Of a stretch of DNA of 64,000 nt, positions 1-64,000 are shown one piece after another (position 1 is the first letter of the stretch; every line of letters starts with the position of its first letter). The stretch is from Duganella sp. CF458 (GTDB taxonomy: Bacteria > Pseudomonadota > Gammaproteobacteria > Burkholderiales > Burkholderiaceae_D): positions 1-64,000 of the forward strand of contig NZ_FOOF01000022.1 of the NCBI RefSeq assembly GCF_900113115.1, given 5' to 3'. The translations under genes were made by a program, and so were the position numbers. The notes under the pieces were generated by a model. The model was not told the DNA's origin. It saw only the letters and a list, made by a program, of their open reading frames with translations, and searched no databases.

Positions 1-3000
1 ACGCCATGGGCGGCGTGACCCGCTTCAGCTACGACGGTAACGGCAACGTGACCGCGCGCCGCACTTATGTCACCCGCATCGACATGACGAAGTGGGTGGT
101 GGGGACCGAACCTGCCGTGGTGGCCAACGACCAGCGCGACGGCATGCTGCGCACCGTGTACGACGCGCTGAACCGTCTGGTGTTCACCGTGGACGGCAAT
201 GGCGACGCAGTCGAAATGAAGTACGACAGCGTCGGCAATGTGCTCGAGCGCATCGCCTATGCCAACAAGATTCCTGTCACGACCGCAGCAACAATTTCCG
301 CCATGCGCGCGGCACTGGACGCCGTGGCCGACGCCGGCCGCGATGTCCATGTGCGCAATGCGTACGACAGCGCCAACCGCCTGCAATGGTCAGTTGATAG
401 CCTGGGCCAGGTGACCGGCTTCAGCTACGACATCGACGGCAACCTCGCGAAGCAGGTGGTGTATGCGCAGCGCGTCGCTGCCGGCGCCAATCCGTCCGGC
501 GTCGTGGCAGGAGAGGGCGACCGCGTCACCTTGAGCAGCTACGACAGTGCCAACCGACTGGTATTGCGTGTCGACGAGCACGGCATGGCGACCGCGCTGG
601 AGTACGACGCCAACTCGAACGTCGTCAAGTCCACCGCGTTTGCTAGGCCGCTGGTCCGCCCAACGGCAGCCAGTGCCGCGCCAATCACCGCTCCTGCAGC
701 GGATGCGGCGCACGACCACGTGGTGCGCAAGGTCTACGATATCTTGAATCGCGAGATCTACAGCATCGACAGCATCGGTGCCGTGACCGAGACCCGTTAC
801 GACGGCAACGGCCATGCGATCGAGAAGATCGCTTATGCCAGCCCGATTCCGCTGGCCACCGCCGCCAACACAGCTGCAGTGGCCGCGGCGCTGTCCTCGG
901 TCGCCGATGCCAACCGCGACGTGCGCCTGCGCTACGCCTACGACCTCGATGGCCGTCTGCAATGGAGCGCCGATGCGACCGGCGCAGTGACCGGCTACGC
1001 CTATAACAACCTGGGTGAAGTGGTACGCCGTACCGTGTACGCTGCACGTTTTGCCCCAGCCCTAGGTGCCGACTTCGCAGCCGGTATCAATGCCGCTGCA
1101 GTGGCAGGCGCCAGCGCAGGCCTCGACGACGGCACCGTGCGTGTGTATGACAAGAACGGCAGCCTGACCTGGGAAATGGACGCCACCGGCGGCGTGATCC
1201 AGTACCGTTACGACGGCAAGGGTAACCAGGTCGAGAAGATCGTCTATGCGACCCGCCTGGATCCGACGAAGTACGTGACCGGCAGCGACATCGTCGCTCC
1301 GGCCGCGAACGCGCAGGACGTACACCAGTACCAGGTGTTCGATGCGGCCGGCCAACTGTCCTGGAGCATCGACGGCATGGGCGGTGCGACCAACTTCACC
1401 TACGACGGTGAAGGCAACGTCGTGTCCCGCGTGACCTACGCAACCCCGATCGATATCTCGAAGTGGGTGGTTGGCAGCGATCCCGCAGTGGTCAGCGATC
1501 CTGCGCGCGACAACGTCACGCGCACGGTGTACGACGCCGCCCGCCGCCCGCTGTTCACCATCGACGGCATGGGCCAGGTCACCGGCGTGAAGTACGACGG
1601 CAATGGCAACGTGGTCGAAAGCCGCATCTACGCCAAGCGCATCCCGCTGGTAACTGCCGCCACATTGGTAGCAGTGCAGGGCGCCCTGGTGGCCGACGAC
1701 GCAAACGACCTGCGTACCCAAAAGGTCTTCGACGCCGACAACCGTCTCGTCATGGAGTCGGACTCCAAAGGGCTGGTCACGGCCTACAGCCACGACAGCT
1801 TCGGCAATGTCGTCAAGACGATCAGCTACACGACGCCGCTGGCAACGGGGGCGGACATCCATTCCGTCCACGCAGCGGCGAACGACCGTGTCAGCTTGGT
1901 GAACTACGATGCCGATTCGCGCATCGTGTCCACGGTCGACCCGACCGGCCAGGTCACGAAGTACGAGTACGACGCCAACGGCCACAAGGTCAAGACCACC
2001 GTCTTCGGCAACCGAGTGGCGCGACCAACGGCCATCAGCTCGCCGGCACTGGCAGACTCCGTGCAGGCGAATGCCGGCAAGGACCTGGTTGCGCAAAGTG
2101 TCTTCGATGGCGCCGGCAATGAGATCTTCAGCATCGGCCACACCGGCTTGCTGACCGCCCGCAAGTTCGATTCGCACGGCAACGTGATCGAGTCGATCAC
2201 CTACCACAAGCCGGTCGACAGCAGTGTCAACGCCAGCAAGGAAAGCCTGTCCGCGCTGGCCGCCGCCAACGCGGATGCGGCGAACGACCTGCGCACCCGC
2301 TACGTCTACGACAACAGCGGCCGCGAGATCTGGAGCGTCGACCAGGCCGGCACGGCGATCAAGCACATCTATAACGGCGCCGGACTGGTGAGCGAGACCA
2401 ATACCTTCACCAGGGTTAGTCCGTCCGTGGAGCTCACTGCTACTGCACTGCAGGCTGCGCTGACCAATCCGGCCAACCGCTACACCTGGACCTACGATGC
2501 GGCAGGCCGTGTGGAGTCGACCACTTGCGCCTTCGATCGCCCGTTCGACTTCGACTTCACCGGCTCCGCCAACGTTACCCGCTACGCCTATGACGGTATC
2601 GGTAACGAAACCGGCCGCAAGGTCAGCAACGTCTATGACGGCACCACCCACAACAGCGTCCTGCACACCGTCTACGATGCGCAGAACCGCGCTGTCTACA
2701 CGCTCGATATCTCGGGCAATGTGGTCGCGTTCAAGTATGACCTGCGCGGCAACGTGGTCGAAAAGACCGCATTCGCCACGCGCGTGTCGACTGCCTCGTT
2801 GTTCACGTCGCGCGTCATCGACGACTACTTCGGCTTCCTGGGCGACGCTGCGGCAGGCACCGCCAACATTGCCTTTGACAGCGCCACCTCGGCTGCCAAC
2901 ATCGGCGCAGCCGTGGCCGCAGTAGCGGACGCCAGCCGCGATGTGGTAAGCCGCCGCGTGTTCGATCAGTCCGGCCGCTTGCTGTGGGATGTCAGCAGCG

Positions 3001-6000
3001 CCGGCCTGGTAACCGGCTTCACCTACGACGTCGAAGGGCACGTCGTGAAGCAGGTGCAGTACGCAACCGTACTGGCTAACAATGCCGCACCGCAATTGGT
3101 GGCGGCCAGCCCGATCGACCAGGTACAACTGTTCGCCTACGACAGCGAAGGCCGCCAGGTGCTGCACGTCGACCAGGACGGCTATGTGACCCGCCAGGCA
3201 TACGACGCCGACAGCAACGTCACCGAAACCTTACGCTATACCAACCGTACCGCTCGTCCGACTGCAGAAAGCACCGCGCCGCAGGCCGGCACGCTGCCGG
3301 TGGCAGTGGATGCGCAGCGCGATGACTGGAGCCGCAGCGTCTACGACGCGGCTGGCCGCCAGGTCTTCAGCTTGAACAGCAAGGGCGAGCTGTCCCAATG
3401 GACGTACGACGGCAATGTCGTCAGGCAGACGATCTTTGCCAAGACCATCGATCCGGCAACGCCGGCCACGATGGCTGCACTGTCGGCAGCGGCAGCAGCG
3501 ATTAGCGACCATGCCAAGGATGGCCAACTGAGCCAGGTCTTCGACGCTAATGGGCGTGTGATCGCCAATACCAATGCGTACGGCGGCACCACCAGGTATC
3601 GCTACGGTTCCGACGGCCGACTGATCGAAACGGTTGTGCCGGATGGCGAACCGTCGCTCCAAGGCTATGACCTGAATGGCCAGGTAGTATTCAGCAGGGA
3701 TTCGAGCAATCGCGAGAAGATGTTCTTCTACGATGCGTCGCACAACCTGGTGCGCACGCAGTCGACCGGCCGCCTGCCGGATCCGGACTGGAGGCTGGAT
3801 GCGCGCGATTCGACAGACATCGTGAAGGGCATGGTCTACGATGCCGCTGGCCGCGTGATCTGGACCAGCGTCGGCTTGCCGTCGCCATACGAAGCGAGTG
3901 CCGTTCGTTACGATGCTCACGGCAACGTGATCGAGAGCGTGCGGTATGCGGATACCAAGGGCCTGTACGAAGCGTCCCCACTGCCGGTCAATGGCCTGCC
4001 GTACAACGAAATGCGCCCGATTGTCGACCTGTCACGCGCTGCCGCAAGCCGCCTGGCTGCCGGCGGCAAGGCCAGCTTCGACCTGCGCACGCGCAATGTT
4101 TACAACGACAAGAACCAGTTGGTGTACAGCGAGCAGGGCGGCATCGTCACAGCCTTCAGCTACGACGATCAAGGCAACGTGATCAGGAAAGTGCAGTCGG
4201 CCTCGAAGATCGTGCCGGGTTCCGAACCATCCAGCGTACCGGTGAGTGCGGAAGACCGCATTACCCTGATGGCCTACGACGCCGACCATCACCTGATCTT
4301 GCAGGTCAACCCGGACGGCGCCGTCACCAGCCAGAGCTTTGATGCCTACGGCAACAAGCTGAAACACGCCGAGTACATGGCGACGGTGGGTGACGTTGCA
4401 GCACTGGCCGCAGCGTGGGCCGATCCGGCCGTTCGTGCCAAGCTGCCGGTTGCGACGTCTGCCGGTGATCGCATCAGCCACTATGCCTACGACAGCCAGG
4501 ACCGCCTGGTGTATAGCGTTGACATGACGGGCGCGGTCAAGCGCACCGAGTACGACGCGCACGGCAACGTGAGCGCGGAGATCCTGTTCGAGGAACATGT
4601 TACGGTACGTGGCGGCGCAGGCTTTGCCGACTACAGCCTGGGCGGCCTCGAAGCACTGTTCAAAGTCGCAGCGCCGCGCGACCATACGTCGAGCTACACC
4701 TATGACGCCCTGGGCCAGATGCGCAGCGCCACCGACAGCATGGGCGCCACCGATTTCACCACCTATGGCGCCAACGGCCGCAGGAACACTTTCACAGACA
4801 AGGAAGGCAATGTCTGGGAATACAAGTATGACGGTGAAGGCCGCCTGTGGATGGAGATTGGTCCGGCGCTGCCGGCACAGGGCGGTGGCACCTACCGTTC
4901 GGTGACCGAGTACGTCTACGACGGCAACGGCAATATGGTCGAGCGCAAGATTTCCGGCTCCAATGGGAACCTTGACAGCAGCTCCGTCCGTTATGTGTAC
5001 GATTACGCTGGCCGCGCCAGCGGCACGGAAACCCCGGAATCCCTGTACTGGAACGGAACTGCCTGGGCTTCGACGGCTGTGCAAAAAGGGCCGCGCTACA
5101 ACGCGCTCGGCCAGGTCCATAGCACGTCGACCGAAATGGGCGGCGGCATTCGCAGGTTCTATGACGAGTCGGGCCTGCTGAAGTACGAGCTTGACTACTA
5201 TGGTGGCGTCACCGCATACAAGCGCAATGTCTTTGGTGACGAGCTGGAGATGACGCGCTACGCGGCTGCCGTTCCGAAAGAAATGCTGGCGAACTTCACC
5301 AGCATGGACACGCCGGCGCTCGACCAGATCGTGGCAGGCCTGGATCGGACCGGCGCTCGCACCATCAGCAATACTGTCGACCGCGCGGGCCGCGTGATCG
5401 AATCGCAGGCGCCGGAAGCGTTTGTGTATGACCCGACGGCACCGGCTGGCCAACAGTACTACAAGGCCGGCATCAAGACTGTCCGCGATTACGACACCTT
5501 CGGTAACCTGCTCTCCACTGCGACCATCAACCCAGTCACAGGTGAAAAGACCGTGGAGGCAAGCTGGTACGACATCGACGGAAAGCTCAAGGCAACCGTC
5601 AGCAACGCCGGCTTCATGACCGTCTACAAGTACGACGACTTTGGCAACAAGGTGTCCGTCACCGAGTCGGCTACCGCAATCGCGGGCTGGAAGGGTGACT
5701 ACGAGCCGATGCCGGCTGCGCAGGAAGCTGCACACGACCGCATCACGACCTATGAGTACGACGAAGCACAGCGCATCACCAAAGAGACCCTGAACGACCG
5801 CGCCCACCTGGCAACCGCCAACAGCGGATATGTGAAGACCAGTCAATACGACAAGAAGGGCAACGTCGTCATTGCGAACTCCTGGGGGCCGGGCCAGACC
5901 GGCTCGAACTCGCCAACCATCATGACCTACGATGGCATGGGGCATGTCATCGCCGTATTGGACGGCATGCGTCCGAATGGCGAAGGCTTCGCGCTGACAG

Positions 6001-9000
6001 TCAACTTTTACGGCCCTGGTGGCCACGTGGTTGAAACCGTGCAGTACGAGAAGGGCGTGCTGGTGGAAGGCAAGACCGTAGCGGTTGACCCGAACTCGCC
6101 GGCCACCCGCCGCACCCGCATCGACAACGATTACGCGGGTCGCCCGGTGCGCATCTTCGATGCTGCGGGCATTACGCACGAGGTGTTGTACGATGCTGGC
6201 GGCAACAAGGCACGCGAACAAGCCACTGGCGCCATCAACAACGGCAATGCGCCTTCGAACTGGGCATACGACCTGCTGGGCCGACTGACGTCCGACTCCG
6301 ACCAGGGTGTCACCCTGAAGTACAACGCGTTCGGCGACTTGATCTACAAGAAGCAGGGCGAGCAGGAATACAGCTACGACTACGACGATGCCGGCCACCT
6401 GTGGCGCAGCAACGAAGCAGGCGTCACCCAGGTGTTCCTGAATGACTTGCGCGGTCAGCGCACGGCGATGATGGTCAGTGCAGGCAGTTTCAACGGCAAC
6501 CGCGACCTGTCGCTGGCCGCCTCCGCCGAGGAGCTGGCACAGGCGGGCGACGTACGGCGCACCGATTTCTACTATGACAGTGAAGGCCGTTGCATCCGCG
6601 AGGTGCAGCCAGTCCGCCAGGGCCAGCGCCCTGAGTCGATCAAGGTCTTTGATCATTGGGGTAACCTGTTGCAGGACACGCAGCCGGTGGTTGCGGGAAA
6701 ACCAGCGCCGACGGTCACCTATACCTACGACTTGAAGAGCCGCAAGCTGAGCGAAAGCCACACCAAGGCCGACGGCACTGCCGGCGGCCGAGTCCGCGAG
6801 TTCAGCTATGTGTTCGGCGAGCGTGGCATGGTTGTCATGCGCCAGACCACCGACCGTGAGAATGCGGCCGTCGCGGGTCCGCAAGACAACGATAGCCTGC
6901 ATGCGCGCTATCGCGAGACCGTTGAAAACTACAACATCGCGGGACAACTGCTGTCGACCATCGTCAACGGTGTCAAGGCTGAAGAACACACCTATGACGT
7001 GTTCGGCCAACTGCGTAGCGACATCATCGGCGGCCGGGTGGTCTGCAACTACGACTACAACGGCATCGGCCAGCTGGTCAAGGAATCCCACCCAGTGGTG
7101 GACAACTGGCGCTTCGACCTGGCTTCGCACAGCACGCTCAACGATGGCCAGCGCGCCATGAGCAAGACCTTCGCTTACGATAACCGCGGCAACCTGGCGA
7201 GCATCACCACCGGGACTGGCGTGGTCACCAAGTACACCCACGACGAGCAAGGCAACCTGACTTCGTCGACGGATGCACTGAACAACACCAGCTACACGAC
7301 CTGGGACAAGAGCGGGCACAAGAAAACGACGAAGGATGCACTCAATTACACCGTCATCAACGAGTACGACAAGCTGGGCCATCTCAAGAAGGTGATCGGT
7401 GCCGACGGCTCCATCACCATCAATGAGTATGACAATGCCGGCCTGCTGGTGCGCAGCACCCAGGCAAGCAAAGGCCAGACTGTCGATTACACCTATGACG
7501 ATGCCGGCCAGGTTGCCACTATCCACGAACTGGTGACCGGCATGAGCGCAGCGGCGAACACCAACCGCTGGACCTACTATGCCTACGACGCAGTGGGTAA
7601 CCGCATCTCTGAAGTCCAGGAGCAGAACGGCCTGACCTTCCAGCGCAATGTGTTGGTCTACGATGCCGAGCATCGCCTGGTTGGCGTAGATGTAGCCGAT
7701 CTCGGTACCGGGTCGCAGTTCGTCCGCATGGAGTTCGACGGCTTCGGCAACCGCAGCCGCTTCAACTCCTGGTCCAGTAGTTCCGGACCGGGACGCAACC
7801 AGGATGGCTACTTCTTCTACGATGCGTTGAATCGTATAGTGCGCGCCGACGCGACGAATGCTTCCGGCGCGGTCGACGAGTCGACGACTGACTATGTCTA
7901 TGACGTTGACGGCAACCTCGGCAGGAAGACGCAAGGCGGCGGCGCTACGCAGACATTCACCTACGATGCGATGAACCGTCTCGTTGCCAGCGTCATCGGT
8001 GGACAGCAGTACAACACCCGCTACGATTCCGCGGGCCGCGTGGTGGAAGAGTGGACCAAGGTCGAAGAGATGCCTGACGTGCAGGCTGACGTCGCACCAG
8101 TCGCGCCAATCGAACCGAAGCGCCCGGTCGACCCGGGTCCGAATGCACCGCAAGCGGACAAGGACCGATACCAGGCGCTGCTCACGCAGTACAACATCGA
8201 CTACACCGCCTACCAGAAAGCGCTGGCCGACTATGCGGAACAGCAGGCCGAATATGGCGACCAGGTGTCGTTCTTGTCGCGCTTGGTGAGAAGCAAGGCA
8301 AAGACTGGCTACGAGCGACACGCCATGTCGTATGACGTTGCGGGACGCACGCTGGTAACGGAAGGCTATAACGATGACGGCAGCGTCAAGTTCCGCCAGA
8401 CCAACGACAAGTTCGATGCCGCCGGCAATGTCTTGAAGAGCACTTCCTTCTCGACCGTTGGCGATGACATGAGCCAGTTCTATACCAGCACTTACGGCGC
8501 GGGTTCGACTGGCGCTGTCTTGCAGTGGTCGGAAGGCTATATGCGCGGCGAAAGCGGCAAGCTCGCCGGACGAACTGGTGCCACGGCCAAGAGCGTCATG
8601 GTGTACAACGCCGACGGCAAGATGATTGCTGTGAACTTCGAAGAACCGGCCAGCGGCGATTCGCCGAAGTCCGGACCGAAGTCGAAGTTCTTCGTGTTTG
8701 ACGCCCAGGGCAACATCCTGAAGGCGACTGAAGTCGACAAGAACGCGCCGATTCAGGAGCAATACCAGGTCATCGCCAACGGTCAATTGCAGATGCGTTA
8801 CAGCACCAACTCCGGTGGCTTCGGCGGTGACATGTCCGGTGAGCAGAAGGACAATTTCTGGCGTGCTTACAACCTCAACGCCAGCCAGAATCCGTTGATC
8901 GACGATCCTGTAGCTGGCGGCAGCACGCCTGGCAATGGCGGCAACGTGGTTGTGGCAAACGACGGCGATACCCTGCAGACGATCGCCCAGCGCATCTACG

Positions 9001-11951
9001 GCGATGCATCGCTGTGGTACAAGCTGGCCGAGGCCAACAAGCTGGAGCCTGGCCAGGCGCTGCACGGCGGCCAGGCACTGACCGCACCTGCTTACAAGAG
9101 CGGAGTTTCGCTGGAGCAGACCTATAACAACGGCAAGCTGGTTGGCAGCACCATGCCGAACCTGCCGTCGCCGCCGCCGCCGAAGTCGAAGTGGGGCTTC
9201 ATCGCCAAGATCGTTTCCATCATTGTGTTTGTGGTGGTGGTGTACTTCACCGGTAACGTGGCGCTGGCGGCCGCAGCGGGCAGCCTTGCTGAGCAGCATA
9301 CGACCAATATGCTGAACGGTAACTTCGACTTCAAGCGCTTTGTGAAGCGTACGCTTAATCCGTTCTCCGGCAACTTGCAGGACTTCATGCGCACGTTCTA
9401 TGACCCTCTGGGCAATGGCGACCATGAATACATGGATTACAAGGCGGTCGCGAAAGCGGGCGCCATGGCCTATGTGTCGCAGGGGATCGGTAGCTATGTA
9501 TCAAGCGCAGTTGGCGGCGCCGTTTCGCAAGGCGCCACAGCTCTTGGCGCGGCCCCTGGCATGGCCACTGCGATCGGCACTCAGGTCGGCGCATTCGCGA
9601 GTGCGGCGTTGACGACCGCGTTGACCAGCGAGCACTTCAGCTGGAAGGCTGTGGCTGCATCGTATGTCTCGCAGAAGGCCGGGAACTTCGTCGGTGAACA
9701 GGTTGGCTCCTACATCGGGGAATCGGGAACGGTCTTGAGCGGTTCATGGGGCAAATACGCCCAGCTCGCTGTTTCCTCGGCCGCGCAGAATATTTCCTAT
9801 CAGGTGATCAAGAACAATCGCGTGGATTGGAAGGCCGTTGGCGTGAGCACCTTGGCGACGGTCGGCAATGCGCTGATCAATAACAACATTGACACTCTTG
9901 GCGGCGAAGGGTCGTTCGGCGCCTATGCTGCCCGCGGCGTGCTCGGTGGCTATTTGTCCGAACGGCGTGGTGGCAACTTTATCGACGGACTGGTGGATGG
10001 TGTTGGAAGCCAAATCAAGAGCGATGTCGCCGAGAGCTACGGCAACGACAACTTAACAAATCGCTTTGAATCGTTCATCAGTCAAGGGATTGATTCAGCA
10101 GCAAATGCGCTTACTGAGTTCGCTAATTCGTTCACTGGAAACGACCACGCTTCCGGGAAGCGCGATATTCCAGCGTTGACTGCAATTGAGGACGAAGCGC
10201 TGGACCTGCCGAATCTTAGCGTGGCAAATGTACTAGGCGGCGGCGGTCGTTTAGCTGATGGCGCATCAAGACAAAATGAACTGACCATCTGGAGCGGAAC
10301 CGGTTGGACGTCGCACCAATCACTGGCCGGCGTAAATGATAACGAGGCCTATTTTGGTCAGGATGGATTGGCTACCAATGCGGGGCCTCAGGAAAACAGC
10401 CACGAGGTCGTGGTTGGCCAATGGTCCAATGGGCGGGATGATACCGACGCTAACCGTGTGCAGGCATATGCATCCGCCGATTACCGCGGACGTTACTCGG
10501 GGGGGAAACCGGCCATTGTCAAATTCAATGGACAGGAAGATGTTGCGTGCTGGTTGGCAAACAACAATTGCTATCTGCCGCCAGGACAAGCTGCACTGAT
10601 CGGAGAAGCGGTTAATAAGGAGGCCAAAGAGCCGCCAATGCAGATCGTAACGGTATCTGGCAAAGAAGCGCTGGCCGCATTGAATGCTAAGGAAGGCATA
10701 AAAGCGCTTCCTACGCCGAGCTTTGCGGCGATATCGCAAAGCGCACCACCATTGACCCTTACCGAGATCTTGGATGCGGCTCCAGTCGGTCAGATTTACC
10801 TTAAGAACACCCCGATCTTGAAACAGATCGAAGATGATCAGTGCAGCATTGTGGCATATGGTTCGAACGCGTGGCTGGATAAGGCAACTCCCGCTCAGCG
10901 GGAAGCCTATGCAAAGGCACAGCCGGGTCCGAAGCTGGTAGCTACTGATACGCCTGAGTTTGCAGCGGCTGAGTATGAGAAGCTTAGAAGCCGAAACAAG
11001 CTGGAAAGTGCTCTTCTTGGCGGATTTGCTTATGGGGAAATTGGTCGATTATTTGGGGCGGATGAGTATCAGATCGCCGCGATGAATCGCTCAGGCAGTG
11101 TGGTCTTTGAGGGGGGCGCCGCAGTTGTTGCTGTACCGTCTGGTCGCTCGAACATCGGGCGAGCCCCCAAAGAACAGAACTGGAGCCCTCGAGAAAATGG
11201 ATCATTCTACGGTTCTCGCAGATACGCTGGAAAAACTCCAGACTATGGGACGTTGCAGACGAAAGTTCCTGGTCAACTAAATGGGGCGGGCAGTCCTGCG
11301 TTCTCGTCTGGAACTGGTGCGTATAGTCAGGCGACGTCGCGCCCTGGGATAAACTCAGTCAAGCCTCAACAATTTGTAGCTCAGCAAGGCAACGTTCCGA
11401 TTGAAGTTCTCGGCACTCCTGTGACCTTTGCAGTAGGGGAGCATAACAAGGTATTGACGCGAGGTTCTAGCGCGAATCCAAATGTTCAGCGTGAGTTCAC
11501 CACCGTGATTAAGCACCAAACGGGTAACCGTCAAGTTCTAATCGAAGGACAACGGTGGAATCTTCCAAGGGACATGGACTTGAGCGCCATACCGATGAAC
11601 GATCCAGTTGGCGCTAAACTTCAGCAAGTTACGGATGCCGCTGCGAACTCTTGGAATCCAAGGCGCCATCTCTCGGCAAACGAGCGTGCAAATATTGCTA
11701 AAGCAAGGAAGGCCGATGAGTACTGGAGGGCGAATTTGGCCGAGCAGCAGGCGAAAGGACGATGGATTGAAAATCAAGTGCGAGACAATGCTGATATCGC
11801 GAACATGAACCTACAATGGAGTAGACGTGGTGTCGACGTTGTGGATCCGGCCACCGGCCTGAGTTACGATATTATGTCTGGCACTAAAACAAACATGAAC
11901 GATCACAGTAAGAGGATGCCTGATGTTCTCTTCCGGATGATTACGTTCTAA
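1..11951 (+). CDS. Giant YD-repeat (RHS-like) polymorphic toxin, 5' end outside window
   Basis: The reading frame is open to the first base, so the true start lies upstream; residue numbers here count the ATG at base 6 as 1. Residues 1 to about 2680 are tandem YD repeats of the form YDxxGNvvexxxYA, about 75-85 residues per pair. A longer unit recurs: the KWVVG segment at residue 29 reappears at 486. A Pro/Gln-rich charged insert lies at about 2685-2770. A LysM-like domain (GDTLQTIAQRIYG) lies at about 2979-3030, and a hydrophobic membrane segment at about 3063-3090. An Ala/Gly-rich pre-toxin-like region follows to about 3345. Beyond that the DNA becomes AT-richer and the tail is probably the variable toxin module. 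The last 60 residues (E3922, D3944, D3947, Y3954-D3955) loosely resemble a PD-(D/E)XK nuclease, but the usual lysine is not evident. The canonical RHS core cleavage motif (DPxGxxxxDP) was not found. It likely acts at the cell surface in competition; the toxin activity is inference. Confidence 0.85.
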   Translation, partial: AMGGVTRFSYDGNGNVTARRTYVTRIDMTKWVVGTEPAVVANDQRDGMLRTVYDALNRLVFTVDGNGDAVEMKYDSVGNVLERIAYANKIPVTTAATISAMRAALDAVADAGRDVHVRNAYDSANRLQWSVDSLGQVTGFSYDIDGNLAKQVVYAQRVAAGANPSGVVAGEGDRVTLSSYDSANRLVLRVDEHGMATALEYDANSNVVKSTAFARPLVRPTAASAAPITAPAADAAHDHVVRKVYDILNREIYSIDSIGAVTETRYDGNGHAIEKIAYASPIPLATAANTAAVAAALSSVADANRDVRLRYAYDLDGRLQWSADATGAVTGYAYNNLGEVVRRTVYAARFAPALGADFAAGINAAAVAGASAGLDDGTVRVYDKNGSLTWEMDATGGVIQYRYDGKGNQVEKIVYATRLDPTKYVTGSDIVAPAANAQDVHQYQVFDAAGQLSWSIDGMGGATNFTYDGEGNVVSRVTYATPIDISKWVVGSDPAVVSDPARDNVTRTVYDAARRPLFTIDGMGQVTGVKYDGNGNVVESRIYAKRIPLVTAATLVAVQGALVADDANDLRTQKVFDADNRLVMESDSKGLVTAYSHDSFGNVVKTISYTTPLATGADIHSVHAAANDRVSLVNYDADSRIVSTVDPTGQVTKYEYDANGHKVKTTVFGNRVARPTAISSPALADSVQANAGKDLVAQSVFDGAGNEIFSIGHTGLLTARKFDSHGNVIESITYHKPVDSSVNASKESLSALAAANADAANDLRTRYVYDNSGREIWSVDQAGTAIKHIYNGAGLVSETNTFTRVSPSVELTATALQAALTNPANRYTWTYDAAGRVESTTCAFDRPFDFDFTGSANVTRYAYDGIGNETGRKVSNVYDGTTHNSVLHTVYDAQNRAVYTLDISGNVVAFKYDLRGNVVEKTAFATRVSTASLFTSRVIDDYFGFLGDAAAGTANIAFDSATSAANIGAAVAAVADASRDVVSRRVFDQSGRLLWDVSSAGLVTGFTYDVEGHVVKQVQYATVLANNAAPQLVAASPIDQVQLFAYDSEGRQVLHVDQDGYVTRQAYDADSNVTETLRYTNRTARPTAESTAPQAGTLPVAVDAQRDDWSRSVYDAAGRQVFSLNSKGELSQWTYDGNVVRQTIFAKTIDPATPATMAALSAAAAAISDHAKDGQLSQVFDANGRVIANTNAYGGTTRYRYGSDGRLIETVVPDGEPSLQGYDLNGQVVFSRDSSNREKMFFYDASHNLVRTQSTGRLPDPDWRLDARDSTDIVKGMVYDAAGRVIWTSVGLPSPYEASAVRYDAHGNVIESVRYADTKGLYEASPLPVNGLPYNEMRPIVDLSRAAASRLAAGGKASFDLRTRNVYNDKNQLVYSEQGGIVTAFSYDDQGNVIRKVQSASKIVPGSEPSSVPVSAEDRITLMAYDADHHLILQVNPDGAVTSQSFDAYGNKLKHAEYMATVGDVAALAAAWADPAVRAKLPVATSAGDRISHYAYDSQDRLVYSVDMTGAVKRTEYDAHGNVSAEILFEEHVTVRGGAGFADYSLGGLEALFKVAAPRDHTSSYTYDALGQMRSATDSMGATDFTTYGANGRRNTFTDKEGNVWEYKYDGEGRLWMEIGPALPAQGGGTYRSVTEYVYDGNGNMVERKISGSNGNLDSSSVRYVYDYAGRASGTETPESLYWNGTAWASTAVQKGPRYNALGQVHSTSTEMGGGIRRFYDESGLLKYELDYYGGVTAYKRNVFGDELEMTRYAAAVPKEMLANFTSMDTPALDQIVAGLDRTGARTISNTVDRAGRVIESQAPEAFVYDPTAPAGQQYYKAGIKTVRDYDTFGNLLSTATINPVTGEKTVEASWYDIDGKLKATVSNAGFMTVYKYDDFGNKVSVTESATAIAGWKGDYEPMPAAQEAAHDRITTYEYDEAQRITKETLNDRAHLATANSGYVKTSQYDKKGNVVIANSWGPGQTGSNSPTIMTYDGMGHVIAVLDGMRPNGEGFALTVNFYGPGGHVVETVQYEKGVLVEGKTVAVDPNSPATRRTRIDNDYAGRPVRIFDAAGITHEVLYDAGGNKAREQATGAINNGNAPSNWAYDLLGRLTSDSDQGVTLKYNAFGDLIYKKQGEQEYSYDYDDAGHLWRSNEAGVTQVFLNDLRGQRTAMMVSAGSFNGNRDLSLAASAEELAQAGDVRRTDFYYDSEGRCIREVQPVRQGQRPESIKVFDHWGNLLQDTQPVVAGKPAPTVTYTYDLKSRKLSESHTKADGTAGGRVREFSYVFGERGMVVMRQTTDRENAAVAGPQDNDSLHARYRETVENYNIAGQLLSTIVNGVKAEEHTYDVFGQLRSDIIGGRVVCNYDYNGIGQLVKESHPVVDNWRFDLASHSTLNDGQRAMSKTFAYDNRGNLASITTGTGVVTKYTHDEQGNLTSSTDALNNTSYTTWDKSGHKKTTKDALNYTVINEYDKLGHLKKVIGADGSITINEYDNAGLLVRSTQASKGQTVDYTYDDAGQVATIHELVTGMSAAANTNRWTYYAYDAVGNRISEVQEQNGLTFQRNVLVYDAEHRLVGVDVADLGTGSQFVRMEFDGFGNRSRFNSWSSSSGPGRNQDGYFFYDALNRIVRADATNASGAVDESTTDYVYDVDGNLGRKTQGGGATQTFTYDAMNRLVASVIGGQQYNTRYDSAGRVVEEWTKVEEMPDVQADVAPVAPIEPKRPVDPGPNAPQADKDRYQALLTQYNIDYTAYQKALADYAEQQAEYGDQVSFLSRLVRSKAKTGYERHAMSYDVAGRTLVTEGYNDDGSVKFRQTNDKFDAAGNVLKSTSFSTVGDDMSQFYTSTYGAGSTGAVLQWSEGYMRGESGKLAGRTGATAKSVMVYNADGKMIAVNFEEPASGDSPKSGPKSKFFVFDAQGNILKATEVDKNAPIQEQYQVIANGQLQMRYSTNSGGFGGDMSGEQKDNFWRAYNLNASQNPLIDDPVAGGSTPGNGGNVVVANDGDTLQTIAQRIYGDASLWYKLAEANKLEPGQALHGGQALTAPAYKSGVSLEQTYNNGKLVGSTMPNLPSPPPPKSKWGFIAKIVSIIVFVVVVYFTGNVALAAAAGSLAEQHTTNMLNGNFDFKRFVKRTLNPFSGNLQDFMRTFYDPLGNGDHEYMDYKAVAKAGAMAYVSQGIGSYVSSAVGGAVSQGATALGAAPGMATAIGTQVGAFASAALTTALTSEHFSWKAVAASYVSQKAGNFVGEQVGSYIGESGTVLSGSWGKYAQLAVSSAAQNISYQVIKNNRVDWKAVGVSTLATVGNALINNNIDTLGGEGSFGAYAARGVLGGYLSERRGGNFIDGLVDGVGSQIKSDVAESYGNDNLTNRFESFISQGIDSAANALTEFANSFTGNDHASGKRDIPALTAIEDEALDLPNLSVANVLGGGGRLADGASRQNELTIWSGTGWTSHQSLAGVNDNEAYFGQDGLATNAGPQENSHEVVVGQWSNGRDDTDANRVQAYASADYRGRYSGGKPAIVKFNGQEDVACWLANNNCYLPPGQAALIGEAVNKEAKEPPMQIVTVSGKEALAALNAKEGIKALPTPSFAAISQSAPPLTLTEILDAAPVGQIYLKNTPILKQIEDDQCSIVAYGSNAWLDKATPAQREAYAKAQPGPKLVATDTPEFAAAEYEKLRSRNKLESALLGGFAYGEIGRLFGADEYQIAAMNRSGSVVFEGGAAVVAVPSGRSNIGRAPKEQNWSPRENGSFYGSRRYAGKTPDYGTLQTKVPGQLNGAGSPAFSSGTGAYSQATSRPGINSVKPQQFVAQQGNVPIEVLGTPVTFAVGEHNKVLTRGSSANPNVQREFTTVIKHQTGNRQVLIEGQRWNLPRDMDLSAIPMNDPVGAKLQQVTDAAANSWNPRRHLSANERANIAKARKADEYWRANLAEQQAKGRWIENQVRDNADIANMNLQWSRRGVDVVDPATGLSYDIMSGTKTNMNDHSKRMPDVLFRMITF

Positions 11952-11960
11952 AAGGAAATT

Positions 11961-12545
11961 ATGCAAAATAAAATAGTATCTGGCGAAGTAATTGAACTTG
12001 AACAGAATTCGGTAAGTTTGTTGGGTCCGAACCTTGAGTTACTTAATTGCAGCGTAGTTTCGCGGACTGCTGCAAAGGGGATATCTCTTCGTGGATTAAA
12101 TATGGCTGGCGGAACGTTTACTCAACAAGTTCGTTTGAGTGATTTTCACTTTCACAACGCGCATTTTCAGAATGTGAAGTTCCGGGGTGAGTTTTGGGGG
12201 TGTGATTTTGGTGATTGGGATGATCAAGCAAAGTCATCAATTACCAACTGCGATTTTTCGGATTCAATGATGCATGGATGTCGTTTCCTCAATAGCGATA
12301 TGAAAAGTATTAAGCTGCCCGGATGGCCCCATTTTTGTATTTTCAACCCCGCAGATGCCCGAGAGTTTGTGCTCGAAACAAATTGGCCTGGCGACCTCGA
12401 CGTTACGTTAGATGTTTATACTGATGTGGACCCAGAATGCCAGGCGATCGTTTCGAATGCTGAGATTCTTGCAGCGGACAATGGAATTTTGGTTGACGAT
12501 TTGCGAAGGTTATTGGAGCAAGTTCCGGGGATCTCAATCAATTGA
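11961..12545 (+). CDS. Pentapeptide-like protein, candidate immunity protein
   Basis: This 194-residue protein starts 9 bp after the giant YD-repeat gene stops, preceded by AAAGGAA. The middle (about residues 55-115) has an irregular pentapeptide-like pattern (AHFQNVKFRG, NCDFSDSMMHGCRF), where bulky F/C/M residues recur about every five positions. This suggests a right-handed beta-helix. There is no signal peptide, so it is probably cytoplasmic. Base composition is AT-richer than the housekeeping genes and matches the tail of the upstream toxin. Position, size and composition fit a cognate immunity protein; that role is inference and I do not recognise a named immunity family. Confidence 0.75.
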   Translation: MQNKIVSGEVIELEQNSVSLLGPNLELLNCSVVSRTAAKGISLRGLNMAGGTFTQQVRLSDFHFHNAHFQNVKFRGEFWGCDFGDWDDQAKSSITNCDFSDSMMHGCRFLNSDMKSIKLPGWPHFCIFNPADAREFVLETNWPGDLDVTLDVYTDVDPECQAIVSNAEILAADNGILVDDLRRLLEQVPGISIN

Positions 12546-12963
12546 TGACGCCGAGACGAGCATTGATGCCCGACGGTTGACTGAACAGGTTTCGTGTCTG
12601 CCCTAAAAGGCGGTCATGAATGCTTGATCTAACTTTGCCGATCATCTGCTGTCGATCATTGTCCACGCGTTAGCGCGGAAGAGCATGCGTGTTCGTCCAG
12701 CGCGCGCCACGTCATCGGTGGGCTGGGGGAGGCCTGTGTCGATGGCTGCAAGGAAGTGGCCAGCTAGTCAGGAAACTCTTACACCCACGAACCCGATCGA
12801 CTTGCCCAAGTTGCCGAAATGTTGCTGTTGATGTGCCAAATTCTGGTGTGAATGGACAATCTTTTGGCTCGAGTTTCTCGGCTCAACCTCCGATTGTCGA
12901 AACCTGATAACGTTGAGGTCACTCGGCACTTGGCGTAACGCCCATTTCCATTCGGAGGTCTGA
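12546..12963. other. 418-bp gap without a convincing gene
   Basis: The stretch between the candidate immunity gene and the tricorn-type protease has only short frames without start signals. Short coding-like patches, such as a frame reading RHVIGGLGEACVDGCKEVAS ending in a stop near 12760, could be remnants of an older toxin tail or immunity gene, but nothing is recognisable. The last bases hold the Shine-Dalgarno sequence of the next gene (GGAGG at about 12954). Confidence 0.5.
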
Positions 12964-15900
12964 TTGTTTACGGATCGAAAGCTCATTTTCTTCTTGGTAT
13001 TGACGCTTGCTTCCAATGCCGTCGCGGCCCCTAATACTGGTGATACCCGGCTCCTGTCCGAGCCGGCTGTTTCCAAGAGCCATATCGCATTTATCTATGC
13101 TGGTGACGTCTGGGTAGCTGATCACACAGGACTCGAGGTGCAGCGGCTGACATCAGACGTCGGTGAAAAGTCCAATCCTCACTTTTCTCCTGACGGCAAG
13201 TCGATTGCTTACAGCGCGAATATTGACGGGAATACGGATGTTTTTATCCTGCCGATCACTGGGGGCATTCCACGCAGGCTGACCTGGCATCCGGGGCAGG
13301 ATGTGGTACAAGGCTTTACGCCGGATGGTTCACAGGTTCTATTCACTTCGCCTCGAGTGGCTTCGAATAACCGCTATCGCAATCTATTTACAGTACCCGT
13401 TGGCGGCGGCGTGGAAACCAAGCTGGAAATTCCCAACGCCGCGCGGGCGACTTTTTCCCCTGATGGGCGAGGATTTGCGTATAACCCGACTTCGCCAGCT
13501 TTCCTGCAATGGAAACGTTATCGCGGCGGCTTGAATTCAATTATCTGGCTGTTTAATCGGGATACGCAGGTAGTTGAACGAATCCCGCAGCCGGCCAGCC
13601 GGGTGAATGACGTGGACCCGATGTGGGCTGGGGATAAGGTCTATTTCCGCTCTGACCGGAACGGGGAGTTTAATCTCTACGTTTATGATGTCCGCAGCAA
13701 GAGCGTCAACCAGTTGACGCGCCACCCGGATTTCCCGGTATTGAATGCATCATTTTCTGGCGGCCAAATCTTGTACGAGCAGGCAGGATATCTGCACATG
13801 CTGGATATTGACTCCGGGGCGACGGCAGGAAAGCGGTTGGCAATCGGGGTAAGTGCCGACCTGGGCCTTTCGCGGGAGCGCTGGGTACGCGGGGCGAAAT
13901 ACATTCGCAATTCGTCCATTTCACCGTCGGGCGCGCGGGTGGCATTTGAGTTCCGCGGCGATATTGTCACGCTTCCGGCCGAGAAGGGAGATATTCGTCA
14001 TCTGACGCAAACTCCGGGGGCGCATGAACGGGGCCCGGCATGGTCGCCGGATGGGCGTCAGGTCGCGTACTTTTCCGATGAAAGTGGCGAGTACGCTCTG
14101 CATGTCCGGCAACAGGACGGCAAGGGTGAGCTGCGCAAGTTCAAGCTGAACGGTTCCGGTTTCTTCGAACGCGCCGTCTGGTCGCCGGACAGCAAGAAGA
14201 TCGCTTTCATCGACAATTCCTGGACGTTGTATTACATCGACCTGGCGACAGGCGTGCAAAAGAAAGTCGCCACCGAGCCAATGTATGGCGTCGAAAAGTC
14301 TCTGCGCGGTGTCTGGTCGCCTGATTCGCGTTTCATCGCCTATACGCTCAACTCACTGAGCTATACGCGCACAGCCTATATCTACGCGCTGGACGAGGAC
14401 AAATCGCACGCGGTGACGGATGGCCTTTCCGACGTTGCCAACCCAGTCTTCGACCGCAACGGCAAATACCTTTACTTCTTCGCCTCCACCGACGCGGGGC
14501 CGAGCAACAATTGGTTCTCGCTGCAGAACCAGGACAATCGTCCAACGCGTTCTCTCTGGCTGATGGTGCTGCGCAATGACATTCCGTCGCCGTTGGTCCG
14601 CGAAAGCGATGAAGAGAAGGGGGCTGCCGCTCCTGCGCCCAAGGAACCGCCCAAGGATGGACCGACCGGCGACAAGAGCGACGAACGCGTGGTTGCCGAC
14701 TCGGCCACCAGCCGCGGCGCCGATGCGAAAGCCAAGGCCGCCGCTGCAACGGCCAAACCGCCTGCGCCAATGCGCATCGACTGGGATGGCATTTCGACTC
14801 GCGTTGTTGATATGCCGCCGCCAGTTTCGGAATATTTTGATCTGGAGGCAGGGGCAGAAGGGCAGATCTTCTTCCTGCGTGAAGTGGACGGTAAACGCCA
14901 GGTTCAGCGATTCGACCTGAAGGACCGCAAGACCGAAACCATCGTCGCCGAAGCGAACGAATTTGAGATCAGCGCCGACGGCAAGAAGATCGTGTGGCGC
15001 CTGAAGGAACAGTGGAATATGGGCTCCGCTACGGGCAAGCTGCTGTCGCCGTCTGAAGGCAAGCTGCGTGTGGAGGCGATCGAAACCAAGGCAGACCCGC
15101 GCGTGGAGTGGAAGCAGATTTACGATGAAGCCTGGCGCATCAACCGCGACTATTTCTACGACCCGCACATGCATGGCGTGAACTGGAAAGCCATGCGCGA
15201 CAAATACGCCCAGTTCCTTCCGGACGTGGCGACGCGCAGTGACCTGAACCGCGTAATTCAATGGTTGTGCAGCGAATTGGCGGTTGGCCATCACCGGGGC
15301 GGTGGCGGCGACAACTTCATCGACGCCAAGCCTGTGCCGGGCGGCCTGCTGGGCGCTGACTATGAAGTTGCCAATGGGCGTTACCGTTTCAAGAAGATCT
15401 ATGGGGGACTGAACTGGAACCCGACGCTGCGTGCCCCATTGACCGAGCCTGGATTGAACGTGAAAGTCGGCGAATTCCTGCTGGCGGTCGATGGCCGTCC
15501 GCTGGCGCCGCCGACCAATTTGTATAGCGCGTTCGAAAATACGGCCAACCGCGCAATCGAAATAACGGTCGGTCCGAACGCGGACGGCAAGGGCGCGCGC
15601 CACATTACGGTAGTGCCGGTGGCGAGCGAAGATGCGCTGCGCAACCGCGACTGGGTGGAAGGAAATATCCGCAAGGTGGATGCCGCAACCGGCGGGCGCG
15701 TTGCCTATGTCTATGTGCCGAATACGGCGGGACTGGGACACACCTATTTCAAGCGTTATTTCTACCCGCAGTCATACAAGGATGCGATCATCATCGATGA
15801 ACGCTTCAACGGCGGCGGCAGTCTGGCTGACTACTACATCGAACTGCTGCAGAAGCAAGAGATTGCCTGGTGGGCCATGCGCTATGGCGCGGACATGAAG

Positions 15901-16299
15901 ACGCCTTCCGCCTCGATCCAGGGACCGCGCGCGATGCTGATCGATGAAACGGCCGGCTCGGGCGGCGACTTGCTGCCGTGGATGTTCCGCAAGAATAAGC
16001 TTGGCCCGCTGATCGGCAAACGCACCTGGGGCGGGCTGGTGGGCATCCTCGGTTTTCCCGTACTGCTGGATGGCGGCACCATAACTGCGCCAAACCTGGC
16101 ATTCTGGACGCGCGAGGGCGGCTGGGGCGTTGAGAATGAAGGCGTGGCGCCCGATATTGAAGTCGACCAGAACCCGGCGGACGTGATTGCGGGCCGCGAC
16201 CCGCAGCTAGAGAAAGCGATTGAGGTGATCAAAGCCGAACTGGCGAAGTCGCCGCCAAGCCGGCCGGCGCGTCCGGCTTACCCGGACAAGAGCCGCTGA
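12964..16299 (+). CDS. Secreted tricorn-type S41 serine protease
   Basis: The protein has 1,111 residues with a TTG start 5-6 bp after GGAGG and a signal peptide (MFTDRKLIFFLVLTLASNAVAA), so it is likely periplasmic. Residues about 30-540 carry WD40/PD40-type propeller repeats (HFSPDGKSIAYSAN, AWSPDGRQVAYFSDE). An Ala/Lys/Pro linker lies at about 545-600. A PDZ-like stretch lies at about 820-900, and the S41 peptidase domain forms the C-terminus. The nucleophile is in TAGSGGD (S999), with the downstream Glu in VENEG (E1057) and a His in VGHH (H776/H777). In archaeal tricorn the residue before the catalytic His is Ser; here it is Gly. The family degrades oligopeptides released by other proteases. 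It appears to be transcribed alone, and the next gene converges on it from the other strand. Confidence 0.9.
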   Translation: MFTDRKLIFFLVLTLASNAVAAPNTGDTRLLSEPAVSKSHIAFIYAGDVWVADHTGLEVQRLTSDVGEKSNPHFSPDGKSIAYSANIDGNTDVFILPITGGIPRRLTWHPGQDVVQGFTPDGSQVLFTSPRVASNNRYRNLFTVPVGGGVETKLEIPNAARATFSPDGRGFAYNPTSPAFLQWKRYRGGLNSIIWLFNRDTQVVERIPQPASRVNDVDPMWAGDKVYFRSDRNGEFNLYVYDVRSKSVNQLTRHPDFPVLNASFSGGQILYEQAGYLHMLDIDSGATAGKRLAIGVSADLGLSRERWVRGAKYIRNSSISPSGARVAFEFRGDIVTLPAEKGDIRHLTQTPGAHERGPAWSPDGRQVAYFSDESGEYALHVRQQDGKGELRKFKLNGSGFFERAVWSPDSKKIAFIDNSWTLYYIDLATGVQKKVATEPMYGVEKSLRGVWSPDSRFIAYTLNSLSYTRTAYIYALDEDKSHAVTDGLSDVANPVFDRNGKYLYFFASTDAGPSNNWFSLQNQDNRPTRSLWLMVLRNDIPSPLVRESDEEKGAAAPAPKEPPKDGPTGDKSDERVVADSATSRGADAKAKAAAATAKPPAPMRIDWDGISTRVVDMPPPVSEYFDLEAGAEGQIFFLREVDGKRQVQRFDLKDRKTETIVAEANEFEISADGKKIVWRLKEQWNMGSATGKLLSPSEGKLRVEAIETKADPRVEWKQIYDEAWRINRDYFYDPHMHGVNWKAMRDKYAQFLPDVATRSDLNRVIQWLCSELAVGHHRGGGGDNFIDAKPVPGGLLGADYEVANGRYRFKKIYGGLNWNPTLRAPLTEPGLNVKVGEFLLAVDGRPLAPPTNLYSAFENTANRAIEITVGPNADGKGARHITVVPVASEDALRNRDWVEGNIRKVDAATGGRVAYVYVPNTAGLGHTYFKRYFYPQSYKDAIIIDERFNGGGSLADYYIELLQKQEIAWWAMRYGADMKTPSASIQGPRAMLIDETAGSGGDLLPWMFRKNKLGPLIGKRTWGGLVGILGFPVLLDGGTITAPNLAFWTREGGWGVENEGVAPDIEVDQNPADVIAGRDPQLEKAIEVIKAELAKSPPSRPARPAYPDKSR

Positions 16300-16300
16300 T

Positions 16301-17569
16301 TCAAGCCGCTGCCAGCCTTGCTAATGCTTCGGCAAACGCAGGGCGTGTCGCAGGTGCTGGGCGCAGGCAGTCATTTGCCAGCGCCCGAACCAGCGGCAGT
16401 TCCTCTTCGCAGCGTTCCAGCAACTCCTCCAGCAGATAACCGAAGGCCCTGACTTCCAGCCGCTCCAGCGCAGCAGCGAGTGCGGAACCCGGTTCGAAGC
16501 GCGAGGCCCCGCCGAAGTCGCCCAGTACCGCCTTGCCTGTGCCGCAGTTGAGGATGTTGTGCGCGTACAGGTCGCCGTGCATGATGCCCCGCGCATGCAG
16601 GTGCGCGGCAGCGGAAGCGACGCCGCGCGCGATGCCGAGCAGTGCTTCGGCGCTGAAGCGCTGGTGGTCGGCGTAGACGTCGCGCGTACAGCTTGCGAAG
16701 CTTGGCGGGCCGGCCAGGCTGCGCAGGCCGGGATCGACCAGCGGCATGACCAGCGCCGGCAGGCGGGCGGGATGGTCCGGGATTGTTCCGAGAACGGGGA
16801 TCAGGTTGGGATGCGTTCCGGCGCCGATGCAGGCCGCCATCTCTTGTTCCGGCAAGCCATCGCTGGTCATGGCGCCTTTGTATACCTTGACCGCGACAGG
16901 CTCACCATTGAAGGTGGCCTGGTTGATCACGCCGGACGCGCCTTCGCCCAGCTTGTGCAGGATGTGCAGTTCGCCCCAGGAAATGCTGGCGGCGGGCGGC
17001 ATGGCCGCTTCACTGAACGGATTTCCGGCGAAGGCCAGCCAGGCAAGTCGCGGCATGGCGGGCAGCCATTCCGGCAGCCCGGATAGCTTGTTGGCGGAAA
17101 TGCGCAGCAATTCCAGCTTGCCGCAATGCGTCAGCTCCGGCGGCAATGCGCTCAAGCGATTTCCGGACAACATGAGTTTTTGCATGTCGGTGCAGCGGCC
17201 GATTTCGGCGGGCAGCTGCTCGATGCGATTGTCCGTCAGGATCAGCCAGCGCAACTGCGGCGGCAGGGCGGCGGCTGGCACACTCACGATCCGGTTCGCC
17301 TTGAAGCCGATCATCGTCAGCGAAGGGCAGCGGCCCAGCACTGCGGGCAGTTCGGTGAACTGGTTTTCAGAGCAGAAAATGATGCGCAGCCGGTGTAAGC
17401 GCGGCAGGTCGTCCGGCAGGGCGGACAAGGCATTGCCGGTCAGGTCCAGGATTTCGAGCGTATCGGCCAGGTCGAAAATCTCGCGCGGGAAATCAGTCAG
17501 GCCGCCGCGCAGTTGCAGCCGCACTGCGCCGGCCAGTTGGCCGGAGCGCAGTTGTTGAAGCGTTTGCAT
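16301..17569 (-). CDS. Leucine-rich-repeat protein kinase
   Basis: The protein has 422 residues from the ATG at 17569; a longer frame would overlap the upstream gene. Residues about 37-185 are six or more LRR units (LEILDLTGNALSALP, LRWLILTDNRIEQLP). A Hanks-type kinase domain spans about 200-422. It has a glycine loop GEGASG (208-213), the ATP-binding lysine in VAVK (K228), the catalytic loop HGDLYAHN (D333) and DFG (351-353). All three core catalytic positions are present, so it is probably an active Ser/Thr kinase. It has no membrane segment. It lies 4 bp after the stop of the DUF2251-like gene and is probably co-transcribed with it and the BlaI-type gene. LRR-kinase fusions are uncommon outside some proteobacteria and plants; the substrate is unknown. 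Confidence 0.88.
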   Translation of the reverse strand: MQTLQQLRSGQLAGAVRLQLRGGLTDFPREIFDLADTLEILDLTGNALSALPDDLPRLHRLRIIFCSENQFTELPAVLGRCPSLTMIGFKANRIVSVPAAALPPQLRWLILTDNRIEQLPAEIGRCTDMQKLMLSGNRLSALPPELTHCGKLELLRISANKLSGLPEWLPAMPRLAWLAFAGNPFSEAAMPPAASISWGELHILHKLGEGASGVINQATFNGEPVAVKVYKGAMTSDGLPEQEMAACIGAGTHPNLIPVLGTIPDHPARLPALVMPLVDPGLRSLAGPPSFASCTRDVYADHQRFSAEALLGIARGVASAAAHLHARGIMHGDLYAHNILNCGTGKAVLGDFGGASRFEPGSALAAALERLEVRAFGYLLEELLERCEEELPLVRALANDCLRPAPATRPAFAEALARLAAA

Positions 17570-17573
17570 CAAA

Positions 17574-17981
17574 TTACACGAACAGTTTGGCGGTGTCTTC
17601 GGACCAGGCGTGGCTATGCTTGCCCCAGTCGCCGTCACCGCGCGGCTCCGGGTAGCCGGACTGGCAGTAACCGCGCTTGGCGTCGAAGTCGAACACGGCT
17701 TGCGGCACGCCGTTGATCATCAGGACGGATTTGCGCGAGTCCTGCGACCAGCCAACGTGGAAATGAATGAACTTTTCGCTATCGGCGACGTCGGCGACGT
17801 TATAAACGTGCACACCGTCCTGTACCTTGTTGCCTTCAGCCGCTGGATCGATGGCGTAGAAATAGCCGGTTTCGGCATCATCCTGGAAGACGACTGCGAA
17901 TTTTCCGTCAGGAGAGTGGGATTCGAAATGGGTCTGCTGGCCGACGGTATGGTGGCCGTCTACATCGATCAGGAGTGGCAT
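17574..17981 (-). CDS. DUF2251-like protein
   Basis: This 135-residue soluble protein carries a FAVVFQDDAETGYFYAID segment, a YNVADVAD segment and VLMINGVPQAVFDFDAKRGY. As far as I can tell by eye these match the DUF2251 family of short bacterial proteins of unknown function. No signal peptide or membrane segment is seen. It sits between the BlaI-type regulator (44 bp upstream) and the LRR kinase (4 bp downstream), all on the minus strand. The family assignment is from memory and no function is claimed. Confidence 0.75.
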   Translation of the reverse strand: MPLLIDVDGHHTVGQQTHFESHSPDGKFAVVFQDDAETGYFYAIDPAAEGNKVQDGVHVYNVADVADSEKFIHFHVGWSQDSRKSVLMINGVPQAVFDFDAKRGYCQSGYPEPRGDGDWGKHSHAWSEDTAKLFV

Positions 17982-18025
17982 GCTGAGAAACCGAAGAGTT
18001 TGCGTGGGCGCAGTATAGCTTGCGC

Positions 18026-18397
18026 CTAGCTTTCCTCGTCCAGCATTTTCTGGATTTCAGCGCGCTCTTTGGCCGAAACGTGGCCGCCACGCAGCGCGGC
18101 CATTACCAGGGCCTTGCCGGAGCCGGCAAATGCCTTGTGGATCAAGTCTTTCAATAAAGAGGTCTGGATCGAATCCTGTTGCTCGGCAGGGGAGTAGACG
18201 TGGGCGCGCTGGCTTTCGTCGCGGTTCAGCAGGCCCTTGGCGTGCATCACTTGCAGCAGTCGCAGCACGGTGGCGTACTGCATATCCGGCCGCGTTTCCA
18301 CGGCCGCATCATGCACCTGCCGCGCCGTTGCCGGGCCAAGCGCAAACAACAGGCGCAGCATTTCCAGTTCGCTAGGGGTAGGTTTCGGGAGCGGCAT
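18026..18397 (-). CDS. BlaI/MecI/CopY-family transcriptional repressor
   Basis: The protein has 123 residues. The N-terminal winged helix (PTPSELEMLRLLFALGPATARQVHDA, then YATVLRLLQVMHAKGLL) is typical of BlaI/MecI repressors. The C-terminal part (DLIHKAFAGSGKALVMAAL, SAKERAEIQKMLDE) matches the dimerisation region. Family members are normally inactivated by a membrane M56 metallopeptidase (BlaR1/MecR1) encoded next door; none is present here. The probable regulated genes are itself, the DUF2251-like gene and the LRR kinase downstream. Repeats immediately upstream may be its operator. Confidence 0.9.
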   Translation of the reverse strand: MPLPKPTPSELEMLRLLFALGPATARQVHDAAVETRPDMQYATVLRLLQVMHAKGLLNRDESQRAHVYSPAEQQDSIQTSLLKDLIHKAFAGSGKALVMAALRGGHVSAKERAEIQKMLDEES

Positions 18398-18422
18398 GAA
18401 AGATCCAGGAAGGACAGCAATG

Positions 18423-18456
18423 GATCTAGAATAAATGATCTAGACAGAAAAGTCTA
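18423..18456. promoter_or_regulatory. Candidate operator upstream of the BlaI-type gene
   Basis: Two direct copies of GATCTAGA (18423-18430 and 18437-18444) lie 14 bp apart centre to centre. Each contains the palindrome TCTAGA. The second overlaps an inverted repeat TAGAC-N6-GTCTA (18441-18456). The block begins 26 bp upstream of the BlaI-type start codon and is AT-rich, so it likely spans the promoter. It does not match the TACA/TGTA core of classical BlaI operators, so assignment to this repressor is inference. Confidence 0.45.
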
Positions 18457-18477
18457 TGACTGCGAACTGTCGACCTC

Positions 18478-18576
18478 GTGTCCCACCATGGGGTCACACC
18501 CGAATCGGGACACGGACTCAACCGTACTGCAGCCGTGCTCGTGTCTCATTTCGGGTGTGACCCCACGGTGGGACAC
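18478..18576. repeat. Nested intergenic inverted repeat
   Basis: Two 27-nt arms (18478-18504 and 18550-18576) are reverse complements at 26 of 27 positions; each contains GTGTCCCACC and GGGGTCACACC. Inside them a second pair, GGGACACG (18507-18514) and CGTGTCTC (18540-18547), can also pair. It lies between the 3' end of the MBL-fold gene and the promoter region of the BlaI-type gene. It shares GGGTC/GACCC cores with other palindromes in this window. Confidence 0.8.
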
Positions 18577-18592
18577 GGGCTCGGCAGTGGGC

Positions 18593-19441
18593 TTACCAGG
18601 CCATTTCGCCTTTGGCGACTTTGGCGCTCAGTTGCAGGGCGCTGTCGAGGCCGGCTTGCGGGTAGGCGGATTTCATGGCGGCGACCAGGGCGGCGCTGTC
18701 GGCGGCGGCTGGAGTGGCGGCTTCGAAGCGGCGCAGGTAGTCGGCGGTGTAGCTGATGGCGTCCGGCGTCAGGGCGCTGCCGGGGGCGAAGTGGCCGGGC
18801 ACGACGGTCGTCGGCTTCAGCTTGGCCATGTCGTCCAGCACGGTCAGCCATTGGGCGCGCGATTCCGGCGTCTGGGTGTCGGCCACCCAGACGTGCAGGC
18901 CTTTGAACAGGACCACGCCGCCTACCACGGCTTTGATCGACGGAATCCACACATAACTGCGGTCACCCTGGCCGTTAACCTGCAGCTTCTGGCCTTCCAG
19001 TTCGATATCGCCTTGCAGCAGTTCCGGCATCACCACGCCTTTCGGTGCGTTGGCGCCGAGGATCGGGCCCCAGTAGGCCACCTTGGCCTGGGCTTTCTTT
19101 TCCATGGCGGCGATGGTGGTGCCGCGTGCCACGATGCGGGCTTGCGGGAAGGCGGCTTTCAGCACGTCCAGGCCGAAGTAGAAGTCCGGGTCGCCGTGGC
19201 TGACATAAATAGTGGTCAGGCGCTTGCCGCTGGCTTTGATCTGGGCGGCCAGCTTTTCAGCTTCGGCGCGCGAGAACTGGGCGTCCACCAGCACGGCGTC
19301 TTTCTCGCCTTTGACCAGTACGGAGGCAACCGGGAAGATGGCGGCTTCGCCCGGATTGAAGACTTCCAGGGTCAGCGGGGCCGCGGAGGCGCCGATCGTG
19401 GTTGCGGCGAAGGCGGCTGCGGCGAACGTGTGCTTGATCAT
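18593..19441 (-). CDS. Exported MBL-fold metallo-hydrolase-like protein
   Basis: The protein has 282 residues with a signal peptide (MIKHTFAAAAFAATTIGASA) and AAGGAA 7 bp before the ATG. The MBL core begins at about residue 35 (SVLVKGEKDAVLVDAQF). The usual HxHxDH motif reads HGDPDF (82-87), so two of the three canonical histidines are replaced. Later MBL positions such as VPGH are present. Related exported MBL proteins often have HGDPDY/F here, so this is probably a subfamily trait; the hydrolase activity is unproven. The gene is divergent from the LysR-type regulator 100 bp away, which is its most likely regulator. Confidence 0.85.
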   Translation of the reverse strand: MIKHTFAAAAFAATTIGASAAPLTLEVFNPGEAAIFPVASVLVKGEKDAVLVDAQFSRAEAEKLAAQIKASGKRLTTIYVSHGDPDFYFGLDVLKAAFPQARIVARGTTIAAMEKKAQAKVAYWGPILGANAPKGVVMPELLQGDIELEGQKLQVNGQGDRSYVWIPSIKAVVGGVVLFKGLHVWVADTQTPESRAQWLTVLDDMAKLKPTTVVPGHFAPGSALTPDAISYTADYLRRFEAATPAAADSAALVAAMKSAYPQAGLDSALQLSAKVAKGEMAW

Positions 19442-19541
19442 GTCTGTGTTCCTTGTTGTGAGTGGATGCTGCCAGTGTAGGCCTTTTGATATGATCGAAA
19501 AATAGGATATATTGAAACTGTTTATTGCATAAATCGTTCAT
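19442..19541. promoter_or_regulatory. Divergent promoter region, MBL-fold gene / LysR gene
   Basis: This 100-bp AT-rich spacer lies between two divergent genes. It contains ATATGATCGAAAAATAGGAT, which includes a T-N11-A pattern of the kind LysR proteins bind. No single promoter can be assigned with confidence. Confidence 0.35.
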
Positions 19542-20441
19542 ATGGATCGCATCGCTTCTGCCAACGTCTTTGTCACCATTGCCGAACGCGGCAGCTTGGC
19601 CGGGGCCGCCGAGGCACTTGATATGTCGCGCGCCATGGTGACGCGCTACCTGGCGGAGATGGAGGAGTGGGCGGGTGCGCGCCTGCTGCACCGGACCACG
19701 CGCCGCCTGGGCTTGACCGCGGCTGGGGAGGTGACGCTGGCGCGTTGCCGCGAATTGCTGGCGCTGGCCGGGGCAATTCCGGCGGCAGGCGATGCGGGAG
19801 CGGGAGAACCGCGCGGCTTGCTGCGGGTGGCATGCGCACAGTTCCTGGCGCAGACAGCGCTCGCCGATGCGCTGGCGCACTTCCTGCGCCAGTATCCGCA
19901 GGTGACGGTCGACCTTCAGGTCGATAACCGCGCCGTCAATCTGGTCGAACAGCGCATCGACCTGGCGATCCGTATTACCAATGCGTTGGAGCCGAACCAG
20001 ATCGCGCGCAAACTGGGCGAGTGCCGCTCCATGCTGGCGGCCTCGCCGTCCTACCTGGCCCAGCATGGAGCGCCCGCCGCGCCGCAGGAGCTGGCGCGGC
20101 ATAACTGCCTGGCGTATAGCTATTTCGGCAAGAGTGTGTGGACGCTGGTGCGCGATGGCGAGCCGCCGCAAGAGGTGCCGGTAGGCGGCAACCTGTCTTC
20201 GAACGAGTCGATGGCATTGCTGGCGGCGGCCGGGCAGGGCGCAGGCATCGCCATGCAGCCGCGCTTCGTGGTGCAGCCGCTGATAGCGGATGGCAGGCTG
20301 GTGCAAGTCTTGCCGGACTGGCAAGCGCAGGCGCTGGGAATTCATGCCATTTATACATCGCGCCAGCACATGCCGCCCGCACTGCGGGTCTTGCTCGATT
20401 ACCTGGCCGACTGGTTCGCCCGGCATGGATCGGAGTTTTAG
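19542..20441 (+). CDS. LysR-family transcriptional regulator
   Basis: This is a 299-residue protein of normal LysR length. The N-terminal winged helix (ASANVFVTIAERGSLAGAAEALDMSRAMVTRYLAEME, about residues 5-40) is followed by a substrate-binding domain (about 90-290) with the usual VDLAIRITNALEPNQIARKLGE-like stretch. It sits divergently from the exported MBL-fold gene and probably controls it. The effector is unknown. Confidence 0.92.
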   Translation: MDRIASANVFVTIAERGSLAGAAEALDMSRAMVTRYLAEMEEWAGARLLHRTTRRLGLTAAGEVTLARCRELLALAGAIPAAGDAGAGEPRGLLRVACAQFLAQTALADALAHFLRQYPQVTVDLQVDNRAVNLVEQRIDLAIRITNALEPNQIARKLGECRSMLAASPSYLAQHGAPAAPQELARHNCLAYSYFGKSVWTLVRDGEPPQEVPVGGNLSSNESMALLAAAGQGAGIAMQPRFVVQPLIADGRLVQVLPDWQAQALGIHAIYTSRQHMPPALRVLLDYLADWFARHGSEF

Positions 20442-20470
20442 TTGTTTCAGTTCAATGACAGTGCTATGCT
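20442..20470 (+). promoter_or_regulatory. Candidate sigma-70 promoter for the suc operon
   Basis: TTGTTT (20442-20447) and TATGCT (20465-20470) are separated by 17 bp. They lie about 145 bp upstream of the sucA start codon and begin right after the LysR stop codon. The spacing is ideal and the match to TTGACA/TATAAT is moderate. A transcript from here would have a leader of about 140 nt. Confidence 0.45.
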
Positions 20471-20614
20471 AGGCGACCGTTTTTGGAAAATCTGGAAACA
20501 CAGAGCCCTTCCCCACAACTTGATGTGCAATCCGCTAACCGGTCAGGCCGTGTCGCGGAAGGTTTGAACAACCCGCTAATTCCTCGCGAAGCGCGAAGAA
20601 AGGTGAGCAAAGAA

Positions 20615-23470
20615 ATGATGCAACAACAGACGTCCAATTCCTACCTGTTTGGTGGGAACGCGCCGTACGTAGAAGAACTGTACGAAGCGTATCTTGAAAA
20701 TCCTGGCTCCGTGCCAGACAACTGGCGCCAGTATTTCGACGCCATGCAGAACGTGCCGGCAGTTGACGGCAGCGCCAAGCCAGACGTCGTGCACTCGTCC
20801 GTCATCGCTTCCTTCGCCGAACGCGCGAAAGCGGGTCCAATCCGCACCATCGTCGCTTCGTCCGACGCCGAAATGGGCCGCAAGCGCGTGGCCGCCACCC
20901 AGCTGATCGCAGCCTACCGCTACCTGGGCTCTCGCTGGGCTAACCTGGATCCTCTGCAGCGCCAGGAGCGTCCAAGCATTCCTGAACTCGAACCTTCCTT
21001 CTACGGCTTCACCGATGCCGACCAGGACACCGTTTTCAATATCAGCAACACCTACTTCGGCCCAGAGACCGCGACCCTGCGCGACCTGTCCAACCTGCTG
21101 AAGGACACCTACACCCGCTCCGTCGGCGCGGAATACATGTACATCTCCGACCCGGCCGAAAAGCGCTGGCTGCAGGAGCGCCTGGAGTCGATCCGTTCGA
21201 CCCCTAACTTCACCGCGGAAAAGAAAAAGCACATCCTGGAGCGCTTGACCGCTGCTGAAGGCCTGGAACGCTACCTCCATACCAAGTACGTCGGCCAGAA
21301 GCGCTTCTCGCTGGAAGGCGGCGAAACCTTCATCGCTTCCCTGGACGAAGTGATCCAGCGCGCCGGCGAAAAAGGCGTGCAGGAAATCGTTATCGGCATG
21401 GCCCACCGCGGCCGCCTGAACGTGCTGGTGAATACCCTGGGCAAGGCGCCTAAGGACCTGTTCGAAGAATTCGAAGGCAAGCACGCCGACGACCTGCCGG
21501 CTGGCGACGTGAAATACCACCAGGGCTTCTCGTCCGACATCTCCACCGCAGGCGGCCCGGTCCACCTGTCGCTGGCGTTCAACCCGTCCCACCTGGAAAT
21601 CGTCAACCCGGTGGTTGAAGGTTCCGTGAAGGCCCGTATGGACCGCCGCGGCGACGCGCAGGGCGCGCAAGTGCTGCCGATCCTGGTGCACGGCGACGCG
21701 GCATTCGCCGGCCAGGGCGTTGTGATGGAAACCCTGAACCTGGCGCAGACCCGTGGCTACGGCACCGGCGGCACCGTGCACATCGTGATCAACAACCAGA
21801 TCGGCTTCACCACCTCCGATCCACGCGATGCACGTTCCACCATTTACTGCTCCGACGTCGTGAAGATGATCGAGGCTCCTGTATTGCACGTGAATGCCGA
21901 CGATCCTGAAGCGGTGGTACTGGCTTCCCAGATCGCCCTGGACTACCGCCTGCAGTTCAAGAAAGACATCGTTGTCGACATCATCTGCTTCCGCAAACTG
22001 GGCCACAACGAGCAGGACACCCCGGCGCTGACCCAGCCGCTGATGTACAAGAAGATCGCCAAGCACCCTGGCACCCGCAAGCTGTACGCGGACAAGCTGA
22101 TCACCCAGGGCGTGATCCCGGCCGACGGCGGCGACGCCATGGTGGCCGCTTACCGTGCTGCGATGGACCAGGGCAAGCACACCATTGATCCGGTGATCTC
22201 CAACTTCAAGAACAAGTACGCCGTTGACTGGCTGCCGTTCCTGAACCGCAAGTGGACCGACGCGGCAGATACCGCCGTGCCGATGACCGAGCTGAAGCGC
22301 CTGGCGACTGCCATCACCACCGTGCCTGAGAGCTTCAAAGTGCACTCGCTGGTCGAGAAGGTCCTGGCTGACCGCTCCACCATGGGCAAGGGCGAGATGA
22401 ACCTGGACTGGGGCATGGGCGAGCATCTGGCCTTCGCATCCCTGGTTTCCTCCGGCTACGCAGTGCGCCTGACCGGCCAGGACGCCGGCCGCGGCACCTT
22501 CACCCACCGTCACGCCGTGCTGCACGACCAGAACCGCGAACGTTGGGACGCCGGCACCTACATCCCGCTGCAGAACATCGCAGAAGGCCAGGCACCGTTC
22601 ACCGTGATCGATTCCGTGCTGTCCGAAGAGGCAGTGCTGGCCTTCGAGTACGGCTACTCGACCGCCGAGCCTAACACCCTGACCATCTGGGAAGCCCAGT
22701 TCGGCGACTTCGTCAACGGTGCCCAGGTGGTGATCGACCAGTTCATCAGCTCCGGCGAAGTGAAGTGGGGCCGTGCTTCCGGCCTGGTCATGATGCTGCC
22801 GCACGGTTACGAAGGCCAGGGTCCTGAGCACTCGTCGTGCCGCCCGGAGCGCTTCCTGCAGCTGTGCGCTGACAACAATATGCAAGTTGTGCAGCCGACC
22901 ACCGCATCGCAGATCTTCCACGTGCTGCGCCGCCAGATGGTGCGCCAGTTCCGCAAGCCGCTGGTGATCCTGACTCCTAAGTCGCTGCTGCGTAACAAGG
23001 ATGCAGGTTCCCAGCTGGAGCAGTTGGCCAAGGGCGCCTTCCAGACCGTGATCGGCGAAGTGGACGAGTCCATCGATGCCAAGAAGGTCAAGCGCGTGAT
23101 CGCCTGCTCCGGCAAGGTGTACTACGACATCGTCAACACCCGCAAGACCCGCGGCGTGACCGATACCGCCATCGTGCGTATCGAACAGCTGTACCCGTTC
23201 CCGCACAAGGCGTTCGCTGCTGAACTGAAGAAGTTCCCGAACCTGACCGAAGTGGTGTGGGCGCAGGACGAGCCGCAGAACCAGGGTCCTTGGTTCCAGA
23301 TCCAGCACAACATCTTCGAGGCAATGGAATCGGGCCAGAAGCTGGCATACGCCGGCCGCCCAGCTTCCGCTTCGCCTGCCGTGGGTTACTACGACAAGCA
23401 CTACGCGCAGCAGAAAGACCTGCTGGAAACCGCGTTCTCGAAGCTGAAGGGCTTCATCCTGACCAAGTAA
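20615..23470 (+). CDS. sucA: 2-oxoglutarate dehydrogenase E1 component
   Basis: The protein has 951 residues and is the thiamine-diphosphate-dependent decarboxylase of the 2-oxoglutarate dehydrogenase complex (TCA cycle, cytoplasm). The ATG at 20615 follows AGGTGAG by 7 bp. An upstream in-frame extension to 20483 lacks family similarity and was rejected. The N-terminus (SYLFGGNAPYVEELYEAYLENP) is the E2-binding helix region. The ThDP site is around HGDAAFAGQG and the following NNQIGFTT. The C-terminal transketolase-like half includes MLPHGYEGQGPEHSS. It leads the sucA-sucB-lpd operon. Confidence 0.98.
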   Translation: MMQQQTSNSYLFGGNAPYVEELYEAYLENPGSVPDNWRQYFDAMQNVPAVDGSAKPDVVHSSVIASFAERAKAGPIRTIVASSDAEMGRKRVAATQLIAAYRYLGSRWANLDPLQRQERPSIPELEPSFYGFTDADQDTVFNISNTYFGPETATLRDLSNLLKDTYTRSVGAEYMYISDPAEKRWLQERLESIRSTPNFTAEKKKHILERLTAAEGLERYLHTKYVGQKRFSLEGGETFIASLDEVIQRAGEKGVQEIVIGMAHRGRLNVLVNTLGKAPKDLFEEFEGKHADDLPAGDVKYHQGFSSDISTAGGPVHLSLAFNPSHLEIVNPVVEGSVKARMDRRGDAQGAQVLPILVHGDAAFAGQGVVMETLNLAQTRGYGTGGTVHIVINNQIGFTTSDPRDARSTIYCSDVVKMIEAPVLHVNADDPEAVVLASQIALDYRLQFKKDIVVDIICFRKLGHNEQDTPALTQPLMYKKIAKHPGTRKLYADKLITQGVIPADGGDAMVAAYRAAMDQGKHTIDPVISNFKNKYAVDWLPFLNRKWTDAADTAVPMTELKRLATAITTVPESFKVHSLVEKVLADRSTMGKGEMNLDWGMGEHLAFASLVSSGYAVRLTGQDAGRGTFTHRHAVLHDQNRERWDAGTYIPLQNIAEGQAPFTVIDSVLSEEAVLAFEYGYSTAEPNTLTIWEAQFGDFVNGAQVVIDQFISSGEVKWGRASGLVMMLPHGYEGQGPEHSSCRPERFLQLCADNNMQVVQPTTASQIFHVLRRQMVRQFRKPLVILTPKSLLRNKDAGSQLEQLAKGAFQTVIGEVDESIDAKKVKRVIACSGKVYYDIVNTRKTRGVTDTAIVRIEQLYPFPHKAFAAELKKFPNLTEVVWAQDEPQNQGPWFQIQHNIFEAMESGQKLAYAGRPASASPAVGYYDKHYAQQKDLLETAFSKLKGFILTK

Positions 23471-23487
23471 TCGCAATAAGCGGGTGA

Positions 23488-23510
23488 GCCGCCCGCGCGA
23501 TGCGGGCGGC
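23488..23510. repeat. Hairpin in the sucA-sucB spacer
   Basis: A perfect 9-bp stem, GCCGCCCGC (23488-23496) and GCGGGCGGC (23502-23510), with a 5-base loop, lies between the sucA stop and the sucB ribosome-binding site. There is no T-tract, so it is more likely an mRNA stability or partial-attenuation element than a terminator. Confidence 0.6.
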
Positions 23511-23544
23511 GCAAAAAATACACAAAATTCGGAGTAAAAAACAA

Positions 23545-24780
23545 ATGGCACAAATCGAAGTCAAAGTTCCTCAACTGTCGGAATCCGTCGCTGAAGCGAC
23601 CCTGCTGACCTGGCACAAGAAAGTCGGCGAGGCAGTGGCCCGCGACGAAAACATGATCGACATCGAGACCGACAAGGTTGTCCTGGAACTGCCGGCACCA
23701 GCCGCCGGCGTGGTTGTGCAAGTGATCAAGGCCGACGGCGCCACCGTGGTTGCCGGCGAAGTGATCGCCATCATCGATACCGAAGCCGCTGCCGGCGCGA
23801 CCCCATCGGCTCCTGCTGCTGCCGCTGCACCAGCCGCCGCTCCTGCTGCCGCCGCCGACAAGTCCGGCGTTGCCATGCCAGCCGCTGCCAAGATCCTGTC
23901 CGAAGCCGGCATCGCCGCTTCCGACGTTGCTGGTTCCGGCAAAGACGGCCGCGTGACCAAGGGCGACGCCCTGGCTGCTGCCGCCGCACCGAAACCAGCC
24001 GCTCCGGCACCGCTGGCGCCAGCCGCTCCCAAGGCACAACTGCAGAAGGTTGCTGCGCCAGCCGCCGCCAACCTGGGCGATCGTCCGGAAGAACGCGTGC
24101 CAATGAGCCGCCTGCGCGCACGTATCGCCGAGCGCCTGGTCGAGTCCCAGTCCACCAACGCCATCCTGACCACCTTCAATGAAGTCGACATGAAGCCGGT
24201 CATGGACCTGCGTAACAAGTACAAGGACAAGTTCGAGAAAGAGCACGGCGTGAAGCTGGGCTTCATGTCCTTCTTCGTCAAGGCCGCCGTGCACGCACTG
24301 AAGAAGTACCCGATCCTGAACGCTTCGGTCGACGGCAACGACATCGTCTACCACGGCTACTTCGACATCGGTATCGCCGTGGGTTCCCCACGCGGCCTGG
24401 TGGTGCCTATCCTGCGCAACGCAGACCAGATGAGCATCGCCGAGATCGAGAAGAAGATCGGCGAATTCGGCCAGAAAGCCAAAGAAGGCAAGCTGACCCT
24501 GGAAGACCTGACCGGCGGTACCTTCTCCATCTCGAACGGCGGCACCTTCGGCTCCATGCTGTCGACCCCGATCATCAACCCGCCACAATCGGCAATCCTG
24601 GGCGTGCACGCCACCAAGGACCGCGCTGTTGTCGTTGACGGCCAGATCGTGATTCGCCCAATGAACTACCTGGCGATGTCCTACGACCACCGCATCATCG
24701 ACGGCCGCGAAGCTGTCCTGGGCCTGGTGGCAATGAAGGAAGCCCTGGAAGATCCTGCGCGCCTGCTGCTGGACCTGTAA
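23545..24780 (+). CDS. sucB: 2-oxoglutarate dehydrogenase E2, dihydrolipoyl succinyltransferase
   Basis: This 411-residue protein starts at the ATG at 23545, about 10 bp after GGAG. The lipoyl domain occupies residues 1-80, with the lipoylated lysine in [11 protein letters not shown] long Ala/Pro linker follows, then the E3-binding domain ([28 protein letters not shown] region, about 115-150). A second Ala/Pro linker precedes the catalytic acyltransferase domain (about 185-411), which contains the active-site [12 protein letters not shown]. It transfers the succinyl group to CoA and forms the core of the complex with SucA and Lpd. Confidence 0.98.
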
Positions 24781-24793
24781 TCCAGAAAGGCCT

Positions 24794-24816
24794 TGCCTGA
24801 CCCGCAGGGTCGGGCA
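24794..24816. repeat. GACCC/GGGTC palindrome downstream of sucB
   Basis: TGCCTGACCC, loop GCA, then GGGTCGGGCA: a 10-bp stem with one mismatch. It lies in the spacer between sucB and the SHOCT/PspC gene. The same element, perfect, recurs at 26640-26662. Confidence 0.75.
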
Positions 24817-24849
24817 CCGGCTTGCCGTTTTAAACACGAAGGGAGTCAC

Positions 24850-25179
24850 ATGAGCGTCTCCGAAGAACTGAAGCGCCTGCACGAATTGCACCAGGCCGGT
24901 GCCCTGAGCGATGAAGAATTCGCCCGAGCCAAGGAAAAGCTGCTGCAAGGCGGCGGTACCAGCCAGCAGGCCGGCGACGATTTCGTCGCTGAAGTCGGCA
25001 AGCTGCGCCGCTCCACCACCGACCGCTGGCTAGGCGGCGTGTGCGGCGGCATCGCCAGGCAATCCGGCATCGAATCCTGGATCTGGCGCCTGATCTTCGT
25101 TCTGGTCGCAACATGCCTCGGCTTCGGGGGGCTGATTTACATCCTTATGTGGATTTTCGTCCCCACGGACGACCAATGA
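24850..25179 (+). CDS. SHOCT and PspC domain membrane protein
   Basis: This 109-residue protein starts at the ATG at 24850, after GGGAG. Residues about 3-35 are a SHOCT-type helix pair (LKRLHELHQAGALSDEEFARAKEKLL). Residues about 55-109 are a PspC domain with the typical RWLGGVCGGIA motif followed by a hydrophobic membrane segment (LIFVLVATCLGFGGLIYILMWIFV). PspC proteins relate to envelope stress. It lies inside the sucB-lpd interval, 13 bp before lpd, and is likely co-transcribed; a functional link to the dehydrogenase is not evident. Confidence 0.88.
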   Translation: MSVSEELKRLHELHQAGALSDEEFARAKEKLLQGGGTSQQAGDDFVAEVGKLRRSTTDRWLGGVCGGIARQSGIESWIWRLIFVLVATCLGFGGLIYILMWIFVPTDDQ

Positions 25180-25192
25180 TTTGGGAAAAGAC

Positions 25193-26626
25193 ATGAGCAA
25201 CAAACAATTTGACGTAGTAGTTATCGGCGCCGGTCCTGGCGGTTACATCGCCGCCATCCGCGCAGCGCAACTGGGCTTTTCCGTAGCCTGTATTGACGAA
25301 TGGAGCAACGACGCCGGCAAGCCGGCCCCAGGCGGCACCTGCACCAACGTAGGCTGCATCCCATCGAAAGCGCTGCTGCAATCGTCCGAGCACTTCGACC
25401 ATGCATCGCACAGCTTCAAAGAGCACGGCATCAACGTGGAAGGCCTGTCCTTCGACGTGGCCCAGATGCTGAAGCGCAAGAACACCGTTGTTAAGCAAAA
25501 CAACGACGGCATCCTGTTCCTGTTCAAGAAGAACAAGGTCACCTTCTTCCACGGCCGCGGCGCATTCGCCGGCGCCGCTGGCGCTGAAGGCTACCCGATC
25601 GCCATCTCCGGCCAGACCACCGAAACCATCACCGGCAAGCAGATCATCGTTGCTACCGGCTCCAACCCGCGTGCACTGCCGGGCGCACCGTTCGACGAGA
25701 AACTGATCCTGTCGAACACCGGCGCCCTGAACATCGACACCGTACCGGCCAAGCTGGGCGTGATCGGTGCCGGCGTGATCGGCCTGGAGCTGGGCTCCGT
25801 ATGGCGCCGCCTGGGCTCCGAAGTGACCGTGCTGGAAGGCCTGCCGACCTTCCTGGGCGCAGTCGACGAGCAGATCGCCAAGGAAGCACTGAAGCTGCTG
25901 ACCAAGCAGGGCCTGTCGATCAACCTGTCCTGCAAGATCACCAAGGTCGAAGCCGGCAAGAACAACGTCACCGTTGAATACACCGACGCCAAGGGCGAAG
26001 CCCAGAAGTCCGTGTTCGACAAGCTGATCGTGTCGATCGGCCGTACCGCCAACACCATCGGCCTGGGCGCCGACAAAGTGGGCCTGGCGGTCGACGAGCG
26101 CGGCATGATCACCGTGGATGACGACTGCAAGACCAACCTGCCGAACGTCTGGGCAATCGGCGACGTGGTGCGCGGCCCGATGCTGGCGCACAAGGCGGAA
26201 GAAGAAGCGGTTGCCGTGGCTGAGCGCATCGCCGGCCAGCATGGCCACACCAACTTCAATACCCTGCCATCCGTCATCTACACCCATCCGGAAATCGCTT
26301 CCGTGGGCAAGACCGAGCAGCAGCTGAAGGCTGAAGGCGTGGCGTACAAAGCCGGCACCTTCCCATTCCTGGCGAACGGCCGCGCACGCGCGCTGGGCGA
26401 TACCAGCGGCATGGTGAAGTTCCTGGCCGATGCAACCACCGACGAGATCCTGGGCGTGCACATCGTGGGCCCGATGGCTTCCGAGCTGATCTCCGAAGCG
26501 GTGGTGGCGATGGAGTTCAAGGCATCCGCCGAAGACATCGCGCGCATCTGCCACGCACACCCGTCGCTGTCCGAAGCGACCAAGGAAGCAGCGCTGGCTG
26601 TTGACAAGCGTACGCTGAACTTCTAA
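25193..26626 (+). CDS. lpdA: Dihydrolipoyl dehydrogenase (E3)
   Basis: This 477-residue FAD flavoprotein reoxidises the lipoyl groups of SucB with NAD+. The ATG at 25193 was preferred to the TTG at 25181 because MSNKQFDVVVIGAGPGGY is the normal start. It has the FAD GxGxxG motif (GAGPGGYIAA), the redox disulfide in GGTCTNVGCIPSK, an NAD-binding GAGVIGLELG, and the C-terminal catalytic HAHPSLSEA. It is the third enzyme gene of the suc operon. Confidence 0.97.
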   Translation: MSNKQFDVVVIGAGPGGYIAAIRAAQLGFSVACIDEWSNDAGKPAPGGTCTNVGCIPSKALLQSSEHFDHASHSFKEHGINVEGLSFDVAQMLKRKNTVVKQNNDGILFLFKKNKVTFFHGRGAFAGAAGAEGYPIAISGQTTETITGKQIIVATGSNPRALPGAPFDEKLILSNTGALNIDTVPAKLGVIGAGVIGLELGSVWRRLGSEVTVLEGLPTFLGAVDEQIAKEALKLLTKQGLSINLSCKITKVEAGKNNVTVEYTDAKGEAQKSVFDKLIVSIGRTANTIGLGADKVGLAVDERGMITVDDDCKTNLPNVWAIGDVVRGPMLAHKAEEEAVAVAERIAGQHGHTNFNTLPSVIYTHPEIASVGKTEQQLKAEGVAYKAGTFPFLANGRARALGDTSGMVKFLADATTDEILGVHIVGPMASELISEAVVAMEFKASAEDIARICHAHPSLSEATKEAALAVDKRTLNF

Positions 26627-26639
26627 ACCGGTAAACCGC

Positions 26640-26662
26640 TGCCTGACCCGCAGGGTCAGGCA
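26640..26662. repeat. GACCC/GGGTC palindrome downstream of lpd
   Basis: TGCCTGACCC, loop GCA, GGGTCAGGCA: a perfect 10-bp stem. It is nearly identical to the element at 24794-24816 and lies between lpd and zapE. It could act as an mRNA 3' end or a REP-like element. Confidence 0.8.
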
Positions 26663-26688
26663 CCAGGCCCGCGACAGCCGCGTCATAA

Positions 26689-26713
26689 GTGTCAGACCTT
26701 GCGGGTCTGACAC
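26689..26713. repeat. GTGTCAGACC palindrome upstream of zapE
   Basis: GTGTCAGACC (26689-26698) and GGTCTGACAC (26704-26713) form a perfect 10-bp stem with a 5-base loop. It lies 26 bp after the preceding palindrome and 23 bp before the zapE start codon. Confidence 0.8.
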
Positions 26714-26736
26714 TGGTTTACCTGTTTGAAATAAAC

Positions 26737-27834
26737 ATGAACGTCCAAGAGTTCTACCAGCACGCGCTCACGCAGCGCGACTTCAAAGCCGACGCCGCCC
26801 AACAGCGCGCCGTCGACCGCCTGCAGCAGTGCTACGACGAATGGGTCGAGTACAAGTCGCAACGCTCGAATTCCTTCAAACGCCTGATCAACCGCCCGAC
26901 GCCGCCGCGCGGCGTGTACATGTGGGGCGGGGTAGGGCGCGGCAAATCCTTCCTGATGGATTCGTTCTATTCGGTGATCCCGCTGGTGCGCAAGACGCGC
27001 CTGCACTTCCACGAATTCATGCGCGATGTCCACATGCAGCTCGACGAACTGCGCGGCGTGGAAGATCCACTGGACGAAGTGGCGAAACGGATCGCCAGGA
27101 AGTACCGCCTGATCTGTTTCGATGAATTCCACGTATCGGACGTGGCTGACGCCATGATCCTGTACAACCTGATGAAAGCGCTGTACGACAACGGCGTGTC
27201 CTTCATCATGACCTCGAATTACGAGCCGTCCACGCTTTACCCGGACGGCCTGCACCGCGACCGCATCCTGCCCACCATCGCCCTGCTGAAGGAAAAGATG
27301 GATGTGCTGAACGTGGATGCCGGCGTCGATTACCGCGGCCGCGCGCTGGAGCAGGTGGATGCCTACTACACGCCGCTCAACGCCAATACCGACCACCAGT
27401 TGCGCGAAGCTTTCGCGCGTGTCGCAGAGACCTCCGATGAAGACCCGCGCATCCATGTCGAGGGCCGCGAACTGAAAGCCTTGCGCCGCGCGGGTACCAT
27501 CATCTGGTTCGATTTCGCCACGCTGTGCGGCGGCCCGCGCTCGCAGAACGACTACCTGGAAATCGCCAGCCGCTTCCATACCGTGATATTGTCCGGTATT
27601 CCGATGATGTCGGCCGGACAATCGTCCGAAGCGCGCCGCTTCACCTGGCTGATCGACGTGTTCTACGACCAGAAGGTCAAGCTGATCATGTCGGCCGAGG
27701 TGGAGCCGGAGGAGCTGTACACCTCCGGTGTGCTGTCCAACGAATTCCACCGCACCGTGTCGCGCATCGTCGAGATGCAATCGCGCGAGTATATGGAAAA
27801 GGAACAGCGCGGCGCTGCCGAAAAGCTGTCCTGA
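26737..27834 (+). CDS. zapE: Cell-division ATPase ZapE (AFG1-like)
   Basis: The protein has 365 residues from the ATG at 26737; upstream alternative starts read through the intergenic palindrome. Walker A is GGVGRGKS (64-71) and Walker B is ICFDEFHVSD (about 128). The AFG1-specific LHFHEFMRDVH segment is present. ZapE binds FtsZ and destabilises its polymers under low oxygen or heat in E. coli. It commonly follows the suc-lpd operon in betaproteobacteria. Confidence 0.93.
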   Translation: MNVQEFYQHALTQRDFKADAAQQRAVDRLQQCYDEWVEYKSQRSNSFKRLINRPTPPRGVYMWGGVGRGKSFLMDSFYSVIPLVRKTRLHFHEFMRDVHMQLDELRGVEDPLDEVAKRIARKYRLICFDEFHVSDVADAMILYNLMKALYDNGVSFIMTSNYEPSTLYPDGLHRDRILPTIALLKEKMDVLNVDAGVDYRGRALEQVDAYYTPLNANTDHQLREAFARVAETSDEDPRIHVEGRELKALRRAGTIIWFDFATLCGGPRSQNDYLEIASRFHTVILSGIPMMSAGQSSEARRFTWLIDVFYDQKVKLIMSAEVEPEELYTSGVLSNEFHRTVSRIVEMQSREYMEKEQRGAAEKLS

Positions 27835-27847
27835 CAAGGAGAAAAAT

Positions 27848-28564
27848 TTGAAGAACTGGATCTGGCTGGCCTTGATGCTGCCAAGCGCGGTGCTGGCGCA
27901 GGACATCGGCCGTCCGGCGGCAACGGGAGCCCCGCGCATCCCCGAAACGCACTCGATCGAGCAGGCCGACGCGCGCCTGGCGCAAGTGGCCAAGGACCGC
28001 GCATCGGTGGAGGCGGAGTTCAACGCCAGCGAGCAGCTTTGCTACGAGAAGTTCTTCGTCAACGCCTGCATCGACGAGGCCAAGGAGCAGCGCCGCCTGC
28101 GCATGGCCGAGCTGCGCTCGGTGGAAGTGGAAGCGAATTACTTCAAGCGCCGCAGTGCGGTGGACGTGCGCGACCGCGAGCTGGAAGACCGCGCCCGCAA
28201 GGATGCCGCCGAAGCGGCCTATAACACCGCCCATCCGAAGCCGCCGCGGCCCAATCCTGAGCTGAAGCCGGCAAAGAAACCGGCGGCGGTGTCGGTGCAG
28301 CAGCGCCAGGCGGAGCATGACGCCCGCGAGCGCGCGCGCGCCGCCCAGGAAGCAGCTGCGGCGCCGGAGCGCGCAGCCAAGGCGGCTGCGTTCGAGCGCA
28401 AGAAAGTGGAATCGGAAAAGCGGCAGGCGCAAGTCAAGGCCAAGGTGGCCGAGAAGGAAGAGAAAAAGCGCCGTGCCGCCGAAGCGCAGAAGGCCGAAGC
28501 CGCGAAAGCCGAGGCCGAGGCCAAGGCCGAAGCGGCCAAGGCCGACGCCGCGAAGAAGCCTTAA
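27848..28564 (+). CDS. Exported Lys/Ala/Glu-rich coiled-coil protein
   Basis: This 238-residue protein probably starts at the TTG at 27848, 6 bp after AAGGAG; an ATG-type start is missing. The signal peptide is KNWIWLALMLPSAVLAQ. Residues about 35-105 contain two cysteines (LCYEKFFVNACIDE) that may form a disulfide, then a helical region with many E/R/K. From about residue 130 it is a repetitive AEAKAE/RKKVE coiled coil to the end, with no membrane anchor other than the signal. I do not recognise a named family. It begins 13 bp after zapE and converges on the phosphatase gene with overlapping stops. Confidence 0.8.
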   Translation: MKNWIWLALMLPSAVLAQDIGRPAATGAPRIPETHSIEQADARLAQVAKDRASVEAEFNASEQLCYEKFFVNACIDEAKEQRRLRMAELRSVEVEANYFKRRSAVDVRDRELEDRARKDAAEAAYNTAHPKPPRPNPELKPAKKPAAVSVQQRQAEHDARERARAAQEAAAAPERAAKAAAFERKKVESEKRQAQVKAKVAEKEEKKRRAAEAQKAEAAKAEAEAKAEAAKADAAKKP

Positions 28565-29367
28565 ACGGCTTTGCGCAGCTTCTGCACCGTGTAGTTGACC
28601 GGCTCCTTTGGCGGGGCGACCAGCTTGATGATCGCCATCGAGCAGTTGTCGCCCTTGCCCTGCGCCCGTTCGCGCGCCTTGTTGATCAGCAGTTCAGCCG
28701 CCTCGCGCGGCGATTTCTTGGCGATTGCGCTCGCCAGTTCCACGTCCGCGAAGTAAGACCACAAGCCGTCCGAGCACAGTAGGAACGCATTGCCTGCCTT
28801 CAGGTTCTCCTGCACGCCGAACGTGACGAACGGGTCGCGATGCTTGTTCCCCAGCGCGTTGCTGAGCAGCTTGGCCTGGCGGTGCTTGCGCGCCGCTTCT
28901 TCGGGCAGGTTTTCCTTCTCCATCAAGTGGGCGACATAGTCGGCATCGCTGCTGCGGGCCAGGCATTCCTTGTTGTCGAAACGATACAAACGTGAGTCAC
29001 CGACGATGGCCCAGACGGCCTGGCGTTCGGGCGTCAGCACCATCAGCACCACGCTCGACTGCGGCTCGCTGGCACCGGTACGCGGGTCCATGACCAGGAT
29101 CTGGTGGACGTCGTTCGCAATTTCGCGCAGCAATTCTTGCAATCGCGGCAAGTGGACCGACTCCGCGGCCCGGTATTCATCAAACAATTGTTTGGCGGTA
29201 TGCAGCACCTGCTCAGCACCGGTGGCGCCGCCACTGATACCGTCGGCCAGCACGGCCAGCACATAGCCGGGCGCTTTCTGCGCCGTAAACAACGCGACAC
29301 GGTCATTTTGTTGGGGCCGGCTACCGATATGTTGCGCGGTTCCGGCCTCGATTTTGTACGTGCTCAT
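28561..29367 (-). CDS. PP2C-family protein phosphatase
   Basis: The protein has 268 residues from the ATG at 29367; an upstream in-frame TTG at 29391 is possible because no clear ribosome-binding site precedes the ATG. PP2C motifs appear in order: RPQQNDRV (motif 1), LADGISGGATG, GDSRLYRF, LLCSDGLWSYF and KGDNCSMAIIKL. The metal-binding aspartates are therefore present. It dephosphorylates Ser/Thr residues in the cytoplasm; the partner kinase is not adjacent, although an LRR kinase lies 11 kb away. The 3' end overlaps the convergent coiled-coil gene by 4 bp. Confidence 0.92.
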   Translation of the reverse strand: MSTYKIEAGTAQHIGSRPQQNDRVALFTAQKAPGYVLAVLADGISGGATGAEQVLHTAKQLFDEYRAAESVHLPRLQELLREIANDVHQILVMDPRTGASEPQSSVVLMVLTPERQAVWAIVGDSRLYRFDNKECLARSSDADYVAHLMEKENLPEEAARKHRQAKLLSNALGNKHRDPFVTFGVQENLKAGNAFLLCSDGLWSYFADVELASAIAKKSPREAAELLINKARERAQGKGDNCSMAIIKLVAPPKEPVNYTVQKLRKAV

Positions 29368-29502
29368 AGGGAGTTGACAGCTTCTTTCCAATGACTACCT
29401 GAGTTAAACTATGCACAGTATGCAGTTTCGTTGCAAGTATAGCCTGTTGTCGCTACGAAACTGTAAGCAAACGTTAATCGAAATCGTGCCGACTTTCCAT
29501 TT

Positions 29503-29703
29503 ATGATCAACAAAGAAGAAATCCAGCGTCGCATCGTTGAGCTCGATGTTGAGCACCGCGACCTGGATGCAGTCATTGAAATGTTGACCCTGGATGGTCA
29601 CCACGATCAACTTCAGTTGCGACGCCTCAAGAAGCGCAAGTTGCAATTGAAAGACTATATCACCCTGCTGAAAATGCAATTGGTGCCCGACGTACCGGCC
29701 TGA
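29503..29703 (+). CDS. DUF465 (YdcH-like) small protein
   Basis: This 66-residue helical protein (IQRRIVELDVEHRDLDAVIEML, then QLRRLKKRKLQLKDYI) matches the short DUF465 pattern of two helices ending in LKKRKLxLKDxI. Function is unknown. Its stop codon lies 26 bp before the helicase start, so the two are probably co-transcribed. Confidence 0.85.
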   Translation: MINKEEIQRRIVELDVEHRDLDAVIEMLTLDGHHDQLQLRRLKKRKLQLKDYITLLKMQLVPDVPA

Positions 29704-29729
29704 GCAGGGCCACTCATTCTTCTACGAAC

Positions 29730-31745
29730 TTGACAGATCCACAACAGCCGACCGCCGCTCCCGGCGCGCCGAACGATCCGGTTTTTCCTCCGGGGGCGCA
29801 CGACGCCGATATTGAGCGCCTGTTTGGACCCGGCGGCCCCTTGGGCCCGGCGGTGGGCGGCTTTCGTCCGCGCCAATCGCAGACCGAGATGGCCAAGGCG
29901 ATTGCCGATGCCATCGCCAAGCAGCAGACCCTGATCGCCGAAGCGGGTACCGGCACCGGCAAGACCTTCGCCTACCTGGTGCCGGCCCTGCTGTGGGGCG
30001 GCAAGACCATCGTCTCCACCGGGACCAAGAACCTGCAGGACCAGTTGTTCCTGCGCGATATCCCGACCATCCGCGCCGCGCTGCAGGCGCCGGTGTCGGT
30101 GGCGCTGCTGAAAGGGCGCTCCAACTACCTGTGCCACTACCACCTGGAACGCACGCTGCAGAACGGCCGCATGACTTCGCGCGAAGATGTCGGCTACCTG
30201 CGCGAGATTTCGCGCTTCCTGAAGATGACCAGCACCGGCGACAAGGCCGAACTGGCGCGCGTGCCGGAAAATGCCCTGGTGTGGAACCTGGTGACGTCGA
30301 CCCGCGAGAATTGCATGGGGCAGGAGTGCCAGTACTACCAGGATTGCTTCGTGATGAAGGCGCGGCGCGAGGCGCAGCAGGCCGACGTGGTGGTGGTCAA
30401 CCATCACCTGTTCTTTGCCGACGTGGCGCTGAAAGATACCGGCGTGGCCGAACTGCTGCCCTCCGCCAACACCGTCATCTTCGACGAGGCGCACCAGCTG
30501 CCCGATACCGCCACGTTGTTCTTTGGCGACAGCGTCTCCACCTCGCAGATCCTGGAGCTGTGCCGCGACGTGCTGGCCGAGGGCCTGGCCCATGCGCGCG
30601 ACGGCGCCGAATGGGCCAAAGTCGTCACGCCGGTGGAAAAGGCGGCGCGCGACCTGCGCCTGACCTTCACGCAGGACATCGTGCGCATGTCGCTGCCGCA
30701 GATCGCGCCATCCAGCGATTTCTTCCCCGCGCTGCAGACGCTGAAGGATGAACTGATCGACATGGTGGAGGTGCTGGATAAGAACGCCGAGCGCGCCGAA
30801 ACCATCGAACAATGCCGCGTGCGCGGCAACGAGCTGTCGGCCCGCCTGGAAGCGTGGAAATTCGACCCGAAAGCGAAAGTGGCTGCCGGCGAAGAGGCCG
30901 TGTTCTGGGTCGAAGCCTTCCAAAGCTCGCTGCAGCTGCATAAAACGCCGCTGTCGATCGCACCGATCTTCAATGGCCAGCGTGAAGGCGTGCCGCGCAG
31001 CTGGATCTTCACCTCTGCCACGCTGGCGGTGAAAAACGACTTCACCCACTTCGCCCAGCAACTGGGCCTGGAGAATGAAGTGGCGCGCAATTGGCCAAGC
31101 CCGTTCAATTACGAACAGCAGGGCATCCTGTACGTGCCGCAGGGCTTGCCGGACCCGAATTCGATGGGCTACACCGATGCCGTGCTGGATGCGGCGCTGC
31201 CGGTCATCGAAGCGGCCGGCGGCCGCACCTTCCTGCTGTGCACCACGCTGCGCGCTGTCAAGCGCGCGGCCGACCGCCTGCGCGACGAATTCGACAAGCG
31301 CGGCCTGAAGTTCCCGCTGTTCGTGCAGGGCGACCGTGGCCGTACCGAGCTGCTGGACCAGTTCCGCAAGGCCGGCAACGGGGTGCTGATCGGCTCCCAG
31401 AGCTTCTGGGAGGGCGTCGACGTGCGCGGCGAAGCGCTGTCGCTGGTGATCATCGACAAGCTGCCTTTCGCGCCTCCTGACGATCCTGTGCTGGCGGCCC
31501 GCATCGAAGTGATGGAGCGCCAGGGCCTGAACGGTTTCATGGGCCACACCCTGCCGGAAGCGATCATCAACCTGAAGCAGGGCGCCGGCCGCCTGATCCG
31601 CGACGAGGGCGACCGCGGCGTGCTGATGCTGTGCGATCCGCGCGTGATCTCCAAGCCTTACGGCCGCCGCATCTGGCAAAGCCTGCCGCCATTCAAGCGT
31701 ACGCGCGAGGCGGCCGACGTCCTGGAATTCTTCAAAGGTCATTGA
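29730..31745 (+). CDS. DinG/YoaA-family ATP-dependent DNA helicase
   Basis: The protein has 671 residues with a probable TTG start. It has the Q-like motif FRPRQSQTEM, Walker A EAGTGTGKT (71-79), an iron-sulfur domain with four cysteines (C135, C195, C200, C206), and the DEAH box (252-255). The C-terminal half has the DinG/XPD motifs (IGSQSFWEGVDVRGEALS, QGAGRLIRDEGDRG). It unwinds damaged or R-loop DNA 5' to 3'. Its length and lack of an exonuclease domain fit YoaA more than DinG. Confidence 0.93.
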   Translation: MTDPQQPTAAPGAPNDPVFPPGAHDADIERLFGPGGPLGPAVGGFRPRQSQTEMAKAIADAIAKQQTLIAEAGTGTGKTFAYLVPALLWGGKTIVSTGTKNLQDQLFLRDIPTIRAALQAPVSVALLKGRSNYLCHYHLERTLQNGRMTSREDVGYLREISRFLKMTSTGDKAELARVPENALVWNLVTSTRENCMGQECQYYQDCFVMKARREAQQADVVVVNHHLFFADVALKDTGVAELLPSANTVIFDEAHQLPDTATLFFGDSVSTSQILELCRDVLAEGLAHARDGAEWAKVVTPVEKAARDLRLTFTQDIVRMSLPQIAPSSDFFPALQTLKDELIDMVEVLDKNAERAETIEQCRVRGNELSARLEAWKFDPKAKVAAGEEAVFWVEAFQSSLQLHKTPLSIAPIFNGQREGVPRSWIFTSATLAVKNDFTHFAQQLGLENEVARNWPSPFNYEQQGILYVPQGLPDPNSMGYTDAVLDAALPVIEAAGGRTFLLCTTLRAVKRAADRLRDEFDKRGLKFPLFVQGDRGRTELLDQFRKAGNGVLIGSQSFWEGVDVRGEALSLVIIDKLPFAPPDDPVLAARIEVMERQGLNGFMGHTLPEAIINLKQGAGRLIRDEGDRGVLMLCDPRVISKPYGRRIWQSLPPFKRTREAADVLEFFKGH

Positions 31746-31760
31746 GCCCAGGGATACGCA

Positions 31761-32801
31761 ATGAAACTGACGCGAGCGATGTTGGATGAGGCTGCAGGCC
31801 AGGGCCTGCTGGATGCAGGCCAGGCTGGGCGCTTGTGGCAGTTCCTGGTCGAGCGTGAGCAGCATACGCCCGGCTTCAAGCCGGCGCACATCCTGTATTA
31901 CCTGGGGGGCCTGATCGCCATCGGCGCCATGTCGCTGTTCATGACGCTGGGCTGGGAGTCGTTCGGCGGCACCGGCCTGCTGTTCATTTCGATGTGCTAT
32001 ATGGTGGCGGCGCTAGGCGCGGTCGAATGGCTGCGCGTGCGCGGCTTGGTGCTGCCGGCCGGGGTGCTGGCGGCCTTCGCCGTGGTGCTGGTGCCGCTTG
32101 CAGTCTATGGCTTGCAGCATATGCTGGGCCTATGGGCAGGCGGTGGCGCCGGCAGTTCGTACCGCAATTACCACTACTACATCGACTGGCGCTGGATCTT
32201 CATGGAGCTGGCCACGCTGGCTGCCGGCGCCGTAGTGCTGTGGCGCTACCGCATGCCGTTCACGGTGATGCCGCTGGCTGTGACCCTGTGGTACATGAGC
32301 ATGGATGTGACCGAAATGCTGCTTGGCCATTACAGCCTGTTCTCCCGCGAAGGCAAGATCATCTCGGCGGTATTCGGCGTCGCCATGACGCTGCTTGCGC
32401 TGTGGATCGACCTGCGCAACCGAAGTAGCAAGGACTATGCGTTCTGGTTGTATATCTGGGGCGTACTGACGTTTTGGGGCGCCTTGTCTTCGATGGACTC
32501 AGGCAGCGAGTTCGGAAAGCTGGTCTATTGCCTGATCAACGTCCTGATGATCGGCATCGGAGCAGCCTTGTCGCGCCGCGTTTTCGCCGTATTTGGCGGC
32601 TTTGGCTTGGCCGGCTACCTTGGCCACTTGTCGTACACCGTTTTCCGCGACAGTCTGCTGTTCCCGGTCGCCCTGACCGCAATCGGCATCGCCATCATCG
32701 CCGCCGGCGTGTTCTGGCAGCGTCGCGAAGCAGCGATCGGGGCCGGCTTGCGCCAATGGCTGCCCGGTCCCGTGCGCCTGCTGGTCGAACGCCGCGCGTG
32801 A
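31761..32801 (+). CDS. DUF2157-like multi-pass membrane protein
   Basis: The protein has 346 residues. A soluble N-terminal helix pair (LTRAMLDEAAGQGLLDAGQAGRLWQFL) is followed by about eight to nine hydrophobic segments between residues 45 and 325. The arrangement resembles DUF2157 membrane proteins. No catalytic motif is visible. It starts 15 bp after the helicase gene, likely in the same transcript, and converges on the alpha/beta hydrolase with a 9-bp gap. Confidence 0.8.
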   Translation: MKLTRAMLDEAAGQGLLDAGQAGRLWQFLVEREQHTPGFKPAHILYYLGGLIAIGAMSLFMTLGWESFGGTGLLFISMCYMVAALGAVEWLRVRGLVLPAGVLAAFAVVLVPLAVYGLQHMLGLWAGGGAGSSYRNYHYYIDWRWIFMELATLAAGAVVLWRYRMPFTVMPLAVTLWYMSMDVTEMLLGHYSLFSREGKIISAVFGVAMTLLALWIDLRNRSSKDYAFWLYIWGVLTFWGALSSMDSGSEFGKLVYCLINVLMIGIGAALSRRVFAVFGGFGLAGYLGHLSYTVFRDSLLFPVALTAIGIAIIAAGVFWQRREAAIGAGLRQWLPGPVRLLVERRA

Positions 32802-32810
32802 AGCTGCGGC

Positions 32811-33575
32811 CTAGCGCAGTTCCGGCGGCGCTTCGCCGGTAACAAGCCAGTTGCCGATTGCCCGATAGACTTGCGAGCGCTGGCCGTGCAGGCCGTGGGC
32901 GCTTTCACGGCTGCAGTCGCGCAGGGTGCCGGCGTAGACCTGCGGGAAAGCCAGGCTGTCAACTGCGATCAGGGGAAAGAAGCGCGCTTTCCGATAACTT
33001 TCGCGGAACGGCAGGCAGGCGTCGCGCCGGTGATGCACGCCAAGCACCGGCCGTTTCAGGTGCGGCACTTCGGCCCAGGCATCGCCGCTGCCGTTGACCA
33101 GCACCACCGCATCAACTGATGGCAAGCGGTTGGCGACATACGCAGCCGAGAAGGCGCCGTCGCTGCTGCCCATCAGGACGATGCGCGCCTGCGGATGGCG
33201 CTTGCGCATGAAATCGAGCACGGCGGCCACATCCTGCCGGTGCGCGGCGCCTTGGCGGCTGTCGATATCCAGCACTTCATGGTCGCTGGCGGTGTCCAGC
33301 GCCACCATGGCGCCGATTTGTTCTGCCATCTGGCGCTGCGCGCCGAACAAGGTATCCGGATCGGTCGGCAGGCTGCCCGGCCAGACGCCCTGCAAGCCGC
33401 GCTGGCCCGAGCCGCCGGCCAGGTAGAGCACAACGTGGCCGGCTGTGTGCTCGCCAGTCATCTCCAGCACACGCACGGTGGCGCCGGGCCGCGTCGGAAT
33501 ATCCAGCAGGACTTCCCCGGCCTGCGCCACGCCGTGCAGCGCGAGGGCCAGCCATGCCAGCGTGTGCATCCTCAT
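32811..33575 (-). CDS. Exported alpha/beta hydrolase
   Basis: The protein has 254 residues. The ATG at 33575 is 7 bp after AGGAG; a longer frame to 33605 has no such signal. The signal peptide is MRMHTLAWLALALHGVAQA. The fold markers are VVLYLAGGSGQRG (oxyanion loop) and GSSDG (136-140), with the predicted nucleophile S138. A late His in SAHGLHG may complete the triad. The substrate is unknown; periplasmic esterase or peptidase activity is possible. Confidence 0.85.
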   Translation of the reverse strand: MRMHTLAWLALALHGVAQAGEVLLDIPTRPGATVRVLEMTGEHTAGHVVLYLAGGSGQRGLQGVWPGSLPTDPDTLFGAQRQMAEQIGAMVALDTASDHEVLDIDSRQGAAHRQDVAAVLDFMRKRHPQARIVLMGSSDGAFSAAYVANRLPSVDAVVLVNGSGDAWAEVPHLKRPVLGVHHRRDACLPFRESYRKARFFPLIAVDSLAFPQVYAGTLRDCSRESAHGLHGQRSQVYRAIGNWLVTGEAPPELR

Positions 33576-33683
33576 TTGCCATCTCCTGTGCCGAGTGACT
33601 TTCACGCACCTCGATTCAATTGGCGCATTGTCTGAAATTGTATATTCTCAGGCAACGTTTTATGCAACAGTCGAGGTGACGCG

Positions 33684-34349
33684 ATGAAGTGCAAGTTGAT
33701 CTTGGGCGCGCTGGCGATGGCGCTGGCGCCCGCCGCGCACAGCCAATGCTGCGGCTTTGGCATGAGCTACGATAACGTTGTGGTCTGGCCGCAGCCGGAC
33801 CTGCGCATTCCAGTGCCGTCGGCGACCAATGCGAAGAAGGCGCCACCGGTCCTGCCCAAATCGAGGCCGGCCGTGCAGGCCAACGCGCATAAGCTTGCCC
33901 AGCACTTCCCGCTGGACAAGCGCATGGAGATGGAAAAGATCTACCTGCAAAGCATGGACGTCTACCTCCAGGTCGAGAAGAAAATGGGCTGGACGCCGCG
34001 CGACATGGCAGGCGGCCTGGCGGCATTCCTGGTCGGGAATTACATGGTCTTGAAAAACACCGAAGTCCCGGACGAGGCTTTCAATGCGGTGGCCAGGCAA
34101 ATCCGCGCACAGAACAAACTCCAGAACATCAACGACCGCAACGAAGCGGACAAGGTGCGCGACGTCTTCGAGCAGAGCGCCATGATCGGCGCCTTCATGG
34201 CCCTGGCCTACAAATCGCACCAGCAGCAAGCGCAGCCTGCGGCCGTCTATGAAAACATGCGCAACGCCGCACGCGAAAACCTGCAACTGGTGCTGAAGGG
34301 CGATCCGGCCAACCTTTTCATCGACAAAAACGGCATGAGGTTCCAATGA
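33684..34349 (+). CDS. DUF6683-like exported protein, copy 1
   Basis: This 221-residue protein has a signal peptide (MKCKLILGALAMALAPAAHS) and GAGG before the ATG. The region at residues about 65-200 is mostly helical. It contains NAHKLAQHFP, MDVYLQVEKKMGW, AAFLVGNYMV, VPDEAF, a KVRDVFEQSAMIGAFMALAYKS stretch and ARENLQLVLKGDP. The gene at 34726 has the same segments in the same order. Function is unknown; the family name is from memory. The stop overlaps the next start as ATGA. Confidence 0.82.
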   Translation: MKCKLILGALAMALAPAAHSQCCGFGMSYDNVVVWPQPDLRIPVPSATNAKKAPPVLPKSRPAVQANAHKLAQHFPLDKRMEMEKIYLQSMDVYLQVEKKMGWTPRDMAGGLAAFLVGNYMVLKNTEVPDEAFNAVARQIRAQNKLQNINDRNEADKVRDVFEQSAMIGAFMALAYKSHQQQAQPAAVYENMRNAARENLQLVLKGDPANLFIDKNGMRFQ

Positions 34350-34729
34350 CGATCTTTATCAAGAAGTTGTGCAATGCCTTCATCACGGATGCCGTCGTCA
34401 ATCGCCGCCTCGGCGGGGCTGCCGGGCGCAATGTGGAAGCCATCGGCGCCGTCATTGGCGGATTGTGGGTGGGCGGTATCGTCGCCGTGTCGGCGGACGC
34501 CCTGGACTGGGTGCCGAACATCATGAACAAGGCGGTGCACGACGATCTGCAGCCGGTGCATATTCCCTTGCGCGAGGTGCGGGCGGTGCGGCGCGAGTTC
34601 GGCATCCTGACCGGCATCGTAGTGGTCGAACTCGAGGAGGGCGGCGAGTTCCGCTTCCGCTGCTTCAATGCGCGCAGCGTGGCGGAGAACATGTCCGACC
34701 TGCTGCCTAGCCAGATGATGAGCGCATGA
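34346..34729 (+). CDS. Small protein with a PH/GRAM-like C-terminus
   Basis: This 127-residue protein overlaps both neighbours by ATGA, implying translational coupling. Residues about 25-50 are glycine-rich and hydrophobic (RNVEAIGAVIGGLWVGGIVAV), perhaps one membrane segment. Residues about 68-115 (IPLREVRAVRREFGILTGIVVVEL, then GEFRFRCFNARSVAE) have the alternating beta pattern of bacterial PH/GRAM-type domains. I do not recognise a family; the PH resemblance is inference. Confidence 0.75.
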   Translation: MTIFIKKLCNAFITDAVVNRRLGGAAGRNVEAIGAVIGGLWVGGIVAVSADALDWVPNIMNKAVHDDLQPVHIPLREVRAVRREFGILTGIVVVELEEGGEFRFRCFNARSVAENMSDLLPSQMMSA

Positions 34730-35415
34730 GGCGCCTGCGGCAGGCCGTGCTGTGCGCAGCGTTGCTTACGGCATCGGTGGCCCGAGCACAAGGTTATGTA
34801 GGCCTGGGACTTGATTATTCGATGACGACGGCGCCGATGATCAACTTCGCCAATATGGCGGTGATGAACAACAATGCGATGAATACCGGCGCCCGCTCGC
34901 GCAGCAAGCCTGCGCGCCTGGATGCACCGCCGGCGGTGCAGCGCAATGCGCAGGAACTGGCCAGGGTATTTCCAGCATCGAGCCAGGCTGCGATGACCCA
35001 GGCTTTTCAGCATAGCATGGATATCTACCAGCAGATCGCCGCCAAAATGGGCTGGCAGCGCGACGACCTGGATGGTGCGATGGCGGCCTTCATCGTCGGC
35101 AATTACATGGTATTCGCCAATCGCGATGTGCCGGACGAGGAGTTCGCGGCAGTGGCCGAGCAGTTGCGCGAGGGCGGCGGCACGCGCCGGCTGGCCGAGA
35201 AACAAAGCGCAGGAACGATCCGCAACCTGTACGAGAAAAGTGCGATGGTGGGCGCCTTCATGGCGCTGGCGTACAAGTCGCAGCAGCAAAAGGCACAGCC
35301 GGAGCAGGTGGCGGCCAACCTGCGCAACAGCGCACGCGAGAACCTGAAGCTGGTCTTGGGGACCGATCCCGAGCACCTGCAGATCGATGAGCGAGGTGTT
35401 ATGCTTGTCAAATGA
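34726..35415 (+). CDS. DUF6683-like exported protein, copy 2
   Basis: This 229-residue paralogue of the gene at 33684 has a signal peptide (MRRLRQAVLCAALLTASVARA). It shares the blocks NAQELARVFP, MDIYQQIAAKMGW, AAFIVGNYMV, VPDEEF, SAMVGAFMALAYKS and ARENLKLVLGTDP. The N-terminal 60 residues differ between the copies, which suggests different partners or processing. The stop overlaps the next gene as ATGA. Confidence 0.82.
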   Translation: MRRLRQAVLCAALLTASVARAQGYVGLGLDYSMTTAPMINFANMAVMNNNAMNTGARSRSKPARLDAPPAVQRNAQELARVFPASSQAAMTQAFQHSMDIYQQIAAKMGWQRDDLDGAMAAFIVGNYMVFANRDVPDEEFAAVAEQLREGGGTRRLAEKQSAGTIRNLYEKSAMVGAFMALAYKSQQQKAQPEQVAANLRNSARENLKLVLGTDPEHLQIDERGVMLVK

Positions 35416-35774
35416 CCACTCTTAACGGTTCCTGCCACTGCGGCGCCATCACGATCGAGGTGCCGGCTGCACCGGCCTATCTGATCGACTGCAACTGCTC
35501 GATCTGCCGCCGCACGCGGGCGCTGTGGGCCCTCTACCCTGAAGACGCTGTGCGCATCGAGGGCGATCCCGCAGGTACCGAGGATTATGTCTGGGGCGAT
35601 AAATCGCTGCGCACGGTGCGCTGCCGCTCTTGCGGCTGCGTCACGCACTGGAAGTCGCTGCAACCCAATGGCGACGGCCGCATGGGTGTCAATATGGCCA
35701 ACTTCGCGCCGCAAGCGGTGACCCCGCTGGAGCGGCGCAAGTTCGATGGCGCCGATACCTGGACCTATCTATGA
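35412..35774 (+). CDS. GFA-family zinc protein
   Basis: The 120-residue protein has the cysteine pattern of the GFA (glutathione-dependent formaldehyde-activating) fold: C8 and C10 (CHCG), C27, C29, C32 (CNCSICRR) and the later CRSCGC. These bind structural and catalytic zinc. GFA-like proteins of this size rarely have proven formaldehyde chemistry; only the fold is claimed. Start and stop both overlap neighbours by ATGA. Confidence 0.9.
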   Translation: MTTLNGSCHCGAITIEVPAAPAYLIDCNCSICRRTRALWALYPEDAVRIEGDPAGTEDYVWGDKSLRTVRCRSCGCVTHWKSLQPNGDGRMGVNMANFAPQAVTPLERRKFDGADTWTYL

Positions 35775-36241
35775 TCGCCGACCTGCCGCAAGACGCCTTG
35801 TTGCAGCGTTACCGTGAGCAGGGCGCATACACCGATTGCTTCGCCATCGACGTGCCGCGCCAGGTGGCGCATGCAGCCTTTGTCGAGGCGTTCTATACCA
35901 CCGCGGTATTCAAGCTCGAGCGCCTGTTGCTGGCGCTGTTCGTTGCGCGTCCTTCGCGCGACGCGGAGGCGCGCGAGCTGGCGCATGGCCAGCGCCAGCA
36001 GTTTGCGGCGTGGTCGGTGGAAGAGCGGGCACCCGGCCAATTGCTGATGTGCGATTTCGCCGGTAGTACGCGCTCCTGGCTGATGGTGTCGCCGGCAGGG
36101 CAGGGTACGCGCTTGTACTTTGGTTCGGCCGTGGTGCGCTCGCGCCAGGGCGGCGTGTTCCGCGCGTTGCTTGGCTTCCATCAGCTCTATTCGCGCATCC
36201 TGTTGCGCGCCGCGGTGTCCCGCGCACTCAAGGCTGGCTGA
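35771..36241 (+). CDS. Uncharacterised protein coupled to the GFA gene
   Basis: The protein has 156 residues from the ATG at 35771, which overlaps the GFA stop. An upstream extension to 35630 only shadows the GFA gene. It has no signal peptide. The pattern ELAHGQRQQFAAWSVEER, LLMCDFAGSTRSWLMVSP, TRLYFGSAVV is suggestive of a lipid-binding or DUF2867-like fold, but I cannot assign it. It is part of the coupled chain from 33684. Confidence 0.75.
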   Translation: MIADLPQDALLQRYREQGAYTDCFAIDVPRQVAHAAFVEAFYTTAVFKLERLLLALFVARPSRDAEARELAHGQRQQFAAWSVEERAPGQLLMCDFAGSTRSWLMVSPAGQGTRLYFGSAVVRSRQGGVFRALLGFHQLYSRILLRAAVSRALKAG

Positions 36242-36247
36242 GTCTCG

Positions 36248-37459
36248 ATGGATTCCCTGATCACCGCGTCGGCCCGTTCGCTTGCCAGCGGCGATGTGCT
36301 GGGAGCCCTGAAGCATGTGGCCCTGCGCGACGATCCGCCGGCACTGGCCCTGCGCGGCATTGCCATGGCGCGCTTGGGCGACTACCCCAAGGCGCGAGAC
36401 CTGCTGCGCCGCGCCGGCCGTGGCTTCGGCGCGCACGAAGAACTGGCGCGCGCCCGTTGTGTGGTGGCCGAAGCCGAAGTGGCGCTGGCCATGCGCGATT
36501 TCGCCGGCCCGCCGCGCGTGCTGGCAAGCGCGCTGGCGGTGCTGGAACGGCATGGCGATTACGGCAATGCGTTGCAGGCGCGCCTGATCGCGGCCCGGAG
36601 AGCTCTCCTGTTGGGCTGCCTCGAAGCTGCCGCGGCGGAATTGTCGCGACTCGATATACGTGCCCTGACACCGGCGTTGGCGGCGGTGGCGCAGTTGGCA
36701 GCAGCCGAATTGGCAATGCGTTCGTTGCGCCCTGCAGCGGCCCGGGCGGCACTCGCGCATGCAGGTGCGGCGGCCGCGCGTTCGGGCGTGCCGGAACTGA
36801 TGACCGAAGTGATGGACGCCAACGCCGCGTTGCAGCGCCCCGCCGCGCGACGGCATGGCGGCGGCGACATGTCGCTCGATGAGGTGGTGTTGCTGCTGGC
36901 TTCCGACACGCTGGTGCTGGATGCCTGTCGACGCGGCCTGGGCGGCGGCGCCACTTGGCGCCCGTTGGCGCGCAGGCCGGTATTGTTCGCGCTGGCCCGC
37001 AGCCTGGCCGAGGCCTGGCCCGGCGACGCCGAGCGTGACCTGCTGATCGAGCACGCCTTCAACACCCGTCGCCCCGACCAGACCCACCGCGCCCGGCTGC
37101 GGGTCGAGATCGGCCGCCTGCGCGCGTTGCTGAAAGGACTGGCCGGTGTCGAAGCCACGCCGCTCGGCTTTGCGATCCGGCCGCTGGCTGGCCGCGCGGT
37201 GGCCGTGCTGGAGCCGCCCATCGATGGCGCGCAGGCATCGCTGCTGGCGTTGTTGTCCGACGGCGCTGCCTGGTCGACTTCCGCGCTGGCGCTGGCGCTC
37301 GATGCCAGCCAGCGCACTGTCCAGCGCGCGCTGGCTGATCTCGAAGCGGCCGGGCAGGTGCGCTCGATCGGCAATGCCCGCACGCGGCGCTGGCTGGCGC
37401 CGCCGCTGGCCGGATTCACGACAATCTTGTTACTCCCTGCGTCACTGCCGTTGGAATAA
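36248..37459 (+). CDS. TPR-like / winged-helix transcriptional regulator
   Basis: This 403-residue protein begins with about 190 Ala-rich helical residues resembling degenerate TPRs (ALRGIAMARLGDYPKARDLLRRAG). A segment at about 240-310 (AWPGDAERDLLIEHAF, THRARLRVEIGRLRALLKGL) resembles the OmpR/SARP-type effector wing. The C-terminal part (about 330-380) is a second helix-turn-helix (STSALALALDASQRTVQRALADLEAAGQVRSIG). It probably controls the downstream propeller and DUF899 genes. It starts 6 bp after the previous stop without a visible Shine-Dalgarno. Confidence 0.82.
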   Translation: MDSLITASARSLASGDVLGALKHVALRDDPPALALRGIAMARLGDYPKARDLLRRAGRGFGAHEELARARCVVAEAEVALAMRDFAGPPRVLASALAVLERHGDYGNALQARLIAARRALLLGCLEAAAAELSRLDIRALTPALAAVAQLAAAELAMRSLRPAAARAALAHAGAAAARSGVPELMTEVMDANAALQRPAARRHGGGDMSLDEVVLLLASDTLVLDACRRGLGGGATWRPLARRPVLFALARSLAEAWPGDAERDLLIEHAFNTRRPDQTHRARLRVEIGRLRALLKGLAGVEATPLGFAIRPLAGRAVAVLEPPIDGAQASLLALLSDGAAWSTSALALALDASQRTVQRALADLEAAGQVRSIGNARTRRWLAPPLAGFTTILLLPASLPLE

Positions 37460-37507
37460 AGTTCACTTGCGGCGCAGATCAAGGCGCGCCTCATAAGGAG
37501 CAATGCA

Positions 37508-38161
37508 ATGACCCGAAATTCACACAAGGTGCGCAAGGCTGAAATCCTGCGCGAATACGGCCCGTTCGACGGCGTTAGCAAAGTCGGCGGCGTTACTTAC
37601 GACGGCCATCTGGTGTGGGCTGCCACCGGCGCCCGCCTGGTCGGCTTTGATCCGGAAAACGGCAAGCCGGCACGCACGCTGGAACTGGCTGCCGACGCCG
37701 GCACGGCGTTCGATGGCAAGTTCCTGTACCAAATCGCCGCGGAACGGATCAACAAGATCGACCCGGCCAGCGGCACAGTGGTGTCGTCGATCCCCGCGCC
37801 CGGCAAGGGCGGCGACTCGGGCCTGGCCTGGGCGGAAGGCAGCTTGTGGGTAGGGCAGTACCGCGATCGCAAGATCCACCAGATCAATCCCGAGACGGGC
37901 GCCGTATTGCGCACCATCGAGTCGAACCGCTTCGTCACCGGCGTGACCTGGGTGGATGGCGAGCTGTGGCATGGCACCTGGGAGGGCGACCAAAGCGATA
38001 TCCGCCACGTCGATCCGCACAGCGGCGCTGTGCTGGAACTGCTGGAAATGCCGCCCGGCGTGTTCGTCAGCGGTCTGGAATCCGATGGCGCAGGCTTGTT
38101 CTATGCCGGCGGCGAAAACAGCGGCAAGGTGCGCGCAGTGCGCCGCCCGCAAGGAGAATGA
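37508..38161 (+). CDS. Beta-propeller protein (glutamine-cyclotransferase-like)
   Basis: The protein has 217 residues, starting 7 bp after AAGGAG. It is built of four to five short propeller blades (VWAATGARLVGFDPENG, FLYQIAAERINKIDPASG, LWVGQYRDRKIHQINPETG, LWHGTWEGDQSDIRHVDPHSG). It has no signal peptide, unlike secreted glutaminyl cyclases. Catalytic activity is not assumed. Its stop lies 2 bp before the DUF899 gene's start, so the two are likely co-expressed. Confidence 0.85.
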   Translation: MTRNSHKVRKAEILREYGPFDGVSKVGGVTYDGHLVWAATGARLVGFDPENGKPARTLELAADAGTAFDGKFLYQIAAERINKIDPASGTVVSSIPAPGKGGDSGLAWAEGSLWVGQYRDRKIHQINPETGAVLRTIESNRFVTGVTWVDGELWHGTWEGDQSDIRHVDPHSGAVLELLEMPPGVFVSGLESDGAGLFYAGGENSGKVRAVRRPQGE

Positions 38162-38163
38162 AC

Positions 38164-38898
38164 ATGCATACGGTCGTCAATCAAGAGCAATGGGTGGCGC
38201 AGCGCAAGCAATTGCTGGTGCGCGAGAAGGAGTTGATGCGCCAGCAGGACCAGTTGGCCAGCGCCCGGCGCGCCTTGCCTTGGGTGCGCGTGGACAAGCA
38301 GTATGTGTTCGATACGCCGCAGGGCAAGCGGTCGCTGTCCGACCTGTTCGAAGGACGCAGCCAGCTCGTGGTGCAGCACTTCATGTTCGCTCCTGGCCAG
38401 GAGCGCGGCTGCGCGCACTGTTCCTACATGGCCGACCATACGGACGGCGCGCTGGCGCACCTGGCCCAGCGCGACGTAAGCCTGGTGGTGGTGTCGCGTG
38501 CACCGCTGGCCAGCCTGGAGCGCATGCGCAAGGAGATGGGCTGGCAGTTCAAATGGGTGTCGTCGGGGGAAAGCGATTTCAATTACGACTTTCACGTCAG
38601 CTTCGCGCCGGAAGACATGGCCGGCGGCGAGGTTTACTACAACTATGCCGGGCAAGGCTTTCCGCACGAAGACGCGCCCGGCGTCAGCGTGTTTTACAAG
38701 GATGATGCGGGGGTGGTCTACCACACCTATTCGACCTTCGGCCGCGGCGTGGAAGTGATGATGCACACCTATCGCTTCCTCGATCTCACGCCACTGGGAC
38801 GCCACGAAGAGGGCTTGCCCTACACCATGGCGTGGGTCAGGCATCACGACCGTTACGCGCAGCCGGCCGCGTCGTGCTGCGGATCCGCCCACGCCTGA
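38164..38898 (+). CDS. DUF899-family thioredoxin-like protein
   Basis: The protein has 244 residues from the ATG at 38164, 7 bp after AAGGAG; an in-frame ATG at 38158 is too close to that signal. It carries the DUF899 hallmarks: HFMFAPGQERGCAHCSYMADH, a GxSxxNYDF-like segment (SGESDFNYDFHVSF), VSVFYKDDAGVVYHTYSTFGRG and a late LTPLGRHEEGL. The CAHC pair sits where the thioredoxin-fold redox site would be. It ends with CCGSAHA, a possible metal-binding tail. Physiological role unknown. Confidence 0.92.
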   Translation: MHTVVNQEQWVAQRKQLLVREKELMRQQDQLASARRALPWVRVDKQYVFDTPQGKRSLSDLFEGRSQLVVQHFMFAPGQERGCAHCSYMADHTDGALAHLAQRDVSLVVVSRAPLASLERMRKEMGWQFKWVSSGESDFNYDFHVSFAPEDMAGGEVYYNYAGQGFPHEDAPGVSVFYKDDAGVVYHTYSTFGRGVEVMMHTYRFLDLTPLGRHEEGLPYTMAWVRHHDRYAQPAASCCGSAHA

Positions 38899-38910
38899 TG
38901 CGGGGACGCC

Positions 38911-39315
38911 ATGTCGAGCTTGCGGCCCTGGCGGGCCGTGGCGGCGATCGCCTGCGGCCACCTGGCGTCGATGGCGGTGGTGGCGGCGGCGCTGGCCTTC
39001 AGGCTGCCGCTGGACCGTGCCGCGCTGCAGTGGGGCGCAGGCGTGCTGCTGGTCGCTGCGCTGGCCTGCCGCTTCAGTAAGGGCCACGCGCTGGCCGGGC
39101 AGGCCGGCATGGCGCTGTGGACTTTCATCACGTCGACCACGCACGGCGCCGGCTTCGTGCTGATGCCGGCCTTGATTACGATCTGCGGCTCCGGCGCCAC
39201 GGGGCTGCTGTCGCAGGCCGTGGCCGCGCTGGGCCTGCACCTGGTGGCGATGCTTGCCGCGAACGGCGCGGTTATTTACCTTGCCGCCCGCTTGGTGCAG
39301 TGGTTCAAGGCTTGA
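38911..39315 (+). CDS. Small four-helix membrane protein
   Basis: This 134-residue protein is mostly hydrophobic, with about four membrane segments (starting near residues 8, 38, 66 and 105). A polar signature sits in the third: TFITSTTHGAGFVLMPALI. Short membrane proteins with an HGAGxxLxPALI motif occur near DUF899-type genes, but I cannot name the family. It starts 12 bp after the DUF899 gene and overlaps the 3' end of the convergent oxidoreductase gene by 11 bp. Confidence 0.75.
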   Translation: MSSLRPWRAVAAIACGHLASMAVVAAALAFRLPLDRAALQWGAGVLLVAALACRFSKGHALAGQAGMALWTFITSTTHGAGFVLMPALITICGSGATGLLSQAVAALGLHLVAMLAANGAVIYLAARLVQWFKA

Positions 39316-40279
39316 TGATCACCTTGCCGGTGACCTTGCGCGCGGCCATGGCTTGCAGCGCATGCGGCGTGTCGGACAGCGTATAACGGGCCGAGATATG
39401 AGGACGGATCTTGCCTTCGGCCAGCCAGCCTAGCAGCTGCATCATGCCGGCCAGGTTGGCTTTCGGCTCGCGCTTGACGAATTCGCCCCAGAACACGCCC
39501 ATCAACGAGGCGCCTTTGAGCAGCGTGAGGTTCAGGGGCAGCTTCGGGATTTCGCCGTTGGCGAAACCCACCACCAGGTAGCGCCCGCGCCAGCCGATCG
39601 AGCGGAAGGCCGGTTCGGCGTATTCGCCGCCGACCGGGTCATAGATCACGTCCGGCCCCTTGCCGTCGGTGGCGGCCTTGATTGCTTCGCGCAGGTCGGT
39701 GCTGGCATAGTTGACCAGGACGTCGGCGCCATGCTCCTTGCAGACGGCCAGCTTTTCTTCGCTGGAGGCGGCGGCAATCACGCGCGCGCCGAGCGCCTTG
39801 CCGATTTCGATCGCGGCCAGGCCGACGCCGCCGGCGGCGCCCAGCACCAGCATGGTCTCGCCGGCTTTCAACTGGGCGCGATCCGCCACCGCATGGTGCG
39901 AGGTTCCATAGGTCAGGCTAATCGCGGCGGCGGTATCGAAGTCCATCCCCGGCGGCATCGGCATCAGCGAAGCGGCCGGCACCAGCAGTTGTTCGGCAAA
40001 GCCGCCGTGCGCGGAGAAGGCAATCGCCTTGTCGCCCGGCTTGAAGCCCTGCACCCCTTCGCCCACCGACAGCACCACGCCCGAGACTTCATTGCCCGGC
40101 GTGAAGGGCAGGGAGGGCTTGTACTGGTACTTGCCCTGGATGATCAGCACATCGGGGAAGTTGACGGCGGCGGCCTTTACCTGCAGCACCACCTGGCCCG
40201 GGCCGGGCTGCGGGTCGGGTACTTCTTCCAGCACCAGCGTGTCGGGCAAGCCCCATTCCTTGCAAACGATAGCCTTCAT
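39305..40279 (-). CDS. NADPH:quinone oxidoreductase (MDR family)
   Basis: The protein has 324 residues, starting at the ATG at 40279 with GGGAG 5-6 bp upstream; the longer frame to 40993 reads into the TIR gene and was rejected. It has the GroES-like N-terminal half of zinc-free medium-chain dehydrogenases (KAAAVNFPDVLIIQGKYQ, TPGNEVSGVV) and a Rossmann motif (GAAGGVGLAAIEIGKALG). It reduces quinones or enones with NADPH in the cytoplasm. It is transcribed divergently from the TIR-domain gene. Confidence 0.94.
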   Translation of the reverse strand: MKAIVCKEWGLPDTLVLEEVPDPQPGPGQVVLQVKAAAVNFPDVLIIQGKYQYKPSLPFTPGNEVSGVVLSVGEGVQGFKPGDKAIAFSAHGGFAEQLLVPAASLMPMPPGMDFDTAAAISLTYGTSHHAVADRAQLKAGETMLVLGAAGGVGLAAIEIGKALGARVIAAASSEEKLAVCKEHGADVLVNYASTDLREAIKAATDGKGPDVIYDPVGGEYAEPAFRSIGWRGRYLVVGFANGEIPKLPLNLTLLKGASLMGVFWGEFVKREPKANLAGMMQLLGWLAEGKIRPHISARYTLSDTPHALQAMAARKVTGKVIIKP

Positions 40280-40399
40280 TTGGTCTCCCTGATTTTTTTC
40301 TGGAACGATCGTGCGATTATGCCCGAGAACATTTTGCGCGGGCACAAAGTTTACCGTGCGGGAGGGGGATACATTGGCTTGGCAGGGGAGGCGATTGCC

Positions 40400-41005
40400 A
40401 TGAGTATCCGGTACGGCTGCTTTTTCAGTTACGCGCATGGCCAGCACGCATATATGAGCCACTTCAAGGACGACCTGGTCGATGCCCTGAAGTGCTATCT
40501 GGAGCCCCATTTCGACAACGAGACCGAACTTTTTGTCGATAGCGAGCAACTGGGTGGCGGCGACGATATCGACCACCGCCTGGCCCTGGCGATGTGCCAG
40601 AGCGCGACGATGATCGTGATCTACACGCCCAAGTACGAGGCCCACCCATACACCCGGCGCGAGTTCGCCGCCATGCAGATGATCGAGGCCGAGCGCAGCG
40701 GCTGGTACGAGCTTCCCAGCCACCTGATCATCCCTGTGATCATGACCCGCCATCCTCTGAACCTGCCGCGCCAGATCAGCGAGCCTGGCATGTATGTCGA
40801 TTTTTCGCGCTACACGCTGGCAACCGGGGACTTGAAGACCAACCCCGATTTCCTGCCCGACATCCGGCGCATCGTCGATCGCATCACGATGCACTACCAC
40901 TGCCTGAAGGCGAGCATCCCGCCCGAGCACGATTGCAGGCAGTTCGCGCTGCCGCCGGTGCCGCCGGAATGGCGCCCGCCGGCAGCACCGCACTTCCCAC
41001 GCTGA
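40400..41005 (+). CDS. TIR-domain protein
   Basis: The protein has 201 residues, starting at the ATG at 40400 after GGGGAG (spacing 9). The TIR domain begins at residue 5 (YGCFFSYAHGQ). It continues through the BB-loop-like LFVDSEQLGGGDDI to TMIVIYTPKYEAHPYTRREF. E88 in YTRRE occupies the position of the catalytic glutamate of TIR NADases. Residues about 145-201 form a helical, Pro-rich tail. The next gene, 20 bp downstream, is a KGGVGR-variant ATPase, so the two are probably one module. NADase activity is inferred from the conserved Glu only. Confidence 0.9.
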   Translation: MSIRYGCFFSYAHGQHAYMSHFKDDLVDALKCYLEPHFDNETELFVDSEQLGGGDDIDHRLALAMCQSATMIVIYTPKYEAHPYTRREFAAMQMIEAERSGWYELPSHLIIPVIMTRHPLNLPRQISEPGMYVDFSRYTLATGDLKTNPDFLPDIRRIVDRITMHYHCLKASIPPEHDCRQFALPPVPPEWRPPAAPHFPR

Positions 41006-41025
41006 GTATCCACCGAAAGAGCGCC

Positions 41026-42078
41026 ATGGAACACCTACGCCTGCACCTGCCGGAGCTGCCCTCAGCCGGCGAAGTCACCACCTTCTATTCCTATAAAGGC
41101 GGCGTAGGCCGCACCATGGCACTGGCCAACCTTGGGCACATACTGGCATGCCGCCGCACGGCGCCGGTGCTGCTGATCGACTGGGACCTGGAGGCCCCGG
41201 GCCTGCATTACTATTTTCCCGGCGCGGCGCAGGCCCCGGGCGTGCTGGACCTGTTCGAGGAATGCCGCGAGCAGCTGCTGGAACGCGCCGGCCGCTACGC
41301 CAGCGATCAGGCGCTGGCCGACGCGGTGCTCAGCGCGGTCCGCTGGGAACAGTACCTGGTCAGGGCATGCGATGACCGGCCACTCTGGCTGCTGCGCGCT
41401 GGGCGGTGCGATGGCAGCCATGCGGAACGCGCGGCAATGCTGGACTGGCAAGGCTTGTTCGACGCTTGCCCCGCGCTGTTCCGCTCCTTTGCCGCGCGCC
41501 TGGCGCGTTATTTCGGCGATGTGCTGGTCGATGCGCGCAGCGGGCGCGGCGATTGTGCCGCCATCTGCACCACGCTGCTGCCGACCCGGCTGGTGCTGGT
41601 GTTTGCGCCGAACCGGCAGAACTTCGACGGCTTGCAGGACCTGGTGGCGCGCGCCACCGCTTACCGCAGCTGCCATGAAGACGAACAGCGCCAGTTGCTG
41701 GTGTACCCGCTGCCGTCGCGCATCGATGCCGCGGATGCGGGACAATGCACGTTCTGGCGGCGCGGTGCCGACGGGGAGGGCGGCTACCAGGCGCTGTTCG
41801 AGGACATGTTGGGCCAGGCCTACGGCTTGCCCTGGCTGTCGCTGGAAGACTACTTCGATGCGGTGCAATTGCCGCACTGCGCCGGCCTGGCCAGTGGCGA
41901 GCCGCTGCCGGCACTGGCCCTGCAGCAAGGCTACTATGCATTTATGCAATGGTTTGGCGCTGGACTCTGTCCCTGGCAACGCTTGCCTGCGGCCGGGCCG
42001 GTGACGCTGAACCACCACCACAGCCTGCCCCTGGCGCAGGACCGCGCCGGATACTGGCCGCTACCCGCTGTCATGTAA
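41026..42078 (+). CDS. KGGVGR-variant MinD/ParA-like P-loop ATPase
   Basis: The protein has 350 residues. The deviant Walker A is YSYKGGVGRTMALAN (K24 to T30), where Arg replaces the usual second Lys of KGGxGK(T/S). DWDLEAPGLHYYF (52-64) is a conserved companion motif, and VLVDARSG corresponds to Walker B. No DNA-binding or effector domain is visible; the C-terminal third has no recognised motif. This KGGVGR type occurs in multi-gene signalling or conflict modules, often with TIR proteins. It probably controls the TIR protein upstream. It is followed 54 bp later by surE. Confidence 0.88.
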   Translation: MEHLRLHLPELPSAGEVTTFYSYKGGVGRTMALANLGHILACRRTAPVLLIDWDLEAPGLHYYFPGAAQAPGVLDLFEECREQLLERAGRYASDQALADAVLSAVRWEQYLVRACDDRPLWLLRAGRCDGSHAERAAMLDWQGLFDACPALFRSFAARLARYFGDVLVDARSGRGDCAAICTTLLPTRLVLVFAPNRQNFDGLQDLVARATAYRSCHEDEQRQLLVYPLPSRIDAADAGQCTFWRRGADGEGGYQALFEDMLGQAYGLPWLSLEDYFDAVQLPHCAGLASGEPLPALALQQGYYAFMQWFGAGLCPWQRLPAAGPVTLNHHHSLPLAQDRAGYWPLPAVM

Positions 42079-42132
42079 ATTTGTGGTGGCCGGCTGGCTG
42101 CGCCCGTCGTTGCTTCAGGTAAAATTCCCTGT

Positions 42133-42870
42133 ATGAGAATCCTTATCAGTAACGACGACGGCTATCTGGCGCCCGGCATCAATGCGCTGGCGGAAGCCCT
42201 GCAGCCCATCGCCGATATCGTGGTTGTGGCACCGGACAGCAACCGCTCCGGGGCCTCCAATTCCCTCACGCTGGACCGGCCCTTGTCGGTGCACCAGGCG
42301 GCCAATGGTTTCTATTTTGTCAATGGTACGCCGACCGATTGCGTCCACGTCGCGCTGACCGGGCTGCTGGACCATGTGCCGGACCTGGTGGTGTCAGGCA
42401 TTAACAACGGCCCGAATATGGGCGACGACACCCTGTACTCGGGCACCGTGGCAGCCGCCACCGAGGGCTATCTGTTTGGCGTGCCGGCCATGGCCTTCTC
42501 GCAGGGTTCCTACGGCTGGGCCAATGTGGATGCCGCCGCCCGCGTGGCGCGCGACCTGGTGCAGCGCTACCTGGAGCTGCTGGAGCGGCCTTACCTGCTG
42601 AACGTGAATATCCCGAACCTGCCGTATGAGCAACTGGGACCGCTGACGCCGACCCGCCTGGGCCGCCGCCACCAGGCCGAACCCGTGGTCAAGGCGCTCG
42701 ACCCGCGCGGCCGCGAAATCTACTGGATCGGCCCGCCCGGCGCCTGCAAGGACGCCGGCGAAGGCACCGACTTCCATGCCGTCGCCAATGGCCGCGTGTC
42801 GCTGACGCCGTTGCAGATCGACCTGACCCATCGCCAACAACTCGATTCCCTGGCAAAGGCCATCGCATGA
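42133..42870 (+). CDS. surE: 5'/3'-nucleotidase SurE
   Basis: The 245-residue protein has the metal-binding [11 protein letters not shown] start (N7, D8, D9), the substrate loop [10 protein letters not shown], and [13 protein letters not shown], then [20 protein letters not shown]. It dephosphorylates nucleoside monophosphates. Its 3' end overlaps pcm by 4 bp, the normal surE-pcm arrangement. Confidence 0.97.
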
Positions 42871-43751
42871 GCGAAAAGACCCGCACTTTCCCGCTGCCCC
42901 TGTCATCCGTTACCGACAAGAGCCCGGCGAAAAAGCCGGTCTACAACACCGTGGCCACGCCACAAACCGCAACCCAGAACGCCGCCCGCAGCGCTGCTGC
43001 CAGCCCGGGCGGCTGGCGCCCGCCGCAACCGGTGGCATCGCCTTCACGCGCCCATTCCTATGCCCAGGAGCGCGCCCAGGTGCAGCTTGGTCCCATGGCT
43101 GCGCCGCGCCAGAATGCCCTGGTGTCGGACGGCGTGCGCCGCGCCATGGTGCAGCGGGTGGCGAAGCAGGGCGTCGGCGACCCGGTGGTGCTGGGCGCGC
43201 TCGACACCGTGCCGCGCCATATGTTCATGGATGAAGGCCTGGCGCCGCAGGCCTATATCGATGCGTCGCTGCCGATCGGCCACCACCAGACCATTTCCCA
43301 GCCTTATATCGTGGCGCGCATGATCGAAGTGATGCGCGCCGGGCAGGATTTGCAGCGCGTGCTGGAAATCGGCACCGGCTGCGGCTACCAGGCGGCAGTG
43401 CTGGCCTGCGTGGCGAAAGAAGTGTATTCGATCGAGCGCATCAAGCCCCTGCACGAACTGGCCAAGTCCAACTTGCGCCCGCTGCGGGTGCCGAACCTGC
43501 GTTTGCACTACGGAGATGGTATGCTAGGCTTGCCGCAGGCGGCGCCTTTCGATGGCATCATCCTTGCCGCCGCCGGCCTGGAAGTGCCGCAGGCCTTGCT
43601 GGATCAACTGAATATCGGCGGCCGCCTGGTCGCCCCGGTCGGGGCTCGCACCCAGCATCTCGAACTGGTGACCCGTGTCAGCAAGAACGAATGGGTGCGC
43701 CAGACGCTGGAAGACTGCCATTTTGTGCCGCTGCGCCCTGGCACCGTTTAA
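42867..43751 (+). CDS. pcm: Protein-L-isoaspartate O-methyltransferase
   Basis: This 294-residue protein has an extra N-terminal, disordered Pro/Ala-rich stretch of about 80 residues compared with the usual 210-residue enzyme. The catalytic region begins with [18 protein letters not shown]. It has the active-site [14 protein letters not shown] and the SAM-binding [16 protein letters not shown]. It repairs isoaspartyl residues in ageing proteins. It is translationally coupled to surE. Confidence 0.95.
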
Positions 43752-43767
43752 CACACAGATTAATAGA

Positions 43768-44661
43768 ATGACGAAGAAATATTCCCTTTTCCTGATGGCC
43801 GCCTCGGTGGTCGTGCTGACCGCCTGTGAAACCGTGAAGCAGCCGGCCCCGGTCGAGGATCGCTCGATTCCGCTGGTTGCCCCGCCGTCGAAGCCGGCGC
43901 CGGAAGAGCCGAAAGACAAGGAAGGCTACTACACTGTCCACAAGGGCGACACCCTGATCCGCATCGCCTTTGACCGCGGCCTGAATTACCGCGACCTGGC
44001 GGCCTGGAACAACCTGGCCAACCCGGACGACATCAAGGTCGACCAGGTGCTGCGCCTGACGCAGCCGGAAGGCGTGCAGCTGGCGGCTGTGCCGACCCCG
44101 CCGCAGATCGAGAAAACCCCGCCGCCGCCGCGCAAGTCGGCGCCCAAGGGGGAGAAGCGTCCATATTCCGATTCCGCCGTGGCCGATTTGCAGAAATCCG
44201 ACGACCGCGCCGACAAGCCGACCCTGGTTGCCGGCTTGGCGCCGACACCGGCACCGGCCGTGCCGCCGGCAGCGGCGGTCAGCGCCGAAGACCGCGACCT
44301 GTCGTGGACCTGGCCTTCCGACGGCCGCGTGGTGGCCCAGTTCGACGAGGGCAAGAACAAGGGCATCGACATCGCCGGCCGCGCCGGGCAACAAGTGTTG
44401 GCTGCCGAACGAGGAAAAGTGATGTATGCCGGTAGCGGCATCCGCGGATATGGTAATCTCGTCATTGTGAAGCACAGTAACAGCCTGTTGTCGGCCTATG
44501 CCCATAACCGCTCCATCCTGGTGAAGGAGGGGCAGGAAGTGCGCAGGGGCCAGGCAATTGCTGAAATGGGGGACTCCGATACCGACACGGTCAAGCTGCA
44601 CTTTGAAATAAGGCAGCAGGGCAAGCCGGTGGATCCATCGAAATTCCTGCCTAACCGCTAG
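43768..44661 (+). CDS. nlpD: LysM/M23 lipoprotein NlpD
   Basis: The 297-residue protein carries a lipobox (VVVLTAC), a LysM domain at about residues 50-96 (YYTVHKGDTLIRIAFDRG), a Pro-rich linker, and a C-terminal M23/LytM domain (about 185-295). The expected zinc ligands are not all present: the first His/Asp site reads NKGIDIAG. This fits NlpD acting as an amidase activator rather than a peptidase. Promoters of rpoS usually lie inside nlpD. Confidence 0.93.
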   Translation: MTKKYSLFLMAASVVVLTACETVKQPAPVEDRSIPLVAPPSKPAPEEPKDKEGYYTVHKGDTLIRIAFDRGLNYRDLAAWNNLANPDDIKVDQVLRLTQPEGVQLAAVPTPPQIEKTPPPPRKSAPKGEKRPYSDSAVADLQKSDDRADKPTLVAGLAPTPAPAVPPAAAVSAEDRDLSWTWPSDGRVVAQFDEGKNKGIDIAGRAGQQVLAAERGKVMYAGSGIRGYGNLVIVKHSNSLLSAYAHNRSILVKEGQEVRRGQAIAEMGDSDTDTVKLHFEIRQQGKPVDPSKFLPNR

Positions 44662-44671
44662 ATAAGCACCC

Positions 44672-45685
44672 ATGACACGCTCGCCGAATGACCAACTGGA
44701 AGACGACTCGATTCCTGAGGAATTCCCGGACGAGCCGATCGATGAAGTCGCCATCGATTCCATGGAAGCGGACGGCGAGGTTGCGGTCGAGGGCAGCAGC
44801 GCTGTCGTCGAAACCGTCGACGAGCTGAAAAAAGTCCTGGCGGCGGAGCTCTCCACCGACACCACCCAGCACTACCTGAACCAGATCGGCACCCGTCCCC
44901 TGTTGACGGCGCCGCAGGAGGTGCATTTCGCGACACTGGCCAAGCAGGGCGATTTCTCCGCCCGCCAGACCATGATCGAGCATAACCTGCGCCTCGTGGT
45001 CTCGATCGCCAAGCATTACATCAACCGCGGCGTGGTCCTGCTCGATATGATAGAGGAGGGCAATATCGGCCTGATGCGCGCCATCGACAAGTTCGAGCCG
45101 GAGCGCGGCTTCCGCTTCTCCACCTATGCCACCTGGTGGATACGCCAGAGCATCGAGCGCGCCATCATGAACCAGGCGCGCACCGTGCGCCTGCCGGTGC
45201 ACATGGTGCGTGAACTGAACCAGATCCTGCGGGGGAAGTACCACCTGGAAGCGCAGCACCACAATGGCAAGGATGCCACGGCGGAGGATATCGCCGACCT
45301 GGTGGGGCGGCCGGTGGAGGAGGTGCAGGATATCCTGGCCCTGTCCGAGCACGCCACCTCGCTCGATGCGCCGCTCGATAACGACCCGCAGTCCTCGCTG
45401 ATGGACATGCTGCCGGGCGATTCCGAGGATTCGCCCGATGCGCGGGCCGAGCATCACGAGATGACGGTGCTGGTGCGCGACTGGCTGACCAAGCTGCCGG
45501 ACAAGCAGCGCATCGTCATCATGCGCCGTTTCGGGCTGGATAACGATGATCCGGCCACGCTGGAAACCCTGGCCGAGGAAATGGGCGTGACGCGCGAGCG
45601 GGTGCGCCAGATCCAGCAGGAGGCGCTGGTCAAGCTGAAACGCGCCATGGCGGCGCGCGGCGTAGTGCGCGACTCGCTGCTATAG
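44672..45685 (+). CDS. rpoS: RNA polymerase sigma factor RpoS
   Basis: The 337-residue sigma-70 family protein has an acidic N-terminus, region 1.2 ([18 protein letters not shown]), region 2 ([39 protein letters not shown] and [17 protein letters not shown]), region 3, and region 4 ([22 protein letters not shown]). It directs stationary-phase and general stress transcription. It lies 10 bp after nlpD, the conserved arrangement. Confidence 0.97.
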
Positions 45686-45751
45686 CGAAGCGCGGTCTGT
45701 TATCATAGCGGGCTTTGGGCGCGCAACGCGCCGGCTGCAACCTTAATCGCT

Positions 45752-47092
45752 ATGCAAGACACTATCGTCGACATCAAATCCCTGGACATGGATGCCCGTG
45801 GCGTTGGCCACATCGAGAACGAAGACGGCTCGCCGGGCAAGGTCGTTTTCATCGAAGGCGCGCTGCCGGGTGAAAAAGTCAGCTTTGAACTGCTGCGCAA
45901 GAAGAAGAACTGGGAGCAGGGCCGCATGACGGCGCTGCACAAGGAATCGTCGATGCGCGTCAAGCCGAAGTGCGAGCACTTCGAGATCTGCGGCGGCTGC
46001 TCCATGCAGCACCTGGAAGCGTCGGCGCAGGTGGCGATCAAGCAGCGCGTACTGGAAGACAACCTGTGGCACCTGTCCAAGGTCAAGTCCGACACCATGA
46101 TGCGCCCGATGTACGGCCCGACCTGGGGCTACCGTTACCGTGCGCGCCTGTCCGCGCGCTACGTGGCCAAGAAAGGCACGGTGCTGGTCGGCTTCCATGA
46201 AAAGAAATCGGTGTTCGTGGCCGACATCCAGAGCTGCCAGATCCTGCCGCAGCACGTCTCGGACATGATGATGCCGCTGCGCGCCCTGATCCATTCGCTG
46301 ACCATCTTCGACAAGGTGCCGCAGATCGAGCTGGCCGTCGGCGAAGACAATACCGTACTGGTGATGCGCAATATGGTGCCGCTGGGCGAGGGCGACGAAG
46401 ACAAGCTGAAGGCCTTCGCCGACCAGTACCAGATCCAGTGGTGGCTGCAGCCGAAAGGCCCGGACACCGCCTATCCGTTCTACCCGGCCGGCAAGGAACT
46501 GTATTACGCGCTGCCGGAATTCGGCATCAAGATGCCGTTCAAGCCGACCGACTTCACCCAGGTGAATCACCACATCAACCGGGTGCTGGTGCACAAGGCG
46601 TTGCGCCTGCTGGATGTGCAGAAGGACGAGCGCGTGGCCGACCTGTTCTGCGGCCTCGGCAACTTTACGCTGCCGCTGGCAACCCAGGCGCGCGAAGTGG
46701 TCGGCATCGAAGGTTCGACCGCGCTGACCGAGCGCGCGCTGTCCAACGCCAAGGTGAACGGCGTCGACGGCCACACTACTTTCCAGTGCCGCAACCTGTT
46801 CGAAATCACCAAGGATGACCTGATTGCCCTGGGCAAGTTCGACCGCATGCTGATCGACCCCCCGCGCGATGGCGCCATGGCCCTGTCGCTGGCGCTGGCC
46901 GAGCTGAAGGACAGCCATCCGGACCTGCTGCCAAAGCGCATTGTCTACGTGTCCTGCTCGCCCTCGACCCTGGCACGCGACGCCGGCGTGCTGGTGCACC
47001 GTGCCGGCTACCGCATGTCGCAAGCCGGCGTGATGAACATGTTCCCGCACACCTCGCACGTGGAGTCGATGGCGGTGTTCGACCTGGCCTGA
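45752..47092 (+). CDS. rlmD: 23S rRNA (uracil-1939-C5) methyltransferase RlmD
   Basis: The 446-residue protein has a TRAM-like N-terminus and three cysteines of the [4Fe-4S] cluster at C74, C80, C83, with the fourth likely in DIQSCQILPQ. The SAM-binding motif is ADLFCGLGNFTLPLA. The catalytic cysteine is in YVSCSPSTLARD. It methylates U1939 in 23S rRNA. Confidence 0.95.
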   Translation: MQDTIVDIKSLDMDARGVGHIENEDGSPGKVVFIEGALPGEKVSFELLRKKKNWEQGRMTALHKESSMRVKPKCEHFEICGGCSMQHLEASAQVAIKQRVLEDNLWHLSKVKSDTMMRPMYGPTWGYRYRARLSARYVAKKGTVLVGFHEKKSVFVADIQSCQILPQHVSDMMMPLRALIHSLTIFDKVPQIELAVGEDNTVLVMRNMVPLGEGDEDKLKAFADQYQIQWWLQPKGPDTAYPFYPAGKELYYALPEFGIKMPFKPTDFTQVNHHINRVLVHKALRLLDVQKDERVADLFCGLGNFTLPLATQAREVVGIEGSTALTERALSNAKVNGVDGHTTFQCRNLFEITKDDLIALGKFDRMLIDPPRDGAMALSLALAELKDSHPDLLPKRIVYVSCSPSTLARDAGVLVHRAGYRMSQAGVMNMFPHTSHVESMAVFDLA

Positions 47093-47117
47093 TCCGAGAG
47101 GGCGCATCAAGGACGAA

Positions 47118-47145
47118 AAAAAAGCCGGCGCAAGCCGGCTTTTTT
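47118..47145. terminator. Bidirectional intrinsic terminator
   Basis: AAAAAAGCCGGC, loop GCAA, GCCGGCTTTTTT: a perfect 12-bp stem with A-tract and T-tract on either side. It separates the convergent rlmD and Bax-inhibitor-like genes and can serve both. Confidence 0.9.
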
Positions 47146-47162
47146 ATGGGGTGGCGTAGCGC

Positions 47163-47846
47163 TTATTCGCGGTCGCCGGCCAGGCCCAGCAGGCTCAGCA
47201 GGCTGCTGAAGATGTTGTACACGTCCAGGTACAGCGCCAGGGTGGCGGACACGTAGTTGGTCTCGCCGCCGTTGACGATCTGCTGCACGTCGTACAGGAT
47301 GTAGGCCGAGAAGATGGCGATGACCAGTACCGAGATGGCGATGGCCAGCGCGCCCATGCCCAGGAAGATGTTGGCCACGGATGCCAGCAGCACCACGATG
47401 ACGCCGGCGAACAGCCATTTGCCCATCATCGAGAAGTCACGCTTGGTCACGGTCGCGTAGCTGGCCAGCGCCATGAAGATGGCTGCCGTGCCGCCGAAGG
47501 CGGTCATGATCAGGGTGCCGCCGTTGGCAAAGCCCAGGGTGCGGGTCAGCAAGGGCGTGAGCAACAGGCCCATGAAGAAGGTGAAGCCCAACAGCAGCGC
47601 GACGCCGAGGCCGGAATCCTTGTTCTTCTGGATGCCCCAGATGAAGCCGAACGCCACTGCCATGAACAGCAGGAAACCCATGAAGCCACGCGGAATCGGA
47701 ATGGCGAACATGACGCCGATGATCGCGCCCAATACGGTCGGGATCATGGACAGCGACAGCAGCCAGTAAGTATTGCGCAGCACGCGGTTGCGAATCTGTG
47801 CGTTGTCGGTGGCGACGCCGCTACCAAAATGATGTACGTTTTGCAT
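47163..47846 (-). CDS. Bax inhibitor-1 family membrane protein
   Basis: The 227-residue protein has a short N-terminus (RNRVLRNTYWLLSLSMIPTV) and seven hydrophobic segments. The last segments carry the conserved D-rich tail (ALALYLDVYNIFSSLLSLLG) of the BI-1/YccA/YbhL family. In E. coli YccA modulates FtsH; here the function is inferred only by family. It is transcribed divergently from ndk. Confidence 0.94.
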   Translation of the reverse strand: MQNVHHFGSGVATDNAQIRNRVLRNTYWLLSLSMIPTVLGAIIGVMFAIPIPRGFMGFLLFMAVAFGFIWGIQKNKDSGLGVALLLGFTFFMGLLLTPLLTRTLGFANGGTLIMTAFGGTAAIFMALASYATVTKRDFSMMGKWLFAGVIVVLLASVANIFLGMGALAIAISVLVIAIFSAYILYDVQQIVNGGETNYVSATLALYLDVYNIFSSLLSLLGLAGDRE

Positions 47847-48060
47847 ATTTAAATGCCTCCTTTACCAAAAAGCATAGCATGCCGTCGACCGGATGGGGAC
47901 TTTCTGGCTTAGGAAATACTTAAAAACGCTTAGGGGAAGCCCTTACTCGCCCCTTCGGAGTGTTTCCTTAGGCATAGAGAGTGAACTATGTTAAAATCTA
48001 GGGTTGATCGAGAATCTAATTTCTTGTTTTAAACCTTTCTTTTTATTGGAGTTTTTCATA

Positions 48061-48486
48061 ATGGCAATCGAACGCACCCTGTCGATCATCAAACCTGACG
48101 CAGTAGCCAAAAACGTGATCGGCCAGATCTACAGCCGTTTCGAAGGCGCAGGCCTGAAAGTGATCGCTGCCCGCATGACCCAGCTGTCGCGCGCTGAAGC
48201 CGAAGGCTTCTACGCAGTGCACCGCGAGCGTCCTTTCTTCAAGGACCTGGTGGACTTCATGATTTCCGGTCCTGTGATGATCCAGGTTCTGGAAGGCGAA
48301 GGCGCGATCCTGAAAAACCGCGACCTGATGGGCGCTACCGACCCGAAGAAGGCAGAAAAAGGCACCATCCGCGCTGATTTCGCTGACTCCATCGACGCTA
48401 ACGCTGTGCACGGCTCCGACGCCGCTGAAACCGCTGCTGTGGAAATCGCCTACTACTTCCCAGCACTGAACGTCTACTCCCGTTAA
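48061..48486 (+). CDS. ndk: Nucleoside diphosphate kinase
   Basis: The protein has 141 residues from the ATG at 48061, about 9 bp after GGAG. It has the family signature with the catalytic histidine in [12 protein letters not shown]. It interconverts NTPs. An in-frame extension to 48004 was rejected because the family begins MAIERTLS. It is the first gene of the ndk-rlmN-pilW-rodZ cluster. Confidence 0.97.
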
Positions 48487-48519
48487 GCTTACGGAAAAGT
48501 AGTAAAGTAGTATTGCGCC

Positions 48520-48546
48520 TTGCCCCGGATCTTTGGTCCGGGGCAA
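48520..48546 (+). terminator. Hairpin after ndk
   Basis: TTGCCCCGGA, a 7-base loop and TCCGGGGCAA form a perfect 10-bp stem, followed by AGCCGTTTTT. It may terminate or attenuate transcription between ndk and rlmN. Confidence 0.65.
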
Positions 48547-48574
48547 AGCCGTTTTTGAAATTGAGTAAAAAAGC

Positions 48575-49747
48575 ATGGAAACATCCCTCACCAATCTGCT
48601 GGATTTCGATCCGGAGCAACTAGTCGCCTACTGCGCCGAGCTGGGGGAGAAGCCTTTCCGTGCCAAACAGCTGCAGCGCTGGATCCACCAGTTCGGTGCG
48701 TCCGACTTTGACAGCATGACCGACCTCGCCAAGTCCTTGCGCGAGAAGCTGAAGACGCGCGCCCACATCGTGGCGCCGACTGCCATCAGCGACCATACTT
48801 CGACCGACGGCACCCGCAAATGGCTGGTGGACGTGGGTAATGGCAATGCCGTGGAAACCGTGTTCATCCCGGAGGAAAACCGCGGCACGCTGTGCATTTC
48901 CACTCAGGCCGGCTGCGCCGTGAATTGCCGTTTCTGCTCGACCGGCAAACAGGGCTTCAACCGCAACCTGACCGTGAGCGAAATCATTGGCCAGTTGTGG
49001 ATGGCCGAATTCGCGCTGCGCCAAACCAAAGGCATCGAACCCGGCCCGAAAGGCGAGCGCCAGATCACCAACGTGGTGATGATGGGCATGGGCGAGCCGC
49101 TGCTGAATTACGGACCGACCGCCACCGCGCTCAAGCTGATGCTGGACGACAACGCCTACGGCCTGTCGCGCCGCCGCGTGACCCTGTCCACCTCGGGCGT
49201 GGTGCCGATGATCGACAAGCTGTCGCAAGACGTGCCGGTGGCGCTGGCGGTATCGCTGCACGCCTCCAACGACAAGCTGCGCGACGAGCTGGTCCCGCTC
49301 AACAAGAAGTACCCGCTGAAGGAACTGCTGGCGGCATGCAAGCGCTACCTGGAGTTCGCGCCGCGCGACTTCATCACATTCGAGTACTGCATGCTCGATA
49401 ACTACAACGACACGGATGAGCATGCGCGCGAGCTGATCGCGCTGGTGAACCATCCGCAGTTCGGTGTCAATTGCAAGTTCAACCTGATTCCTTTCAACCC
49501 CTTCCCGGAATCGGGCCTGCTGCGCTCCAAGAACCCGCGCATCAAGGCCTTCGCTGAAATTCTGATGAATGCGGGCATCGTAACCACCATCCGTAAGACG
49601 CGCGGCGATGATATCGACGCAGCTTGCGGGCAGTTGGCGGGGGAAGTGAAAGATCGCACCCGCGTGGCTGAAAGGATGGAGAAGATGACCGAATACCAGA
49701 AGAAGTACGGCGCCGATTTCGGCAAGATTGTGGAGATCCGTTCCTGA
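48575..49747 (+). CDS. rlmN: Dual-specificity RNA methyltransferase RlmN
   Basis: The 390-residue radical-SAM enzyme methylates A2503 in 23S rRNA and A37 in some tRNAs. The SAM cluster cysteines are C114, C118, C121 (CAVNCRFC). The GMGEP motif and the C-terminal catalytic cysteine in [11 protein letters not shown] are present. The last base overlaps the first base of pilW. Confidence 0.96.
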
Positions 49748-50562
49748 TGACCGATTTCGCCCAGCGCCGCTTCAAGTGCCTGGCCGCGGTCGCGCTGGCC
49801 AGTGTATTGGCGGGCTGCGTGACCTCGGTGACTGGCCCCAGTGGCAAAGAAGACCTGAAAACCGTTTCCGACCAGACCGCCGCGCAAAAACGCGCGGAGA
49901 TCCGCATGCAGCTCGCGATCGGTTATTTCGAGCAGGGTAATTACCCGATCGCGCTCGATGAGGTGAAGAAGGCGATTTCAGCCGATCCGCAGGGAGCCAA
50001 TGGCTACAGCTTGCGCGCCATCATCTATATGCGCATGGGCGAGAAGGAACTGGCCAACGACAACTTCCTGCAGGCCCTGAAAATGGCGCCGAACGATCCT
50101 GACCTGAACAATAATTACGGGTCCTTCCTGTGCCAGAACGATCGCATCAAGGAATCGTTCAAGCATTTCGATACGGCGCTGGCAAGCCGCAATTACCGTT
50201 CGCCGGCCAGTGCCATGAACAATGCGGGCAGTTGTGCGCTGAAGATCAAGGACATCGACCAGGCGGAAAAATACCTGTTGCCGGCCCTGAAACTGGCGCC
50301 TGATGTGCCGGAAACGAATATCGGCTTGGCCAAGGTGTACTATGCGCGGCGCGATTATCCGCGCGCCGGCTTCTTTATCGCGCAATTGCACAAGGTGGCG
50401 AAACTGGACGGCCTGTCGGCCGACGTGCTGTGGCTGGCGGTCAAGGTGCAGCACAAAATGGGCGATGAGGGTCTGGAGCAGAGCTTTGCGACCCAACTGC
50501 GGCGCCATCACGCCCAGTCGCCGGAGTATGCAGCGTATCAACGTGGGGCGTTTGATGAGTGA
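49747..50562 (+). CDS. pilW: Type IV pilus biogenesis/stability lipoprotein PilW
   Basis: The 271-residue protein has a lipobox (LASVLAGC) and five to six TPR units from about residue 50 (QLAIGYFEQGNYPIALDEVKK, LDEVKKAISADPQGANGYSL). It stabilises type IV pili from the outer membrane (PilF/PilW family). No other pilus gene lies in this window; the location next to rlmN is typical. Confidence 0.92.
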   Translation: MTDFAQRRFKCLAAVALASVLAGCVTSVTGPSGKEDLKTVSDQTAAQKRAEIRMQLAIGYFEQGNYPIALDEVKKAISADPQGANGYSLRAIIYMRMGEKELANDNFLQALKMAPNDPDLNNNYGSFLCQNDRIKESFKHFDTALASRNYRSPASAMNNAGSCALKIKDIDQAEKYLLPALKLAPDVPETNIGLAKVYYARRDYPRAGFFIAQLHKVAKLDGLSADVLWLAVKVQHKMGDEGLEQSFATQLRRHHAQSPEYAAYQRGAFDE

Positions 50563-51730
50563 GAACGGGGAACCAATGGATTCTGAGCAGGACAAGCCGA
50601 CCAGCCAGCAGCATGCTTCCACGCCCGGGGCAGCACTGGCAGCAGCACGCGAGGCCATGGGCCTGTCAGTGGAGCAGGTGGCAGACCAATTGAAACTGGC
50701 GCCGCGCCAGGTGGCGGCTATCGAGCAGGGTGATTTCGATGCATTGCCAAACCGCGCGGTGACGCGTGGTTTCATCCGCGCTTACGCGAAGGCGGTGCGG
50801 CTCGATCCGGCGCCACTGGTGGCAATGGTGGAAGTGGAGGGGGCCGCCGGCCACGCCGACGCGACCGTGCGTCCGACCCGGGTGCAGGCTTCGTTCCAGC
50901 AGTCGCGCTTCCCTTCGCTGAACGAACGCAATAATGGCAAGCCGCTGGGCGCGATCGTGGCCGGGATTGGCGTGCTGGCATTGATTGGCCTGGCTGCGGC
51001 CTGGCAGATGGGGATCCTGTCGCCACTGACCCTAGCGACCCGTGGCGGCCTTGCCGCACCTGTTACGCCGGCCGAAGCGCCTGCACCGGTGGTGGTGACC
51101 CAGCCGGCCGGGCAGGCTGCCGAGGCGCCAATGCAGACGCAGAACGTGCCGCTGATTTCGGTACCGCCGCAACCAGGCAGCAATACTGCGCCGGATGCGG
51201 TTGCCGGTGTCGGTGTGCCGGCAGCGGCCGCCGGCATGAGCACGACCACCGGTGGCGTTGCCGCACCTGCCACAGCGCCGGTCAACCGCGCGGCGCCAAC
51301 CCTGGGTGCCGCGCCGGTGGTTGGCACTGCGCCGGCAGCGACCGCCCCGGCCTCGCCAGGCCTGATTCCGGTCAAGCCGGCGGCCGTTGCGCCGGCGCCG
51401 GCAGCAACGCCTGTGCCGGGCGGCGCGCCGCTAGCGACCGCGCCGGCCATGCCGGCGACGGTGGCGGGCGCGGCGCCGGCGGTAGGCAGCGCGGGCGGCA
51501 AGCTGGTGCTGACCGTGAAGGAAGATTCGTGGGTCGAGATTCGCCGCGTCGGCCAGCCTAACGTGACCCGTGGCACAGTGCGGGCCGGCAGCACGCAAAC
51601 CTTCAATGTGCGCGCGGATGACGTGCTGATCGTCGGCAAGCCGGGCGCGGTAAGCGCCAACCTGGCCGGCGGCAAGCTGGAACTGACGCAAGGTCCGGGC
51701 AAGTCGTATGCCCTCGTGAACATCAAGTAA
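50555..51730 (+). CDS. rodZ: RodZ-like helix-turn-helix membrane protein
   Basis: The protein has 391 residues from the ATG at 50555, overlapping pilW; an alternative ATG at 50576 follows GGGG at good spacing. The N-terminal XRE-type helix-turn-helix (ALAAAREAMGLSVEQVADQL) resembles RodZ. One membrane segment lies at about residues 129-150. A long Ala/Pro/Thr-rich linker follows to about 310, and the C-terminal DUF4115-type beta domain begins KLVLTVKEDSWVEIRRVG. It links MreB to cell-wall synthesis. Confidence 0.88.
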   Translation: MSENGEPMDSEQDKPTSQQHASTPGAALAAAREAMGLSVEQVADQLKLAPRQVAAIEQGDFDALPNRAVTRGFIRAYAKAVRLDPAPLVAMVEVEGAAGHADATVRPTRVQASFQQSRFPSLNERNNGKPLGAIVAGIGVLALIGLAAAWQMGILSPLTLATRGGLAAPVTPAEAPAPVVVTQPAGQAAEAPMQTQNVPLISVPPQPGSNTAPDAVAGVGVPAAAAGMSTTTGGVAAPATAPVNRAAPTLGAAPVVGTAPAATAPASPGLIPVKPAAVAPAPAATPVPGGAPLATAPAMPATVAGAAPAVGSAGGKLVLTVKEDSWVEIRRVGQPNVTRGTVRAGSTQTFNVRADDVLIVGKPGAVSANLAGGKLELTQGPGKSYALVNIK

Positions 51731-51745
51731 TAAGAGTAGCCAAGC

Positions 51746-53008
51746 ATGTCTTCTTCGAACAACCCGATCCCATCCGGACCACTGGCACGCCGTGCCAGCC
51801 GCCGCGTGCTGGTGCAGCACGGCGAGCGCAAGATCTGGGTCGGCGGCGACGCGCCGGTGGTGGTGCAGTCGATGACCAATACCGACACCGCCGACGCGGT
51901 GGCGACGGCGATCCAGATCAAGGAACTGGCGCGCGCCGGTTCCGAACTGGTGCGCCTGACGGTGGACCGTCCCGAATCGGCGGCCGCTGTGCCTTACATC
52001 CGCGACCAGCTGGACAAGATGGGCATCGACGTGCCGCTGGTGGGCGACTTCCACTACAACGGCCACACGCTGCTGACCGAGTATCCGGAGTGCGCCGCCG
52101 CGCTGTCGAAGTACCGCATCAACCCCGGCAACGTGGGCAAGGGCGCCAAGCGCGACACCCAGTTCGCGCAGATGATCGAAGTGGCGGCCAAGTACGACAA
52201 GCCGGTGCGCATCGGCGTCAACTGGGGCTCGCTGGACCAGGCGCTGCTGGCGCGCATCATGGACGAAAACGCGGCCCGCGACAATCCATGGACCGCGCAA
52301 GCCGTGATGTACGAAGCGCTGATCACTTCCGCGATCGAAAACGCGGTGCGTGCGGAAGAACTGGGCCTGGCGCGCGACAAGATCATCCTGTCGTGCAAGG
52401 TGTCCGGCGTGCAGGACCTGATCGCCGTGTACCGCGCACTGTCCAAGCGCTGCGACTACCCGTTGCACCTGGGCCTGACCGAGGCGGGCATGGGCAGCAA
52501 GGGCATCGTGGCCTCGACCGCGGCGCTGTCGGTGCTGCTGCAGGAAGGCATTGGCGACACCATCCGCATTTCGCTGACCCCGGAGCCGGGCGGCGACCGC
52601 ACCAAGGAAGTGGTGGTGGGCCAGGAAATCCTGCAGACCATGGGCCTGCGCAAATTCACCCCGATGGTGATTGCCTGCCCGGGCTGCGGCCGCACCACGT
52701 CCACCGTGTTCCAGGAACTGGCGGACGATATCCAGAGCTACCTGCGCGAGCAGATGCCGGAATGGAAAAAGACCTTCCCGGGCGTGGAGGCGATGAACGT
52801 GGCCGTGATGGGCTGCATCGTCAACGGCCCGGGCGAATCGAAGCATGCGAACATCGGCATCAGCCTGCCGGGCACCGGCGAATCGCCGGCCGCGCCGGTT
52901 TTCGTCGACGGCCAGAAGGTGGCGACGCTGCGCGGCGATAACATCGTCAGCGAGTTCCAGGCGATCGTGCTCGACTACGTACAGAAAAACTATAGCAAGG
53001 CAGCTTAA
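51746..53008 (+). CDS. ispG: 4-hydroxy-3-methylbut-2-enyl diphosphate synthase (IspG)
   Basis: The 420-residue [4Fe-4S] enzyme of the MEP isoprenoid pathway has the cluster cysteines in [14 protein letters not shown] and [16 protein letters not shown]. The early segment [20 protein letters not shown] is diagnostic. It lies 15 bp after rodZ. Confidence 0.97.
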
Positions 53009-53013
53009 AGAAT

Positions 53014-54357
53014 ATGTCCAATAAAGCAGACAAAATCACAGCCATCAAGGGGATGAACGATCTCCTGCCGGCTGACGCCCATTTGTGGGAAATCTTCGAG
53101 AACACCGCGCAGTCCGTGGTGCAGAGCTACGGCTTCCAGCAGATCCGCACCCCGATCGTGGAAGAGACCCGCCTGTTCTCGCGCGCCATTGGCGCCGTGA
53201 CCGATATCGTCGAGAAGGAAATGTATTCTTTCGAAGACGCCATGAACGGCGACAAGCTGACCCTGCGTCCGGAAGGCACTGCAGGCGTGGTGCGCGCCGT
53301 ACTGGAACACAACCTGGTGTACGAGGGCCCGAAGCGCCTGTGGTACAAGGGCCCGATGTTCCGCCACGAGCGACCGCAGCGCGGCCGCTACCGCCAGTTC
53401 CACCAGTTCGGCGCGGAAGCGGTGGGCTTCACCGGCCCCGACGTGGACGCCGAAATGATCGCGATGTGCCGCCGCCTGTGGGATGACCTGGGCCTGGAAA
53501 ACATCCGCCTCGAAATCAACTCCATCGGCGACGCCGAGGAGCGCGCCCGCCACCGCGTCGACCTGATCGCCTACCTGGAACAGCACGAAGAGCACCTGGA
53601 TGCCGACGCCAAGCGCCGCCTGCACAGCAACCCGCTGCGCATCCTGGACACCAAGAACCCGGACCTGCAAGGTATCGTCAACAGCGCGCCGAAGCTGCTG
53701 GACTACCTGGGCGAAGAGTCGCTGGCGCACTTCGAAGGCGTGAAGACGATCCTGGACGCCAACGCGATCCAGTACACCGTCAATACCCGCCTGGTGCGCG
53801 GCATCGACTACTACAACCGCACCGTGTTCGAGTGGGTCACCGACGAGCTGGGCGCGCAGGGCACCGTCTGCGCCGGCGGCCGTTACGACCCGCTGATCGA
53901 AATGTTCGGCGGCAAGCCAACCCCGGCGGTTGGTTTCGCCATGGGCATCGAGCGCCTGATCGAACTGATGAAAGGCGCCGGCGACACCGCCGCGCCGCGC
54001 CAGTGCGACGTCTACCTGGTGCACCAGGGCGAAGCGGCACGCATGCAAGCCTTCATCATCGGCGAGCGCCTGCGCGACGCCGGCCTGGACGTGATCCTGC
54101 ACTGCGGTAGCGCCAGCGGCGCCGGCAGCTTCAAGTCGCAGATGAAAAAAGCCGATGGCTCCGGCGCAACCTTCGCAGTCATCATCGGCGAAGACGAAGT
54201 GGCCAACCATACTGCCGTCGTCAAGGCAATGCGCGCTGCAGAAGGCGAGGGCCAGCAACAGACCGTCGCGTTTGAAGGCGTTGTCGATTACGTCGTGGAC
54301 CAGATCACATGCGGAGATGATTGTGATCATGACCATGGCCATCACCACCACCATTAA
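53014..54357 (+). CDS. hisS: Histidyl-tRNA synthetase with a natural His-rich tail
   Basis: This 447-residue class II synthetase has motif 1 ([10 protein letters not shown] region), motif 2 ([21 protein letters not shown]) and motif 3 ([12 protein letters not shown]). The C-terminus is extended by [17 protein letters not shown], where most histidyl-tRNA synthetases end at the anticodon-binding domain. The tail could bind metal; its function is unknown. It is part of the ispG-hisS-yfgM-bamB-der cluster. Confidence 0.97.
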
Positions 54358-54386
54358 TCAAAATACAGAAACAGGCAGACTGAAAC

Positions 54387-55034
54387 ATGGCATACGATCT
54401 CGACGAACAAGAACAGCTTGCTAACCTCAAGGCGTGGTGGGCAAAGTACGGCAACCTGACCACCTGGGTGGTGATCGCAGGCCTGGCGGCCTATTCCGGC
54501 TGGAACGGCTGGAACTACTACCAGCGCAACCAGGCGGCGCAAGCGTCCGTGCTGTTCGATGAACTGCAGACCGCGGTCACGGCCAAGGACAATGCCAAGG
54601 TGGCGCGCGTGGCTGGCGACATCGAAGCCAAGTTCGGCCGCACGGCATACGCCTCGCTGGGCGCGCTGAGCGCCGCCAAGTCCTTCTTCGATGCCAATGA
54701 CCTGAAGTCTGCCAAGGCACAGCTGGAGTGGGTGGTTGCGCACGGCAACGACGAGCATAAGAACATCGCTTCGATCCGCCTGGCAGGCGTGCTGCTGGAC
54801 GAGAAAGCCTACGACGCTGCGCTGAAGGCGCTGGCAGTGGCCGCGCTGCCGCAGTTCAAGGCAGCGGTGGAAGACCGCAAAGGCGACGTCCTGGCCGCGC
54901 AGAACAAGCTGGAGGAAGCCCGCACCGCCTACAAGGCCGCGCTGGAAGCCGCCGACAAGAACAATCCCGGCCGCCAGCTGATCCAGCTCAAGCTCGAATC
55001 GATCGGCGGCACCGTGCCGGAAGTGAAAGCTTAA
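54387..55034 (+). CDS. YfgM-like SecYEG-ancillary protein
   Basis: The 215-residue protein starts MAYDLDEQEQLANLKAWWAKYGNLTT with one membrane segment (about residues 30-46), then a periplasmic TPR-like helical domain. This matches YfgM, which associates with the Sec translocon and PpiD. The gene order hisS-yfgM-bamB-der is the usual one. Confidence 0.92.
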   Translation: MAYDLDEQEQLANLKAWWAKYGNLTTWVVIAGLAAYSGWNGWNYYQRNQAAQASVLFDELQTAVTAKDNAKVARVAGDIEAKFGRTAYASLGALSAAKSFFDANDLKSAKAQLEWVVAHGNDEHKNIASIRLAGVLLDEKAYDAALKALAVAALPQFKAAVEDRKGDVLAAQNKLEEARTAYKAALEAADKNNPGRQLIQLKLESIGGTVPEVKA

Positions 55035-55037
55035 GCC

Positions 55038-56186
55038 ATGCTGACGACCCGTACTGTAATTGCACTGGGCGTACTGGCACTGGCTAGCGGTTGCGGCAGC
55101 CTGAATCCGTTCAAGAAGGAAGACAAGTTCGCCCCGGCCAAGCTGGAAGAACTCAAATCGGGCGTGCCGGCGCGCATGGTCTGGAAGCACAGCACCAGCA
55201 AGGCAGGCGCCAACGTGTTCACGCCGGCATTGGCTGACAACAGCGTGTTCGTGGCCGATTCCGATGGCGTGATCGAACGCCTGGATGCCGCCAGCGGCAA
55301 GGTGCAGTGGCGCAGCAAGACCGGCGCCGACCTGACCGCCGGTGTCGGCGTCAGTCCGGACGGCAAATTGCTGGCCGTAGGCGCCGTCAAGGGCCAGTTG
55401 ATGGCCTTCGACGGCAGCGGCAAGGCGCTGTGGAAGGTCCAGGCTTCGAGCGAGATCTTGTCGGCGCCGGCGGTCGGCAACGACGTGGTGATCGTGCGCA
55501 CCGTGGACAACAAGGTTACCGCTTATGACGCGGCAGACGGCAAGAAGCGCTGGTTCATCCAGCGCGTGACGCCGCCGCTGACCCTGCGCAATATGCCGGG
55601 CCTGGTGATCGCCAATAATAACGTGTACGCGGCGCAGCCTGCGGGCCGCATCCTGGCGCTGGCACTGTCGAACGGCGTGCCGCGCTTTGAGGTGCCGCTG
55701 TCCGAACCGCGCGGCGCCACCGAGCTGGAACGCGTGTCCGACATCAGCGGCACGCCGAGCGTGTACGAGCAGGACCTGTGCGCCGTGAGCTACCAGGGCA
55801 AGGTAGGCTGCATGGACCTGAACACCGGCGTGGCCCGCTGGACCAAGCCGGCATCGTCGGACGTGGGCCTGGGCGTGGACCAGCGCTTCGTGTTCGTGTC
55901 GGACGAGAAGGGCGCTGTACAGGCCTTTGCCCGCGAAGGCGGCGCATCGGCATGGAAGAACGAGAAGCTGGCATACCGCCGCTTGTCGGCGCCGGTATCC
56001 TATGGCCGTTTCGTGGCCGTGGGCGACCTTGAAGGTTATGTGCACTTCCTGTCGCGGGAAGATGGCACGGTATTAGGTCGGATCAGCACCGACGGCAGCG
56101 CCATCAAGTCGGCGCCGCTGTTGTCCGGTCCGAATGTGATTTTCCAAACCCAGAATGGGACTGTGGCCGCTATCGCGGTCGAATAA
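55038..56186 (+). CDS. bamB: Outer-membrane assembly lipoprotein BamB
   Basis: The 382-residue protein has a lipobox (LALASGCG) and seven to eight PQQ-type propeller blades ([23 protein letters not shown]). BamB is a scaffold of the BAM complex that inserts beta-barrel proteins. It starts 3 bp after yfgM. Confidence 0.95.
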
Positions 56187-56193
56187 AAACAAT

Positions 56194-57540
56194 ATGAAGC
56201 CGGTAATTGCACTTGTGGGTCGCCCGAACGTCGGGAAATCGACCCTTTTCAATCGACTGACCCGCTCGCGCGATGCGCTGGTGGCGGACCTCCCTGGCCT
56301 GACGCGCGATCGTCACTACGGCGAGGGCCGCGTGGGCAATCGCCCGTTCCTGGTCATCGATACCGGCGGTTTCGAGCCGGTCGCCAAGGAAGGCATCATG
56401 TTCCAGATGGCGCTGCAGACCAAGCAGGCCGTGGCCGAAGCCGACGTGGTGGTGTTCCTGGTGGATGGCCGCCAGGGCATGACCCCGCACGACAAGACGA
56501 TTACCGATTTCCTGCGCAAGTCCGGCCGTCCGGTGCTGCTGGTGGTGAACAAGGCCGAAGGCATGCGCTACACCGCGGCCGTGTCGGACTTCTATGAGCT
56601 GGGCCTGGGCGATCCGTATGCGATCTCCGGCGCCCACGGCGACGGCGTGCACGACCTGGTGGCCGAAGCGCTGGACAAGGCGTTTGCCTCGCGTCCGGCC
56701 GACGAGGAAGAACTGCTGCCGCAAGAGCGCGGCGTGAAGATCGCCCTGGTGGGCCGTCCGAACGTGGGCAAGTCGACCCTGATCAACACCCTGGTGGGCG
56801 AGGAGCGCGTGATCGCCTTCGACATGCCGGGCACCACCCGCGATTCGATCGAGATCCCGTTCGAGCGCGAAGGCAAGCAGTACACCCTGATCGACACGGC
56901 GGGTATCCGCCGCCGCGGCAAGGTGTTCGAAGCGATCGAGAAGTTCTCGGTGGTGAAGACGCTGCAGTCGATCTCGGAAGCCAATGTGGTGATCCTGATG
57001 CTCGATGCGCAGCAGGACATCTCCGAGCAGGACGCCCACATCGCGGGCTTCATCCTGGAGACCGGCCGCGCCCTGGTGGTGGCGGTCAACAAGTGGGACG
57101 GCCTGCAGTCGGACGACCGCGACCAGGTGAAGATGGACATGGACCGCAAGCTCGACTTCCTGTCCTTCGCCAATACCCACTTCATCTCGGCCCTGCGCGG
57201 CACCGGCATCGGCCCGCTGATGAAGTCGGTGAACGGCGCCTATGCCGCTGCCACGGCCGACCTGCCGACGCCTAAGCTGACCCGCGCCTTGCAGGAAGCA
57301 CTGGAGAAGCAGGAGCCGAAGCGCAAGGCCGGCGTGCGGCCGAAAATGCGCTACGCGCACCAGGGTGGCCAGAACCCGCCGATCATCGTGATCCACGGCA
57401 ATTCGCTGGATGCGGTGTCCGAGCCCTACAAGCGCTATCTGGAGAAGCATTTCCGTGATAGCTTCAAGCTGGTCGGCACCCCGCTGCGCATTGAGTTGCG
57501 CAACGGCAAGAATCCATTCGATAAGCGCGAAGGCAAATAA
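56194..57540 (+). CDS. der: GTPase Der
   Basis: This 448-residue protein starts at the ATG at 56194, since a 39-nt in-frame extension has no support. It has two tandem G domains: [14 protein letters not shown] near the N-terminus and [14 protein letters not shown] at about residue 188, each with DxxG and NKxE/D motifs (VNKAEG, VNKWDG). A KH-like C-terminal domain follows. It acts in 50S ribosome assembly. Confidence 0.97.
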
Positions 57541-57541
57541 A

Positions 57542-57563
57542 GTCGGACGGGTTCAGGTCCGAC
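57542..57563. repeat. GTCGGAC palindrome after der
   Basis: GTCGGAC (57542-57548) and GTCCGAC (57557-57563) form a 7-bp stem. The sequence belongs to the same GGTC/GACC style as the palindromes near sucB, lpd and zapE. Confidence 0.6.
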
Positions 57564-57591
57564 ATGTGCAGAGCAAATGCCGATCCTGACC

Positions 57592-57621
57592 CCGGATAAG
57601 TCGATCTTAAGGTTTATCCGG
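57592..57621. repeat. CCGGATAA inverted repeat upstream of hfq
   Basis: CCGGATAA (57592-57599) and TTATCCGG (57614-57621) form an 8-bp stem with a 14-base loop, about 110 bp before the hfq start codon. It could be an operator or leader hairpin. The preceding bases CCTGACCC echo the dispersed palindromes. Confidence 0.5.
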
Positions 57622-57732
57622 CTGCAAGATTTAAAAAAACAAGGTACAGTGTCTTTGGAGCAGCATCCCCAGCACTTGAAAAACAGGCGCAGCGTCTCCA
57701 ATTCGTACACAACAACATAAAACGGAGCTGTT

Positions 57733-57978
57733 ATGAGCAATAAAGGGCAATTGTTACAAGACCCATTCCTGAACGCGCTGCGCAAAGAGCACGTTCCAGT
57801 CTCGATCTACCTGGTCAACGGCATCAAGCTGCAAGGCCATATCGAGTCTTTCGACCAATACGTGGTCTTGCTGCGTAACACCGTAACCCAGATGGTTTAC
57901 AAGCACGCCATTTCCACCGTGGTGCCTGCCCGCGCCGTCAACCTGAACATGGATAACTCCTCCGAGGCAGCGGAGTAA
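57733..57978 (+). CDS. hfq: RNA chaperone Hfq
   Basis: The 81-residue Sm-like protein has Sm1 ([20 protein letters not shown]) and Sm2 ([12 protein letters not shown]). It has the family's distal-face FDQYVVLL. It mediates sRNA-mRNA pairing as a hexamer. It is followed 10 bp later by hflX, the standard hfq-hflX-hflK-hflC order. Confidence 0.98.
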
Positions 57979-57988
57979 GACACTTCGT

Positions 57989-59134
57989 ATGCGTGCAGCT
58001 TTAGTCGGGGTAGATTTCGGTCAGGGCGACTTTGCTGCCAGTATCGAGGAGTTGATGCTGCTGGCCCGCTCCGCGGGCGCAGAGCCGGTCACCACCATTA
58101 CCGGTAAGCGGTCCGCGCCGGATGCCGCGTATTTCGTCGGCAGCGGCAAGGCCGACGAGATCGGCCATGCGGTGCAGGACCACCAGCTTGAAATCGTCAT
58201 CTTCAATCATGCGCTGTCCCCAGCCCAGCAGCGCAATCTGGAAAAGCGCCTGCAAGTGCGGGTGCTCGACCGCACCAGCCTGATTCTCGATATCTTTGCG
58301 CAGCGTGCGCAAAGCCACGAGGGCAAGGTGCAGGTCGAATTGGCCCAGTTGCAGCACCTGGCCACCCGCCTGGTGCGCGGCTGGACCCACTTGGAGCGCC
58401 AGAAGGGCGGTATCGGCCTGCGCGGCCCGGGTGAAACCCAGCTCGAAACCGACCGCCGCCTGCTCGGCGAGCGCGTCAAGATGCTGCGCGCCAAGCTGGC
58501 CAAGCTGCGCAAGCAGCATGAGACCCAGCGCCGGGCGCGTGGCCGCAGCCATACTTTCTCGGTGTCCCTGGTCGGCTATACCAATGCCGGCAAATCGACC
58601 CTGTTCAATACGCTGACCAAGGCTGGCGTCTACGTGGCGGACCAGCTGTTCGCGACGCTGGACACCACCTCGCGCCGCGTCTACATGGGCGAGGAAATCG
58701 GCAATGTGGTGCTGTCCGATACGGTCGGCTTCGTGCGCGAACTGCCGCACCAGCTGGTGGCGGCTTTCCGCGCCACGCTGGAAGAGACCATCCACGCCGA
58801 TTTGCTGCTGCATGTGGTGGACGGCGCTTCGCCCAGCCGCATGGAGCAGATCGAACAGGTCAACCTGGTGCTGCGCGAAATCGGCGCCGACCATATTCCG
58901 CAAATCCTGGTGTGGAACAAGATCGATGCGGCAGGCCTGGAGCCGGCGGTGGAACGTAATGAGTATGATAAGATTTCCCGCGTATTCATCAGTGCACGCA
59001 CGGGCCAAGGCCTGAACCTGCTGCGCGATGCAATCTGTGAGGCAGCACGGGATGAGCAGGAGGCGCTCGCCAACCCCAAAGAAGAGGTAGCGCCAGATAG
59101 TATTCTCACCTTTACCCAAGTAGGATCTCACTAA
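57989..59134 (+). CDS. hflX: Ribosome-associated GTPase HflX
   Basis: The 381-residue protein has an N-terminal HflX domain and the GTPase motifs GYTNAGKSTLFNTL, DTVGFVRELPHQLV and WNKIDAA. It splits or rescues stalled ribosomes under heat stress. The conserved GGIGLRGPGETQLETDRR is present. Confidence 0.96.
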   Translation: MRAALVGVDFGQGDFAASIEELMLLARSAGAEPVTTITGKRSAPDAAYFVGSGKADEIGHAVQDHQLEIVIFNHALSPAQQRNLEKRLQVRVLDRTSLILDIFAQRAQSHEGKVQVELAQLQHLATRLVRGWTHLERQKGGIGLRGPGETQLETDRRLLGERVKMLRAKLAKLRKQHETQRRARGRSHTFSVSLVGYTNAGKSTLFNTLTKAGVYVADQLFATLDTTSRRVYMGEEIGNVVLSDTVGFVRELPHQLVAAFRATLEETIHADLLLHVVDGASPSRMEQIEQVNLVLREIGADHIPQILVWNKIDAAGLEPAVERNEYDKISRVFISARTGQGLNLLRDAICEAARDEQEALANPKEEVAPDSILTFTQVGSH

Positions 59135-59143
59135 AAGAAAAAT

Positions 59144-60379
59144 ATGCCTTTTTCCTCTCTCAAGAAAAGACTCGGCAACTATATTGCCCAGGAAGGCAAA
59201 AAGCCCGGCGAAGGACCGCCGGACCTCGATCAACTCTGGCGTGATTTCAACCAGCGCCTGAACGGCCTGTTTGGCGGCGGCAAGAACCGCGGCAGCAATT
59301 CCGGCGGTGGCGGCGGCAATGGCGGCGGCGACATGAAGGGCGCCAGCTTCACCTTTGGCGCGGTGGCTTCGGTGGCAGCGCTGGTGTGGCTCGCTTCCGG
59401 CGCCTTCATCGTGCAGGAAGGCCAGACCGGCGTGGTCACCACGTTCGGTAAATTCAGCCATACCACGCCGGCCGGTTTCAACTGGCGCTGGCCGTACCCG
59501 TTCCAGGCCAATGAAATCGTCAATGTGTCCCAGGTGCGCACGGTGGAAGTCGGCTATCGCGGCAGCGCGAAGACGAAGATGGCTTCCGAAGCGCTGATGC
59601 TGACCGAAGACGAAAACATCATCGACATCCAGTTTGCCGTGCAGTACAAGCTGAGCGACCCGGTCAAGTGGCTGTACGCCAACCGCGATGCGGAAGACAC
59701 GGTGCGCCAAGTGGCTGAAACCGCGATCCGCGAAATCGTCGGCCGCAGCAAGATGGACTTCGTGCTGTATGAAGGCCGCGAAAAGGTCGCCACCGATACC
59801 CAGCAACTGATGCAGGCCATCCTGGACCGCTACAACTCGGGCGCGCAAGTGACCAATGTGACGATGCAGGGCGTGCAGCCGCCGGAGCAGGTGCAAGCCT
59901 CGTTCGACGACGCCGTGAAAGCCGGCCAGGACCGCGAACGCCAGAAGAACGAAGGCCAGGCCTATGCCAACGACATCGTGCCGAAAGCGCGCGGTGCGGC
60001 ATTCCGCCTGATCCAGGAAGCCGAGGCGTACCGCGCCATGACCGTGCAGAACGCGACCGGTAATACCGACCGCTTCAAGTCCGTGCTGACCGAGTACCAG
60101 AAAGCGCCGGCCGTGACGCGCGACCGCATGTACCTGGACACCATGCAGCAGATCTTCTCCAACACCAGCAAGGTGATGGTCGACTCGAAGGCCGGCAGCA
60201 ACCTGCTGTACCTGCCGCTGGACAAGCTGATCGCGCAGGTGGCTGCCACCGAAGGGCGCGCCGCCAGCGTGACGCCGCCGCCGCCGACGGCCGTGCTGCT
60301 GCCGCCGGAACCGACACCTGACCCGAACCGCCGTGATAGCCGTTCGCGTGAATCGTCCCGTGACAGGGAGGGCCGTTAA
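59144..60379 (+). CDS. hflK: HflK subunit of the FtsH modulator complex
   Basis: This 411-residue SPFH/prohibitin-type membrane protein has a glycine-rich N-terminus (about 50-65), one membrane segment near 70-85 and the SPFH domain (EGQTGVVTTFGKFSHTTPAGFNW). With HflC it forms a large cage around FtsH. The C-terminus is charged (RRDSRSRESSRDREG). Its stop overlaps hflC by one base. Confidence 0.95.
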   Translation: MPFSSLKKRLGNYIAQEGKKPGEGPPDLDQLWRDFNQRLNGLFGGGKNRGSNSGGGGGNGGGDMKGASFTFGAVASVAALVWLASGAFIVQEGQTGVVTTFGKFSHTTPAGFNWRWPYPFQANEIVNVSQVRTVEVGYRGSAKTKMASEALMLTEDENIIDIQFAVQYKLSDPVKWLYANRDAEDTVRQVAETAIREIVGRSKMDFVLYEGREKVATDTQQLMQAILDRYNSGAQVTNVTMQGVQPPEQVQASFDDAVKAGQDRERQKNEGQAYANDIVPKARGAAFRLIQEAEAYRAMTVQNATGNTDRFKSVLTEYQKAPAVTRDRMYLDTMQQIFSNTSKVMVDSKAGSNLLYLPLDKLIAQVAATEGRAASVTPPPPTAVLLPPEPTPDPNRRDSRSRESSRDREGR

Positions 60380-61254
60380 TGAATCGCTTTGCAACTATCC
60401 TGATTACGGGCTTCATCGCCCTGATGCTGCTGTCGTCCACCGTGTTCGTGGTGGACCAGCGCAAGTACGCCATCGTGTTCGCACTGGGCGAAGTGAAGCA
60501 GGTGATCGCCGAGCCTGGCCTGCACTTCAAGCTGCCGCCGCCGTTCCAGAACGTGGTGTACCTGGACAAACGCATCCAGACCCTGGACCCGAAAGAGGCT
60601 GACCGCTTCATCACGGCCGAAAAGATGAACATCCTGGTGGATGCCTTCGTCAAATGGAAGGTGACCGATCCGCGCCTCTACTTCGTCTCCTTTGGCGGCG
60701 ACGAGGGCAGGGCGGGCGACCGCATGCAGCAGATCGTCAAAGCGGCGCTGAACGACGAGATCACCAAGCGCACCGTGCGCGAAGTGATTTCCGGCCAGCG
60801 CGGCAAGGTCATGGAATCGATCCGCAGCAAGGTGGTGGACGAAGCCAAGCAGATCGGCGTGGAAATCGTCGACGTGCGCCTGAAACGCGTGGATTATGTC
60901 GAGCAGATCAACAATTCCGTGTACGAGCGCATGAAGGCCGAACGTGCCCGCGTGGCCAACGAAGCCCGCTCCACCGGCGCCGCCGAGTCCGAGCAGGTGC
61001 GCGCCGATGCCGACAAGCAGCGTACCGTGATCCTGGCCGAGGCATACCGCGAGGCGGAGAAGATCAAGGGCGAGGGCGACGCCAAGGCATCGCAGATCTA
61101 TGCCGAAGCGTTTGGCCGCAATCCGGAGTTCTACAAGTTCTACCGCTCGCTCGAAGCCTACCGCGCTTCGTTCAAGAGCAAGGCTGACGTGATGCTGGTC
61201 GATCCGCAGTCGGACTTCTTCAAATACTTCAAGAGCGCCGGCAGCGGGAAGTAA
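60379..61254 (+). CDS. hflC: HflC subunit of the FtsH modulator complex
   Basis: The 291-residue SPFH protein begins with a membrane segment (about residues 4-24), then VDQRKYAIVFALGEVKQVIAEPGLHFKLP. A long helical region with ERMKAERARVANEARSTGAAE follows. It pairs with HflK, whose stop codon shares one base with this start. Confidence 0.95.
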   Translation: MNRFATILITGFIALMLLSSTVFVVDQRKYAIVFALGEVKQVIAEPGLHFKLPPPFQNVVYLDKRIQTLDPKEADRFITAEKMNILVDAFVKWKVTDPRLYFVSFGGDEGRAGDRMQQIVKAALNDEITKRTVREVISGQRGKVMESIRSKVVDEAKQIGVEIVDVRLKRVDYVEQINNSVYERMKAERARVANEARSTGAAESEQVRADADKQRTVILAEAYREAEKIKGEGDAKASQIYAEAFGRNPEFYKFYRSLEAYRASFKSKADVMLVDPQSDFFKYFKSAGSGK

Positions 61255-61260
61255 GCGCCA

Positions 61261-61340
61261 GCGGCAAAAAAAATGGGGACGTACCCCAATTAATGGAGAA
61301 GTACCCCATTAATTGGGGTACGTCCCTATTTTTTTGCCGC
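61261..61340. repeat. Long near-perfect hairpin between hflC and hisZ
   Basis: The arms run 61261-61296 and 61304-61340 and pair over about 36 bp, with one bulge and one mismatch. A 7-base loop (AGAAGTA) lies between them. The arms end in A8/T7 tracts, so transcripts in both directions form a stem with flanking U-tract. It may act as terminator, or be a small mobile palindrome: its core (GGGGACGTACCCCAATTAATGG) differs from the others in the window. Confidence 0.8.
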
Positions 61341-61450
61341 CATTTTTTACCTGCACCGCAACAATTTCGCGTAAAATACGCGGTTTGGTCATCCGCTTTT
61401 GTGGGTGGCGTCGTTGCGCCTGCATTGTTTTTAATTCAATAGCACCAACC

Positions 61451-63927
<2,477 letters not shown>

Positions 63928-63941
63928 GAAAGAATAAGAGC

Positions 63942-64000
63942 ATGACCACTCCTGTATCCGACCAAAAGCACCTGTGGGTTAGCTGGGACGAGTACCATCG
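63942..64000 (+). CDS. Phosphoribosyltransferase-family protein, 3' end outside window
   Basis: Only the first 19 codons are present (MTTPVSDQKHLWVSWDEYH). The start matches the phosphoribosyltransferase gene that normally follows hisZ-purA in Burkholderiales. The call rests on position and this short N-terminus. Confidence 0.6.
   Translation, partial: MTTPVSDQKHLWVSWDEYH

Follow-up and report, generated by a model that had tools for sequence, protein, structure and literature searches.

A probable accessory operon of Duganella, patchily distributed, combining two DUF6683 proteins with a candidate GRAM-like protein

DUF6683 (PF20388) is a protein family for which no function is given, and the literature that was searched makes no mention of DUF6683, PF20388 or IPR046505, the last of which we take to be, possibly wrongly, the InterPro number of the family. 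Many of the members seen begin with a stretch that, judged by eye, resembles a signal peptide. The other described families to which the proteins discussed here can be compared are the GRAM domain (PF02893) and the bacterial PH domains termed PHb (PF08000). The latter are small PH-like domains, for which the authors expect protein rather than lipid binding (PMC2817789).

The present locus lies in a stretch of 64,000 nucleotides from Duganella sp. CF458 (contig NZ_FOOF01000022.1, positions 1 to 64,000), hereafter the window, in which two DUF6683 genes, designated A and B, flank a gene for a small protein, designated MID (Table 1). The three reading frames and the ATGA overlaps that join them lie exactly where a first-pass annotation, made from the letters of the window, had placed them. 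Like many of their DUF6683 relatives, both A and B start with a signal-peptide-like stretch. The locus differs from the other DUF6683 loci of the genus that were fetched in that it unites an A-type and a B-type gene in one operon, whereas those loci hold a single DUF6683 gene. A tandem DUF6683 pair is also found in a further genome (G365), but without MID.

Table 1. Features of the A-MID-B run and of the two genes that continue it, in positions of the window
Feature	Coordinates	Strand	Description
A	33684..34349	+	DUF6683 protein, 221 aa; signal-peptide-like N-terminus (residues 1-20), then QCCGFGMSYDNVVVWP, then helical C-terminal domain (residues ~60-221)
Likely Sec signal peptide of A	33684..33743	+	MKCKLILGALAMALAPAAHS; by eye; similar N-termini in A-type relatives
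A/MID overlap	34346..34349	+	ATGA; retained in 6/6 MID-bearing genomes
MID	34346..34729	+	GRAM/PH-like protein, 127 aa; no signal peptide seen; probably cytoplasmic
GRAM-like core of MID	34457..34705	+	residues 38-120; from alignment with four distant relatives and sub-threshold Pfam GRAM matches in other members
MID/B overlap	34726..34729	+	ATGA
B	34726..35415	+	second DUF6683 protein, 229 aa; B-type N-terminus
Likely Sec signal peptide of B	34726..34788	+	MRRLRQAVLCAALLTASVARA; by eye
GFA-family protein	35412..35774	+	PF04828; next in the overlap chain after B
156-aa protein	35771..36241	+	no Pfam match; end of the ATGA chain

Both A and B are members of DUF6683 by their Pfam scores (95 and 93.5 bits, respectively, with a cut-off of 23.6). 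They align with each other without gaps, with 82 of 168 residues identical (49%; E 1e-57), over a region that excludes the N-terminal ~50 residues of each, in which the two proteins differ. Their assignment to DUF6683 and their paralogy with unlike N-termini, both proposed in the first-pass annotation, are thus upheld. No further copies of either gene are present in this genome. A scan of A, MID and B against NCBIfam gave nothing over cut-off, searches of PHROGs and PADLOC with the three proteins returned nothing useful, no relatives of DUF6683 or of MID were found in viral contigs, and none of B among plasmids. In a tree of 34 rows, which has long branches and omits the sequences at L077, L084, L085 and L094-L097, the A-type proteins form a clade (17 rows; 99/96) apart from the B-type clade (8 rows; 98/99), within which five B rows, including that of the window, cluster at 100/99. 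The A rows that are accompanied by MID constitute a single clade of 6 (94/87) within the A clade of 17. Three further genomes (G150, G165 and G179) each possess one A-type and one B-type gene at separate loci. A recent tandem duplication of A to give B is rejected, as the A-type and B-type clades are separate and each contains rows from other loci. Judged from the sequences, A and B appear to be two older subfamilies that have been brought together, with no fresh duplication, and MID would most simply have been gained once, beside A.

Within the genus (74 genomes) DUF6683 is present in 20 genomes and MID in 6. Among the samples drawn from wider groups, DUF6683 occurs in 6 of 300 genomes of the order and 6 of 398 of the phylum (5 of the latter above cut-off), and a profile of MID detects it in 6 of 294 genomes of the family, 2 of 200 of the order and 2 of 369 of the class, with the genome of the window counted each time. 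The named relatives found are Duganella sp. Root336D2, Massilia eburnea, Pseudoduganella violaceinigra and P. guangdongensis. The site shared by these loci adjoins a gene for a DinG-like helicase (29730-31745 in the window). In all six MID-bearing genomes of the genus MID immediately follows an A-type gene, and both genes are intact, as is their ATGA overlap. B is intact in only three of these (the window, G067 and G166). The three genes are also present in G182, where B lacks 13 internal residues and is not in frame with the ATGA that precedes it. G185 has A-MID followed by a stub of B, comprising a signal-peptide-like start, a stop and a remnant of the last ~21 residues, and G196 (a genome 83% complete) has A-MID without B at the site and one other, distant DUF6683 gene elsewhere. 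In G159 B is kept without A or MID, and in G178 and G165 A stands alone at the helicase-adjoining site. Variation extends to the slot after B, which is occupied by a GFA gene in the window, G182, G185 and G159, and by a gene for a DUF998 membrane protein in G067; there is no GFA match after the B slot in G166 or G196. The open reading frame labeled n2 in our neighborhood comparison is a place marker only, and overlaps both a dehydrogenase gene on the opposite strand and a TIR gene. Co-conservation of the three genes had been set beforehand as a test of the first-pass annotation. Over the six related MID-bearing genomes on which the comparison rests, a small set, its A-MID part holds throughout and its B part does not, such that the claim of a conserved three-gene unit is not supported.

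In G159 (M. eburnea) the stretch before B (L009, 5911-5960), with its ribosome-binding site and start, resembles that before A in G166. A deletion may have fused B to the front end of A in this genome, so that B now uses the start and ribosome-binding site that had belonged to A, although the shared stretch is short.

The A/MID and MID/B junctions are each a 4-base ATGA overlap, and the same holds for the junctions between B and the GFA gene (35412) and between the latter and the next gene (35771). As the ATGA chain runs past B into two more genes, A, MID and B are not a bounded unit. The product of the last gene of the chain may be an SRPBCC protein. By gene calling, 4-base overlaps are found at 4 of 40 co-directional neighbor pairs in the window, three of them inside the present run and one outside; the caller overlooked the MID/B overlap because its start for B lay too far downstream, and others were possibly missed likewise. 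Gene neighbors throughout were taken from this simple codon-score caller, which misplaces some starts. Four ATGA overlaps in succession look like more than the background of the window, and the translational coupling of A, MID and B claimed at first pass is likely. Pairwise dN/dS is below 0.4 in all three genes (A 0.10-0.34, 7 sequences; MID 0.08-0.24, 6 sequences; B 0.16-0.38, 5 sequences), and such low values suggest that A, MID and B are real genes under constraint. The value for MID is lower than that for A in 14 of the 15 shared genome pairs, with G166-G196 as the exception. A promoter scan of 32700-39400 found none, where shuffled sequences gave 1.2, and is uninformative.

The MID protein of the window has no match in Pfam, NCBIfam or PADLOC and only an insignificant one in PHROGs (E 0.56). 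When profiles of MID were searched against the PDB, each search gave a single chance-level match (best E 1.3 and 8.6), and none of its relatives was found in phages. The affinities of MID are instead suggested by other members of its family, three of ten of which match the Pfam GRAM domain with 12.7, 14.6 and 16.9 bits, all below the cut-off of 23.6, over a span from profile position 28, 29 or 48 to position 102 of 112. The MID of the window and the six remaining members give no GRAM match. The relative in G1258 shows a weak match to DUF7246 instead, and GRAM is the only Pfam family to match more than one member. PHb domains are small and PH-like, as MID may be, but PF08000 matches none of the ten members in a scan that ran with HMMER filters on and admitted E values up to 10. 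Members of the MID family align over most of their length and share a core of the form GG.WVGG ... N ... T ... FRCF.A; deviations from it are small. The core resembles the pattern of the GRAM family. An AlphaFold model of MID, made from four close sequences, has a pLDDT of 33.9, which is too low for use.

One of the four distant relatives of MID is encoded on a plasmid of Mycobacterium branderi (29% identity) and is the sole MID relative among the plasmids searched; the others belong to G393, G1258 and G007. That of G007 is the C-terminal portion of a larger protein of 304 aa (L093, 5428-7046). The gene for this protein directly follows a nucleotide-cyclase-like gene, whose product matches Guanylate_cyc with 20.1 bits, under the cut-off of 21.9. 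The stretches surrounding the four distant relatives (3.5-10.5 kb) contain no DUF6683 match, which suggests that MID is a family of its own; for DUF6683, the a4 profile at E 0.01 missed 5 of 36 stretches known from Pfam (L085 and L094-L097). From this comparison MID emerges as a rare, probably GRAM-like family that lies below the Pfam thresholds, with members in Burkholderiales, outside that order in the same class, and in Mycobacterium. The protein is probably a small cytoplasmic GRAM/PH-type domain.

The first-pass annotation had described MID as a membrane or PH-like protein. The PH-like part of this description is borne out as a hint, and the membrane part has a real basis in the copy of the window but does not hold for the family. 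On a simple hydropathy scale averaged over 19 residues, a stretch of MID scores high in three of the six copies of the genus (window 1.98, G185 1.85 and G182 1.72). The same stretch reaches 1.18-1.32 in the copies of G067, G166 and G196, and the same place in the four distant relatives reaches 0.13-0.63, where polar and charged residues are found. A transmembrane segment as a feature of the family is therefore rejected, given that half of the genus copies and every distant relative are without the hydrophobic stretch. This stretch falls on the conserved GGLWVGG part of the core, a region that we read as soluble beta strands; in the subgroup comprising the window, G185 and G182, MID might nonetheless be membrane-associated.

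The N-termini of A and B, as read by eye, make it likely that both proteins are exported, in agreement with the periplasmic location assigned to them at first pass. Their signal-peptide-like stretches end AHS/Q in A and ARA/Q in B. The segment right after the predicted signal peptide of A contains a Cys-Cys pair (QCCG; 33744-33752), which is shared with many A-type rows and is missing from B and from the A-type rows of G150 and G177. The AlphaFold model of A has a mean pLDDT of 71.7, with residues 1-56 below 50 and, from residue 61, ten-residue block means of 62-96 that are mostly above 80. In the model the C-terminal domain is helical and closes with a hairpin. A fold search with this model gave no match at E <= 0.001 in the PDB or BFVD, and VIA-align yielded a best Z of 2.8 among 702 chains, in a search that is uninformative for a helical protein. 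No catalytic-looking set of conserved residues was seen in the A4 alignment, by impression only.

Taken together, these comparisons lead us to favor, with moderate confidence, the view that the locus is a lineage-restricted and patchy accessory operon with an A-MID core, in which A would be exported, MID would be a cytoplasmic GRAM-like protein and B would be dispensable. The three genes, the paralogy of A and B, the constraint on them and their patchy co-occurrence are observed, and from these we infer export, the GRAM fold of MID, and the following compartments and functions. A would be exported through Sec and might act as a small helical protein outside the cytoplasm, in a binding or envelope-accessory rather than an enzymatic role. 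MID would remain cytoplasmic as a GRAM/PH-like domain, probably with either a protein or the cytoplasmic side of the inner membrane as its docking site. B, which belongs to a different DUF6683 subfamily than its paralogue A, might be exported independently and would have come to adjoin A-MID as a dispensable addition. If A and B are indeed exported and MID is cytoplasmic, the three products have no compartment in common. The comparison narrows what merits testing to the A-MID pair.

The best-surviving of the alternatives, which we nevertheless regard as unlikely, is that A and MID work as a pair across the inner membrane, with MID on the inner leaflet or on the export machinery aiding the synthesis, targeting or export of A, and with B as an optional client. 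This would fit the observations that within the genus MID never occurs without A, that A-MID survives the loss of B and that dN/dS is lower for MID than for A in nearly all genome pairs. Against these stand the 11 of 17 A-clade rows that are without MID on the stretches examined, the occurrence of MID relatives elsewhere without DUF6683 and the lack of any direct sign of contact between the two proteins.

Next in order, and similarly unlikely, comes the proposal of the first-pass annotation that A, MID and B form an envelope hetero-complex, in which translational coupling keeps the ratio of the subunits fixed and MID is the membrane component. Short gene overlaps couple translation and are enriched among the subunits of heteromeric complexes in general (PMC10666635). 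The succession of four ATGA overlaps, rare elsewhere in the window, is consistent with such an arrangement, as are the constant adjacency of A and MID and the hydrophobic stretch in half of the genus MID copies. However, that stretch is missing from the other copies, near and distant, and the coupling extends to the GFA gene, whose slot is variable, and to a further gene, which argues that the overlaps mark compaction or co-expression. A coupled run that includes genes which come and go points to co-expression rather than to a fixed complex, and the ATGA chain alone does not mark a complex. An obligate complex of the three proteins in particular is unlikely, as B is missing or damaged in half of the MID-bearing genomes, B occurs alone in G159, A occurs alone in G178 and G165, and A-type and B-type genes are found at separate loci in other genomes. 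That MID is a passenger unrelated to the two paralogues between which it was captured, with a common promoter as the only thing shared, appears doubtful as well, since the A/MID junction is kept in every MID-bearing genome of the genus while B and GFA turn over, even though relatives of MID occur in unrelated contexts, the genus DUF6683 loci outside this site have one DUF6683 gene and no MID, and the occupant of the slot after B changes from species to species.

The preferred reading, that of an accessory operon with an A-MID core, can be carried further by supposing that MID founds an undescribed bacterial GRAM-like family and that in this lineage it has become dedicated, in the cytoplasm, to partnering an exported DUF6683 protein. 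The synthesis or export of an envelope protein would then be tied to a domain that reads the membrane. This is a speculative extension that we consider improbable.

A few observations concern other parts of the window and other loci. On the + strand at 40400-42078 the window encodes a TIR_2 protein (35.3 bits; cut-off 28), followed by an open reading frame for a ParA/CbiA-like ATPase that matches the PADLOC candidate PDC-M28B (64 bits). Reading frames similar by eye to these two lie side by side in G178 (L069, 1350-3744), and the TIR_2 protein and the ATPase could possibly be a defence pair. The distant DUF6683 genes at L081, L084 and L094 (G365, G467 and G780) are situated, by eye, near spoT- or gmk-like genes, which may be chance. 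The first 12 kb of the window are filled by one open reading frame of 3981 codons (6-11951, + strand).
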